Positions 1 to 64,000 of a stretch of 64,000 nt of DNA are shown in pieces (position 1 is the first letter of the stretch; every line of letters starts with the position of its first letter). Made by a program: the position numbers and the translations under genes. Source of the stretch: Symbiodinium sp. CCMP2592 (taxonomy: Eukaryota > Sar > Dinophyceae > Suessiales > Symbiodiniaceae); assembly GCA_905221615.1 (NCBI GenBank), contig CAJNDT010006025.1:626078-690077 (forward strand). The letters are read 5' to 3'. The notes under the pieces are model-generated. The model made no database searches. It was not told where the DNA came from and worked only from the letters and a program-made list of their open reading frames with translations.

Positions 1-61
1 ATATATATATATATATATTATTACCATTATTACTATTACTAGTATACATATGTGTATGTCT

Positions 62-103
<42 letters not shown>
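1..103. repeat. AT microsatellite
   Basis: Alternating A and T fills most of this stretch, broken by a short ATTACTATTACTAGTATAC segment. It is a simple repeat with no coding potential. Confidence 0.9.
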
Positions 104-106
<3 letters not shown>

Positions 107-222
107 CATCTCTACCGAGAGATTTCGACAAGACCCCCGGGATTAATTTACGACTAAGGGTTTAAGCGTTATTAATTCTCTGGAGCCTCATTTGCAGCGG
201 CTCTTTTCAAAATGAAAGTAAA

Positions 223-223
<1 letters not shown>

Positions 224-277
<54 letters not shown>
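224..277. repeat. GA microsatellite
   Basis: An uninterrupted run of GA dinucleotides of about 54 bp. Confidence 0.95.
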
Positions 278-280
<3 letters not shown>

Positions 281-656
281 AAATACCTTTACACAATCAC
301 AAGGTCCTCATGAAGGATTGCCGCTCTACGCGAGGATAATGTCTTACTTGACGGCTTTGGGACTCTTTAGCCTTGCAGAAAAATGAAAAAGCGCAAGAGA
401 TGACGGGGATTCTGTAAACGATGCTTTTCGCTTTGGGATCCTCCAGATTACAGAGACCCTAAGATTCTAAGTCAAATTGAAACTCGTGCAGAGCCCCTTG
501 TAAAGCACGAAAAGCCCGATTTTCTACCCTAAACCCTAAACCCTAAACAAGAGAGCGCAGGGAGCAAAATTACCAGCGCCTGGGGCCCATCGAGCCGAAG
601 ACGGGCAGCGTCTGAAACCTGGGCCCAATCGAAGGGAATTCTTTTCTACATTCATT

Positions 657-738
657 CATACATACATACATAAATACATAAATATATATATATATATACA
701 CATATGCATTTGTGTGTGTATATATATATAGAGAGAGA

Positions 739-773
<35 letters not shown>
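657..773. repeat. compound TACA/TA/GA microsatellite
   Basis: CATACATA-type repeats pass into TA repeats, then a GT-rich spacer, then a second TA run and a GA run. This is a compound simple repeat. Confidence 0.9.
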
Positions 774-775
<2 letters not shown>

Positions 776-2464
776 GAGCTGATGCAGCATGGTGACAAGG
801 TTTAAGGGGATGTCGGCTTGAGGCAGGGCGCAGGGTCATAAGGTTTAAGGTTTGGGAGAAAGCTGGTAGCGCAAAGGGTAGCAGGGTTTCGATGAGGCTT
901 GGGGCTCGGGGTTTGGGCTTTGGGCTCAGAGAGGATGAGCAGCACCAGGGCCTATGCTCCTCCAGGCCAAGAGACTGCAATGCGCAATGAGTGGCGATGT
1001 GCTCTGCCAGCTCGATTTTCCCCAAACCTGAGAAGCGGCCAATCGAGGGTCCGTGGTCGCTTCTGAAAAAACAACGATATGAAAGCACAAAACCCTCGAA
1101 AAATAACGAAGCATCCTGAAAACAATGGAACCATCAGCAAGGATTGATGTTATGACCATTCGTTTGTCGTATCGAGGAACCAAAACATTGTTGATAGCAA
1201 TGTTGTTATAGCTGCCCAGACATGGGAATGCATGTACTTTGACGGATAAGAAAGGTTCAACAGTGTTCTGACTCCTACTGCTAGTCCTGCTTCCGGCCTG
1301 TGAGTGCTGCTACTGGTACCAACACTGCTTGATGCAGGACTAGACTGCAAAGACGACGACGAAGACGACAGCAGCGGTGGCGGAGGCTTGAAGACTGTGA
1401 CTGCGAATACGACTGCTGGCACCACTACAACTACGACAAATATCCGACTGCTAGGAGGTTTACAGCAGCGATTACAACTGCAACGACGAGTAGGTCGATG
1501 TCAAACTAGTATACCACCGCTCTCACTCCTGGTCCTGCTCCTTCTCTTCCGCCATTCTACAAAATATAAGTTATAAAAGCCCTATAAAACCTGCTCCAAA
1601 TCCTACTCCGACTCCGTCCAGCCCTGCTAAAACTAGCACCAGCACTGCACCCACCGCCACCACCACCAGCACCACCACCACTGCCACTGCCATTGCCACA
1701 GTCACAACCGTCGCCACTTCCCCAACTACTACTGTCGCTGATGTTGCTGCTACTCGAGCTGCTGCTCCTACAGTGCTGCTACTCCATGCTTGTATGACGT
1801 TTTGGAGACAACAGTTTCCCAAGAAGTTGTGTCAACGCGTCGCTCAGGTCTGCATCCTAAACAAAATGCAACAAAAGGTCGATACATGGGTAAGTTAAGC
1901 ACTTCCGAGGACACGACCGTTTGCACCTTCGATGACGACCAAACCTCCCTCGGCGAAGGGGCTGTTTGCCGGAGCCTGCACGATCTGGAGCTGTAGAACT
2001 TTGGGTTTTAGGGTATAGGCGGCATCGGGATTTGGGTCCTCGGCGACTTGGAGCCTTAGGCTGGCTGGCCTTGGGCGTAGTGCCCTGCACTTCAAGGCTT
2101 GCGTTCTCGGATTTCTTGAGCTGTAGGCTCTCGGGTTTATACAGGGAGGCTTTGTGATTCAACGTTGCAAAGGCTTTTGAAAATTTAGGTGGGGACCCCC
2201 AAGGTGTGGCAAAACGCCAAAGACCCCGAGATCCCTGTATTGAAGAGTTGGGGTTAGGAAGATTTCCTCGAGGTATGCAGATCTAGAGCTAAAGTTTAAA
2301 CCGCAACTCTTGAACCCTCTACCCGAACCCCTTATAAACCCATGTACCAACAAACCCTAAACAGTCTCTATATACGCATGTGTACAAACCAATCTCGAAA
2401 TGCAAAAATCCTATGAACCCGCTTAGAACCCTCAAGAAACCCTACTAGAATTCCCAAAGGGCCT

Positions 2465-2571
2465 ACTATAGGGGCTTTCATAATTAGAATAGGGTCTTGG
2501 GGCCCATTATACTATACTTATAATAAGGAACCCCAAAAATAGTATAGGTAAGTATTTAGGCCCCTATATTA
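2465..2571. repeat. MITE-like inverted repeat, family A copy 1
   Basis: The left arm (TATAGGGGCTTTCATAATTA followed by GAATAGGGTCTTGGGG) is roughly complementary to the right arm, which ends TAGGCCCCTATATTA. The core carries CATTATACTATACTTATAAT. Related copies lie at 9,980, 11,284, 17,493 and 24,153 and a worn copy near 14,390, so this is a dispersed family of small elements of about 65-105 bp. No coding capacity is present. Confidence 0.7.
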
Positions 2572-4439
2572 GCTTCTGACCAGCAGCTGCGCCTTCATGC
2601 GAGGGGTGGGCGTGGAGGCCCCGACAACTTGGTCCGGTGCGTGCAAGGCCTCACAGGTTAGGGCGAAGCTTTTATCGCAGGTTTCTAAAGTTGTCCACAC
2701 AGTAAAGGTTCGGTTTGGGACTTTACAGCTTTGTATAGGGGCTTAGGCTTGATTTTTTCAAGGTTTGGTTTTGATAAGGGGTTGTAAGGGCTTGTAGGTT
2801 TTTTAGTACAAGTTTTGATAGGCGGGTTTAGGGTATAGTATATGGTAGGCGGTTGCAGGTCGTATAGTTTTGGGGCTAAAGGCTTTCAGTTCCCGGGTTT
2901 AGGCTTTGGGGCTTGAGGGTTTCGCTTGGGTTGTAAGTTTGGGTTTCGGGTGTAGGTTTGAGGGTTTAGGGTTCAGGGTTTGGGGTTTAGAAGCGTTTAG
3001 GGTTTGGGTGCCTTGTGCATGGTTCTTCTGGGGTCGATGCAGATATGACTATGGCTGCTAAGATGATCAGCACTACCACGACTACTATCCTCACTACTAA
3101 CTTTGGGGCATACCTCGCTGTAATGGATACATCTCACATTTCTCAGACTAAGCCGCTTTTTTCTGCTGCGGTTATTATCATTATTGCTACATTCACCTTG
3201 TGCATACTATCATTATTTACCGCGTTGGTGCTGTAACGAGCATAGACTCTTTGCTTGCTGTCAGCAGTCTTGTTCTTGGCGGGCGGATCTTTGACACCTT
3301 GCCAACTGATGATGCTGCCTGCAACTCATGTAACATCGCGATCATGCGAAGACTTACTCGACGCCTAGCAGCAGTGGCATTAGTGGTGGGATTGCAAACC
3401 GTCGTAAAAGAAGCCTGTCAGTCACCTGAAATGCATTTTGCCTAACCGCTCCAACACAGGCATGCCCGTCGAACGATTGTGCCTCGTGAGGTATTCACTT
3501 GGAATGCCCTAAACCCCCAAACCCCTAAACTCTAAACCCTGAAGCCCTAGACCTCTAAGCAAGAAAACCCTTGAGAGCGGTCCGGCTCATGCCCCAACGC
3601 CTTGCTTTTAGGGTTTAGGATTTCAATGCCCCAGTGCCTTGCTGAAAGGGCTTCCCAGCATCTCTGCGACTTTCATATTCGGCGGCCACTTCTGTATGGA
3701 GCAGAGGCTCTGCACCTCGGGCCCAGGGCTTAAGGGCTGGCCCAGGGATTTGGGTTTGGGGCCTTTAGGGTTTAAAGCCTTTAGGGGTGTAAGGGTTCAG
3801 AGCTCAGGGGCTTGGGGTTCACACACGATGAGAACAAGAAGAGAATGATAAATCAAAACCACAAAGCACTGACAATGGAGTAAGAAATTGCAACTAGAGT
3901 GACTCATGCGGACAATATTAGCCTTGAGCATAGACATGGTCGTAAAGTGATCATAAACGGATCAAGAACACATAATAGTTCAAGAACAACACCAAAAATA
4001 ACAGCATGTCAAGAAGCGAGAGGTATGCACCCTTAGAAGAAGTCTCCCGGCAACCATTTTGTTTACCCGTAAACATTTCGACAAAAAACGGAAGCCCCAC
4101 AGCTCTCTAGAAACCCTGCGGTAGCCTGAAAAAGCCTCATGGACCCCGACAAACCCAAAACAGTCTTAAGACTCCTAAACCCTAAACCCTAAACCCTACT
4201 TAACCAAAAACGAAGCATTCAAACAAACACAACAAAAACCATAAGAAATCCCCCCACCACCACCCGAAAAAAAGTGGAGCCCTCTAAACCCGTAGAAACC
4301 CTAAACTCTAACCCTCTTGAAATTACAGAAACAGGGGAAGCCTTGAGCTTCGAGGTGGCCATGGCATCCTTGGAGTTCAGCGTGGAGCCGTCCAGGAGGT
4401 TGTCCTTTTCTCTGGGATGGCGTTTAGGGTTGTAGGGCT

Positions 4440-4555
4440 GGGGGCTTCTAGGGTTTAGGGGGTTTAGGGCTTTTAGGGTTTAGGGTTTAGGGCTTAGGGC
4501 TTAGGGCTTAGGGCTTTTAGGGTTTAGGGCGTTTAGGATTAGGATTTGGGAAGTT
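4440..4555. repeat. interstitial TTTAGGG array
   Basis: About sixteen near-tandem copies of TTTAGGG, TTAGGG or TAGGG with indels. This is one of the denser telomere-like islands in the window. Confidence 0.85.
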
Positions 4556-4898
4556 AGGGGGTGTTTCAAGTTAAGGGTTTGTTGGGGTTTTAGGGCATAG
4601 GGCTTTCAAGGCATCGGGCTGAATAGCTGCTAAGAAGTGAATCGGGCCTCCTTGCGGGTTCTACAAGGTGGGTGCCTTCATAGCTAGAAGAAGGCTCCTT
4701 TGAGTCCCCGAGGGTTCCAAATCTTTACACCCGAAGGGTCCTTGGTTGAAGGTTTCAAGGTGCTCGGTGGTTGTTTTCAGGCTCCGGTTTTTTTGAGAAA
4801 GCGCTTCGGGTTAAGGATTTGTGAGCTTAAGGTCTCAAGGTCCCTGGTTCAGGGGTACTCGGAGGGGTTCTTCCTTTCAGGAATCTTGGGGCTAAAGG

Positions 4899-4953
4899 GA
4901 TGAAGGGAGGGAGGGAGGGAGGGGGGCGGGAGGCAGGGAGGGAGGGAAGGAGG
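4899..4953. repeat. GGGA/GGAA purine repeat
   Basis: A purine-rich repeat built on GGGA with short interruptions. Confidence 0.85.
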
Positions 4954-6257
4954 AAACAAGCGTTCGCAGGCAGACTCCGTTGAGGGTGCGGCATACCAGG
5001 GAAACCGGATCTTCCGATCCGCGGTGATACCTCGCAAGGCTACCCAGTGGCGTTCCGAGACACAAAGCTTCCCTGAGCCGTGGCCGTGTGTTTGAGATGC
5101 AGTAGTAAGTGCGGCACCCACTGCCATCGCTGCCTGCAGGATAAAGAAAATCTTGCATAATCCATCAAAAATCACATGCCATTTCCCTGTTGTTTAGGTT
5201 GCTTGGGCTTCAGGTGCTGCAAGCATTTGTCCATCAGCAATAGCAGCAGTCTTCCACGGATGGATCTTCCCTGCCTCCCGCAGAGTCGGCTGAAAGATGG
5301 AGATCGGATTCGTCTTTCCTTTCACCTGCTGCTACCGGGGCAAGAAGCTCCTACTGCTAAAGCCTATCACCCTCTCACCCCAAAAAACCGCAAACGGTCA
5401 AGCTGCATCAAAAAAGCCCTGAACCCTTCCCCCAAGCCCTCAGCCTTGATGGGTGCCAGGGGCTTGAAGTCAATCTCACCTGCCAAGCGCGAAACAGAAG
5501 GTTTTTTTCTTTGTGGATTAGGGACTAGGGTTTTTTTGGTAGAGGGGCAGGCTTTGTCCTCCATGGTCTATAGGGTCCGGGGATTACTGTAGGCCTCTGG
5601 GCTTTCTTCTCAGCTTCGATTCCCACTACTGGAACACCCAGACAAGCGCGCCTGTCGAGTGTCTGCTGGTCTCTTCATCCGTCAGAACTCCCAAAGGCGG
5701 AGCATTGGCCTGCCACGGAAGGGTTGGGTTGGCGGCCGAGGGCTAAGAAGAGGGGCCTCACTCTTCATGGAGCACGGACAGCAGATCAGGACGCCAAACG
5801 TGCCGGGAATGCCATCAACCGTGCTGATAAGTTCACGCAGTCGCCAAGAACCTGGCACTCAACATTTAATCTGATCTCACATCAGGAACGACAACACAAC
5901 ATCATACAGACAACCGCACGGTTCTTGAGGGACGCGGTGGTCCGACGGTCTAAAAGAGTCCGGGGAGCTGTGTACTCCATGCGCTTGGCGCTTCCACAGA
6001 CCTCAGCCGTGGAGAGGCTGCCGTGGCAGGGCCAAGAAGCCCTACCAGGACCTACTAGAACGATTTTTTGGAAACGCCTCTATGAAGTTTTAGTTCGACT
6101 AGGGTCCTAGGGTGTATATTCGGACCCTACACAACAGCAGGTTCCATCCGGTGATGGTGAACCAAAAAACAACTGGGGCTCCCACTCCACAGTAACTTCG
6201 GCCAGTTGTGACCCCGAACCGCCCCACGAGCTCCAATCTCTTGAAGACCTGCGCTCG

Positions 6258-6286
6258 GTTGAGGGTTTAGGGTTTAGGGTTTAGGG
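6258..6286. repeat. short perfect TTTAGGG array
   Basis: Three consecutive perfect copies of GGGTTTA followed by a partial copy, standing alone in non-repetitive DNA. Confidence 0.85.
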
Positions 6287-6633
6287 TGGGTGTAGGCACT
6301 AGGCTTGAAGGAATTGGGTGCAGGCCTTGCGGTCCACGGCTTGAGAACCCCCCAAGGCACCCCAACCCCGGCCCCTTCAAAAAAATGACATAAACACCAT
6401 GAAAACTGCAAATTGACAAAACCATGAAAAACCAAGAAGCTTGAGAAGCATGCTCCCCTCACACAAAAAGAGGAGGCTCCAAAAAATTCGCCTGGACCAG
6501 CTCCATGCTGGCGAGCACGGCCCTTGCAGGGTCATCTGGGTGCACCAGGGGCGGCAAGCCGAAGACCAGGAGGAAGAGCCTTGAGAAAAAACGCAAGCAA
6601 ATACTTTGCATTGATGTATGCATGTATACATGT

Positions 6634-6797
6634 GTGTGTGTATATATATATATATATATGTCCGATCCATCCATCCGATCCATCAATCCATCCATCAATC
6701 CATTCATGCATATACTTATTCGCTTGTTTATTCATATGCGGATACAGAGATTATGTACACATATGTTTATGTACGTGTGTATGCGTGTATATACATA

Positions 6798-6828
<31 letters not shown>

Positions 6829-6830
6829 CT
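6634..6830. repeat. TA and CCAT microsatellites
   Basis: A TA run near 6,637-6,659 is followed by ATCC/CCAT tetranucleotide repeats (6,662-6,710) and a second TA run near 6,797-6,822. The interval is low-complexity. Confidence 0.85.
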
Positions 6831-7921
6831 GGCAGAGACAGCGAAAACTCCAGGGCGCTAGGGTTTGGACTTTTCGGCACTTGTGGACACTTGTGGACGC
6901 TTTGGGCTTTAAGGCTTAGGATCCTGAAGAGCATGATGCAGGCTGCTGAGCACCAACGCTGGGGCCGCTGCATGCCTTTGTCATCAATTAAGAACTTGTT
7001 CAGGGTTCCCTCGTGCGCGTAGCATACCTTCTGCACCTCGGAAGCGCACTACAAGCAGCTTGCAAAGTACCAAACCTCCAAGTAATGGGCCCAGCACCAC
7101 GGACCTTTCACATTCTCCTCAAACAAAATCCGAAGCGGACCGCCATGAACCAGAGAGAGAGGTCGGACTTGGGTTCTGGGTGGGAATGTTCCCGGAGCGG
7201 AGGCTCCTTGCACCTAGCGGACATCGAGACCTGTTCATGCCCTAAGGAGGGCCTTGAATTAGATCGCGACTGAGCGGTCAGAGCTTAAAGTCCATTCGTT
7301 TAAAGCTCACTAGAAGGTGCCGTTTAACACGGTCATGTGTCTTCCCTGGCGGCTGCCGTGTCAACGGATCCCTGGAATGTAAACTCAGACAAGTCAGACA
7401 ACTACAACTATGAAGCCCGAAACCCTGGATTACAAACCAAAAGCACCCGAAAACCCAAAGCCCTCTGTGGCGAGGGAACGATTTCACAACCACAAGAGGA
7501 CCTGCGGGAGCCGCAGTCACTCTCCAAACCGAAATTCATCTACCGAAGCCCTGGATCCCGAAATAGCCCCCTAAACCCTAAACCCCAAACCCTCAAACCT
7601 AAACCCTAAACCCCAGCCTCCACACCATGAACACCGAAAGCGAAATGAGCTCCAGGAGCTCTGGCGAGAAGCCCCAAAACCCTAAACCCTAAAGGCCCTG
7701 GAACCCGAAAACCCCACAAAGCCTAGTTTAGGGCTTATGGTTTAGGGTTTAAAGTTACTATAGAGATTTCTTTAAGGAGTTCGGCTAAATCCCGAACCCT
7801 GCACACCCGAAAGACCGTAGACCTGAAACCCTAAGCCCGAAACTTTGCTCTAAGAACAAGAAGAGCTCCCTAAACCTTCAACCCCATATAGTAACCCTGA
7901 AAGATCCATTAGAGGAACTTG

Positions 7922-8025
7922 GGCGGTTGTCAAAATTAGGGTCCCTTTCTGGTCCCTTAATAGATATAATACGGCATGTATTATTTAGGGTACCCAAAAA
8001 GGGACCCTAATTTTGACAACCACCC
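7922..8025. repeat. MITE-like element, family C copy 1
   Basis: Terminal inverted repeats of about 30 bp begin GGCGGTTGTCAAAATTAGGG on the left and match the complement of the right end, which finishes CCCTAATTTTGACAACC. The core holds ATAATACGGCA and TATTATTTAGGGTACCC. A second copy at 30,289 shares both arms and core. Flanking ACTTG and ACTTC may be a 5-bp target duplication that has drifted. Confidence 0.75.
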
Positions 8026-8133
8026 ACTTCGAAAAAACCCTAAACCCTACCAGAGCTCAGGGGTCCGCGGATGACATCAGCTCCTGCGCCTGGCTAGGGC
8101 CGTTCGACGACATGACCTCGCGCTGAGCTTACA

Positions 8134-8420
8134 GTATACATTATACCATGTACTATGTACCATATACTAAATACTTTATACTATATACTTTATACTCTAT
8201 ACTATATACTATATACTCTACACTATATACTTTTCACTGTATACTATATACTGTATGCTGTATACAATATACTTTTTACTATATACTCTATATTATATTA
8301 TCCATATCATCTATATCCTATGTACATATACATACGTATATATATATATATATACATATACATATACATATATATGTACATACTATGCAGTATGTGTATA
8401 TATTATATATACAGTATGCA
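8134..8420. repeat. TATAC-rich minisatellite
   Basis: Degenerate repeats built on TATACTATA and TATACTTTA pass into TA/CA runs. The open frames that cross it encode only Tyr/Ile/Leu-rich low-complexity peptides and are not genes. Confidence 0.85.
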
Positions 8421-9979
8421 TTACATCAGCTCTAATATGTAATTCACAGTTTGGGTCTGCGGCTTTGGGGGCTATCATTCAAATTCAGGGTTGTTTAAGG
8501 GCATTACAGCCCCTTTGTGCTTCAGAGCTGGAAAGGTTTAGAGGGTGTGAGGTTTTGGGCCTAGTGTTTGGGAGGCTTTGTGGGCAGGCGTTTGTTGGGG
8601 ATGACAAGGTTCGCCAGCTTGGTTCGGTCGGGCATAAACTGCAGAGTTTGTTGAGGCGGTGGGTGGGTTTTCGCTTCTTGATCAAGGATTGGGTGCAGAG
8701 GCACTGCTTCTTCCTGTGGGCTTCCAGGTGCTTGGAAACCCTAAACCTAAACCTAAACACAAAGGATCTAAACCCAAAACCAGGGCTCAGGAAGCTTAGG
8801 TTTGACGGCGGAAGGATGCAAGTCGAATCACGAGACTGCCGGTTCTTGTGATTCAGCAAACCTTCACTCCAGTGTCGCTGTTGTGAATTGTAACCTGCGG
8901 AGTTTTGTCTCTTGGCCAGGCAGCCGTGGCACTCGCGAGTGCAGGCTCCGAGAGGGTAATATGGGGCTTTAACAAATAGAAAAGAGCTTGGGGGGTATAC
9001 TATACTATTCTAACTATTGAGGCCCCTACATTAGGGTGTGCGGTCTAAGGTTCATGTGTTGGCTTCTGCTCCAGATTCTGTTAGGCCCTTCATTTACAAC
9101 CCTAGATGAACAACATTCAGCCAGCGACGTCTAAGCCAGAACCATTGATGAAGATAACGGAGATGTTGCCTGAGCCGCTGCATCACAACGACACGCTCGA
9201 GCTTGTAGCATGACATCCAGCTTCAACTGCCGGACTTTTCAGCCTGACTTGCAGCACAGATTCTAGCAGTGTCTAGAACCTGTTCAAAAGGGAACATGGG
9301 AAGGGTGAATTCGTCAGTCCCACCACAATTGCTCTCCTCTCAGCCGGGTCACGCATCTCGTTGACGTACTGCAGGGTGCCGCACTCGATCTGCTTGAAGA
9401 CGGCAGACGGGATGTACCGCCTGGTTTGAGTCAAACCTTTCAGGTTTAGAGGTGTAGAGGCTTAGAGTTCAGTAAGGTTTAGGTTCAGACACAGGGTTCC
9501 GCATTGCAGGGCTTGGCACAGAAGATCATCCTGCAGATTCACCATGCTTAGACTGTATTCAGAGTCCCACCGAAGGCGACCTAAACAAAAACGATATAAA
9601 AAGCTCATATCCTAAACTTCAACAACCAAGTCGAAACCCAAAAATCCCAAACCTTCCCCTGCCTCGTGATGTTCAGCTGGTCAAGCTTGAAGCAGTTCTC
9701 GATGCGCGTGTCGTAGAGTTGAGTGGCATATTTGATGGTCGGGAAGGTGTACTTCGACTCATCCTGAGCAGATTTGATTAGAATAGGGTTTTTGAGTGGT
9801 TCATAGAAGGGGTTTTGGGAGCTCCTGGGTGCAGGGTCTAAAGGACTTCAAGGGGTCTAAACCCCCAAATGGTTGTGGAAACCCCTGTGGGAGTCCTTAC
9901 GGGAATCATTATATGTACCCTCTTATTCTTGTTGTAGGCACCCCGAAAACCTCCGAAACTCGAACACCCCTAAAAAAGT

Positions 9980-10044
9980 GGCCTTAATAATTGCCCATTA
10001 TACCGTAATTACAGTAACGAAAAAACTCTGTAATTATTAAGGCC
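9980..10044. repeat. MITE-like inverted repeat, family A short copy
   Basis: Perfect 13-bp terminal inverted repeats, GGCCTTAATAATT and AATTATTAAGGCC, enclose about 39 bp containing CCCATTATAC. This is the most compact member of family A. Confidence 0.75.
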
Positions 10045-11283
10045 CCTGAAGCAAACTACCACCGAAGCCTTAGCTCCGGACCATCCGGAGCAGCAGGTGG
10101 AAGTCCATGCGGTCCTGGCATTGCCAGGTCCGTTGCTTTGGAGCATCATCATCATCATCGACATCAACAGGCTCGAAGGCTCGGGGCCTCCAGCGGGCGG
10201 CCTTCGATGACGCAGTCTTTCACCAGCTCCCAGGCCTGCAATGCGAGGGGGGGGAGGTTTCTCCTGCTTTTTTGGGCCTGTTGCGAAGGCTTCCTATGGG
10301 TTTTAAGGTTTGGGGTGCTTTACGAGCTTTTCCTTGGGCCTACCCCCAAAAAAAAAATCAAGTGTGACTTCGGCCGAGGAGGCAACAGACCCGTACGACC
10401 TTACCCGCAAGCCCTAAAATTTGGACTATTGAGTCCTAGACCAGAAAACGTCTGCTCAATATTCAGCACTGAACCTAAACCCTAAACCCCATCCGTTCAG
10501 CACTGAACCCGCCCTCTCGAAACGAACTGTGCGCCAGAGTCGGGCCTGTGGGCTCAGACACGTCTCGCCGTTCTTGGCGAGGGGCTCTGCCTTCAGATGG
10601 TGGTGTTTGTGAGGGCCTTTTCGGGTCGGAAGGTTTCTTTCGTTTGAGGTTGCGCGTGGGTGCTTCTGGTGCTTTGGGGGAGCTTCTGGCTTGCTCGGTA
10701 GGAGGGAAGGCTTGGAAACCCTAAACCCCTAACCCCTGAACCCTAAACCCTTAAACCAGCAACCCTGAACCCTTTAACCCCCAAACCGTGAGCCGTAAAC
10801 CCAAAACGAATTCCTGCCTAAACCCCTTACAGTAACCCCAAAACCGTGAGCCCTAAACTCAAAACGAACTTCTGCCTAAAACCTCCCGGCGCCACCCTCC
10901 CACTGAGCTTCACGCGATGGAGATCTGCTCGAGCGGGGCTCCGGAGATGAGATACTCTATCCTGGCTTCGGATTGAAGGTTCAGGGCTTTCGGGATTAAT
11001 GTTTTAGGGGTTAGGGGTCTAGGGTTTAGGGGTTTAGGGTTCTAGGGTTCAAGGGTTTCGGGGCTTAGGGTTTCGGCACTTTTTGGGCTCGACGGGCTAT
11101 TGCGGTGCTTGTAAGGGTTCTTTTTCTTTTCGAGGGCTTCCAAAAGGAATCTACAATAAGGGTTCTACACTGCTTGGTGTAGGTTGTGACGAAAGATCCC
11201 TCTGGCCGCTTTACTCGCAATTCGTCAGACTTCTACAGTAGGTTCTGGACGTCTCAGATCCGAATACTTTAGAGTCGTACTAT

Positions 11284-11366
11284 AGAAGCCTTAATCATTA
11301 GAATAGTGCTTTGAGGCCCATTATACTATACTTATTATAAGGAACCCCCAAAATAGTATAGGGGGC
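11284..11366. repeat. MITE-like inverted repeat, family A copy
   Basis: This copy shares ATTAGAATAG, CCCATTATACTATACTTAT, AAGGAACCCC and ATAGTATAG with the copy at 2,465. The right arm is eroded. Confidence 0.7.
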
Positions 11367-11843
11367 TTGGAGCTTCAGAGCTTTAGGGCTTCGGTTCGGG
11401 TCTCCGGTGTTTCCGGGCTTCGGTGGTGGAGATTGCCTGGCATCTGGTCGAGCTCTGAACCCTTGGGGCCCATACCCGCACCTCAGGGATTTCGTGGATG
11501 AGCGCAAAAGGTATTGTGGTTCGGGTTTAGGTTTGGGGCTTATCAGGGAGGGCCCAACTCAAATTAAATTACCAGAAGCTACTGCGTTGGTAGGGTCGCT
11601 GCCCTGCACTATGAACCCTTTCTCTCAACCAAGAAGGTTTGAACTTTTTGTGACGACATGCGCGAAAACCTATTACCCCGGAATGAAGTCAAAGCTATCT
11701 CCTCGACTGCTAAGCGAAGATCTTGATCACAAAGGCCCAAACCCATAATAGTTAAATCCCTGTACAAAGCCCCATAGAGGTTCTACTACAGCGGACTTAA
11801 TACTTAATTACTACAGGGCTTTGGGGTATATCATAAAACTATT

Positions 11844-11951
11844 ATGGGAGTTTCCGCAAACAGGGGACCCCACTATAGTACCCTGAATAATAAGATCCTG
11901 TTATTAGGACACAAAAAAATGAGGTACCCCTAATATTCGGTAACTCCCATA
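11844..11951. repeat. MITE-like element, family B copy 1
   Basis: It begins ATGGGAGTTTCCG and ends CGGTAACTCCCAT, an imperfect inverted repeat. Inside are GGGGACCCCACTATAGTACCC and GAGGTACCCCTAAT. The copy at 33,035 shares the same ends. Confidence 0.65.
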
Positions 11952-13858
11952 TAGACCCTATACCATAGAACCCTACTATAGATCCCTTATAGACCGCTTT
12001 AAGGAACCCTTTAAAGGAACCCTATTCTAACTATTGAGGCCCTCCACTTCCTTTACGTCCACCGGCCTCGGGATGTGAGTCTCCGGCGGAACGATGCCAC
12101 CCACCTGCGAACGCAAGGCTTAATAGAGGGTTCAGGGTTTAGAGTCTATGAAAGCTTATGACTGCTTTAGGGTTTAGGGTTTTGGGGGCCTTAAAAACTA
12201 GCAATATTCAGATATACCGCAAAACACTATTCTACTTGTGATGGCCGTGTATGACTATGCCTAAAGATTTTAGGGATCTGAAAGAGTTTCTGGAGTTGGA
12301 TTTGTGACCAGGTTTTCTGGGGGGTGTTGAAAGGGCTGTAAGGTTCAGGCTATGCGTTTTGGGTTTGCTGCGTAGGTTCTAGGATTAAGCGTTTGGGGCT
12401 GAAGGCCTCAAGGGTGTTAGAAGCCAGCCCGTTGTCTGAAGTGGTAGGACTTTGGAGTCCGGCTTTTAAGCTCCGTGAGTGCATTATCTGTACAGGAGCC
12501 CTTGCTACCCCCAGTCTCCTCGACACCTCCACCTGATGTCCCAAGTAGCGGGCAGAAGGAGGCTGTAAGCCCCGAAAGCCCTAAACCTTCGACCCAGCCC
12601 TACACCAGACGCTAATGCAGGTGGCCACCTGCAGGATGCTAATCTCACCACAGCCCACGCCGATGTGCAGGCACAGCCGCACATCATCAACACCTGGCCC
12701 AGGGAATCAAGAACAGATTGCACAACTCTAACCGTGGTCAACAAGACAAAGGGTGATATCTATGACAACGGAATAATGCAATACAGTTAGCAGTTTGCAG
12801 CTAGCAGGAGCGAAAGCTTAACACTAACTTGACCGCCCTAGCAACAGGAATTAGACATAAGATCGACAATAAGGATTCCAGTGACCAGTATCGGAAGCAG
12901 TAAACATCACCGTCATAATCACCATGATCAGCATCGCCATCGTCACCAACATCGGAATCATCATCAGGATGATTCCAACCACCGTGCATGGACTGTTATG
13001 ATGGTCATTTTAGCAGTCATATGAGTATTCACCTTCACACGACAGATACAAAACCGACATGAACACTAACGAACCTAGAAATCGGAAGCAGCAATGACAT
13101 GCGACACAACAGCAATGACAACAATTCAGAGAAACGATCAGCTAACGTGAGTACTGACACGGCCCGACACATTCATAAAATACTGGAGCTCCAGGTCAAA
13201 CAACCTAACACCACAACTAGCGCCAGCAGCCTCGCCCCCCCTGCCCCCCCCCCCATGCCACGCCAGACACACAAAGCGACGACGACAACGATCACACCAA
13301 ACACCGCAAGAAGAAGAAGAAGACGAACAAGAGCAACAAGAACAAGACCAGCACAACACGAATACGGCGACGATGACGCACACACATCTCTAGTTTTTCA
13401 CTGAAGGTCCAAACGGAAAGGACCCAAACATCAACCGGTCCAGCCACTGGGATTTTGAAATTAAGAAAGTGGCACCCGCCTGTCTCGAACATGTGCAGCC
13501 TCTTGTGGATCTCAATGCAGCAAGCAGACCTCGGCGGTCTCAGCACATGAAGCAAGTGTAGGACCGTCTAAGACTTGGGATCAAGTCTGAAGCTTTGTTG
13601 CTGAAGTTCAAGGCACTTGGGATTTAAGTATGGGCTTTTGGATTCTTGCTCCCTGGACCCAAGATCCTGAAGCAAAAACCCTTGGGCCCCAAAATCCCGA
13701 TAATCCCTCGCGAACACCCGGAGCCAGTCAGAGAAAGTACACCGAGACCGCACACACCGAGCAAAGGCACCCTCATGTCAGAAATTTGGAGACTGAGGAT
13801 TGGGGAGTAAGAGTTCAGGATTTAGCGCTTGAGGTTTAGGGAAGAGGGCTTTAAGGAA

Positions 13859-13919
13859 TAAGGAGCTATGGTAGCAAATATCAATTTAATGAACAAGGAG
13901 CTGTGGTAGCAAATGTTAA
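13859..13919. repeat. short direct duplication
   Basis: AAGGAGCTATGGTAGCAAAT recurs 39 bp downstream with one change, forming a small tandem duplication with no evident function. Confidence 0.7.
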
Positions 13920-14965
13920 GCTTGCCCCGTTATAATAACTTAAATAACCTCTTGCTATGAAACTTTGGAATACCCTCACCACATCGCTCAATCATTCTGA
14001 TAGAACCCTGACAACACCCTGAAGAAACCGTGTGAAGCCCTACAAAACCCTATAAACTACCATTAGAACCGTACAAAACCTGTGTTGCGGCAGTGGCACC
14101 TGAAGCTCATGCAGAACCCTGAACTGCTGGAAATAGTACTCCCTGAAGCCCCTGTATACTGTAGTCTAGGATTCCCGATTCTTGTTATAATCGCGAAGGC
14201 CCCAAGCCCAAACCCCATTCAAAACCCGTAAAAGACTCTCGTTTAAGATCCCTATATAGAGCCCCCTGTGAGCTCCTCGAACAAAGCAAGCCCACTTAAA
14301 GCAGGAACCCTTCAAGTAACCCGTATCATCAACCCTGCCTAGCAACCTGAAAGGAACTTTCAAGGAACCTATAGGAACCACAACCCGCATAGGCATTATA
14401 CTACAATTATATGAAGGAAACCCCAAAACATATTGAAGTTATTTCGGCCCTACATTATATCCTTGTAATAGCCCTTATGGGCCCCGCTAACGGACCCCTA
14501 GACTAACAGTGCTTGTAATAATTTAGGCCGTATATTATCCTTGAAAGAGGCCGTAATGGAACACTTAAAGGAACACCTGGAAGACGCAGAGAGAGACCCG
14601 GGGCTCCCCGCGCTCGGAGGACGGCCGTTGCCATGGGGCCTGCGCGAGCGAGCTGAAGTTGTTCCATGTGCATTGAGACCCGACTCATATATCTACATCT
14701 ACATGTTTCCTTGCATTGTACTATAGGTTACAAGCCAATGAAACATATAATATACATATACATATATACACATATATACACATACATGCTCAAAATATGC
14801 ATGTATTCACATACGTAGGCACATTATTCGTCGTACACATCTTTTGCTTATGGATCCGGCCTAAGGGTCTCAATCTAGGGTTTAGGGATGGGTAGATCCA
14901 GGGAAAGGCACCCGCACAGCAACCCCTATTGCCTTGTTCGAACCCCCTTAAGAAACAGAGCCCTT

Positions 14966-15060
14966 GACTTACCTTGGGTTAGTAGAGAATGGAAGAATGG
15001 GGTACAATTATAGCCACTATTACTACCATTCTTCCATTCCCTACTCCCCAAAGGTAAGTT
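14966..15060. repeat. MITE-like element, family D
   Basis: Inverted arms of 35 bp, about 85 to 90 percent complementary, run 14,966-15,000 and 15,026-15,060. They begin GACTTACCTTGGG and end TCCCCAAAGGTAAGTT, around a 25-bp loop. One copy is seen in the window. Confidence 0.75.
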
Positions 15061-17492
15061 GAAGGAAGCCAGGCGCACCGAGATCAGCGAGGCCAAAGCT
15101 TCCGTGCGGCGGCACGATGCCTCGAGCAGCCGTTGGAGCGTTTCTTCAGGGTTCCTTTTAAGGGCTTCAGGGTACTACCCGGGTGACTGCAAGCGTTACA
15201 AACATGACGAATATGACTTTTAAGGGATCACACAAGGATTTTGGGTTTAACGTTCCGTCAAAGGCTACTTCAGGCTTACTACGCGGGCGACTACAAGCGT
15301 CACTTCAAGCATGACTGGGACCGTTACTATAATGGTTTAGAGGTTGAGGCCGATAGCGTTTACGCATTTAGGGTTAAGGGCCCTGTAAACAGCTTTAGAG
15401 TCTTTGAGGTTTGACGGTTTTCATGCTTCAAGACGTCTGGGTTGACCGGATGCACGGATGTTTGGGGCTCAGGCTGGACTTGAAACCTCAAAGCTTCACA
15501 TGCAACGGCAAAACCGAGAAAACATCTTCTGCGGGTCCAAGCGGCCATTAAAGCTGGAAGTCTTGGTGTCGTCGACGGAGGGAAAGTATATCGTCCTTCG
15601 TTTCCGACAGCTGTGCTCGGAAACAAAGCGCATGCTGGAATTTAACTAAGCTCCAGATCCGAAACTGCAAAGACCCTAAAATACCCTCGACCCATGCCCT
15701 AAAACACTAAACTTGGACCGGAAACCTTTCAAGTGACCGTTATAGCAACCTTTCCTGTATGCCTTCCGGTATCCCGTCTAGTACCAGTAACCCCTAAATG
15801 GGCAGACCAAGATTCAGTGCATCTCCACTGAACTTGATGGTGTCTCCACGGTACGCATTGATAAGGTCTATCAGCGGTGTAAAGAAGGCCTCAGCCGCAC
15901 GAGCTCGATGAGGCTTTCGCAGGGTTGATATAAGAGCTACCACAAGGCCTACTTTACGGCTTGTGAGCTCAGGGTTGAGCGTCCAAGGTTTTCAGTTTTA
16001 GCTGTTTAGGGCCTTTGGGGTTCAGGGTCCGGGGTCTAGGGTTTAGGGTGTTTAGGGCTTAGGGAGTAGCTGAGTGGGCTTCAGGGTTTCATGTTTTTGC
16101 TAGAGCCACGCGCGCGACGCTTGGCGTACTTGTAATGGGGTCCTAAGGCGGTGTGGTCTGGTTAGTTGAACTCTTCCGGATAAAACTGTTTACATTACCT
16201 CCAACCAGGGGTTTCATGTTTACTTTCGGGATTGGGGTTCCTGCTGGGAGAGCATACCCTGCACCCGATTTGTCTAAACCCAAAACCACTTGTCTAAACT
16301 CCAAGCGCAGAACCAGCCTTCCAACCCATCATCGTCATCATCATCACCATGGCAATAGTCATCAGCAGTCATATGCCGAGTCGGGGTGACAGATAGACTT
16401 ATAGCTACCGGAACCTAAAACTCCAAAAACCTAAACCTCTATGGTCGTAGTCAAATTCACACCTCCACGTTCGGTGCTCTTTGAGGCCCGAGCTGTCAGG
16501 CACTGAGATAGCAACTCGGCACCTAAGCTCGAAAGGCAAACGGCTTCATCAAGTTTTGGTTGTAGAATCTTAGGGTTTCCAAACCCTAAACCCTAACCTT
16601 AACTGGGGATGCTTGATGGGTGCTCTGGACATGGCAGTAAAGAATGCGGCAAGTCCGCTGGAAGCCCTGAAGGACCCCAGCTCTACGGCTTCGGGCGTAG
16701 AAACAGGAAGCTTCTCCCGCGCAGGGCCGCAGACTTTATTGACAAACTTGTCTACGACTTCACAAACAGCCCGCAAACATCGCAAAGGCTTTGGCGGACC
16801 CCTTTTTAGAAACGATGACAGACGTCTGGTGCAAAGAGTTGCCCGGGTCCGTTTCTGCCATGTTGTGCGGTGTAGAGCTGAGCATCCCGCCGTTGCTCTT
16901 CTTCGCTAACTTCTCAGTGAGGGCTGTGAAGCCACTGGCATCAGAAAAAACGACACCTCAGCTCCCAGAGTTCGGGTGTCAGAAGACCGGAGACTGCCCG
17001 CATCAAGAAGCGCCTCCAGACCCCTTGTGGATCACAATCTGCTTCTCGTCGAGGTTCCCTTCAAAGAAGGCCTCTCGGGAAGATCAGTGGCTACTTGAAA
17101 TATGCCTTGCCTGCTGAGCATCATTATCAATGTCATGGATGTTCAGTGGGTTCATAATTATCTAGATGCCTACCTGTTGATATTTCAATCTACTATGGCT
17201 TAGACTGTGTACTGCTCAGTATTCGAAAATATGATCTTTAACAACAGATTCTGAGAAACTTAGAATGGTGGTCGCCAAGAATACTTGACCCCCATATGGC
17301 CCATAATTATGATGTAATACAACCGGTCTGAATGGCATTCCCATGTATCAACAATACTAAGCCTGCACCCCACAGCCCTAAACCCTAAACCTAAACCAAA
17401 ACCGTAGCCATACAACACTAAACCCCAGACCCTAACCCTGAACTTCAGACCCTGAACCCGAAGCCCTAAACCCGCTGTCCAACATTGTAACA

Positions 17493-17594
17493 TAGCGGTC
17501 TTAATGATTAGAATAGGGTCTTGAGGTCATTATACTATACTTATAACAACGAACTCCCAAAATAATATTGATTGTTATTCAGGCCCCTACATTA
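17493..17594. repeat. MITE-like inverted repeat, family A copy
   Basis: This copy carries GATTAGAATAGGGTCTTGAG, CATTATACTATACTTATAA and a right end TTCAGGCCCCTACATTA, as in the other family A copies. Confidence 0.7.
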
Positions 17595-18423
17595 TATCCC
17601 TATACTAGCCCTTATAGTAGCCCTTTGTAGACCCCTCTAAAGGAACCCCATTCCAAGTTTGGGCCCCTACATTGACAGACCCAACCCGGCCCTTCTCTTC
17701 CGGAGGTCCCGCTTCCGAGGCCTTGCCTGCTGTAGGATGAAGGGCACAAAGGCCAGGGCTCCGTTCAGCGTCTGGGTGTTCTGATCCTGCAGAGGGGCGT
17801 AGGCTTTAGGGTGGGGTTTGGGGTGAATGGCAACTGGCGAACAGAGCTGTGAAGACCTCGCTTCCTGACACGGCTGCACTGATCGGAACACTAGGGCCAT
17901 TGCGTTCAACCAGTTTTTGACACTGTCATCGAGCTTGTCAAGTGTGACGTTCGCGAGCCTTGGCATCGGGCTGCCAGGTTCAACAGCTTCCAAGCTTCAG
18001 AATAGCGTCTGATCCACTTCGTGGTGTTGTCATGGTTAGCAGTTGGCTGCAACACGGCATGCTCTTCGTCCCGTCTTGCTTGCAGCTGGCATTGTCTTGT
18101 TTGTGGTGTGTTTAATGATAGCTGCTAGAAGAAGAAGAAGTCTTCCTGAATGGTACGCACTGGTAGCTCACTGTCTTTTTTTTCCAAGACTTGCTCCTGC
18201 CGCTATTATTGTTCAAGCCCAGACCTCTGCTGAAGACAAGAACTTTAGTTGTTCAAAGACGTTGGGGTCATCACATTGTTGGTGTTCTTCGGGAAACCAT
18301 TGGGAAGTACTACTGCCGGTGATCATGATAGTGATGCAGATGCAGTGTCAAGCACTAGTGCGAACATATAATAACTAGCAGCCGCGGCAGTAGCAGGCAG
18401 CAGTCGCAGTCACTTGAGCGGAG

Positions 18424-18424
18424 C

Positions 18425-18498
<74 letters not shown>

Positions 18499-18554
18499 AA
18501 GTAGAAGTAGTAGTAGTGATTGTTGTAATAGTAGCAGTGGAAGTAGTAGGACTG

Positions 18555-18617
<63 letters not shown>

Positions 18618-18629
18618 CTAGTAGTACTC

Positions 18630-18663
<34 letters not shown>

Positions 18664-18740
18664 CAGCAGTAGTAGTAGTAGTAGTCGTAAGAATAACCAG
18701 TGCTAATAATAGTAGTAGTAGTAATAATAAACAGTGGTAA

Positions 18741-18826
<86 letters not shown>

Positions 18827-18849
18827 ATAAACAGTGGCAATAATAGTAC

Positions 18850-18902
<53 letters not shown>

Positions 18903-18965
18903 ATAGACAGTAGTAATAGTAGTAGTAGCAGTAGTAGTAGTAGTAGTAATACACAGTAGTAATAG

Positions 18966-19002
<37 letters not shown>

Positions 19003-19029
19003 GATAGTAGCAGTAATAAACAGTAGTAA

Positions 19030-19081
<52 letters not shown>

Positions 19082-19142
19082 CGTCGTCGTCGTCGTCGTC
19101 GTCGCAGTCATAGTCGTCGTCAGCGTAGTCGTAATCGTAGTC
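18424..19142. repeat. large AGT trinucleotide array
   Basis: About 0.7 kb of AGT/GTA repeats is interrupted by CAGTAATAATAG-type variants and by TCG runs near 18,974 and 19,081. Every frame through it is open for long distances and would encode homopolymers (Val, Ser or Thr/Tyr), so the long frames here are repeat artefacts and not genes. Confidence 0.95.
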
Positions 19143-22100
19143 ATGGTTGTCATGTTTGGGCACTGGCCAACAAAACGCAGATTGCATGTGCCCACGTCAG
19201 GAGCACCAGAAATACAGTCCGAGGAAGCCGCGTTTCGTTTTGCATGATCGCCTCGTCTGCTATTTGGCCTGACATGATGCACGACCAACATCCTAACTCA
19301 TCCTATGCAGGCGTGTTCAGAGAGTCTCGCAGACGGACGCTGCAGCTAAATTCGTCTCTGCACCCGGGCAAGTGCAAGGCCAAAGGATTGGGCCTGGTAA
19401 GGCATCGTCTGCTGACATCCCGGCACCTGCAGCAAAGGGGCATCTCTGCGGTTCCAGTGGCTCAACCGAGGCGAGGAACGAGCTGAAGCGCCAAGAGAAG
19501 AGAAAAAAAAACAGGCAAGATGGCTGAGATTGCGAATCATCGCGGCATTAGCCCGCAGCAACCGCGACGTTGACAGACGCTCCACTACTGCGAGACTATG
19601 AAAGAAGGACCACTCTGTACTAGAGTTTGTCGACCACGCCGGGTATCACTGACACTATGCCGCCTGCAGCAAAAACAGATCTGATAGCACCTCAGTGATT
19701 AGCATCACAGAAAAGACTTGCTGCAACCAAAGTACCAGCACAACTTACAATGCTTCATAGTGGTTCACTCGGGAATCATATCCGGCGTCAGCAAGATGAT
19801 AAAAATTGAAGCCCTGTACTGGTAAGTTAGAACGAAGGACATATGGCATGTGGGAATCTCGATATGGACCTCGGTGAGGAAAAGCCACGGCAGGAACATG
19901 TCAAGCGGCGATCTCACAGCACAGCGGCCTTCTGGTTCTTGTCTCGCCTAAACTGCCTAATTCCTAAAGGCTCTAAAGCCCGAAAGCTTCCCCGAGGCCG
20001 AAACCCGCAAGCTGAAATCCCTTCAACAGAACCGCCACGATCCTGAAGCCCGGAAGCCCTAAGAACCCTAAACACCATCTCGGGCCAACGAGGTGCGGCC
20101 TGTGTAGAAGGACAATGGAGGGGTCTTCGGCCTGGCTTCAATCAAGAGAAGCCCTGGTTTGCGGCGGAGGCTTCAGGGCTGAGGGTTTAAGGCAGTGTTG
20201 CTGTAAAAGGGCAATGGCGCTTTCTCCGCGCGCCCGGTCCAAAACCCAACCCTCTAGGGTTCAGGGCTTAAGGTTCGAGGGCTTAGACTTTGGGTTTACG
20301 GCCTTGGCTTGCAACTTTGGCTCTTGGGGTCTTGGCCTTCGGGTGCACGGCTGCAAACCCTAGAGTCTGAGGTCTAAACTCCAAGTCCAGATTCTGACGC
20401 CATTATAGTGGCCTGAATTTTCTGCCGAGTACAGACATCCAAAAAAGCTAGTTCAACCCCTGAAAAACGCTTGCATTCAAGCAGTAAGCCCTCCCTAAAG
20501 CCACGTTATAAAAGAAGCCTGGATGCTTAGGCCAGGGTTGTGGCGTCTATACTAGAACTATATTCGGCACCCCGCAAGGAACAATTTTGCTCATTATTCC
20601 GACCCTCATCACCAGTCTTCAACAGCATCAGTGCAATAATGGCAATGATCCAGTACTCACTCATAGTGAAAACAAGGATCGTCTCCGTCATCATCACTGC
20701 TGCCGTGTTTGTCGGGCACTTTGTCTTGAGGCTCAGGCTCGGTTGAAGGTGGCAAAGGTCTGACTGAAATGGGCCTGACAGATTCGATCGGACTGCGGCG
20801 GAAGTCCTAAGCTTAGTGGCCTGGTCCCTAAACCCGAGACCCCGTACCTGAAACACTTGAGGGCTCGACACCCTACGCCTGAACCACCAACGTCCCAGGG
20901 CCATGAAGATGTCTGAAGAGTTTTATACGGAGTGCAAGCAGGGCCCAGGATGCCACCATGCGGAAAGCTCACGAGCTGGAATCTTTTCAAATTCCCACCA
21001 CGGCTTCACCACTTGCTACCGCACGGGTTGGGTTTCGCGATCTGGGTGTAGGGTTTATGGTCTTACTGGGTAGGGTTTAACAGGCAGCTGTTGCTGAACG
21101 GAGTTCAGAGTTTAGGACAGGATTTTGGACTTAGCAGCTCTGATAGTTATAAGCAAAAGTTAAGTGATGCTAGCCTTGCCGTATTGGCATATGTTATCGG
21201 TATTGCTGCCTTGGTTCTTCGGAACATTAGCCGGATTATCTAGCATGGTTGATATATGGCAGGAGTCCTACGAGAAGTCATATAAGGACTGTAGCATGGC
21301 CGAAGGCACGAGTGTTACTATTCATGAGTATTCCAGCGATGATTGCACTATGGTCATCATAGTGAGCACAGGCAGTCCTGCTAATGCTGTCATGTTTTTG
21401 ACTATTGCTGCTTCTACTGCGACAATCATGACATCGATGGCAACAGAAAAAGAAAAAAAAACAATATTAAGAACGGAAGCCAAAAACTGCCTGATAGCGG
21501 AGCTGGAAGAAGCAGCCGTGGTTTGCCACCGCTGGCGAGGCTGCCCCTCCCCACCTCCACGCGGAGGGTGGAAGAAACGAATGGACCCTCTTTATCTAAA
21601 ACCCTAAACAGTCGGATCCGTAGGAAAAGGACTCCGAAAGAAGTGAGTCATAATTTTTAGAGGCTCCCCGAAGGTGTTTGGGGTTGGAGTTCGAAATGCT
21701 TGAAGGGCCTAGGGCTCAACAAGCTCTTGAGTTTGAACCTTATCGTTGGGATGCTTTAGATTTCTCGTATCGCATTCGGCACTGTAGTGCTGGGAGTTCA
21801 GGTTTCCGGACACTTACGTACTTGCTGCCCACCTACCTCAGAAATCTTAAGGTCCCTCCCCATACACAAGGGTATGACGTTGTCCAAGTAAGAGCTCCGA
21901 ACTTCGGGGGCCCTGGGCCCAGGGCCTAGTCTCAGGATCCTTGAGGACTGCGCCTTGTCGAGAGGACAATGTGGAAATGCCTCGGAACGCATCTTTTTGC
22001 GAGGCTTGGGCTACCTGTAGGGCCCGAGAAGTCAGGCTTATGGCGCAGGATTTGGGGGGTTAGGGCTCTGGGCTTGGTGACGCAAGTGCAACGAAAATGG

Positions 22101-22170
22101 ATGCAGGCAAGCTGCAGCTTTGGCAAGTGTCAGGGTCAGTCTACAGCACAGCCACCATTCTGCTTGAGCC

Positions 22171-22410
22171 CGAGCAGAAATTGCAGAACATATGGGTCCG
22201 TGAAATAAGCCCCAACATAGTACCGCCTCTAACAATGCTGATCTGACTAGCCTTCCTCAAAAACACCCCAAATATACACTCACTCACGAACGAGCAGGAA
22301 TTGCAGAACATATGGGCCCGTGAAACAAGCCCCAACATAGTACCGTCTCTAACAATGCTGCTCTGACTGGCCTTCTCAAAAAGCCCCCCAAATATGCACT
22401 CACTCACGAA
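22171..22410. repeat. two-copy tandem repeat of 120 bp
   Basis: Unit 1 (22,171-22,290) and unit 2 (22,291-22,410) each begin CGAGCAG and end CACTCACTCACGAA, with roughly ten differences. The duplication is local. Confidence 0.85.
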
Positions 22411-24152
22411 AGCCCTGACATAAGCCGTACATCATGCAACGACCCCTTTAAGGTGTGTCAAATTTCGAGGAACCCACACCGAACGTGGATGAAAGCGAGG
22501 TCTCGGGCCAAGGAAGGCCCTATACCTTCCTACGAGTCTGCCAATCCTACAGCATTGGGTTAGGGCCATATAAGGGGGCAAGGCTTTATGGCTTTGGATT
22601 CAGGAGCAGGGCTTAGGCGCTTTAGGGCTGAGGGTCTTCGGGTTTAGTGCCTTGGGGCTACAGGATAGGCGGGTTTAGGGTTGTAGGGCTTAGGGTTTGT
22701 TTGGGTTTAGGGTTGATTTTTTCAAAGGTTCAGAACTGAGACGGGCAAATCAATCATCACATCCCACCAGGTGCTATAGCATCTAGAAATGCTACAACCC
22801 AAAACCCAGGTGTATCTCTACAGCAGCTAAACCCTTCCAAATCAAACTCGCAAGAACTCGGCACGCTCCGGCGAGGTCAATGGCACTGCCCAGAACCTGC
22901 TTGCGATTCAGAGCTGGCGTGAACTAGCTTCCTGCTTTATCTGGCCTTTTGAGGCAAGGGTGTAAGTTTCTTAAGGCTTGGGCACCAACCCGAGAAGGGT
23001 TTAGGGTTTAGGGGTTTAGGGTTCCGAAACCCCCACTAGCCCTAGCCAGGGGGCCTCTGCATCTGCCAGCCCGGCTTTCGACCGCTGGAGTACGGAGACC
23101 AGCTCCCGCTCAAATCTCGGATGGATCCACTGGCAATATGCAGGCTCGGGGCTCAAAAGGCATTGCCGGGTAGCCTCACAGAAGAATCTAGCAAGCACAT
23201 GGACGAGCCGACTATGCCTTGCAATCCGGACCTGATGCTCGGCCAAGATTAACTCTGGAAAGGCAAGTACCCCAGAGATCCGGGAGAAAGCAGAACACAA
23301 ACCCATCTTTCGCATCTCTCGGCCGGCGGCTGCTCTAGAATCGCATCGTTGCCGGCCTGCAGAATGTGGGGCTTCGAGCGGCTGGGGCTTCATAAGCGCT
23401 TTGCAGGGTTTCAAACGGCGCGGGATTAGGGCTTAGGGACCACAGCTTTAGGGCTGGGGCTTCGGTTCAAAGTTTAAGGTTTGATGGGCCTCGGCTTTCC
23501 CCGCTTAGTTTCTAGAGTCTAGAGAGGCTTTAAAGCGGCGAGGACTTCATTGAGAACTTTCGACAGTGGTTTCGGGCTGGAGGAGCCGCGTCCCGGTTCT
23601 CGTGCATCAATGGTAGCATTCCGCAGCTCCGATGCTTTCTCCCGCAGTTTTGTGGCCGTAGATGGTCACACTGGCGTGTTGTCATGCTGCTGCAACAAGT
23701 TTACACGTCAGCCTGTTGTTTGATTTATGCAAGGACTTTATTGGAATCGCGCATGCTGACACGAAGCTCCAGTCCAACATCGTCCACATTTCGGTTTGCG
23801 CACATGGAGAGGAGTTTGTAGTCTGAAAAGTTGCCATGATTCCCACCTGTGTTTGTGATTTTGTGTCTCTGCATTCACCGCATCTCGTCAGCTTCACAAT
23901 CCTCGAACGAACCCCCAAACCCTAAACTTGAACCCTAAGCCCAACTAGATCATGGAAACGATTCGGCATCATACCACCTGAATGTTGCAAAAGCACTATC
24001 AAAAACCTTTCCAAAGATCTGCTAGAACCCAGCGGAACCCCCATAAAAAATCCTTCACCCTGTTCCGTTCCCGCCGAACCTCTCCCTCCTCGAATGCCGT
24101 GTCGCTCCAGTCCCGCTTCATTAGGGCGGCCCGATCTGCCTTCGACTGTCAT

Positions 24153-24254
24153 GTAGGGGCCGTAATAATTAGAACAGGCTTTGGGGTTCTGGTGCACTTT
24201 CATTGTAATAAGGAACCCCAAAGTCCTATTCCAATTATTCAGGCCTCTGCGTTA
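24153..24254. repeat. MITE-like inverted repeat, family A copy
   Basis: The left end GTAGGGGCCGTAATAATTAG is complementary to the right end CCAATTATTCAGGCCTCTGC. The middle carries TTGGGGTT and AACCCCAAAG as a second complementary pair. Confidence 0.7.
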
Positions 24255-27200
24255 GGAGTCTCGGAATTGCTTGGTTTGGGGATTACAAGGCATGGGACAT
24301 TCTTTGTCTAGCGCTTCCCAGAGGGCACGAGTTTCAAGCTTCTTCTCAAGCTTATACAACTACCAAAAACCCTCCAAAACTCTACATCCTAGGTCTCAAA
24401 ACTTCATCCGAAACCCAAGAACCCTTCCAACCCCTCCTTGGCCTTCCAGCTCCCACTCCCTAAACCCTAAACCCAAAGACAGGCTGCCTCGCCTGCTCCT
24501 GGCGGAAGGTTTCCAGCACGCCCTCCATCGCCTCCACGGCCTCCCGAGACCAGGGCTGAGGGATCCTCTTGGGGGGGATACTTTTGAAGTGTGGCTCGGG
24601 CTAGGATTTATGACATGAGGGTCTAGGGTTCGGGATTTAGGGTTTAGTTTTCAGGGTTTTGGGTTTGGGGCCTCCTGGAAGGGATTCTGGGCCCCTCGAA
24701 GGATTCGTGGCGGGTTTGCGGAGGATATATGACAGGTCTGGCGGGAGTTCTTGATAGGGTAGTGCAGGTCTTACAACGGTTTCATGCGCAGTGTGCTTAG
24801 AGTTTCGCCTTTTGGGGTTGAGGGCTGCAGGGCAGCTGGAGGCCCTGGGAGAGCAGGGCTTCATGGTCCAGGGCTTTGAAAGGGTTGCTCCAGGGGCCTG
24901 GAAGATAAACGGAGCAGTTTTCAACCACCCGGCTTGCATGATTCTTTGTGGACGTATCGTGCTCTGGGTTTTCAAAGTAAAGGTTCTGGAAAGCGTTTTC
25001 AGGGACCTCCTGCGCAGCAGACCCGAACAGCCTTCGCTTGATTTGGGAGCCATGGACATTCTCTAAACTACAACTCTGAACTCCACACACCGACGACGAA
25101 ACCGTCAAGTTCAACGCTCAACAATAAATCGAGTAGCCGTTGTGCGGCTAGTATCACCACTGGGACATGCAGCACGCACCAGGCGGCACGCAGAAGACCA
25201 ATCACGACCGCAGGAGTCACGTCAATCCCAGCTCATGGAATGAGACTTACGACTGTAAAATTACACATCGTAACGGCTCCAAGAGGAAGCCAGGCCAACG
25301 ACAACAACAACAAGAGCGTCATGTAACATGTAGAAGTAACTGGACCACAGTCGTCATCACGGGTTGTAAATACTGTAGAAACGACGCACTAGCAACCGGA
25401 GACCATGATAGAAGCAATCATGACTACCCCCCTCTCGAAACGCCTTAGGCAGCAAACTCTACACCCAAGGCTGAAGCCCCAAATTGTAAAGCCTTGTACA
25501 CGAGAAAGAAAGGAACCCAAAACAAGCAACCCTTTACAAAATAAAAACATGAGAAGACAACCTTCTGACTCGACTTAATTTACAATGAACATATGCATGT
25601 TGAAGCAAGCAGCCCCTACAAAAGCCCGCAAAACCCTGAAACACACCCCATAAAGACTCCTCAGACACCCCCTACAGAAGCCCTACTAAACCTTATAAAG
25701 ACCCTGAAAACGCCTCATGCACGATGCAAACCCTAGACCCCATCAATTGACCCCTACAATTGCAAAACCACCCAGCGAGCCAGCGCGGCCTTTTCGGGGG
25801 CCTCTCCGCGCAGTCGCTGAACCAGAGCGCCGAGCTGGGATGCTCAAGAGCCCAAGGACGCTTTAGGGCTTAGGGCTTAGGGTGTAGGGTTTTGGGTTCA
25901 GGGTTCGGGGCTTAGGGTTTACGGTGTAGAGGTTTAGGGTGTGGGATGCTTAAAAGCCCAAGAAGGGCTTCTAAAAATATCTAAGGCAGCCGGCATAAGA
26001 GCAAAAATCAGGATAGCTTCTGTACACTTTGCAAGGTTGCTTCTCGCTTCCGGGGTTGTTTCGGTGTTGCAAAGGTTTAAGAGTTGCTCAGCTATTTGGT
26101 TTTAGGTTTTCTTCAACTTGGTACAGTTATCAACTTGTGCGTGTCATCCTTGCGCAGGGGCCACGGTCTTAGGGTTTAGGACTTAGGGGCTTCGTGTCAA
26201 GGCCGGGGCGTTGAGCAAATACTGCTGTGCAATGTAACTGTAGATGTGCATGAGAAAACTAGTTGCAAACTAGTACTACACTACAGGCGTCTACACATGT
26301 ACGACGGTAGATGCGCATACAGCAACAGCAACTGTAGCACCACTGCGAGTAGTGGTAGTAGTAGTAGTAGTAGGACCTAGCAGAAGCAGCACTTGCTGTT
26401 GTCATTGTCGTCGTTGAGCGACAGCAAGCGCAGCAGAAGGAGCAGTTGCAGCGGTTTTAAGGCCCTAATTCCATGATGGTAGTATAGGAGGAGCCTCTAG
26501 GATTGTTCATGGCACCAACCTATCGGCACTATACCTTGAGTGTTTGTTGGCAGGCCGATGCCTCGTCTAAGTGAAGCGGCTGAAGAGCCGGAGCATGGGC
26601 CTGCCAAGGTGCTTGCAGGGTTCAGGGTTTAGGGTTTAGGGGTTTAGGGTCTAGGGAACAAAGACGATGTCCCCGACTAGCGCTTCCTACGCCGACTCGC
26701 ACTGCTTCTGCTGCTACAGCTGTTTCCCGCTGCTGCCACTGCTTCTACTGGTGTTTCTCTGCAGGAACAGACAGAATCGAAAGCTCCTCGGAGTGAGGAG
26801 TACCTGAAGCCCCGAAAACCTACATTTTTCGGTGTAAAGACAAGGACTAGAAGGTAGGTTTTTGGTGACCAAGGTCCTCCATCAGTTCCGGAAAGGCTCC
26901 TTCACAAGGACGTCGGAGCCCTTTGATACCTGGATGCCCCTCCAAAACCCCCACAAAAAACCCATGAAACTCCTTATGAAAACCCTTATAAAAAGCATGA
27001 GCCCTCAGCCCTGAACCCTGAAACCAATCTTTTAAAAGCAGCAGCCTAGGTACCTGGGCTGCTCGGAAGGGCTCCCCTCACTGAGGAGCCGGCCGAGAGC
27101 TGCCGCCGCTGCTCAAGCCCTGGCAATCATTGGGCCAGTAGGCTTTTCCGGGCTTCGGAGGTTCAGGGTTCAGGGCGTTTAGGGTTGAGGGTTTAGGGTT

Positions 27201-28784
27201 CAGGGCTCAGGGCCCCTCGGATTCAAGGGCTGTTGAACTGTTGAGGGTTCCTATTAAATTCTGGCGTTGGGCTTTGAACCGGTACAAGGCTTTAGGGCTC
27301 CGGATGCAGTTGACATATCTTTCTCCTTGCACAGCCTCGAAGTGAGCCGTGGCATTGTACAAACCGCAAAGAGTCTTTTTGTCAATGGCTTGGGCGACGA
27401 GGATCCGACGACTTCGGGCTTTACATGAGGGTCCAACATTTCCAGAAACTCCCGGCTAGCTTCAGGTTCTGTGAAGAGCAGCTGGGGTTTGCATACACAG
27501 GAGACGAGCCCGCACTTACACACCGTGGAAGTGTCATGGACCTTAACTTCAGTTACCATATTCAGGATGGTAGATTAAGCCAAGATCCTCAACACCCTGT
27601 CAACATTGTCAATATTTTATAACATCCCGTACAAAGCTCGTCTTGAAAACTACTTAATGCAAAACAAGCAGGAAAGAAAACCCTAAAACTGTTACATGCC
27701 CGTCAAAACTTCGCCCTTACACAAAAGCCTTCTAGAACCCCTATAGAACGCAGACAGTAGCCCTCATCAGACCCGTTTGGAAGGCTGAAACCTCTTCGGC
27801 ATCGCAGCGACTTGCCAGCGAGCAACGCAAGTCCTCAGCAGTTTTTATGTTGCAGGGTGTAGAGTGCCAAAAAAAGCATAGGGGGTTCACGAGACATGAG
27901 ATGTTATAGGGATGTATCAGAGGTTTAGACCACTTCCGGGTTCAGCAATTGCGGTCCAGCATGGCGGGCTTCGGCTTCAGAGTCTCGGGTTTGTGGCTCA
28001 GGGTCGGTTCTCCTTGTCCTTGATTTGCTGCTATCTACCGACATCGTGAACTGAGCAGGACCGTGTCAGATTTGAGAATCGGAGTTCGCTGGGAAATCAG
28101 TAGCCTGCCTGACAGATTGAAGTCCTCCCGTCCAGCGGCGCTCCATTTTTAAAACTCGCCGCGTGCCATGCTACGCGTAAAGGCTGTCAGCCTCTCAGTA
28201 GTGGTCCTGCCAACTACCTGGGAGTCTCAGAAGATGAAGGGATCCGAATGGACCCTGAAATTGCAGGATCCTGTCAAAAAGATCCCTGGCTGAGCTCCCC
28301 CTTACGTGAGAAATGCATCAAACCTGACGAAATCAGTCTATAATCCTGTAAGGTTTATGTGAAACCCAATAGACATTGACAAACCGGAACAAGAGTTATT
28401 AAAACCAACCACCTGGCATCAAGACAGAAGCCTTCTCTCTGGTATGGGCCCCCGAACCCAGTTCTGCGGAGTTGCATATTCATTTGACAAAACTCATGGC
28501 CAATCGTTCGAGCTCATCCAGCTCCCTCTCTCGTCTCAGGAGCTTCTCCTCGACACAGCTGCGGACAACAGTTTCGGGTGTAGGGGCCCACTGACATGAA
28601 ATCTCAAGGGACCCCGAAAACCCTACCGCCCCGCACATGATAGGAACGCTTGTAGATCCCATTACAGGAACCCTTTGTAGATCCCATTCTAATTACCCCT
28701 GTCGATCCTTTAAGGAAGCCCTGGCCCCAATGAGCCAAGCCTGCCAAGCAAGCAGCTGATGTGCGTCCAACGCTCTGGCCTGGA

Positions 28785-28985
28785 ATAGGGGTTTAGGGGT
28801 TTGGGGGTCCAGACTTTAGGGGTTTAACGGTTTAGGGGTTTGGTGGTTTAGAGGTTCAGGGGTTTAGGGGTTTAGGAGTTTAGGGGTTTAGGGGTTTAGG
28901 GGTTTGGGGGTTTGGGGGTTGAGGTTTAGGGGTCTGGGGGTTTAGGGGTTCAGGGGTTTAGGATTGAGGGTTTTATAGTTTAGGG
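28785..28985. repeat. degenerate GGGGTTTA octamer array
   Basis: Roughly twenty-five copies of an eight-base unit, GGGGTTTA, with substitutions to GGGGTTTG and GGTTCA. The unit is one G longer than the TTTAGGG heptamer seen elsewhere in the window. Confidence 0.85.
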
Positions 28986-29104
28986 TGTTGTAGTCTGGAG
29001 AGCGGCCTGCCTTGTAACTACGGCTTGCAGGACTTCCAGAGGTCCAGAGGGCCTTCCGAAGCATACTAAGCAACCCTGAACGACAAGTACCGAACTACTG
29101 TTGA

Positions 29105-29222
29105 TGCCCAAAATCCTGCATGACCTGCAGCATCGCACATATGTCATGCCGGGCTGTCCACTTCCCCGCAACCCCTGAATTTCAATGTTGCATCACCCTG
29201 GGGTCATGCAGGATTTTGGGCA
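29105..29222. repeat. MITE-like element, family E
   Basis: Perfect 20-bp inverted repeats (TGCCCAAAATCCTGCATGAC at 29,105-29,124 and its complement at 29,203-29,222) flank 78 bp. A third, worn copy of the arm lies at 29,307-29,326. Confidence 0.8.
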
Positions 29223-30288
29223 TTCGCGCAAACGCTTTTTCTAGACTCTCTGTCAGTGCAATATTAAAATTGGGGGTAGCAGGGGAGCCGTGGGGAAGAT
29301 TAAACCGATGCAGGATTTAGGGCATCAACCGTAGTTGTGCAAAAAGAGCAAAACACTGGGTGTGTGCCAAAAAAAACCCTGGCCCCATGACAGTCCGTTC
29401 TGTATAGTTTAGGGTTTTACTGTGAGGGATTTGGACGGCTTCTATATGGGTGTAGGGGTTAAGGTATCGAGGTTAAGGGCTTGCTAGAAGGGCTACCAGA
29501 AAGGATAGTACGGTTACTAGATGGTATGGTTACTACATGCGTGCTTTAAGGTTACTAGAAGCTAGCATCCCCAATTGAGATTGAGCAGGTCAAAGGTTTT
29601 ATTGGGCTTTACAGGCTTTTGTATCGCTTCATGGAGGCCTCATAAATGTTGCTAGGTTTGAACAGGGTAACAGAGAATCTACTCAAGGTTCAGAGTTCAT
29701 TAATCTATAACATAAAGAACTCGACAGCTGTTGATGAAAGCTTACGGGCGTAGGGTTTAGAGGTGTTTACGAGACTCGGAACTCACAAAGCCAATCTTGA
29801 CACCAGTGGCAAAAGGACTGCGACTTCTTCCGTGGCAAACTTGCCGCTCTGGTTCTGCATGGTGCCAGCCGCGCAAGCCGCGTCCACGGCAGTCAACTCA
29901 GAATGCGATGCGCAAGTCACCGTGATGCCCCTTCTATCTCTAAACCCTTCCCTATGCACCCACCCTGAACCTTGCAGCACAGCGACTCCCCTAGGACTCT
30001 TTACAGAAACGCTAAGGCCGCTAGCTGCAAGCGGGGCGCGTTCGGAGTTGTCAGATGCCCTGCTTTCCGAGTCGTCATCGCGAGCAGGGGGTATGAAAGC
30101 TTCCTTGTCCTGGCGAGGTGCCCTGTACCCGAAGCCCCAAAACCCCAGCCCATGGCCGATATATCCGAAACCCTAAACCTTAAGAGAACCCTGCAGAAAA
30201 TCTTTTTAAACCTGCGCAGAAGACTCTGGCAAAAGCTCGCGATGTTCGGAGGCGGAAAAGCGCAGGACGGCTGTGGAGAGACTACATG

Positions 30289-30387
30289 GGTGGTTGTCAA
30301 AATTATGGTCCCTTTTTGGGTCCCCATTATAATACGGCACCTATTATTTAGGGTACCCCAAAAGGGACCTTAATTTTGACAACCACC
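30289..30387. repeat. MITE-like element, family C copy 2
   Basis: It begins GGTGGTTGTCAAAATTATGG and ends CTTAATTTTGACAACCACC, with the same core as the copy at 7,922. It is flanked on both sides by ACATG (30,284-30,288 and 30,388-30,392), which fits a 5-bp target-site duplication. Confidence 0.8.
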
Positions 30388-33034
30388 ACATGAAGAGGGC
30401 CCAGGAGGCGAAGAAACAGAGCTGGGCTGGGGCGGGGTGGGGGGGTGGGAAAAAACACACCCTAAACCCCTAAACCCCTAAACCCAAAACCCTAAACTTG
30501 TAGCCAAACCACAGGTTGAAAGAAAAGCAAACAGGTGACTTCCAAACTCTACCTGTTAGCGGCTGTCGCAAATCCATGAAACCGTAGTGCCGTAGTGTTA
30601 CCAAGCATTTGGGCGAACAACCCTATACCCTGACCCCTAACCCTAAACCCGAAACCCCTAAACTCTAAAAGCATAGTTTCTCTTTCTTCGACCTCGAATT
30701 CTTGGACTTTCGTAGGGCCTGCCTCGATCCGAAACCCGATGGGCGGAGCTTCGTCCCAGTGAACAGTGTCCTGGGCTCGGTAAGGTCTAGCTGACAACTG
30801 CGCTGTATAGGCTTTGGGGGTTTAGGGCTTAGCGTTTGCTTGTTAAGGCACGGTGAGTTTCTGGGTTTACCGGGTCGTTAAAAAACCTAATCTGGATTAC
30901 CATGAACTAGCAACCCTAGCCTACAACCTAAAACCACCTTCCTTACCTCCGAGCCCGAGTCAAACCCTTGTACCGGCATATGAAAACTTTTTGGATAATC
31001 ACATATATACATATGTTTGGTATATTTCAACAGATGTGTGTATATAAATATTATGCGTATACAATGGATAGCCCAGCCTTTACAAAACCTTAGGTTCCTC
31101 ATGAGCAACCAAGCGTCTTGTTCGAGGAAGTGCGGAAGGTGAAGCTTTCGCCTCGGAGCAGGCAGTATGCGAGTGCGCCGGGTTGGCAAAAGAGGCCAGC
31201 GGCGTGTGCTTCAATTTTAACTCTTTAACCACGGATACTTGTCGTGGTGTACCGGTCTTCTTTCGGGGTTTTGGGGTTCACTGGGGTTTAAGGGCTACTG
31301 TAGAGAGAGTAGGCGTCAGGACATGCTGCAAAGTGGTTCAGGGTTGTGGTCCCGCACACATCCAAAGATCCTGCTCCTGTTGCCATGGACAAAAGCATCG
31401 TGTTTGGGTGCACAGCCTCGCTATGCTCCGCGCCTCCAGTAGCACTCCTTCGTCGCGCACCTCGCAGGATGTTGGCGGCAGAAGAGAAAGCTTCGTAGGA
31501 CTCTGGCTGCAAGCCTTGTCCACGACTCTACAACCGAACATCGCACCAGTGCAACAAGCTATGCTTAGGTGGCGATTGAAAGCGACCCGACAGGGGTTGA
31601 GCAAAGAGACGGGCACAGAAGGACAAGCTGCACCCGAAACTTGCATCCCCCGAAGCCCGCACTAAACACATCCCATTCCCCTTCTTGCCAAGTCGCTTGC
31701 CGCCGTGAAAGCCGCAGGCGTTAAAGTCTCTTTCGAAGTCAGCTAAAACCTCGTGCCGAGCTTGCCAAAATCAGGGGTTTATGGTGTTTTTGCCTTGGTG
31801 TCTGGGTTTTCAGGCCTTTCAGGGTTGAGGGTCATTTTTGTGCGGGCGTTTGGGAAGGAAGCATGAGGTTTACGCGTCTGTGCGCTCGGAAGCATCTGTT
31901 GTTGAAGGCTGCATGGTTCTTCTCCTGTGCTGCTTAGGTAAGCTAGTATTGGACAGCTGCATGCTCAACTAGCCGGTTTAATCTTGCTGGCATGCTGGTT
32001 GACTTCTTGTTGTGCTCACTGCTTGGCTGCTTGGCTCGTGCTAGCGCTGCTGATCATGCAGCCTCAGTTCTTGTGGAAGGCTTCTTTTTGAAGAATTGAG
32101 TGCTTGTCACCGGGCAGCTTCGTTAGACGTCCAGCACTGAAAGCTCTGGCGGGGGGAGGACTCGGCAGCTCTGCACTTCAGCTGCAGTCTCTCTGAGTCT
32201 CTTTCCGTGGAAGGCTCTGCGATCCTGAAGGAATCACTCCAAACGTTTCCAGTGGGTTCGCCACCATTCCACAAAACTCAGGCAAGAAGTGGCAGTCCCG
32301 TCATTCGACTCCTGAGACGTTGCATCCTCTTGCTGTAAACCCTCTGCCTCCTGAGCCCTAGCTTGGGCTTCAGAGCTGCTGTGTTTCGGTCGAGGTTTAG
32401 GGTTTCCACCCAAACCTTGAGGCTCTACATCCGAAATCCCTGACCCAAGACCTTTAAGCCAAAAGCCTAAACTTAAACAGGACCTGAACCCCGAAACGCT
32501 GCCGCGAAACAAGCTGGCCTAATCTGCATGCATGCGCGAAGGAAAACACAAAGATGCATCAGCAAGCAACCTTTTTTTCCGTGAGCCATGAACACCGAAG
32601 CCTAGCGCAACATCCTACGCTCCAACCCACCCAGGAATGCCCGTAGTAACCCCGTCAGGAACCCTTAAAGGAATCCGAAATTTGACCACCGCAAAGGAAC
32701 CCTAATTTTACCACCTTATGCGAAGCCTTAAAGCAGCCCTTTTGATTGTAATAGTTATAATAGTAAGACTAATAACAACAATAAGAATCATAATCATAAT
32801 CATTCTGGTATTCATAATAAGGAAGCTGACCCCGAGCGGTGTCTAACCCGGCCTTCTCCGGCTTTTCGATTAAATTGTGCTCCAGCCTCGGTCTCGCCAG
32901 GACCGTGTGATGTGCGATGGACTTCGGGGAATCTGGGGTGCAAGCTCTACATGGTTAGAACATACCTTACGGTTCCTTTAAAGGGTTTCTCTAGGGTACT
33001 ATAAGGGTTCCTTTAAGGGGCTCTAGAAGGGTTG

Positions 33035-33137
33035 GGAGTTTCCGAACATTAGGGGTACCGTATTTGGGGGTCCTTATGATAAGCATCCTACGATGTAGGG
33101 TACTATATTGGGGTCCCCTATTTTCGGAAACTCGCAT
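33035..33137. repeat. MITE-like element, family B copy 2
   Basis: The left end GGGAGTTTCCGAACATTAGG and right end CCCTATTTTCGGAAACTC form inverted arms, with GGGGTACC and GGGTACTATA inside, as in the copy at 11,844. Confidence 0.7.
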
Positions 33138-33321
33138 ATGCCTGAACACCTTCAGAACTTGATGGCAGCTATCAAAGAGTAAAATGTAGTAGCTGAAAGT
33201 ATAGTGGCTGATGTTCAGATTCTCAGTGCTCATGCTCACTATCACCAAAGCAATGTGGCATGCCTTATCAGCGCGGCTGCTGCCGCTGCGCGCGGGTGAA
33301 TTTTGACAGCGGCAGCAAGCA

Positions 33322-33323
33322 GC

Positions 33324-33364
<41 letters not shown>

Positions 33365-33380
33365 GCCAGCAGCCAGCAGC
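33322..33380. repeat. CAG trinucleotide run
   Basis: About ten consecutive AGC/CAG triplets followed by interrupted CAGCC and CAGCAG copies. Confidence 0.9.
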
Positions 33381-36300
33381 AGGGGCTAGCAGTAATTGTC
33401 GTCGTCGTCGTTGTTGTGAAGGCTAGCATCGTCATCCTGGTAGCTAACAACAGCAGCATCGTCAAAAGAAGAGAAAAGCCCCCTCGAAGAACCACTTTTC
33501 GAACACTACAGGAACCCTCACCCTCTATAGTGACCTGTCAAGGGCCCCGTCAAACGGCCGCCGCGTGACCGAAGCCAGATGGGAATCTGCGAATAGTCGC
33601 GGTTCCGCTCCAGGGCGCGCACCAGGAAAGCCTGGGCAGAGAGATAGAAGTTTTCGGCGGAGTGTTTGACAGGGGTTTTGGGATTGGGCTTGGGGGTGTA
33701 GAGGTGCGGGGGCTCAGTGTTGCAATGCTACAACAAAACACTCAATCCTAAATCGGAGAAAGCTAACCTTAAGCTCGTTTTACTATTGGTGCTTTGGGTT
33801 TAGGTGCTTTGGGTTAAGGGGTTCGGGGGTTTCAGGATATGGGTTCCTCTTGCTGGCGTTATAGGGTTTAGCAAATTCATGTAATTGTCTAACAGGGTTT
33901 GTTAGTGGGGTTGTATGACTTGCGAAGTTGGTTTTACAAACGAAATTTTCTTTCGGGTTTCAGGGATGTCATGTGGCATTTGAAAGGTTTTCCAATGGGT
34001 ATTACAGGGTGTTATAGGGTTATAGACTTCACATGCAGTCAAGGATTGAGGGTCTGGGGATCGAGGGTTCAAGGATTTTGGGCTCAGGGTTTTACAAATA
34101 TTTGGAGTGTTCCACTGTGAGTGTTAGCCAAAACCGGTTCACTGCAGACAGGCACGCAATCTGCCGTTCTGGCCCGAAACTTCTGCTGTGGACTTTCACA
34201 ACCGGAAATCCGCTTCCTGTCATGCCTGCTTCTTTGACTATACGGTCGTGATCACATCGGGAACACTGGAAGCATGGATACTGTCTGGACTTCACTGCGA
34301 ACACGCTGCACGGTTGATTGATGCTAAGTCCTGCATTACCCATAATGAGGAATATACCATAATTCCCGTAGTCTAGGGTCATGAAGGTAATCCAGAATTT
34401 ATTCCGTCACAGCCCTATGTCTCTGGGGCCCACGCAGCGCCGTAAGCGCTGAATCGGTTGTGGGAGAGATGCACCTCTTCCAAGCTTCCGCACCTGTGAA
34501 GGCCCTTCTGGAGGCTTGGGGCTTCTCTGGCAATCTACTCAGAACCTACTCTTTGATGTCATTCAGATTTCGGTCTAGTCTAGTTGCCCTTTTAGTGATA
34601 CTTTTTCCGAGGGGAGATTGCAGAGAGCGGCCCCCAATTTTATGCCAAGTCCGACACAGAGATCCCGGGCGAGAAGCGCTCAGGAAGGTAGATTCAAGGA
34701 AGCAGCAACCCTCGGGAGAAACCCTTTTGACACAGGGGGCAAGACTCAGAAACCCCAAATGCCTAAAGCACAATCCCTGAAACTCTCCAAACCCAAAGCC
34801 AGCGCACCCCCAAATCCTACATCCCTAAACCCTCAACCCCACGTCCTCCAACATCCGCCACAACCCTTCCAAAATCCCCTGGTCGAAGCCCCGAAGACAA
34901 GCTCCTTTTCAAAAGGAAGCGGCTCCAAGCAGAACTTGCTCAAAAGCTCGGCGGACTCGTCGTCCAAGCCCTCAGCTTGTTGAACCTCCTTTACAAAATT
35001 TTCTTCACGGGGTTTCACCCAGCCCCACCGGATCCAGAAAAGGTCTGCAGAACCATGTAGGGTTGAGGATTTTCTACCTGGGGTCTTTCAGTTCAGGTTT
35101 GGGATAAGGGCTTCGGTGTCAAGGATACGAGTGAAGTGTAGCGTTGATAAACAAATGGTTAGGGATGAGGGTTTACAGATTGACAGCTGGACTTTGGGCA
35201 ACTAAGGATTCGATGTCAGGTCCAAGGTCTAAGGTTGCTCTACTCGTGAAACCGAGTTAATTTTGGGCTTCACAACTGCTGTATCCCGATATTCCCTGAC
35301 CATGCTGTAAATTCACAATATTATGGCGTCCGGGTTTTGAGTGTAAGTTCAAGGGTTGGGAATTGCTGAATATCAAGCCAGAGGGAGATGGCTTCATAAA
35401 GCTTGGTGGCATTCAAGGGTTTTGTAAGATAATGGTTACTTCGGAGGATCCTATCTGGGCCTGCTGTTCTGGGAGCCGTAGGATCGTTTTGGTTGGATGT
35501 TTGAAAGATTTGGCATTTAGGATATGATGCATTGTGGCTGCGACCTTGGTGGTTTCCTAAGTCCTACAAAACTGACCCTAAAGCCCGACCCTGTAGGCCC
35601 TTAACTCTTAACACCTGAAACAAGCAAATAATCATTTCTGTTGTCTACTTGCGTTTTATTTTGAAGTCATTTTTTGTTGTGTTGGCCAGAAAATCATTGG
35701 CAAATACGGGTTTCTCGAGAAATTCATGCTACCGAGCCCTGGGCGCAGATTCTACACAGATCTTACAACTCCCACGACCAAGACTTTCTTGATTGTCTCC
35801 GTGTGAACACTCATTACTGGCACGTATTTCGCAAGATGCACGTGCAACCCTCTCCCTGAGTGGACGAAAAATGGCTCATATGATCCTAGCATCCTAAACC
35901 AAAGAGCGTAAACCATGAACCCCAAAGCCACGCTTGGGCTGGAGCCTTGAGACTTCTTCTGGCTGACATCTTTGCGGTTCGAGGGCAGGGGTACTGCAAG
36001 GGAGAAACATGAAAATAAGGTTTATTAGACACCTACTCTGCGGGTACTTTGGGTGAGTAGGGAACCTATAAGGGTGAGAACAAGGGTACGATGAGGGCTC
36101 GGTGTAAGGGTACTGTACGGTTTTAGGTTTAGGCTGCCGGATTTCAAGCTTGGGTTGGAGTTGTGGGAAGTTTTGGGGCATACTGTACTAAATCTAGTAT
36201 CAGCGTAAGGCCATGGTCATTGCTCTAAGAACCCAACCTCTGCCTGTGGAAAGCAAACTGAAATTCCGGAGCTGAGCGTCGCATCGATAGAGCTTCAGCA

Positions 36301-37499
36301 CTCTCAGGTGCCGCTGCTGTTGAAGGAAGTCGATGATTCTTCGAAGACCACTCAGACCAAACAAGTTCCGAGACAGATCCACCTGCAAGCCGAGACGACA
36401 TGCCTGTCATTTTATTGAACCCTGCGCACTAAGTCCAACGGCCCTACAATCACTACAATATCTCAACCTGAAAGGTTGCTGGGAATGTGAAACTCGTGTC
36501 AGGAAAAGACTTGCTGGCCTTGGCTCCCACGCTGCAGACTATAACTTTCACGGCCCTGCCTCATCAAAGTCACGCTCTTCCACTGGAAGTCCTTCAACCG
36601 AGGTTGAGTCAGAGCTGAGGGTTTTCAACAGCCAGGAAACCTAAGGCCCTCGTTGGCGTGCCTTGCAGGTCATCGTCTGTGAGGCCCTCGTTGGAATGTT
36701 TAAACTGCCGCAATTGCCACGGCATGGCACTGGAAGATACTTCTCTGGTGCCGTGCCCCTGCTTTAGCCCATGTTCTTACTGCTGCAAATCTCTCTGACC
36801 AACTGGCTTGATGCAAGAAGAAGCTTTGTGGAAGACATGTAGCAGCTAGCACAATACTGGAGCACATGTAAGTTAAAGCTTGCAGACCACGTCTGACTAC
36901 AAGCTCTTGCCATCTCTTGATACCTCCGAGCATAAGGTGTAGAACAAGCAGCACTTCAGCACAAGAGGGCGAAACTCAGTGAAACTGTTGAGCCGGTCGG
37001 TGCAGCGAAGGAACAGCTGGGCGTAACGGAGGTTTCGGTGGCAAAAGGATCCTTTCAGGGTCCGGTTCGGGCTTCGGGTCTTCGGGCTTGGACCCTGAAG
37101 CCCTAACCTAAAAACCCTGGACTCTAGCCAGCAGCACGACCCGAAACAAATGAAGCCCCAAAGTCCCCCAAAACCTGTATCAAACTTCTCAAAGCAGCGA
37201 CCCAAACCCAACAGAGCTCCGCCCAGATCTGGGTCTTGGCATCGGGCGGTAGCCCTGGAACAGCTGCCTCCTGCATACGGCTTTATCCGGGCCAAGGGTT
37301 TAGGAGTTCAGGGTTTACACGGGTATTAACGATTTAATAAGGTCGTGTGAAGATTTTACGGCCTTCAGCATTCAACAACAAGTCCCGCCGAGCTTCCCTA
37401 GGTCCTAAGCAAGAGAACCTCTACAGACGTGGACATGTGAGTCGATGCCGATGCACAATCCCGACGACTCCACCAAATCCCACATGCCCCAACCCCTAA

Positions 37500-38926
37500 G
37501 AAAGTGAGTCCAGAAACGCGAGCTCCTTGAAGATCGCAACATGGAAAGCTGCGCCGGTTCAAGCTCCTTTCTGGCACTTACAGCAAGAATCTTCGGACTT
37601 CGAAGTGCTCTACAAGAAACATGTCAAAATTGTCCTGACAAATTGACCGGTCCAATACCACAATCTACCGTGCGAGAACTGAGATGGAAGAGACAAGAGG
37701 TTAACCTGCACAGAATAGCACGGCACTGTTGTAAAACGGGGATGAACACGACTTGAAGCCAAGTGGCACGCTCCAAAATGATGATGTTGGGCGTGAGACC
37801 AGAACCGTACAAGCAAAAGGATATAATCTGACTCAACAATAGTGACAAGTATGAGAGATACCGATACCATAACATGGGAATATAACAAAGAATGTTCCAA
37901 CTGACCCCGCAGCGCCATCTCATACTCTGACAACAGAGGAGCAACGTTGCCAGGGGATAGTTAGAATAGGCTCTTCTGGATTAGCACCGCACCCACAACC
38001 CGCACATAAGATGCTGCTATCGCACCATATAATGACGTGAAGATCACGAAAGAACACACAAAACATGGCAGGCGATGGTGATGCCTTTGCTGCTGCTGTT
38101 TGGGAGGCACGCACGTGTGCACGACATGTCTTTACAAGATATGCATGATCTCGACGAATCAACGGGGCTATTTGGCAATTGCCATACGTCAAGCACCAAG
38201 TCTGAAGGCAACGCAACCCCAAATGACAGTGTGAGGTAACAAGCACAGGGTTATGACCAATAGATACCAATACTGTACCTGTCTATGGGCAAGACCGGAT
38301 GCACCGCTGGGGAGCCGACAACACAAGGTTGGAGTTCAGGTTGTGACCATGGCTTCGCATCACGTTAAGGTTGCTGCTGCTCGCAAGCTATCGGGCCATT
38401 GCACAGCCTTGGAAACATTTCTTGATCTATTGCAACACAATTTACTCAACTCCTTTATTACGGCTTACAGTAACAGTCTATAAAAAGCGATGTTTCCAAC
38501 ATGGAGCAATGTGTGCCACCATAAGTTCAAACCGATGCTAACATAGTGTAAACGGAACGGAAAATGGACGGAAACAACGTACGTGGTGATTAGTTGAGCG
38601 CACGACAAAGCAGATCTTTGTAAACCACCATGTGAGCACTCCAAGCCGAGACATGCACAGACAAGAACATGACTGGAAAGAAATCCAAAAACCTCGGATT
38701 GTGTCGTGGAACTAAACGACTCCAACATGAAACTTCCGTGGTGCCAAATCCATTCAATTTGCAAACAAGGCACGAAGATGATCACAGAAAAATGGCTGGA
38801 AAACGAAAAGCCGAAATTTCATTTGTTGCTTGCTGCCGTGTGTCAATGCTGAATTTACCCATGTTGTACCAAATCAAATCCAACGCCGAGCATTCCTGCG
38901 CTACTCTGCAGGGCCGCTGAGACGTT
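37500..38926. other. non-coding flank of the retrotransposon block
   Basis: The CCCTAAA islands that mark the preceding 37 kb stop here. I find no recognisable gene, and the short open frames on both strands have no family resemblance. The stretch abuts block B2 of the tyrosine-recombinase element and may be its flanking host DNA or part of an unrecognised repeat. Confidence 0.5.
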
Positions 38927-38944
38927 TTCCACAAAACTCCAGAA

Positions 38945-39219
38945 CCGGATATTGCACAATGATTCAAGGGTCAGTTTACGGGCTCGATATGCAAAATGCC
39001 CGAGAATAAGATATGTATTGGAGCCAGCTATAAAAATCGCTCCCGAATATATTCTCGTGACTGCTGACGTGGCACTCTTTTGTTCCAGCACTCGAAAGGG
39101 GCTGTTCGAAAGAAAGTTCGAGCACACGACGGGTTGAGCACGACCCGAGTGGTTGCGTTTCCACGAGTGCAGATTGCGGTAGAGAGATTCCGCTGCGTGC
39201 TAAGCACCCGATTGCCCCC
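38945..39219 (-). repeat. block B2 (terminal repeat copy)
   Basis: A 275-bp block that I read as identical to 45,126-45,400. It starts CCGGATATTGCACAATG and ends GATTGCCCCC on the plus strand. Its plus-strand left edge is preceded by an 18-bp sequence (38,927-38,944) that recurs directly after block A2. Confidence 0.9.
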
Positions 39220-39238
39220 CTTGGTGTGGGTGGGCGGG

Positions 39239-39523
39239 ACAAAATTTTTTCCCAGTGGCCCGAAATGCCACTTGATCTGCAAAACCGTCGGTGCATAGAA
39301 ACATTCATAACTTCAACATGCATAGAGAACACTTTATGCAAGCGTTGAAGGTTGGGAAAATCATTCGTGTGATAAAAGCATGCTTTCACACAGAAATTAA
39401 AAGTTTGAAATCATGCAATCAATCGGTTCCCGGTTGTCGCCATTTTGAGGGTTAAGGATTACCCTCAAATAAAACAACCTTGTAGTTTAAGTGGAAAGAG
39501 TCATCCGCAAGCGGAAACGTGTC
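39239..39523 (-). repeat. block A2 (terminal repeat copy)
   Basis: A 285-bp block that matches 54,001-54,284 except for one extra T in a T-run. It is separated from B2 by 19 bp of GT/GC-rich sequence absent from both sides of the long copy. It ends AAGCGGAAACGTGTC. Confidence 0.9.
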
Positions 39524-40142
39524 TTCCACAAAACTCCAGAATTTCCGGCAGTCTGGGGGCTGAGCGACTTCGAGAAGACCGCTCAGCTGCTGTCCGAGGT
39601 CCTCGCGGGTCGGGTGAAACATCCCGCAACATGCTGAGTCATCTAGGAGAGTGCGAAGCTGTGCAGCACAAGTCCCGAGCGATGATCATCAGCGACACTA
39701 TTAACAAAAGACGAGGCAACATTGAGAGCCTTCGCCACACGTTGAATGGGAGGGAAGTCAGGAAGCCGCAGTCCGTCTGACATGTACCTCCTCTTGTGAA
39801 AAGCATCGAATTGGATGTATCAGATTAGCTACGCAATCACATCCGGAAACATTCCGAGCAGCAACTAACGGTTCGGAAAGAAGCTCGAAACAACATGGCC
39901 TGAGCAGCAAAGCTACGGATCAGGTCAAAAGCTCGGAGCAGCAGAGCTACAAATCCGAGAAGAACTCAAAACTACACGGGAGGCTCTCACGTCACTTCAG
40001 AAGGCGTCGTCGGTGGAGCTCAGAGGACCTCGCTTCCGCAGCCCACAGCAGCCGCCCTTGTAGTAGACGACGAAGAGGAGGAAGGGTGAGCCAGCAGCCC
40101 AAACCAGCAGCAGCAGCGCCAGACCAGAGAGGCAGAGCAGTG

Positions 40143-40925
40143 CCGCTCTCGGTTTATGCCAAGAGCACAGCCAGTCCACACAGGAACCCCTAGGGAAGGG
40201 GACAGGGCCTAAACCCGAACAACCCAAAAGGGAACAAGGGCCGTCAAGAAAGGATGCCACGTGAAAGTCAAGAAAGCGTGAGGCATCACGCGCACGCGAA
40301 AGGTGTTAAATGCGAAAACACCCAGGCCATCAGCAGCAGCCCAAGTAGAGCATAAACGCATTCGGCGAGAGGCCAAAGCGCACCTCATTGCACACAGGGC
40401 TCCTAAGGGGAGGGAAGGGCCTAAACCCGAAAAACCCAAAAGGAGAGGACCAGCCTAAAGAAACGAGCCCACACCAGCAGCAGCAGTGCCAGGCAGGAGC
40501 CAGGCAAGCAGCGCTCGGAGTGGTTCGAAGCACGCACCCGGTAGAAGCGGATGGGCCATAGCAAGGTCAGCAAAAGATTGTTACAAGAAACATCCCAGAA
40601 TCAGGGACTCCCGCCGGCAGCAGCATCGCCACACAAGGAAGCATTGCCGCGCTCAGCAGAAGGGCCTGAGCTCAGGCAAGATGCACAAGAGTACCCCGAG
40701 GGGAGAGGGGCCTAAACCCAAGAAACCCAAAGGGGAGGCAAGGGCATCGCGGAGCCACGGAGGCCTGGGAAAGCGAGCTCCACACAATAGCAGCAGCACC
40801 ACGCAACAAGCGAGGCCGCGCTCATGCATAGAGGAGTTTACGCCAGGTGCACACCGGAACCTCTAGGGGAGAGAAGGGGCCTAAACCCGAGCAAACCCGA
40901 AGGGGAGAGGGCAGGGAGTGAAAGT
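40143..40925 (-). repeat. four-copy repeat in the LINE 3' region
   Basis: A core of about 45 bp recurs at 40,208, 40,420, 40,711 and 40,880. On the plus strand each copy has a CCCTAGGGGA-like dyad, an AGGGGCCTAAACCCGA segment and a following AACCCRAAGGGGA. The spacing is irregular (212, 291 and 169 bp). On the LINE sense strand the core contains GGGTTTAGG, resembling the telomere-type heptamer common elsewhere in the window. It lies just downstream of the stop codon, where LINE 3' recognition elements are usually found. Confidence 0.7.
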
Positions 40926-41046
40926 TCGTTCCGCCCGGCACATGAAAGCACAAGCAGCACACACACGAAAGACATACCAAGGGCAATCAAAGAATTGAGG
41001 AGCCAAAGGTAAGTAGTCATAGAGCATTCTGGTGCGGCCAAACTAG

Positions 41047-44000
41047 TCAAGGCCCAGCCCCTGCGGGCTCAGCATCATCAAGGGGAACACTTTTCACATG
41101 TTTGTCCAGCTTCTCGGCAGCAGCTGCCGCAAGTCTGACGGTAGCCAGCTCCCAATCCCGAGCCTGCTCACACTGTTGATGCCATCGCTCCCGGAGAGAG
41201 CCCAAGAGCCTGTTTTGCATGCAATTGCCCGCCGCCTGATCTGCAGCATGGTTAAAGGCGCGGAGCACATCCGCATCGTGATCCGGCGAAGGCCGCCAGC
41301 GGGGGTGCTTATTGTGTGACGGCACCCAAATCAAGGAGATAGCACAGCCGCGCCTCACCAGTTCCTTCCAGAGACGGCGCGCGTCCCTGAGCAAGAGGCC
41401 CAACTTAAAGGGATCATCACCATGGCCCGAGATGGCCGTCAGGGCAGCTTTGCAGTCGGTCAAGATGAAAATGCACGTCTCGCAGCCCTCACTCCACACC
41501 CGGTGGACCGAAGCAAAGGCCGCGTGGAGGGCCAGAACTTCCTGCCGATACGGGGATTGATCCTCTGCCCCAGTGCCCATGGCATAGACACAAGACGGAT
41601 CGCCGATCACCACCGCATAAGCACCGACAGATCGATGGCTGGAGCCATCAGTAGCCGCATAAATCCTGCTCCTGCCAGAGCCGAGGGCAGCACGGAAAGC
41701 AGCATCCAAGTCCGCCCGAAAAGCCCCACAGTCAGAGGCGGCAGGCGCCGGAGGTTTCAAGGGAGTCGACTTGGCAAACATGCGCTCCTCCGCCCGATTC
41801 GTCGGAGGGGGGTGATCCCGCCGGAGCGCCTCGGTGCACTCGCAAACCCAGGTCACATGCGGTCGCGACGGAGCAGTCGCTCCGCAGAGGCACTGCATGC
41901 GCCTATGCTGCTCGTTCAAACCCTGCCCGGCCGTAAAGAACCAGCACGAGCCTCCCGTGACAGCAGCAGCCCGTCTCATATAAGGAGTGGTCGCCTCATG
42001 CATGGCAACGCGGTGCCCACGAAAGCTGAAGCGCGCATCCCGCGACGGAGGTGCCAGATCCAGGCCGCGTGCAAGGCTCGGGTCCGGCCTATGAAAGCTC
42101 CGCCAGACGCGCTGGCATCTCTGCATGTAAAGGTGCCGGTAATGGTCAAACAGCCAGCCCTTAACCTCAGCAAAGCTCTCCCATCCGACCTGCACCTCAC
42201 GAGAGATCCCTAAGTCATCACGGCAGGCGAAAAAGAAGCCATCAGGGCGTTCAACAACGCTCCACCCCAATTTGCGAAGGAGGCCAGGCGCAGCAGGCAA
42301 CAGCTGATCCCAGCGCTGGCCCCGGGCATCACGCGGCTGCTCCAGAGCAAAGGCCGGAGGCTTGCAGAGGAGGCGCCAGGCCTCGCGGAGCACAGCAGAG
42401 TCAGCAGCGCACTGTGGCTCCAGCATCCACCCCACATGTTCGAAGATCAGGACACGCGGGGCTTCAAAGGAAAATTGACAGTCAAAAACACGAATCGCAG
42501 CATCTCTAACTTGCTTCATCTCGCCTGCCAGTGGCGTGGCATAGGCAGCGGCCCACACCAAGCACGGGTAAACAAGTGATTTCAGCATGAGGGCCCGCAG
42601 TCGACTGCAAGCGGTCACCCAGCGCAAAAGGTCCATGCGCAGCAAAGCTTTTCTCAAGGAAAATTTCAGCAAGCCCCATTCATCATTAAAGGAAACAGTG
42701 ACACCTAAGACTTCAAGGGTTTGCGAAAACTGATAGTTGAATCGGGCAGCCAGAGCAGAGGCCTCGACATGACCCTCCGGCGCCACGATCGCACACTTTG
42801 GCAGGGAAATTTCAAGACCACAAGTGGCATCGAATCGGTCAGAGCGCCGAATCGCATGCTCCAGGTCGCCAAGATCCGCAGAGAAAGTCCAGAAGGACCG
42901 GTCGTCCAGGTAGACCAGGCCTGAAACCCCTTGCCTCAACACAGCCAAGGTCCAAAGGTGGCTAAATGCGGCAGCAAGGGTGGGACTTAAGGGACAACCC
43001 TGAGCTATACCCAAGCGGGGCTTAAACCAGGCATCACTGTATGCACCATCAAGTTGGACGATGCGCGAAGCTCGCGTGTAAAAGGCCTTCAGCAGCGGCC
43101 AAAGAAAATGCGGCGCTTTCAAATGAGAAAGGAGGACCTCTAGGGCTTCAAACTGGATGGCATCAAAGAACCCCGCAATGTCCTGTTGAACCGCAACGTT
43201 AGCGCCACCGCGCATTGCAGCATTCAGCTGAAGCAGGGCACCCGACACCGACGTGCCCGGGATGCCACCGGCATCCGACGGAGAGCTCCAAGAACCTATC
43301 CAGTCGGAGAGTTGGGCATTCAAAATCCTTGCTCCCGCACGCCAGACAGCTTGAGAGATGGTTAACGGCCTGAAGCCCCCCTTGATTTTCTTAATCATCA
43401 CCACACGTGCCTGTGCCCACTGGGCGGGGACGTCACAACAAGCAAGGCACCGATTCCACAGCTGGGAGGTCCACACCCACCAAAGATCAGGCATGGAACA
43501 TAGCAGTCCAGGTTTCCACGCATCCGGCCCGGCAGCACGGTGCCTCATGGACTGCATTGAGCGTCGGAGAGCCTCTGGCGTGATGTTAGGCACGACCTCC
43601 GAGCTTGCGGGGCGCGGCAGGGGCCGCAACAGATCACGCATGGCCTGCATGTCAACCGCCCTAAAGGACGCGGGACAGAGCTTCGCCCGCAGGTCCTTTG
43701 CCACAGCTGCAACCGCGACCGCCGGATGTGCAGGGTCGCCCGGACTGGCAACATCCGGAAGCTGACGCTCCCAAGCAAGCTGCTCATCAGCGCGCCGCTT
43801 CACAAAAGACCGGGCACGAGGCAGGTCAGCACGCGTCCTGGTGCGCCACATCTGCTTTCTTGCCTCCTCCTCCTGCTGCATGAAAGTCTCAATGAGCTGT
43901 GCAACATGTGGGAGAAGAGAGAGCTCATCGCCATCACGGGCATAAGGCAGGCTGGGCACCTTCAAGCGCGTGGACCGGAGTGAGCGCCTGATTCGCGCCA

Positions 44001-45069
44001 CCAGCAAAGCATCGTTCGTCCGGTGGGAAAGAACCTGAAGCCTCGCACGGAGTCGCAGCAAAAGGCGCAGGCCCTCCGACTTCACAAGCTGCTTGCCAGC
44101 CCGTCCCGCCGCACTGTGGGCGACAGGCTCCCAGGAAGACGCGCGAGGAACGCACTCTGCAGAGCACGGCTCACACAGCAGAAGCTCGGCGGTGTCCGAC
44201 AAGAAGCGCCAAGCCCCGTCCAAATCATTCTGTTCCAAGGCGCTCGCAAAGGGTCCAGCATCAATTTGAGCACATCTGGACTCCAAGTCAGAAGACTGGA
44301 GATCATCACGAGGCTTACATCGCTTGGGCCCAACCAAGGGACAAGGAGCATCAAGGGCATACGAGTAGTGTACCCCCAAGTGGTCCGAAAAATCGCACGT
44401 AAAGTGATCCACAGAAACCGCAGGCAAGTCACGATGATTAACAGCAAAATCAATGCGACGAGAGCGCACTCCTTGGGCATTGACCGGGCCCGTGGCAGGA
44501 AGGGGCCGGCCACGCGCACATTCATCACCAGCAAGCACGGTGCCTTGCGAAATTAGCGATCCTAAGCGGCCTTGGGAAGGCTCAAGGTTGTAGTCGCCCA
44601 AAACCACAAACCTATAACCCGAGGCAACCGCACACTCCAAAACCTCATCCACTTGTGTCTGGGCAACTGGCTCGTTGCCGGCCTGGCCATAAAAGGCCAC
44701 CACCAGGATGGTTTCATCAGTGGCACTCCGGGAGCTCGCAGGGAGCGAAGAATCATCCTCAGGGAGGGATCGCAAATTGAAGAGTCCCGCCACGTGCCTG
44801 GTGGAAGCAGGACCCTTACACAGCTGGACATGCCGAAAAGGAAAATCGCTGACCAAAGCAACCCGGCTGCCGAGATCCTCAGGAGCACTCAGAGCAACAT
44901 GCCGGCCATGCGCTTTCCACTGGTTGCGATAGCCGATGCCAGCCGTTTCAGGAACATTGACCTCGGACAACGCCACAATCTGTGGGGGGCCTTGCCGAAG
45001 CAGAGCATCGAGCATCCCCACCGTCGACGTGCCACGCCGGTGAACATTCAAGCACGAAAGTCGAATCAC
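41047..45069 (-). CDS. LINE polyprotein: AP endonuclease, reverse transcriptase, RNase H
   Basis: The 1,340-residue frame starts at an ATG 56 bp inside block B1's edge. Residues 1-235 form an apurinic-type endonuclease domain: N8 in SCLNVH, E36 in LSEVN, GDYN at 158-161, RRIDF near 204-208 and the SDH triplet at 228-230. The reverse transcriptase spans about 555-780, with motif A aspartate D630, GIAQGCPLSP near 687-696 and the YLDD box at 720-723. A CxC...CxC...H cluster follows. The C-terminal RNase H (about 1,130-1,285) has TDGS, RQEV, LTDCKAAL and a terminal HAAD. All catalytic residues appear present, so the copy may be competent. The endonuclease would nick target DNA and the RT would copy the element's RNA in place. 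No ORF1 is recognised upstream, because block B1 follows directly. The subfamily cannot be fixed without a phylogeny. Confidence 0.92.
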   Translation of the reverse strand: MIRLSCLNVHRRGTSTVGMLDALLRQGPPQIVALSEVNVPETAGIGYRNQWKAHGRHVALSAPEDLGSRVALVSDFPFRHVQLCKGPASTRHVAGLFNLRSLPEDDSSLPASSRSATDETILVVAFYGQAGNEPVAQTQVDEVLECAVASGYRFVVLGDYNLEPSQGRLGSLISQGTVLAGDECARGRPLPATGPVNAQGVRSRRIDFAVNHRDLPAVSVDHFTCDFSDHLGVHYSYALDAPCPLVGPKRCKPRDDLQSSDLESRCAQIDAGPFASALEQNDLDGAWRFLSDTAELLLCEPCSAECVPRASSWEPVAHSAAGRAGKQLVKSEGLRLLLRLRARLQVLSHRTNDALLVARIRRSLRSTRLKVPSLPYARDGDELSLLPHVAQLIETFMQQEEEARKQMWRTRTRADLPRARSFVKRRADEQLAWERQLPDVASPGDPAHPAVAVAAVAKDLRAKLCPASFRAVDMQAMRDLLRPLPRPASSEVVPNITPEALRRSMQSMRHRAAGPDAWKPGLLCSMPDLWWVWTSQLWNRCLACCDVPAQWAQARVVMIKKIKGGFRPLTISQAVWRAGARILNAQLSDWIGSWSSPSDAGGIPGTSVSGALLQLNAAMRGGANVAVQQDIAGFFDAIQFEALEVLLSHLKAPHFLWPLLKAFYTRASRIVQLDGAYSDAWFKPRLGIAQGCPLSPTLAAAFSHLWTLAVLRQGVSGLVYLDDRSFWTFSADLGDLEHAIRRSDRFDATCGLEISLPKCAIVAPEGHVEASALAARFNYQFSQTLEVLGVTVSFNDEWGLLKFSLRKALLRMDLLRWVTACSRLRALMLKSLVYPCLVWAAAYATPLAGEMKQVRDAAIRVFDCQFSFEAPRVLIFEHVGWMLEPQCAADSAVLREAWRLLCKPPAFALEQPRDARGQRWDQLLPAAPGLLRKLGWSVVERPDGFFFACRDDLGISREVQVGWESFAEVKGWLFDHYRHLYMQRCQRVWRSFHRPDPSLARGLDLAPPSRDARFSFRGHRVAMHEATTPYMRRAAAVTGGSCWFFTAGQGLNEQHRRMQCLCGATAPSRPHVTWVCECTEALRRDHPPPTNRAEERMFAKSTPLKPPAPAASDCGAFRADLDAAFRAALGSGRSRIYAATDGSSHRSVGAYAVVIGDPSCVYAMGTGAEDQSPYRQEVLALHAAFASVHRVWSEGCETCIFILTDCKAALTAISGHGDDPFKLGLLLRDARRLWKELVRRGCAISLIWVPSHNKHPRWRPSPDHDADVLRAFNHAADQAAGNCMQNRLLGSLRERWHQQCEQARDWELATVRLAAAAAEKLDKHVKSVPLDDAEPAGAGP

Positions 45070-45125
45070 ACCGACGACATGGGGGCTCGCAAGGCCTTTT
45101 CAGCAGCAGCGAAGGCGAGCTCACC

Positions 45126-45400
45126 CCGGATATTGCACAATGATTCAAGGGTCAGTTTACGGGCTCGATATGCAAAATGCCCGAGAATAAGATATGTATT
45201 GGAGCCAGCTATAAAAATCGCTCCCGAATATATTCTCGTGACTGCTGACGTGGCACTCTTTTGTTCCAGCACTCGAAAGGGGCTGTTCGAAAGAAAGTTC
45301 GAGCACACGACGGGTTGAGCACGACCCGAGTGGTTGCGTTTCCACGAGTGCAGATTGCGGTAGAGAGATTCCGCTGCGTGCTAAGCACCCGATTGCCCCC
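45126..45400 (-). repeat. block B1
   Basis: This copy matches B2. It contains the last 63 or so codons of the long Pol frame and its TAG stop, so the C-terminal tail of Pol is encoded by the repeat. Confidence 0.9.
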
Positions 45401-48400
45401 ATAACAAGTGCTGCCACGGAATGTTCTTCGGGAACACCTCTGCACACGCAATGCCCAGAGCTCTGGCCACCTCATCACCTTCCCCCTTGAGGGTCCGTCA
45501 GCAATGTTTGATTTTGACGGTACTCGAGCGTACCACGCATAAGAGACTCTGTTGTCCTCCAAGCGGCACAGCTCGCGCAACGTGCGATCCATGATCATCG
45601 ACTTGCTCACGCCTTTCACAAGGGCCAAGCGAGCAGGCTCGTTGTCTATCCAATAGACAACTCTCCTGCCCTCCAAGCGCTCCCTGCACACAAGCTTTGC
45701 ACAGAAGATTGCATACAACTCGACTTGACAGATCAAGTGCTCGTTTGCCTCGTTTCGCCATGCTTCTTTGAGCTCGGGCGGGAGCTCACCTTGCAACACC
45801 CGCGTGAAGCCGTCGGCCGAGTCGATCAGTACGGCTCCTATGCCAGCGAAATCGCCTTCAAGAGATCCGTCAGTGAAGACGTGTACCACCTCCTTGCGAT
45901 CAGAAAGTGCCACCTCCCGTGGACGAGCACTGCCAAGAAACTCCAAAGCCCGATCGCACAGCTTCGCGAACTCCTCAGGAGACGGAAAAGCTTCAGCGTG
46001 AACTATCCTATTCAAGTCAGCGCAAATGTGATTTAGCGACATGCCCACACAGGAGCCTGCCGCAAAACGCAGCAGCCCCAGCAACACTTGGCCAAAATGC
46101 TTTGTTATCGACCCTTCGGCTTTGACCTTGCCAAACATCTCCACCAGCCGCTCGATCCTTCCCGGCTTGTTGGAGATCGAGAGCTTTCCAAGGTGGAGCC
46201 GTTCCACGCACATTTTGAGTCCTAGGACACTGCAAGAAGCATCGAAAGGTAAGCCTTTGGAACCTGCCCCTGTCTCGGCATATCGAATGCCAAGCAGACT
46301 CAGCATGCGGCCGCACGCCTCGTCGGTAGCCTCAGCCATGTCTTCGCGAGCCAGCATCGGGTAGTCATCATAGAAGTACGAGCACACCACGTTCAAGACT
46401 TTCGTGAACAAGAAGTGGATGGCACGGCTTATACGGTTAAAGCTAAAAACGCTGGCAGCGGCGCCAAACATTAAGGCGTTCGCCACATACCAGGTGGGCT
46501 TCCCCTTTTCGTCGAAAATGACTATAACCGAAAGGCACCTATCCCGCTCGCTTACACAAAATTGTTTATAGGCTTTTGACAAGTCCAGGCATTTGACCTT
46601 CCAAGGGACGTGCACAGCCAAATCTGTTTGCATCCTTGCAACAGCCAGTGCCATGGCTGTGAAATAAGCGCTGTCTTGGAGCCTCAAACGGATGGCCGTC
46701 CCGTAAGCATCGTTAAGATGAGCTTCATGGCCGTCATCTATGGGACGCTTCTTGTCAGATTGCTCAATGAGGAACCTTCTCACGGCCACCCAATCCTGGG
46801 TCCCAAGGTGGCGGGAAACCGCTTCCTCGGACTCGAATGGTCCCGAGAGGAAACCCTCCGCCGTCTCCTCATCAGTGATCTTCCGCAGCTCCTGAGCCTC
46901 TTCCATCGAGACTCTCCTGGGATTCGCAAGGATCGCACGCCTCAAGTCAGGGGCTGCTGCCCTCAGGGCCTCGGGCGAGAGCTTTGCAAGTCTGATTCCT
47001 GTCTCGAAGCAGTCAGGCTTCGGAGCGGACCCCACCAGGTGTGAGCCGTCGCTCACTAGGTCCACGACTCCCATGTCGTCGAAACCATGCTGCGACAAGA
47101 GATCACGCAGCAAGAGAATGCGTTTTCCCCGAAGGACTTTTTGCATCCAAGGCGGCTTTGACTCATGCAGAGCCTTCTCCTGCGGTTCAAGCTGCTTGGC
47201 CCGTATCTCCATCTTTGTCAAGGCAATCTTTTGCTTAAGCTTAAGCACCTTAGCCTCCGAAGTGAGATTTTCCTTTATGGCCGTCAAGGTGGCCTCATGC
47301 AAAGGATTGTTTGAATCCATAGGATGCGGCAGCTTAAGGGCCTCTTTTACCCACACTTCGGGACTACGATAAACCCCAACTGTAACCAGACCTGACCCTA
47401 CTCCAAGCTCGTTTCCCGCGGGCAGCTTTGGGTCACGCAAGGGGTGAGGGACTAAACCAGAAGAGCCAAGTGAGGGGTCAGGGTCACCCGTACTAGGCTT
47501 CGAGTGCGCAGCATCACCCAAAGGCACCAGATCAGAGGGTTTCGCCAGGTCCCCCGTCTTCACCCCAATCATTGGGGCCGAGAGAACCCTCATGCACGAC
47601 TCATCAAAGCTTGACTTGGGCACTTGCTGGATGGTCGCAAACTCCGAAAGGAGAGGCTGGCTCTTCCTATGCTGCAGGCCCTGCGCCGCCAAGGCAGCGT
47701 GTTGCACGTCCAGCGGGCGTGGGCAGAGACGGAGGCCGGAGGCCTCGGCATGGGCGCCGAATCGAGCGGCCAAGGCTTGCGAAAGCTGCACGGGATAAGC
47801 AGCTTCAAGATGAGTGGCGAAGATCCAGCCATGCGGCCCCCGCTGAGCCCCCCAGGGGGCGTGATCATGTGAGTGATCGCAACGTGCACACAAGTCTGCC
47901 ATTTGCTTGCAATTCGTGAGCAAACGTGTGGTCTTGGGCCTAGAGCCGCCATACATGCAATGATCGAACTCCACCTGAAAAGTTCTGTGGCTGAAGCGGT
48001 GCCAAGAGGACTCAGGACGGGCGCGCGCCAGAGCAGCAAAAACCGCCCAGAAATGGCTGTTAGCAGGATTCTCAAGTGTGAAAGGCACCGCGTGTTCGAG
48101 CGCCCAGCAGACCAGGTTGAAGGTGAAGAGGTACAGGCAGTTTGCCTGCTGCACTCGTCGGTATTGCGGGGATGCCTTGTCAAGGCCAGGCAGTCCCAAG
48201 GGGTGACGTGAGGATCGCAAAGGTTTAGGCTCTCGAACCCCTTTGTTAAGCAGCGAGGCGGGAAGAGGGCGTTCCCGAGCGCGGCTTGCGGTGCCGCACG
48301 GCGGCGCGATGTGCAATGCATCAGGCGGGGTCGCTCTGAGGCGGTCCATGAGCAGCTCTTGTTGGTTCTCTTGCGTGAGATCCAGGCGCACCGTTGGCAT

Positions 48401-49204
48401 GAGAGCGGCGCGCGGGCGGTGATCAACCGCAAGCGTGGCGAAGCCAGCTGCGAAGAAAGCCCGAGACAAGATGGCGGTGCCGCTGAAGACCTCCACTGCA
48501 AAAGGCTGGCGGCTCAGCTTGTGGATAGAATGCTGACACGCGGCAAAGCCCAAGCTGGAAGCGAAGGCAGCATCAGCGGTCGACAATTTGTCGATGAAAT
48601 TTGTTGTGTATGCAACTAACACTACACGGCGGCCAGACCATGGTAAGGTTGCATGCAGGGCCGATCGGGCTGAGAAGACAGCAGGGCCAGGGAGCGTTGG
48701 CAAAGCATCACCAAGCAGCCTCTTGCCATTCACTTCCAGGGGCGTGAGGCCCTGATCATTCTGGACCCAGACTTCGCCACCTGAGTAATCGGACAGCCCG
48801 AAAACGGCATTTCGAGCTGACTCCATGTTGTGAGTGTCACGATGCGCGACTGTGCAAACGCTGTCAAGGATGACCACTGCTGAGAAAGAGTGGCCAGGGC
48901 ACCCCTCCAAAATAAATCGAGTGAAAACTCTAGTGCTCAAAGGGAAAATTCGGCAATTGTTACGCAGACCCACAAGGTTCCCATGCACCCAAGTACCGGT
49001 TCCGAAGGAAAAACCTCCGGCTTCTGCACGTCCGGCAGTTGGCGCATCCTCGTGAGGGAGAAGGTCAAAAAGCTTCAGCAAGTCTACACGGCTAGCCGAA
49101 GTGAGTTCCAAAAGTGAAGTTGCAAACATTTCGGCTGGGTGCACGGCGGAGCCCCTCGGCTCTGCAAGCACATTTGCCTGGCACTGCGACGACTGGTGAT
49201 CCAC
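45209..49204 (-). CDS. Pol: 2OG-Fe(II) dioxygenase-like, C5-methyltransferase-like, RT, RNase H
   Basis: Residues are numbered from the GTG at 49,204; the first ATG is at 49,129, and the frame is open up to the TGA at 49,232. Residues 70-205 resemble a TET/JBP-type 2-oxoglutarate/Fe(II) oxygenase: H121-x-D123, SGGEVWV at 141-147, distal H184 and R192/R193 eight residues on. Residues 235-430 resemble a C5-cytosine methyltransferase: EVFSGTA (motif I, 238-244), APPCGTAS with candidate nucleophile C303 (motif IV) and E378-N-P (motif VI); the usual QxRxR motif is not obvious. The reverse transcriptase has LDLSKAYK with D874, FGAAASVF and the YDD box at 945-947. RNase H has D1112, E1162, D1187 and D1236. 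Methyltransferase-RT fusions are known in dinoflagellate retroelements. The added oxygenase suggests the element both methylates and oxidises bases in its own DNA, which is inference. Confidence 0.85.
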   Translation of the reverse strand: MDHQSSQCQANVLAEPRGSAVHPAEMFATSLLELTSASRVDLLKLFDLLPHEDAPTAGRAEAGGFSFGTGTWVHGNLVGLRNNCRIFPLSTRVFTRFILEGCPGHSFSAVVILDSVCTVAHRDTHNMESARNAVFGLSDYSGGEVWVQNDQGLTPLEVNGKRLLGDALPTLPGPAVFSARSALHATLPWSGRRVVLVAYTTNFIDKLSTADAAFASSLGFAACQHSIHKLSRQPFAVEVFSGTAILSRAFFAAGFATLAVDHRPRAALMPTVRLDLTQENQQELLMDRLRATPPDALHIAPPCGTASRARERPLPASLLNKGVREPKPLRSSRHPLGLPGLDKASPQYRRVQQANCLYLFTFNLVCWALEHAVPFTLENPANSHFWAVFAALARARPESSWHRFSHRTFQVEFDHCMYGGSRPKTTRLLTNCKQMADLCARCDHSHDHAPWGAQRGPHGWIFATHLEAAYPVQLSQALAARFGAHAEASGLRLCPRPLDVQHAALAAQGLQHRKSQPLLSEFATIQQVPKSSFDESCMRVLSAPMIGVKTGDLAKPSDLVPLGDAAHSKPSTGDPDPSLGSSGLVPHPLRDPKLPAGNELGVGSGLVTVGVYRSPEVWVKEALKLPHPMDSNNPLHEATLTAIKENLTSEAKVLKLKQKIALTKMEIRAKQLEPQEKALHESKPPWMQKVLRGKRILLLRDLLSQHGFDDMGVVDLVSDGSHLVGSAPKPDCFETGIRLAKLSPEALRAAAPDLRRAILANPRRVSMEEAQELRKITDEETAEGFLSGPFESEEAVSRHLGTQDWVAVRRFLIEQSDKKRPIDDGHEAHLNDAYGTAIRLRLQDSAYFTAMALAVARMQTDLAVHVPWKVKCLDLSKAYKQFCVSERDRCLSVIVIFDEKGKPTWYVANALMFGAAASVFSFNRISRAIHFLFTKVLNVVCSYFYDDYPMLAREDMAEATDEACGRMLSLLGIRYAETGAGSKGLPFDASCSVLGLKMCVERLHLGKLSISNKPGRIERLVEMFGKVKAEGSITKHFGQVLLGLLRFAAGSCVGMSLNHICADLNRIVHAEAFPSPEEFAKLCDRALEFLGSARPREVALSDRKEVVHVFTDGSLEGDFAGIGAVLIDSADGFTRVLQGELPPELKEAWRNEANEHLICQVELYAIFCAKLVCRERLEGRRVVYWIDNEPARLALVKGVSKSMIMDRTLRELCRLEDNRVSYAWYARVPSKSNIADGPSRGKVMRWPELWALRVQRCSRRTFRGSTCYGGNRVLSTQRNLSTAICTRGNATTRVVLNPSCARTFFRTAPFECWNKRVPRQQSREYIRERFL

Positions 49205-49231
49205 AGGGTGCGTCGCGGTCCCTGCGGGGAT

Positions 49232-50437
49232 TCACTGAGTGCTCCGGGCCCTAGTGCACTCGTGCCCGGGGTGGGCACCACCACAGCCTTTCCACCAGCA
49301 CAGGTGAAAGCCTCGCCCGCACCTGCCCTTCTTCGATACCTTGAACTTGCAGGATCCGCAGTTGAAGGCGAAACAGACGGGTTTATCATTCACCTTGGTG
49401 ACGGCCCCGTCAGGCACTGTGATCGAGCCAGAGGACCCACGATCCTTGCCTTTCTTTCCCTTGCCTTTGCCTCGACCTTTGGGCGAGTCACCCTTTTCGG
49501 AGCGTTTCAAGGGGTTCGGAGGCGAGCTCTGCGCAGGCAGGTGGTTGAGAAACTGCAACACATCGCTGTGATCACTAAGAAGCTTAAGCTGTTCATCCAC
49601 CGGCTTGACACGGCCCGGGGCACCGGCCAGAGCTCCCAGAAGATTGGGAGCGGCCAGAGTGAACAAGTGACGATCAGCCGCCACAATCTGAGTCAAGGCC
49701 ACTCCGTGGTAACCAGGAGGAGCAGGCCTTTCGAGCGTCACGAAAAGCTTGTGCACCCAAGCCTCCATTGCTTGGTAAGTGGCAAGGCCTGCAAGATCGA
49801 AAGCGAGGCTCCTACGGGCCCAAGCCTGGCGAAGGGTCCACTCGGAACCTGTGTCACAGTTCTCGAACTTCTCAAGCTTTGAAGTGACCTTAAGGTTCCC
49901 GTCCGAATCAATCGACAAAGCCTTGTCCGCCTTGGCTGACTGGATTTCTTGTGCCCTCGAGAGGTACTTGCCTGGGGGCAGGTAGACAAGCGTGCCGGTT
50001 TCAAGCATTTCCACAAGTCGATCTACCACGCCGTGGGAGGGCGTGGTTTCAGGCGAAAAGTGTATCCCAGTGAGGCGGGACTCCTGAGCCTTTTGCCTGG
50101 CCAGCCGCTCGGCCACAGGCATCTTCCTGGTGACAAAGTCGTTTGAAGGCTCCACTCGATTCTTCATGTCACTGATCGAGAGGGCTTGGGCCTCAAAGAG
50201 CAATCGCCTGATGCAGGAAACCTGGTGGTGCTCGGGGGCAGGCGTGAAGACTGCCCGAATCCATTCTTTAACCTCGTCTTCACTGACGCTGTTGGGCGAG
50301 GCTGAGACCGCAAAGGCCAAGGCACCGAAAGTGTTGTAGCCTGCAGCCTCTAATATGGCATGGTTTGCAGCACTAAGTCCAACCTTCAAGGCACGCTCTT
50401 TGAAAGCAGCTTCCGAGTCCAGCGTCACACCGGCCAT
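49232..50437 (-). CDS. Gag-like zinc-knuckle protein
   Basis: A 401-residue frame from an ATG at 50,437. The first 290 or so residues are mainly helical in composition without a domain I recognise. A basic KGRGKGKGKKGK linker (about 320-333) precedes a Cys/His cluster at about 355-394, CFAFNCGSC...CGRGFHLC...CGGAHPGHEC, resembling a CCCH/CCHC nucleic-acid knuckle. The placement directly before Pol and the basic-plus-knuckle tail fit a nucleocapsid role. It ends at a TGA (49,234-49,232), after which the same frame stays open into Pol. A read-through Gag-Pol product is therefore possible, though a simple stop with internal initiation at 49,129 is equally open. Confidence 0.75.
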   Translation of the reverse strand: MAGVTLDSEAAFKERALKVGLSAANHAILEAAGYNTFGALAFAVSASPNSVSEDEVKEWIRAVFTPAPEHHQVSCIRRLLFEAQALSISDMKNRVEPSNDFVTRKMPVAERLARQKAQESRLTGIHFSPETTPSHGVVDRLVEMLETGTLVYLPPGKYLSRAQEIQSAKADKALSIDSDGNLKVTSKLEKFENCDTGSEWTLRQAWARRSLAFDLAGLATYQAMEAWVHKLFVTLERPAPPGYHGVALTQIVAADRHLFTLAAPNLLGALAGAPGRVKPVDEQLKLLSDHSDVLQFLNHLPAQSSPPNPLKRSEKGDSPKGRGKGKGKKGKDRGSSGSITVPDGAVTKVNDKPVCFAFNCGSCKFKVSKKGRCGRGFHLCWWKGCGGAHPGHECTRARSTQ

Positions 50438-50620
50438 GCTCGCAACCCTCTAGCACTAAGTGACTTGAGTCAAGCGCCTCACATAAGCGTCATGTGTGCG
50501 AACTCTGCGACATCAACGGCTAAGGGCGACACACCATGTTTTGCAGGAACTGCATACAGGCAAAACTGGGTCCCGAGGATGGGCACAGGCCCAGATCTCC
50601 TCGGTAGTCGAAAGCTCGCC

Positions 50621-52819
50621 TCAAACGGGCTCCCGGTCGCGCGCCCTTCGGCACTGAATGCAGCAATCTGGATCTGCTGCTGCCGCTCCGGCCCTTCCGA
50701 ATTTCATGTACGCCGCGGTCAAGAAACGACCGCAAAAGAAATCCGTGCTCTGCGAGTCCTTCAGGCAGTGCACAACTCCTGACACACGGTGCACATACAC
50801 AAGTTCCAAGTCCACTGGCTGCTGAAATGGTGCTCTCGCCACGTCGGCTCGGTCTTCCCCCGAGAGTGCTTCCTCGCTCCCTTCGGAAGACGAGCCACCC
50901 TCCTCCCCGCTAGCCTCCTCAAGGGGCCCGATTGCGGGAGGGATCGTGTTTGCCTTAGGCTCAGTTGGCCCCTTACGCGAGTTTTCAGCGGCTGCAGCAA
51001 GGACTCTATCAACCTCCGGCAAATCCGGATCATAGCGGCCCTCACGTATGTCAAGGAACATCGCGAGGATCTTGCCGTAAAGGGCGGTGTAAGCTTGCCT
51101 CGAGTAGATCAACGGTGACTTGTCTTTGGGCTTCACGTGGTGACCCACCAGTCTTTGGTCACTTGAAGAAAAGGACACAGTCGGGCACCTGGAGGTCCAA
51201 GTAGTGAGCGTCGCCTTTAGCGAGTGAGATCCGCGCTTCAACACTTCTTCCTCCTCGAAGCCCGCTCTCAAGAGGAAGTCTTGCAACCAAGAAGTGGCTT
51301 CCCCTGCCAGCATCGGCATGGAGGTCCATCGCCCGGCTGTCTCCGACCAGCCCGGCAAGACAAAGCCCTTGAGCTCCAACCCTTGGTTTTCACGGGCCTC
51401 GAGCCATCGGTTGGCCCAAGGCAGCTTCACGCCAGACCCAATGGCAGCATATGGCAACAGACGGGTCTTTGCCTCCTGAGTTTTCGAAGTCTTCGAAGTG
51501 AGCCCTTCCGCGATCACAAAGGTTTCGTCATGGGAGTGTTGCACCACAATGGACTTCAATCTTTGCGAGTCTGTCCACCGCGCCCCCGAGTGTAGGCAAA
51601 ACAAATGTTGCCCCATGATACAAGCATCACGGTCCTCCTCCTGGTCGATCGCCGTCTCCAGCGCCACGACCATTTTCAGAGTGAGCTCATCACGCTGGTT
51701 CAGAGGGGCCTTTGTCAAGTACAGGTCCGCCGCAAGGCCCCTGACTCTAGCACTGATGCAATTGTCAAGGGTCACATGCCTCAGGACGGCGACCCCATGC
51801 AAGAATCGCAGGGCCTCCAGGAAGTGGGAAGCCGACGTTGGTCCCCCTTGGCCGTCCTGGAAAACCTTCATGTAGTCAAAGAGATGCTGCTCACTAAAAG
51901 TCAACGGTGAGTGTATGCCACCTTTCAGCGCCCACTGAAAGAACTTCAAGAGCGCCGATGTTCTCTTGCAAAGCGTGCTGGTGGCCTTCAACCGGAAGGC
52001 TGCAACGAACGATGTCTTGACCTCGGACTCGTCAGCAGCCCGACCGACCAGGCTCGCCAGGCTGACCCCTAGTTGCGTCGCCTCCACGTCGAATAAGATC
52101 ATGAACTTCAAATTCTTAAGCGCATGCGACCTAGTTTCCTCCTCTGATCTCTGCACAGGCATCCTGTCCAGGTATTTGCGAACCATGGGGTTTAACTTGA
52201 GCTCTGCCCTCAAGTCCTCAGGCTCAGGGTCCAAAGATGAAGCGACCTCTGGGATCCCCACCAATTTCAGCGGTCGCTTGATTTCCCAAGAATAGCTCAG
52301 TCTTCCCGGCTGTTCCCAAGCTTGTTTAGGCACGGCCTCAGCTGCTTGTTTTCTCTCGAGCTCCGCCGCGACCCTTTGCACGTCCCTGTCATCCATGGGT
52401 GAAGCCAGGGGCTTTGGAGCCTCGGAACCACTATAGACTATAGACCAGACAGAAGCCTCGGCATCATCACTAGCCGGTTGACGAGCTTCGCCGTACCACG
52501 CTTCCTCAGCCTCCGATCCAAGATCACTCCAGCCACTCACGCCACCGAAAGTGCCGTCCTCAGCTGCCTGGCGATCAAGTTGGTCCCTGGCAAAACTTCC
52601 CGCCCTAGACAGCAGATCATCAAGGTGTTGTTGGAACTGAAGATCACCTGATTCGTCCTCCACCAGGACGGGGCTTTCCACACCAAGTTGGCCCTCTAGA
52701 AGGGGAGAGCCCTCGCGGGGCCCTGGCTGCAAGAGGACCTCTTCAGCCTGGGATCCTTGCGGAGGTTCCTGGGCCGCCTGACCCCCTGTATCGCAGGGAT
52801 CTGCCGCAAGGGAATCCAT
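50621..52819 (-). CDS. tyrosine recombinase of the retroelement
   Basis: A 732-residue frame from an ATG at 52,819. The N-terminal 200 residues are acidic, Gln/Glu-rich and probably disordered. A helical core-binding region spans about 260-365. The catalytic domain spans about 375-590, with SGARWTDSQRL (R414), a TSKTSKT turn near 441-447, HSLKAT (H532, with K535 where HxxR is usual), LVGHH (H560) and nucleophile Y572 in IYSRQAY. A Glu/Ser-rich tail and a CCIQCRR cluster close the protein. Such enzymes integrate a circular DNA copy by strand exchange, which explains the absence of a DDE integrase. In known DIRS and Ngaro elements the recombinase usually lies downstream of or near RT; here it precedes both the knuckle protein and RT. 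The HxxK variant could reduce or alter activity. Confidence 0.85.
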   Translation of the reverse strand: MDSLAADPCDTGGQAAQEPPQGSQAEEVLLQPGPREGSPLLEGQLGVESPVLVEDESGDLQFQQHLDDLLSRAGSFARDQLDRQAAEDGTFGGVSGWSDLGSEAEEAWYGEARQPASDDAEASVWSIVYSGSEAPKPLASPMDDRDVQRVAAELERKQAAEAVPKQAWEQPGRLSYSWEIKRPLKLVGIPEVASSLDPEPEDLRAELKLNPMVRKYLDRMPVQRSEEETRSHALKNLKFMILFDVEATQLGVSLASLVGRAADESEVKTSFVAAFRLKATSTLCKRTSALLKFFQWALKGGIHSPLTFSEQHLFDYMKVFQDGQGGPTSASHFLEALRFLHGVAVLRHVTLDNCISARVRGLAADLYLTKAPLNQRDELTLKMVVALETAIDQEEDRDACIMGQHLFCLHSGARWTDSQRLKSIVVQHSHDETFVIAEGLTSKTSKTQEAKTRLLPYAAIGSGVKLPWANRWLEARENQGLELKGFVLPGWSETAGRWTSMPMLAGEATSWLQDFLLRAGFEEEEVLKRGSHSLKATLTTWTSRCPTVSFSSSDQRLVGHHVKPKDKSPLIYSRQAYTALYGKILAMFLDIREGRYDPDLPEVDRVLAAAAENSRKGPTEPKANTIPPAIGPLEEASGEEGGSSSEGSEEALSGEDRADVARAPFQQPVDLELVYVHRVSGVVHCLKDSQSTDFFCGRFLTAAYMKFGRAGAAAADPDCCIQCRRARDREPV

Positions 52820-53095
52820 GGCAGCACAAATCGTGGGTCAACAGCTTGAAACGAAAGTTTCGTGAGAAAGGGCAGCCGCAGAAGCGTAGCTTGCATGAAC
52901 TGGCAAAGCAACATGCGAGACTGCAGGCACAGCACTGAGATTTATAGCACGATGTCCTCCCGAGCTCAAAATCGCACCGGTCCTGGGAAAACAGGCGACC
53001 TTGCAAAAGTCGCTGGCACGAGCTAGGGTTAGGGGTCCGCCGGAAGCAGGGGCATCGGCTAAGGCAACTTAGGGGTGGGTCCGAAGCGGCAAAGG

Positions 53096-53638
53096 CTAGG
53101 CCGGCTGCCCGAAGCGATCAACTCCAAGCATGCTCTCGATCCGCTGAAGTCGCCTGACCAATGAGCCTCGGTGCTCGCTGTCGATGATAGATCCAGTAAA
53201 ACCCTCCAAGTCATCAAGGCGACCTGCGATGGCCGCAAACTGTTCACGGAAGGAATCGAGACTCGATTCCAAAGGGTGCGCGAACGGTGGAGCGCACACA
53301 AGAACCGTGGCACCAGATTGCGAGTGCCAGTCACCACAAAGACGCTCCTTCTGCATGTCAGTTAAGGAAGCATAGACAGCTTCCACATCGCGAGGAGAGC
53401 AAACCTCACCGCTCTGGCTGAACCCGAGGGAGTCCTCGGAGCAGGTTTCCCAGGCCGAGCGAATCTGCAACTCCGCTTCAGGTTCTTGTGCTGTCTGCAT
53501 GTCGATGGCAAAGCGATCACATGCGTGAGCGAAGGTCAGCGCCTGAGTGCGGGCGAAGCGACGGTCCGGCTGACTGGCAGTGTGCATCCAGAGGGCCTTC
53601 CGGGTCAAGGGGGTTCCGACAGTTAGGGAAAAGCTCAT
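53096..53638 (-). CDS. coiled-coil retroelement protein, second frame
   Basis: A 180-residue frame from an ATG at 53,638 that begins one base after the TGA of the preceding frame (TGAGATG arrangement). No known domain is recognised. The C-terminal third (about residues 125-175) has heptad-like spacing of Leu/Ile with RLDDLEGF and RRLQRIESML, suggesting a coiled coil. As the first or second product of the element it may take part in Gag assembly. It could be the continuation of the upstream frame through a +1 shift or an unseen intron. Confidence 0.5.
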   Translation of the reverse strand: MSFSLTVGTPLTRKALWMHTASQPDRRFARTQALTFAHACDRFAIDMQTAQEPEAELQIRSAWETCSEDSLGFSQSGEVCSPRDVEAVYASLTDMQKERLCGDWHSQSGATVLVCAPPFAHPLESSLDSFREQFAAIAGRLDDLEGFTGSIIDSEHRGSLVRRLQRIESMLGVDRFGQPA

Positions 53639-53639
53639 C

Positions 53640-53894
53640 TCAAATGAAGCGGCGGAACAGATGCCGCAAATGTGCAATGAAAGTTTCAAGCCAGGTGATG
53701 CGAGAGGCTGAGCTTGCTGCCTGCCTGTCCAACCAATCCAAGCGATCCTCGGCCACGCGGACACGAGACTCAAGGAGGTCGTGCGAAATCTGCAAGCGAG
53801 CAAGATGGCTGGACAGAGCCTCAAAACTGGAAAGGCTGCTAGGATGCTCAGACGCCTCAGACACAGCGAGGCCTGCCGGTGCGGCCTCTCCCAT
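53640..53894 (-). CDS. coiled-coil retroelement protein, first frame
   Basis: An 84-residue frame from the first ATG at 53,894. The frame is open further upstream to 53,942 but only with a GTG. Residues from about 20 on show a clear coiled-coil pattern, LARLQISHDLLESRVRVAEDR and further heptads, ending in a basic LRHLFRRFI. It ends with a TGA overlapping the start region of the next frame, in a different phase. It may be a separate small product, the 5' part of a frameshifted Gag-like gene, or a real exon. Confidence 0.45.
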   Translation of the reverse strand: MGEAAPAGLAVSEASEHPSSLSSFEALSSHLARLQISHDLLESRVRVAEDRLDWLDRQAASSASRITWLETFIAHLRHLFRRFI

Positions 53895-54000
53895 CCGACT
53901 GCCCCACCAGGGCAGTCTTGCACGGTGCTCTAAGAGCAACACCGAGGTACGAGGGACTCGGACCTGTTAGACAGAAGTACAGGCCTCTAGAGAGCCCCAC

Positions 54001-54284
54001 ACAAAATTTTTCCCAGTGGCCCGAAATGCCACTTGATCTGCAAAACCGTCGGTGCATAGAAACATTCATAACTTCAACATGCATAGAGAACACTTTATGC
54101 AAGCGTTGAAGGTTGGGAAAATCATTCGTGTGATAAAAGCATGCTTTCACACAGAAATTAAAAGTTTGAAATCATGCAATCAATCGGTTCCCGGTTGTCG
54201 CCATTTTGAGGGTTAAGGATTACCCTCAAATAAAACAACCTTGTAGTTTAAGTGGAAAGAGTCATCCGCAAGCGGAAACGTGTC
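54001..54284 (-). repeat. block A1 (5' terminal repeat)
   Basis: This copy matches A2 at 39,239-39,523 with one T fewer. It is the transcription-side end of the element and lies directly upstream of the first coiled-coil frame. The outside flank begins TTGACTTGCTTC and does not match the flank of block B1. Confidence 0.9.
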
Positions 54285-54754
54285 TTGACTTGCTTCAAAC
54301 TATGCCAGCTCTTTCTATTCTGGTTTAGAAAAACGTCGCATGGACTTAAACACAACTGAGATTTTCAGACTTCCTCCTGAGTCATCTTGAGAACAGGTTC
54401 CAGAACTGCTGGAGTAAAATCCCCGTGGCCCCATCAGCAATGTTGCTGCGATACGCAGCAAGCGTTGTGCGTTTGCTGAAGGTTGCTGACATCTGGAGAT
54501 GCTGTTGCGCAGGCTCAAAGAAACTGGTTCGACACTTTGAAAATGCCCTGGATTGGAATGTACTTGCAACATTGATGCGGGGGTGCGGGGGACTGCCGTT
54601 GCTTTTTCTTGCAGCGACTCATTGCGCGAGCTTTTCCTGAAGTTTCATGAGCACCTTCCGTGCTTGTAGAACTGAAAGACCCAGAAGCTCCTGCAAACTG
54701 TTGCTGTCAAGGTCATCAGCATGGAACCATCTACTGCGTTGTCAACAAATCCGG
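54285..54754. other. short non-coding spacer
   Basis: Nothing recognisable is seen between the retroelement end and the tandem repeat. The short plus-strand frame here lacks an ATG start and any family resemblance. Confidence 0.5.
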
Positions 54755-55735
54755 TCGAATATAGATTTTATTCACGTTCCATGTAGCTACACGCCAGATT
54801 TCTAATGTTTTCCCCGACAAAACGAGTGTATAGTAGTCCTAGACAGAGATAGTACACGCTCCGCGCTGTGCGACAAAACGGGTGTATAATCCTATACAGA
54901 GATAGTAGACGCTCCGCGCTGCGGAAATTCGCGGAGGCTGGTATTCCCTGAACCCACTATACGGCGCTATGGCGGGAAGCAGATTTAGAAGCACGGGTGC
55001 TCCCAAAATGGCAGGAAACAGCAGCAATCAGGGCCACTACACGCCTCCCGCTGTGGTGAAATGCAAATTTCCGCGCAGTGAGCTTCGCGGTGAAGCAACC
55101 TACTACACGCACCGCGCTGTGGCGGGAAGCAGAGTTCCAAGCACCATTCCTCTGCACTTAAAAGAATCATTCGAATATAAATTTTATTCACGTTCCATGC
55201 AGCTACACGCCAGATTTCTGCTGTTTTCCACGACAAAACGGGTGTACAGTAGTAGTCCTACACAGAGATACTACACGCTCCGCACTGCGGAAATTTGCAG
55301 AGTTTGCTATTTCCTAAACCCACTACACGCACCACGCTGTGGCGAAAAGCAGATTTAGAAGCACGGGTGCTCCCAAAATGGCAGGAAACAGCAGCAATCA
55401 GGGCCACTACACGCCTCCCGCTGTGGTGAAATGCAAATTTCCGCGCAGTGAGCTTCGCGGTGAAGCAACCTACTACACGCACCGCGCTGCGGCGGGAAGC
55501 AGATTTCCAAGCACCACTCCCTTGCACTTAAAAGAATCATTCGAATCCGAATATAGATTTTATTCATGTTCCATGTAGCTACACGCCAGATTTCTGCTGT
55601 TTTCCACGACAAAACGGGTGTAATAGTCCTACACAGAGATACTACACGCCCCACGCTATTTCCTAAACCCACTACACGCACCACGCTGTGGCGGGAAGCA
55701 GATTTAGAAGCAGCAGATTTAGAAGCACGGGTGCT
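54755..55735. repeat. tandem repeat with units of about 0.4 kb
   Basis: Units start at 54,755, 55,171 and 55,548, the last one partial. Each begins near a TCGAATATA-like motif and carries TTTTATTCACGTTCCATG, CTACACGCCAGATTTCTG, GACAAAACGGGTGTA and several CACCGCGCTGTGGCGGGAA-like submotifs. The 416 and 377 bp unit lengths differ because of an extra internal sub-repeat in unit 1. Frames that cross it are by-products of the repeat. Confidence 0.85.
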
Positions 55736-56522
55736 CCCACCACGGCTTTGCAAAGCGCATTTTCATGCAGCAGATGGCTCCGGACATCTTTGTTAAGATT
55801 CTATCGGGGATGGGGGCTTGCAGAAAAAAGCCCGTACAGCCTGCGAGTGGCACTGTCAGTTGGATGACTCCATCGGAAACACTCCTACGACTGTGTCTTG
55901 GCGGGTTTGGGGATATGAAGTGGGCTTGGGGTGGCGGCTGGCGTCTTCCGGCATTTCTTTGCCAAACAACGTCTTCTCCTGGAGCTTCTTTCGACATTCA
56001 GCTTTTGTCCGATTTGACGGGCCCATTTTCGAGACCGAAAAACCCTTCGACAACGTGCGCACCACAGGGGGCCTCCCCTGTTGGCGCTGCGCTTGGTAAG
56101 AATGCAGCAAGTTTAACTTGATTGTTTGAAACGATTACGTACTGGGAAGAACCGGTGGCTTGTAAATGGTTAACATACTTTACGAGGTTAGCTATCTATT
56201 TACAAACAAATGTAAAGGGTTAAGTTGGTTTAGCTAAAGGGGTTAGCATGGCTTAGAAGAAGGGGTTTTCGAGGAGCTATTAAAGGGGTCGGTATGAACC
56301 CTATAACCCTAAAGCCCTGAACCCATACCCTGGAAACCCTGGTCGCAAGAGCTTTTTTTTTCGCTGCTGCAAGCCGTGGAAGAGTCTTTGTCATTGAAAG
56401 CCGCAGCCTTTTGAAGAACATTCAGCCCTGATGCTGTTGCCAGGCCGTGGCCTTATATTCATCTTTTTTTCTGCATGCTGGCCATGGCCATATAGTCCTG
56501 GAAGAAAGCTCGCTTTCAGGCT
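55736..56522. other. non-coding spacer
   Basis: No gene is supported. Frames on both strands overlap one another without domains. A short telomere-like fragment (near 56,300-56,340) reappears here after the element block. Confidence 0.5.
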
Positions 56523-56867
56523 TTAGCCGGAGTTTTCAGACTCATCTTCCTCTGCATGCTCCTCCTCTGCATGCTCCTCTTCTTCACCATGGTGGTCTCC
56601 TTCATACTCTGGAGAGGACTGCTCGGGCACGGTAGGGAGAGCATGCTCGTCCCCGGACTCCACGATATTCATATATTCGTACTCCCTCCATGCCCTTCTG
56701 TAGTTGCTGCGACGGACATCCCTCTCGTTGTACCACTTGATTGTGCATTTTGCACACCAGTGGTTCTGGTGTGCATTTTTCACTCTGCAGCAGCTGGGGG
56801 CACCGCATTCCGTGCATGGTCCTGCACACGGGTCCATCCTCAAACGGCGGCTGCAGGCTCCTCCCAT
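56523..56867 (-). CDS. small Cys/His-rich protein with acidic tail
   Basis: A 114-residue frame from the first ATG at 56,867; a GTG lies in frame at 56,897. Residues 14-41 hold C14, C18, C21, C26, C27, H33, H36, C38 and C41, with the final HWCAKC, a plausible two-zinc binding module. A basic, Arg/Tyr-rich middle (47-66) follows, and the C-terminus (87-112) is almost wholly Glu/Asp with EEHAEEEHAEED repeats. No family is recognised. About 100 bp upstream lies a relict spliced-leader sequence in the same orientation, suggesting the gene was once reinserted from an mRNA copy. It ends in TAA. Confidence 0.55.
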   Translation of the reverse strand: MGGACSRRLRMDPCAGPCTECGAPSCCRVKNAHQNHWCAKCTIKWYNERDVRRSNYRRAWREYEYMNIVESGDEHALPTVPEQSSPEYEGDHHGEEEEHAEEEHAEEDESENSG

Positions 56868-56965
56868 TTCACAGGCCTTGGCCCACAGAAACTGCACGTG
56901 TGCAGGAGCTTATAAGGATGGCCGTGGCCGCGACGCACTCGCAGTCTACTTTTTCTATCACAGCA

Positions 56966-56985
56966 CTTGAGCCACATGGCGACAG
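56966..56985 (-). other. relict dinoflagellate spliced-leader sequence
   Basis: On the minus strand this reads CTGTCGCCATGTGGCTCAAG. The dinoflagellate spliced leader is DCCGTAGCCATTTTGGCTCAAG. Relative to it there are three substitutions and one deletion, with GCCAT and TGGCTCAAG intact. Relict leaders in genomic DNA upstream of genes are known in dinoflagellates from recycling of processed cDNAs. Confidence 0.6.
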
Positions 56986-57276
56986 CAGGTCGCATATATA
57001 TACTGTATGAAAAAGCACCATGTCATGCATGCCCTGCATGTATATATGTATATATACATTATATACAAAAAAAGCTTCGGCTTTTGTCCTCGCATCTGTC
57101 TCTCATGCGATCTTGAGTCGGGATGCAGCCATTAACTGCATGGAATTAAATGATCGTGATCTGTGCAGCATGCCGATTAAGTCGGTGATGCACATGCTCA
57201 TGTGTGCACACACACACATGAGCAGAAGCAAAAAGTTGGTTGGCATTGCATCGCTTTCGAGCCCTGCACAGCTGGC

Positions 57277-58930
57277 TTAGCAGCCGTTCTTCTTCTTCCA
57301 CAGCAGAATGGCCTCTCTGTGGGCCTCTCGCTGGCACTCTACCACTTGCTGCTCCGAGAAGCCTTGGTGCTTTGCCCACGTTCCGGCTCGCTTGTACATG
57401 CGAGAAGCATAGTTCTTCTGGATGCAGCCGTCCTCCCAGACAATTTGGAACTTCCGCTTTCCATGCGAGCCTTGGGCTTGCTGCTCCTTTGCTTTGCCTT
57501 GGCCTTTCTTCGAAGCACTCTTGTCGTTGGACTTTCCTTTGCCTTTGCCGCTGCCCTTCTTCTTTGGATCTTGGCCTTGGCCATTCGTTTTTGTCTTGTT
57601 CTTTGCCAAGTTTCCTTGGCCACTCGCTGCAGCTGCAGCGGCCGGCTTCTTCAGAATCCCAGCTTTGCGATCTTTGAGCTTCTTGAACAAAGCTTCGTCC
57701 TCGAGATCGTTCTCGGCAGGGAGCGACTCCGTTGCTTCGGGTTCTTCGGCTGGAGGCAGGGCTAGCTGCAAGGCCGACTGTCGCCCTGGCGAGGTCTGCT
57801 GTGTCGCAGCCGAAACCGGCTGGGCTGGGTTGCCCAGAGCAAAGCCGACCCCGGCACTGCTGCTGCTCATCTCGCCTCCTGTGATGGAGTTCCGTCCAGG
57901 GGTCCTGCAGCAGGTATACAAATGGAAAGGCATGCATGGGCTGTGTATATACAGATGCAAAACAAAGGAAAAGATAAAAGAAGCATGCAGTCCTCCTTTG
58001 CAAGATACTTGCGCCTGCAGCAAGCTGCAGCTCCCTTCGCCCACCATCCTGGATGGCATTCTGACCGCAGCCCTGGTCCAGCATTCTTTCCAGTCGCCCG
58101 AAGCACTGCTCCATGCGGCTCTGGAACTCGTTCGCATGCTGCTCAGACACGGCGGCCTGGCCATCTGGCCTCGGCAGCCTCTGCTTCTTGTTCTTCTGCA
58201 AGAGCTTGGAAGTAGATCGCATCGGAATGTGAGCTAGCCAGATCCCAGCCCTCACGTCTTTGCCCATGGGCGGGTCCTCAGCCTTGTAGGCTCGGTCGAA
58301 CAGAGCCTTCGGCAAGCTGCTGGGGTCATCGGGATACGTGAGCAGGCCGACCTCAGTCGGCTCTGCATCCGTTTTCACGGATTCCCAAGATCTCTTGAAG
58401 ACCTGGACCTCTTCGTAGATCTCTTCATATGTCGGCATCTGACTGAGCTCGCCGGCTGCCAGTGCCAAGAGGAAGGCCAGGCCTTTCTTGACCGTCTGTT
58501 CTGTGAGGTTCCTCAGGCCCAGCTGCAGATACCTTTTCAGAAGGATTTCCAGCCTTGCCGGTGCTGGCGACTTTTCCAGCATAGACCACTCAGTGACCGT
58601 GATGAAGTTTTCCGGCTTCAGCAAGGTCTGCGGCTTGCTTTCCTCCTTTCGCTTGTGAGGCGTATATGTAGTATCTGGCGGCGGTGTTGCAGCCGTGGCC
58701 GTTGCCAGAACTTTGGCTTCAACTTTTCCAAGCAACCGTTCTGACAGGGTGCTCTCGAAGCTCAGATCCTGGATCGTCTGCTTCATCTGCATGGCTTGCC
58801 CTAACGACAGAGAGCCAAGGCTCTCCAGCCGGGTGCACCAGCTGTTCATCAAAGCATCGACCGAAGCCTTGCTCCCACTTTGTGCCCACTCGGCCATAGG
58901 GCTTAACTCGGCCTGCAACTCTCGGGCCAT
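57277..58930 (-). CDS. lysine-rich protein of unknown function, probable intron
   Basis: The ATG at 58,930 opens a frame that appears coding to about 58,030 (residues 1-300: helical, no known domain, with a PHKRKEESKP basic patch near 91-100). After a pyrimidine-rich, CATGCATG-containing stretch at about 57,905-58,020, coding character moves to another phase. That second frame begins near GEMSSSSAG and runs to a TAA at 57,277 with PAAAAAASGQGN, a long Lys/Gly/Gln-rich segment and a conserved-looking end, KFQIVWEDGCIQKNYASRMY. I infer an intron of roughly 0.1 kb; CTGCTGCAG-like sequence occurs at both edges and the exact splice sites are unresolved. A frameshift is the alternative. No family is recognised. 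It sits directly downstream of the transposase-like gene on the same strand and may belong to the same element. Confidence 0.5.
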
Positions 58931-58989
58931 CTCGCCGTGGCGAAATATATATAGCCGTGGCCAGAAAGGAAGAATCCAGAAGCCCCCTC

Positions 58990-59036
58990 TATAGGAGCCA
59001 AGATGCTACAACCCCACTACAGGAGCCAAAATGGCA
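58990..59036 (-). other. two spliced-leader-like motifs upstream of the 58,930 start
   Basis: On the minus strand GCCATTTTGGCTC (about 59,022-59,034) exactly matches 13 bases of the dinoflagellate leader, and GTAGCATCTTGGCTC (about 58,992-59,006) matches it with one gap and one change. Both are followed by CTRTAGNGGG and not by the leader's AAG. Similar sequence occurs at about 63,962-63,982, so a transposon-specific repeat is an alternative explanation. Confidence 0.4.
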
Positions 59037-59138
59037 GCTGCATGCACATACATGGAAAAAGAGCATGGTACAGGTCGCCTGCATGTGTGTGTACGTGCAG
59101 ATTCCCAAAATCCAGGATGCATGCAGGATCAATCTTTT

Positions 59139-61205
59139 TCATCGGAGGGAAGCAGGCAGGATGATTTGTCGTCGGCCTCCGGCCATGTCTCTCCATGTGC
59201 ATGCACACAGAAAGTCTCTGCATGGCAGCAGATGCAGGCTGTCTATGCAGGAGTCATCGCAAAGCAGAGAAGAAATGGAATGCACAACACTGTAGGCTTG
59301 CCCTGCCAGTTCCACGAATGCCCAGACAAGGGCACACTCCAAGCAACCGTTCCCTTCAAGCAGCACCGCATCGCCACGACATATCCGTTCCCCGGAGGGC
59401 AGCCTGACTTTTTCTGCCACATGAATCACTTGTGCCGAGGTCAGCTCCGGAATGATTTTGCGAAGTGCTGCCGCCTTCCTCCGAGAAGCTGGCTTCGGGT
59501 CCTGCAACTGCAGCATCGCTGCGAAACAATCAGCTCTTGCCAAGCAATATAGTTCTTGTCCAAGAACTTCTCGGAGAAGACCCTGCTCGTAAGCAGAAGT
59601 CTTCTTGATGTCCTCGGCGAATCTCTTGATAGTGCGATGCTTTCTTTCGTGAGTGTAGCACTGAACCATGAAGCCCCACTTTTCCAGGTGCGAACCGAAG
59701 TGGAGAAGCCAATGGAACTTGGAATGCATGCGGTCCTGCCACTCAGCAGCATGCACTGCTTGCAAGAAATCGGAAACGTGCTTTCTCATCTGGCCGGGCG
59801 AAACCGCTCCCTCACTGCGAGCTCTCTGGCAGCATGCCACGAGTTTGTCCAGCTGCAAGAAACATTGGATCGCTTGCACTGCCTCAACATTTGCATTTGC
59901 CCTGGCGAGCTGCCTGAAGAAACAAGCCAATATTGGAGACAGTGTCAAGCCTTCGGAGGCCGTGCATTTAAAGGTCTCGGCTTCCTTGCATGCTTTTGCT
60001 CGGGACTGACCCAGCATCCCTTCGGCCTTGGCCGAGATGTTCCGGGGCAGGGTCCACTTGGCCACGTACTCGTCGGCGATTTCCCAGAGATTGGGAAACT
60101 GCTTCTGCAAAGCTTCCAAAACAAGCCAGGTCACTGTCTGGAAGACACCGGAGACCAGCAGGGTGTGCATGCTGTCGTGGCAATACTGTGAGACCGGCCG
60201 GACCAGCCATCGTTGATCCTCTTGTTGCAGCAGGGAACAACTATTATAAGTCCAGCCGGTGGCTTGCTGCCACGTGCTGAAATCTGCAGCATTCAGAAGC
60301 ATCTTCTTTTCTGCCAGTTTAGCCATGGCCTCGTGGATGGATTGGTCGGTCGCAAGCGAAAGCTTACTTTCTCGGATCTCAGAGGAACCGACCACGGGGA
60401 GCCCGCTGCTGTGCAGGATATCACATCGTTGTGCTATTACATTCCTGCACAGCATGCACATGCGGGTGCCAGCATCCCCCTTGCAGCTCCATAGAGCTTT
60501 ATGGGCACCACCGTCTTGAACGATCATTGACAAAACCACCCGGAAGAGGACGGGCGGACCTCCTGGTCGCTGCAACGATATGCACCCGTGCTCCAAATGG
60601 TTGGCCGGCCGCATGAATATGTCTCGCAGGATTTTCGAGATCCATTGAGAGACACCTGCTTCGGCCTTGGCCATCAGGCTGGATCGGAGCAGTCCTATGC
60701 ATAGCCACGACTCCTCGTGCTGCAATGCATAGCTTCCAAGTTCTACGAACGAGGCATAGCAAGCCCAGATTTTTCTCTTCGTCTGGACTGCCAAAGGATT
60801 ACCCGGCACGATCTCGTCCGTATAGAGGATCAGCCGCCATGCCGAGCTGGGGCTCGGAGGATTCTTGTCGATGCACGCCCAAAAATATTGGGCGAAGTTG
60901 CTGTCGGCATCCGAGATAGCAGCTTGCAGCAGAGCCCAAAAATCGACACTGGGTATCTGCAGCTCTGCACCATCTGTCTGCAAAAGTGACAGACGATTGA
61001 GGATCCTATTCTCTTTCAGGGGTTGCCAGGCAGCCTCGGCTATATGTTTTCTTTGTGTGAGTTCCGGGACACCCTCGTCCCGCAGAACTTTGCAAACTTC
61101 GGACAAAGCCGAGGCTGTGAGATGGGGCAATTTCCTTCTCAGAGCATTCACCTTCTGAAGCTTCGCTGGTCTTTCAGCAAAAGCATCGGTGCTGCTGGAG
61201 GCCAT
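59139..61205 (-). CDS. DDE transposase-like protein (EnSpm/CACTA-related)
   Basis: A 688-residue, uninterrupted frame from an ATG at 61,205 to a TGA. Its landmarks match the layout of EnSpm/CACTA-type transposases as I know them: LILYTDEIVPGNPL (D130, NPL 136-138), VQDGGAHKALW (D231) followed by a CMLC pair (C250, C253), CHDSMHTLL (D344) in place of the usual DxMH box, and HWLLHFG...THERKHRTIKRF (E520). These are candidate catalytic acids for DNA cleavage at transposon ends. The family assignment rests on motif pattern only; a KDZ-like transposase is a possible alternative. The upstream region carries two dyad arrays (61,251-61,390 and 61,615-61,868) that could bind it or its partner. No frameshift is seen, so the protein may be functional. 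Confidence 0.65.
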   Translation of the reverse strand: MASSSTDAFAERPAKLQKVNALRRKLPHLTASALSEVCKVLRDEGVPELTQRKHIAEAAWQPLKENRILNRLSLLQTDGAELQIPSVDFWALLQAAISDADSNFAQYFWACIDKNPPSPSSAWRLILYTDEIVPGNPLAVQTKRKIWACYASFVELGSYALQHEESWLCIGLLRSSLMAKAEAGVSQWISKILRDIFMRPANHLEHGCISLQRPGGPPVLFRVVLSMIVQDGGAHKALWSCKGDAGTRMCMLCRNVIAQRCDILHSSGLPVVGSSEIRESKLSLATDQSIHEAMAKLAEKKMLLNAADFSTWQQATGWTYNSCSLLQQEDQRWLVRPVSQYCHDSMHTLLVSGVFQTVTWLVLEALQKQFPNLWEIADEYVAKWTLPRNISAKAEGMLGQSRAKACKEAETFKCTASEGLTLSPILACFFRQLARANANVEAVQAIQCFLQLDKLVACCQRARSEGAVSPGQMRKHVSDFLQAVHAAEWQDRMHSKFHWLLHFGSHLEKWGFMVQCYTHERKHRTIKRFAEDIKKTSAYEQGLLREVLGQELYCLARADCFAAMLQLQDPKPASRRKAAALRKIIPELTSAQVIHVAEKVRLPSGERICRGDAVLLEGNGCLECALVWAFVELAGQAYSVVHSISSLLCDDSCIDSLHLLPCRDFLCACTWRDMAGGRRQIILPASLR

Positions 61206-61250
61206 GGCCCTATATCACCACGGCACCGCACCAACAGCAAATGCCGGAAC

Positions 61251-61390
61251 ATCTCCGTGGAGAGTTCCTTCTTCTCCCTGTGCCTGCAGCAGCAAGCAGC
61301 CACATACACGCCTCCGTGGAGGCTTCCACACGCCTCCGTGGAGGCTCCCACACGCCTCCGTGGAGGCTTCCACACGCCTCCGTGGAGGCT
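61251..61390. repeat. array of GCCTCCGTGGAGGC dyads at 22-bp steps
   Basis: Four copies of CCTCCGTGGAGG start at 61,311, 61,333, 61,355 and 61,377, exactly 22 bp apart, with CACAC linkers. A worn fifth copy, TCCGTGGAG, lies near 61,255. The array is about 50-190 bp upstream of the transposase-like start codon. Two-turn spacing would put the dyads on one face of the helix, which suits a promoter or transposase-binding role (inference). Confidence 0.85.
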
Positions 61391-61614
61391 TCTCGCATCC
61401 TTGGATGCTGGGTCTCCATGGCAACAACAATCCAAGCTACAGGACGGGTGACACAACAAATGGCCCCAGGAAGGGGTGCCTGTCTGCGAACACAACTGCA
61501 CCAAACCTTGTCTGTGCTCGACTCTGGGCATCTGTATGCATGCTGCACGGCTGCTTGGGCCCTGCTTTCCGCTGCTCAGACAACACATTTCGGCAGGCCC
61601 ACAAAACCCTCAAA

Positions 61615-61868
61615 ATATGATATAGAAAAAACTATATCATATGAAAACAAAGTCAATCATATGATATAGTAGAAACTATATCATATGAGGCCAAAATATT
61701 ACATATGATATAGAAAAAACTATATCATATGATATCTGGCCCCACAGACTTATATGATATAGTAGAAACTATATCATATGGCAAGCGATGCCATCATATG
61801 ATATAGAATATGCTATATCATATGGTTTCACTTTCAATACATATGATATAGAAAAAACTATATCATAT
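61615..61868. repeat. array of six 30-bp palindromes with unique spacers
   Basis: Each unit is CATATGATATAG, a loop of six bases, then CTATATCATATG. Units start at 61,615 (first base lost), 61,658, 61,702, 61,752 (first base lost), 61,795 and 61,840, giving steps of 44, 44, 49, 44 and 45 bp. The loops alternate between AAAAAA-type, TAGAAA-type and AATATG-type. Spacers are 14, 14, 20, 14 and 15 bp and unrelated. It lies between the stop of the 62,038-63,396 gene and the start of the transposase-like gene. Subterminal repeats of CACTA transposons, bound by an accessory protein, are the closest known parallel. Confidence 0.9.
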
Positions 61869-62037
61869 TTTCTACGTTAGAATAAGGTTCCAATCTTAAG
61901 GATAACCGAAATTTATTCTTAAAAAAAAACCCCTAAACCCTAAACCCTAGAAGAGAAAAAAGCGCGGAAACACTCTTTTTTTCACCAGACGGCAGCCGGC
62001 ACTCTGGTTTTTCGGAAGACGGCAGGCGGCTGCCGAG

Positions 62038-63396
62038 CTAGTACCGCTGCCGAAGCTCCTGGCAGGCGATTTGGAAAAGGCTCGTGATCACTTTCCCGTA
62101 GGAGCTCCCAGACCCTCCTTCCGGATCGTCCGGGTCCTTCTTGTCCGGCATTGGGACGTGATCATCGTCCCGTACCGGCGACTCCTGTCGCTTACGTTTG
62201 GCCTTAGCCTTGCTGCCCTTAGCCTTGCTGCCCTTCTTCTTGTCCTGGCCGGTCTTGCCAGCCGTAGCTGCAGGCAAAAGCTTCACCGGCTTTCGATCCT
62301 CTTTGGCATCCTCGGGCTCAATCAGGGAGATTGTCTCTCCTGCCCCCGGCTTTTTTCTCTTCTTCGTGCCCTTAGCCTGCTCAGGACGGCCCTTCTCAGC
62401 TTCCGTATGGGCCTTGGCCCCCGAGGGGCCGGAGCCGCCTCTCACATCACCATAGCCATATCCCTGGCCCTTGTCGCCATATCCCTGGCCCTTGTCGCCA
62501 TATCCATGGCCCTTGTTGCCGGAATCCCGCCGCACCTCCCACCTTGGGACTTCGGATTCCTCTTCGCTCTCCTCTTCCCGGGAGGGCTGCCAGTGCTCCT
62601 GGAACCGGCGCTTTGCCCGGCCTGCAGCAGCCTCCTTGCTGAGCCCTTGGGCTATGTATTTCCAAGTTCGGTGATACACCGACAATCGGTGCTGGCGACG
62701 GGCGGCCGCATGCTCCTGTATCCACCTCCAGCAAATGGGGCACTTTTTGGACGGGCCCTTGGGCCCGTCCGAAGGCTTGTTGTCCTTCTTCTCATCTGCT
62801 GCCTTCTCATTTGCCCCCTTCAATTTTTCATCCACCTCCTTGTCCTTTTTCTCTGATCTCTCTCGTTCGCTTTTCTTTTCCTTCTTCTTCTCTTTTTTAT
62901 CCTTCTTTCCCTTTTTTTTATCCTTCTTTTCCTTTCTGGCCTGCTCTTCTTCTGCCCAGGACTGGAGAGCTGCCTGGGATGCCGCGACCCTGGCTGTTGC
63001 AAGCTTTCTCTCCAGCCTCTGCCTGCCGGCGGCACTTATCGGCCATTCAACAGTCTTCTCATCCAGAGAAGGGACTCTGGGCTTCGAGGCCGCAGCCTCC
63101 GAGGCCGCCTCCTTTGGCTTCGAGGCCGTAGCCTCCTCCGGCTCCTCCTCCGGATCCTTTTCTTCGTCCTCGGACTCAGTTGCCTCCTCGGAGGCCACAG
63201 TTTCCTCCTCAAAGTTCTCCTCCTCCTCTTTCTTGTTCTCGTTCTCCTCTGGCTTTTTGTTGCCATCCTCCTCCTTTTTCTTTTGGTCCTCGGACTCTTC
63301 GTGAGATCTCGACCGTGGTCGAGGATCTCGTCGTTCTTCTCTATCCTCTGAGCTCGAGCTCCTCCTCCTTCTATCCTGGTCGCGGTGCTTGGGCAT
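62038..63396 (-). CDS. charged low-complexity protein with a CCHH finger
   Basis: A 452-residue protein from the ATG at 63,396, chosen because the 99 codons upstream in frame run through repeat DNA with no coding character. Residues 1-35 are Arg/Ser-rich, 36-105 Glu/Lys-rich, and 150-205 strongly Lys/Glu-rich, probably a long charged helix. Residues 217-245 hold C219-P-I-C222, H229, H236 and H242, a likely zinc site followed by a Trp/Arg-rich helix. Three GYGDKGQ-like repeats occupy 298-317. The C-terminus has two basic clusters (344-350, 386-403), likely nuclear localisation signals, and ends in ITSLFQIACQELRQRY. The family is not recognised; a nuclear nucleic-acid-binding role is inferred. 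It could be the accessory DNA-binding gene of a transposon shared with the neighbouring transposase-like gene. Confidence 0.6.
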   Translation of the reverse strand: MPKHRDQDRRRRSSSSEDREERRDPRPRSRSHEESEDQKKKEEDGNKKPEENENKKEEEENFEEETVASEEATESEDEEKDPEEEPEEATASKPKEAASEAAASKPRVPSLDEKTVEWPISAAGRQRLERKLATARVAASQAALQSWAEEEQARKEKKDKKKGKKDKKEKKKEKKSERERSEKKDKEVDEKLKGANEKAADEKKDNKPSDGPKGPSKKCPICWRWIQEHAAARRQHRLSVYHRTWKYIAQGLSKEAAAGRAKRRFQEHWQPSREEESEEESEVPRWEVRRDSGNKGHGYGDKGQGYGDKGQGYGYGDVRGGSGPSGAKAHTEAEKGRPEQAKGTKKRKKPGAGETISLIEPEDAKEDRKPVKLLPAATAGKTGQDKKKGSKAKGSKAKAKRKRQESPVRDDDHVPMPDKKDPDDPEGGSGSSYGKVITSLFQIACQELRQRY

Positions 63397-63556
63397 GGCC
63401 GACGACTTCGCCTGGCCAGGACAAAAAAAGGGTTTATAGAGGATCGGGGAGGGTATAGGGTTTAGGGAAGATCCCTTAAGCCAGACTCTTTTTAGCACAT
63501 GTATATATATATATATACATATAGTATTTGGTGCATGCCGTGGCATGCACCCACGA

Positions 63557-63839
63557 GGAAACCGTGGTCTCCTCTCCCAAAGCAAAGCAAACCGTGGTCT
63601 GCTTGCTTTGCATGCTTGCCAGCAGATGCAAACAAACCTTGGTCTGCCTGCATTCTGCCGGCCAGCACGGTTGCCGAAAAGCAACCCATGCATGCATCAC
63701 TGACTAAGCAAACCGTAGTCTGCTAGCCAGCTCTGCAGGAGACCGTGGTCTCCTCTCACAGACAGATGGCAAACCGTGGTCCACCACAATTATAAGGAGA
63801 CCGTAGTCTCCCGGCTTTGTCCAGGAAACCGCAGTCTCC
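63557..63839. repeat. array of eight 16-bp dyads upstream of the 62,038-63,396 gene
   Basis: Units lie at 63,557, 63,587, 63,632, 63,708, 63,738, 63,769, 63,796 and 63,824. The form is GGARAC-CGNR-GTCTCC or GCAAAC-CGTR-GTCTGC. The second base and second-last base change together (G with C, or C with G), which keeps the dyad. Spacing is mostly 27-31 bp. It lies 160-440 bp upstream of the start codon at 63,396. Confidence 0.85.
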
Positions 63840-64000
63840 CGGGCTGCCTATAGTCTATATAGTTACATATCTATATCTGTATATATGTTTCGTTTGAAAG
63901 AAACTTAAAAGGATCCCTTGCCTGGCCTCGTAAAAAAGGCCAGCCCCCATCCAAGGGCTCCCTACAGGAGCCCAAACAGCTGCAAACACCGGCACAAACT
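63840..64000. other. window edge, no gene seen
   Basis: A TATA-rich stretch is followed by CTACAGGAGCCCAAACAGCTGCA (given here by position, 63,962-63,984), which resembles 59,018-59,043. The feature to which this end belongs is cut off. Confidence 0.4.

Follow-up and report, generated by a model that had tools for sequence, protein, structure and literature searches.

The window, by which we mean the whole stretch of 64,000 nucleotides that was analyzed, carries a dinoflagellate retroelement whose Pol protein joins relatives of TET/JBP oxygenases and of C5-cytosine methyltransferases to reverse transcriptase (RT) and RNase H-like parts in one open frame. We are highly confident that this is a DIRS-type tyrosine-recombinase retroelement and, jointly, of the identities of its domains. 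The domains, their order, the repeats, the recurrence of the element and purifying selection can be read from the sequence itself. Our overall explanation, which takes in the DIRS-type element, its domains and a proposed role for the two enzymes, strikes us as evenly poised between right and wrong.

The A-coding-B-A-B arrangement of split direct repeats that defines the DIRS-type layout (PMC5890265) is present in the window element, all of whose parts lie on the minus strand. Its 5′ end is repeat A1 (54003..54286), the 284 nt of which are identical to those of repeat A2 (39242..39525), and its 3′ end is the 293-nt repeat B2 (38927..39219), delimited by repeat comparison and by other copies. 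The first 275 nt of B1 lie at 45126..45400 and its last 18 nt at 39524..39541, the two parts being separated by a nested LINE that splits the element; an identical 18 nt ends B2 at 38927-38944. This 18-nt end is uninterrupted in copies L005 and L008, and the LINE therefore inserted 18 nt before the end of B1. The same two copies led us to reject the 18-nt repeat flanking B2-A2 as the target-site duplication of a solo copy. Unbroken B-A-B repeats are found in L005, L008, L012, L013 and L014.

Between A1 and the recombinase lies a 275-aa open frame (53096..53923, minus strand) that matches no Pfam family above cut-off, and whose membership in the element is uncertain. The 732-aa tyrosine recombinase (50621..52819, minus strand), which is also found upstream of Pol in other copies, yields Phage_int_SAM_1 at E 0.41 as the sole match in a Pfam scan. 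The set R-K-HxxR/K-H-Y is the catalytic signature of tyrosine recombinases, and R414, K443, H532, K535, H561 and Y572 are kept in all six aligned proteins, the window recombinase being compared with a further five that have 27-86% identity to it. A Gag-like protein of 401 aa with a Cys/His-rich C-terminus (49232..50437, minus strand) is named from its position and composition only; a corresponding frame stands upstream of Pol in other copies and is broken in some. Gag and Pol share one reading frame and are parted by a single TGA (49232..49234, minus strand) in 22 of 22 frames compared, the window copy counted in, and in eight of these 22 the first methionine of Pol is residue 269, downstream of the oxygenase. 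We infer that Gag and Pol may be made as one chain through readthrough of this TGA.

An earlier note on this DNA placed the Pol frame correctly at 45209..49204. The frame runs on the minus strand (49204-45209); a plus-strand reading is rejected, as that strand is full of stops there. The proposal that oxygenase-like, methyltransferase-like, RT and RNase H domains share one retroelement frame is borne out by our analysis, and the residues that were quoted in its favor are present: AHRDTHN at 120-126 (with H121 and D123), SGGEVWV at 141-147, H184, R192-R193, APPC (C303), ENP (E378) and YDD at 945-947, together with RNase H-like TDGS, E, D and AD motifs. Both arginines of the R192-193 pair exist in the window copy, but it is R193, not R192, that is common to the divergent relative P0001. 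A Pfam scan of the whole Pol gives Tet_JBP at E 1.6e-4 and RVT_1 at E 0.012, both under cut-off, and no match of RNase H name. RT (residues 691-1090; 45935..47134, minus strand) is recognized from LDLSKAY, FGAAASVF and YFYDD, and is followed by an RNase H-like part (residues 1091-1242; 45479..45934, minus strand) placed by motifs only, namely TDGS, E1162, D1187 and AD at 1235-1236, of which TDGS, E1162 and D1187 are invariant across four aligned copies. Residues 1-1242 of Pol are conserved in other copies; residues 1243-1331 have no counterpart in intact full-length copies, and this tail finds two partial matches (52%), at C4223 and C1230.

The oxygenase domain comprises Pol residues 60-215 (48560..49027, minus strand), with H121, D123, N126, H184 and R193, and corresponds to Pfam PF12851. 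Scanned alone, five versions of the domain match Tet_JBP (window, E 6.1e-6; L008, 3e-7; L009, 3.1e-5; L015, 3.8e-5; P0001, 4.4e-6, at 33% identity), which is the sole Pfam family under E 1 for all five, L009 also matching a DUF at 1.6. The five score 23.4-30.2 bits against a curated cut-off of 34.9, which no sequence scanned reaches (21.4-30.2 bits over all scans), and we therefore call the domain TET/JBP-like rather than filing it as a TET/JBP member. All 22 frames compared, and P0001 too, retain the HxD...H iron ligands and the downstream arginine. A search of PDB with the domain profile, E being allowed up to 10, yields only three distinct sequences; each is a TET2, and the matches are weak (E 0.37-0.38). 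A structure predicted by AlphaFold2 from the single window sequence, with no alignment, has a mean pLDDT of 34.2, a level that speaks neither for nor against a double-stranded beta-helix. Nothing of use came from tblastn of phages with the oxygenase domain, from viral and genome contig scans, from phmmer of the whole Pol against PDB or from an NCBIfam scan. An AlkB-like or hydroxylase-like oxygenase acting on RNA or protein instead of DNA bases would have a precedent in the m6A RNA demethylase domain reported in orchid Ty3/Gypsy elements (PMC9289625). However, the five domain sequences match Tet_JBP and no other oxygenase family in Pfam at E up to 10, and we think such a substrate quite improbable.

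The domain that follows (residues 216-500; 47705..48559, minus strand) carries FSGT at 240-243, PPC at 301-303, ENP at 378-380 and KTTR at 424-427. Motifs I, IV (PPC) and VI (ENx) of C5-methyltransferases thus occur in the order of that family, and KTTR, a possible counterpart of the QxRxR motif VIII, stands where phage relatives carry KPTDxW. An end-to-end hhalign alignment of the domain profile with phage C5-methylases gives 92.4% and E 5.2e-7, the phage profile being built from three of six scanned proteins, each of which exceeds the PF00145 cut-off, and the profile alignments being thin (alignment A2 has five close sequences, Neff 1.2). The score of 57.9 compares with 22.2 for the best of 100 column shuffles and 15.3 for the reversed profile, and the oxygenase, recombinase and RT alignments score 14.7-15.4 against the same phage proteins. 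A PHROG DNA methyltransferase match has E 0.0022 for L015 and 0.12 for the window copy. In Pfam, at E up to 10, the window domain matches one DUF at 0.16 and the L015 domain nothing, so that PF00145 is missed by both; the element's methyltransferase is likewise absent among the 125 PF00145 genome matches listed (123 scored of 1338 candidates). Against PDB sequences the profile returned only noise (renin receptor).

All copies compared come from one genome of 1.1 Gb, and genes for the peridinin protein identify the host as a dinoflagellate. The same fusion recurs at other loci there, 17 of 37 genomic Pol matches being free of stops from residue 1-2 at least as far as residue 1242. The earlier note had staked its reading on the conservation of catalytic residues across related copies, and none of the 22 frames compared has lost H121, D123, H184, R193, PPC or ENP. 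A set of 13 chosen pairs, which overlap, gives Ka/Ks of 0.09-0.17 for the oxygenase, 0.06-0.12 for the methyltransferase and 0.05-0.13 for RT, values that point to purifying selection on both additional domains. Among the matches listed, the oxygenase lies directly upstream of the methyltransferase in 59 of 137 cases, an upstream oxygenase match is missing in the other 78, and the reverse order does not occur; 16 of the 59 are divergent, their methyltransferases being 41-44% identical, and in these 81-270 nt separate the two domains, every gap a multiple of three. Also among the matches listed, 40 of 79 RT matches have no oxygenase match within 2.5 kb upstream, 33 of them divergent relatives (41-43%) and seven near ones, some partial; oxygenase and RT matches were joined by place for the window element's own family only. 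At C1125, where the RT stretch (PFGARASVFSF, FFDDYTML) was read directly, it shares one reading frame with the oxygenase and methyltransferase, as judged from two stretches of 441 and 361 nt at this one locus, to which direct reading of divergent families was confined.

These sequences suggest that both additional domains are probably active catalysts. If they were instead dead and structural, Pfam scores below curated cut-offs, or no detection at all, might be expected; nevertheless, the metal triad, the arginine, PPC and ENP persist in every one of the 22 frames, the triad and arginine in P0001 as well, and we regard this alternative as very unlikely. A further possibility is that the oxygenase alone counters silencing by removing host 5-methylcytosine from element DNA, the methyltransferase being a separate relic or inhibitor. 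Uniform hypermethylation has been described for the DNA of two Symbiodiniaceae (work cited in PMC11071213), and a counter-silencing role has been proposed for TET/JBP genes on fungal DNA transposons (PMC12730594). However, the methyltransferase has Ka/Ks as low as that of RT and keeps PPC and ENP in all 22 frames, which leaves this an unlikely account.

In the mechanism that we prefer, RT and RNase H would copy the element RNA, the repeats would template a double-stranded circle, and the recombinase would insert it. The methyltransferase would mark cytosines, and the oxygenase would immediately oxidize either 5-methylcytosine in the newly made copy or thymine, the two substrates presumed here as in the earlier note. 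Carrying oxidized bases instead of stable 5-methylcytosine, the new copy might be spared silencing or attack by nucleases within a host whose DNA is heavily modified. That the function is to set oxidized marks on the element's own DNA we offer tentatively, as somewhat doubtful.

Alternatively, a JBP-like oxygenase could act on thymine, the expanded family supplying much of the 5-hydroxymethyluracil (5hmU) of dinoflagellates and the methyltransferase acting separately. A review puts the share of dinoflagellate thymine replaced by 5hmU at 12-70% (PMC6723414), and the base is enriched in most repeats of Breviolum (PMC11071213); moreover, 27 of 30 Tet_JBP matches in the genome fall within the window element's family (150 scored of 155 candidates, none over cut-off), and there are at least 268 oxygenase places among the matches listed. 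However, that search reads six frames without introns and could have overlooked a host gene split into short exons; Maverick elements are the most 5hmU-enriched and some LINEs are not (PMC11071213); and TET2, to which the weak PDB match belongs, is a 5-methylcytosine oxidase. We judge this thymine reading distinctly unlikely. It is highly improbable that a methylate-then-oxidize line inside the polymerase, through expansion of its family, is the main source of dinoflagellate 5hmU and possibly 5-hydroxymethylcytosine; were it true, selfish elements would have left their mark on dinoflagellate DNA in the form of its 5hmU.

The interest of this element lies in an oxygenase housed within a retroelement Pol, where it adjoins a relative of cytosine methyltransferases; many copies are open and appear to be under purifying selection. 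Earlier sightings of TET/JBP in mobile DNA concern DNA transposons, and we found no description in the literature of such a pairing within one protein of any retroelement. The two domains provide candidate enzymes for the questions of what writes 5hmU in dinoflagellates and why dinoflagellate retroelements bear DNA-modifying enzymes.

Among known systems, the C5-cytosine methylases of Bacillus phages CM1 and BM15, Inoviridae sp. and Haloferax tailed virus 1 share the motif order of the element and align over the full profile, but are small stand-alone proteins of about 220 aa. Orchid Ty3/Gypsy elements have, like the element described here, captured a demethylase-type oxygenase, which we take to be of the AlkB type. 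Those are LTR elements, however, and the substrate is RNA (m6A; PMC9289625). DIRS elements with a Dam-like methylase, as summarised in PMC5890265, combine the same element type with a methylase, but this is a structurally unrelated adenine methylase, and the summary mentions no oxygenase. The nearest known system appears to be SymbioDIRS-Dnmt3 (de Mendoza 2018, PMC5890265), also a dinoflagellate DIRS-type element with A-coding-B-A-B repeats, a C5-type methyltransferase inside Pol with RT, and a separate tyrosine recombinase. Its main text describes no oxygenase and contains neither TET nor JBP, and its methyltransferase clusters with Dnmt3 and was found with PF00145, whereas that of the window element was not. 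We rejected filing the element as SymbioDIRS-Dnmt3 since PF00145 is missing both in the direct scan and among the 125 genome matches listed, and the Dnmt3 type of Symbiodinium DIRS elements therefore cannot be assigned to it. Mobile elements with a TET/JBP oxygenase are also known from fungi (Kojima 2025, PMC12730594), in a survey that notes TET/JBP as absent from retrotransposons; the fungal carriers are DNA transposons and some Helitrons, in which the oxygenase gene sits beside the transposase.

The 1331-codon open frame at positions 49204-45209 of the window, on the minus strand, bears out the earlier note, which had placed a retroelement Pol at 45209..49204 and listed its motifs, all of which are present. 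Upstream on the same strand are open frames for a tyrosine recombinase (52819-50621) and a Gag-like protein (50437-49232). Two repeat pairs are each 100% identical, repeat A (284 nt; 54003-54286 and 39242-39525) and a 275-nt repeat (45126-45400 and 38945-39219), which suggests that insertion was recent. A nested LINE of ~5.6 kb (39542-45125, minus strand) carries an APE endonuclease and a reverse transcriptase (RT) in one 1340-aa frame, with Exo_endo_phos and RVT_1 both over their Pfam cut-offs. Because repeats B1, A2 and B2 are contiguous and unbroken in five loci (L005, L008, L012, L013 and L014; at the others the repeat region is broken or the locus ends before it), the B repeat can be set at 293 nt, with the LINE inserted 18 nt short of the end of B1. 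By eye, no clear target-site duplication flanks the LINE, CCGG being at most a possible one. Without the LINE, the element measures 9776 nt.

Several other repeats occur in the window. In the LINE 3′ region a GGGCCTAAACCC-type motif occurs four times at intervals, and just beyond the element's 5′ end lies a tandem block (54755-55746) of ~350-370-nt units with CACTACACGC motifs. Further away are an array of six ~44-nt palindromic units (61612-61871; ATATGATATAG...CTATATCATAT) and ~0.7 kb of internally repetitive sequence (18419-19153) overlapping a 293-aa frame on the minus strand.

The fusion recurs at other loci. A search of the organism's own genome (1.10 Gb, 5383 contigs) returned at least 37 Pol matches (35 scored of 7310 candidates), and 17 of the 37 listed, the window's included, are stop-free from residue 1-2 to at least 1242. 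Across the Pol loci L001-L023, of which L001 is the window copy, 22 frames start at the Pol start (L018, whose frame begins at residue 97, was excluded), and all 22 keep H121, D123, H184, R192, R193, PPC, ENP, R422 and R427; the presumed catalytic residues of the earlier note are thus conserved across related copies. The tested YD columns are present in 19 of the 22 and fall past the frame end in the other three. Ka/Ks values (Nei-Gojobori; 13 chosen, non-independent pairs, with three frames short in RT) were 0.09-0.17 for the TET/JBP-like oxygenase (TET) domain, 0.06-0.12 for the C5-methyltransferase-like (MT) domain, 0.05-0.13 for RT and 0.10-0.30 for the linker (501-690). Given these similar ranges, selection on TET and MT resembles that on RT. 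In one subgroup (L021, L022 and matches with 848-aa frames), Pol is split near residue 835/836, a position shared by several copies, into overlapping 848-aa and 452-aa frames that separate TET-MT from most of RT-RNase H. The same genome holds 143 matches to the PCP pigment-protein family, against 0 in 14 control genomes; PCP is not known outside peridinin dinoflagellates, which points to a host of that group. These peridinin-chlorophyll protein genes are clustered, many per cluster, on contigs C1035, C722, C2391 and C784.

Gag and Pol share one frame with a lone TGA between them in all 22 frames (within 49231-49260 in the window), and stop-codon readthrough is likely there. Twelve Pol frames have residue 26 as their first methionine, eight have residue 269, one has residue 158 and one has residue 21. 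Since eight frames thus have no in-frame AUG ahead of the oxygenase, readthrough or another non-AUG route would be favored.

Searched whole against Pfam, Pol matched Tet_JBP (residues 104-200, E 1.6e-4), RVT_1 (870-954, E 0.012) and DNA_pol_viral_C (1227-1260, E 0.13), all below curated cut-offs. Scanned alone, the window's TET domain matched only Tet_JBP (E 6.1e-6); the corresponding values were 3e-7 for L008, 3.1e-5 for L009 (with an additional DUF match, E 1.6), 3.8e-5 for L015 and 4.4e-6 for P0001, a 33% identical relative on contig C1125, all five scoring below the curated cut-off of 34.9 bits. H121, D123, N126, H184 and R193 are invariant in a six-sequence alignment, and N126 may be the counterpart of a base-contacting Asn in TET2. 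The TET profile gave three distinct matches among PDB sequences up to E 10, all to TET2, weak (E 0.37-0.38) and aligned across the HxD stretch. An AlphaFold2 model made without an alignment (pLDDT 34.2) was too low in confidence to inform on the fold.

The METHYLTRANSFERASE domain (MT) had no useful match in Pfam, NCBIfam or PDB. Against PHROGs it matched phrog_363 'DNA methyltransferase' (E 0.0022 for L015, 0.015 for L009, 0.12 for the window), and a tblastn search of phages returned three methyltransferases of Inoviridae (E 0.9). The family of these three comprises 12 records at E 1e-10, some annotated as C5-methylases, and all three members scanned exceed the PF00145 cut-off. Profile alignment (hhalign) of six phage family members with five close element MT sequences gave probability 92.4 and E 5.2e-7 over 202 columns, with element FSGT, PPC and ENP aligned to the phage C5-methylase motifs. 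In the control script (hhalign '-M first') this pair reached a score of 57.9 at probability 94.9. The best of 100 column shuffles scored 22.2, reversing the alignment gave 15.3, and the TET, recombinase and RT alignments scored 14.7-15.4. The element's MT places are absent among the 125 PF00145 genome matches listed (123 scored of 1338 candidates), which include many ~563-aa ORFs, together with a small number of 1204-1224 aa, possibly the DNMT retroelements already described.

Searches with single domains reached divergent families: 150 scored matches of 5011 candidates for TET, with identity down to 34-44%, at least 137 for MT (136 scored of 2124), at least 79 for RT/RNase H (79 scored of 2736), and the best 150 of 4921 for P0001. 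Merging the TET and P0001 results with three Tet_JBP matches outside the family gives at least 268 TET places. Of the 137 MT matches listed, 59 have TET immediately ahead of them on the same strand, no more than 600 nt away. Sixteen of the 59 belong to divergent families, whose MT is 41-44% identical, and there the TET-MT gap is always a multiple of three (81-270 nt). Among the matches listed, MT never precedes TET, and the other 78 MT matches have no TET. For RT, 39 of the 79 matches listed have TET no more than 2.5 kb upstream; the remaining 40 comprise 33 divergent relatives (41-43%), in which TET may be absent or outside the matches listed, and seven near ones, some partial. On C1125, a TET domain is followed by MT in a 1218-aa frame and then by 361 nt in the same reading frame, with PFGARASVFSF and FFDDYTML, that match the element RT; with the sequence read over the TET domain and these 361 nt, TET-MT-RT is likely one unbroken frame. 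This recurrence, in divergent families and on C1125, argues that the TET-MT(-RT) order is not one lone accident. By eye, a recombinase is likewise seen ahead of MT in divergent elements (C5165, C2079, C5010, C5120 and C4001, for example). Some TET matches fall within very long frames of 1946-2959 aa (C274, C1191, C4960, C3624, C113 and C5339), perhaps other oxygenase-carrying element architectures.

The sequence shows the anatomy, conservation and recurrence of the element; catalytic activity, substrate and role of TET and MT are inferred. The reading that we favor, tentatively and as something possible rather than probable, is that the predicted pair would place oxidised bases on newly made DNA of the element itself. 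Alternatively, the oxygenase may act on thymine to yield 5hmU, which is reviewed as 12-70% of thymine in dinoflagellates (PMC6723414) and is reported in Breviolum to be enriched over most repeats, most strongly Maverick elements (PMC11071213). As to the source of modified bases, no Tet_JBP match in the element's own genome exceeded the cut-off (an intron-split host gene would escape), and 27 of the 30 listed belong to the element's family. The other three are C1125 and two short frames of 355 and 373 aa (C3212:197029-197316 and C5172:212432-212719), either stand-alone genes or fragments.

Among the best-ranked papers in searches of the open PMC literature, no title or displayed abstract describes a retroelement with a TET/JBP domain. 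An RNA demethylase reported in orchid retroelements (PMC9289625) sets a precedent for a retroelement that carries an oxygenase. The closest known system is SymbioDIRS, from work describing DNMTs in dinoflagellate DIRS Pol (de Mendoza 2018; PMC5890265), the main text of which never mentions TET or JBP, and the A-coding-B-A-B order of our element is the arrangement given there for SymbioDIRS.
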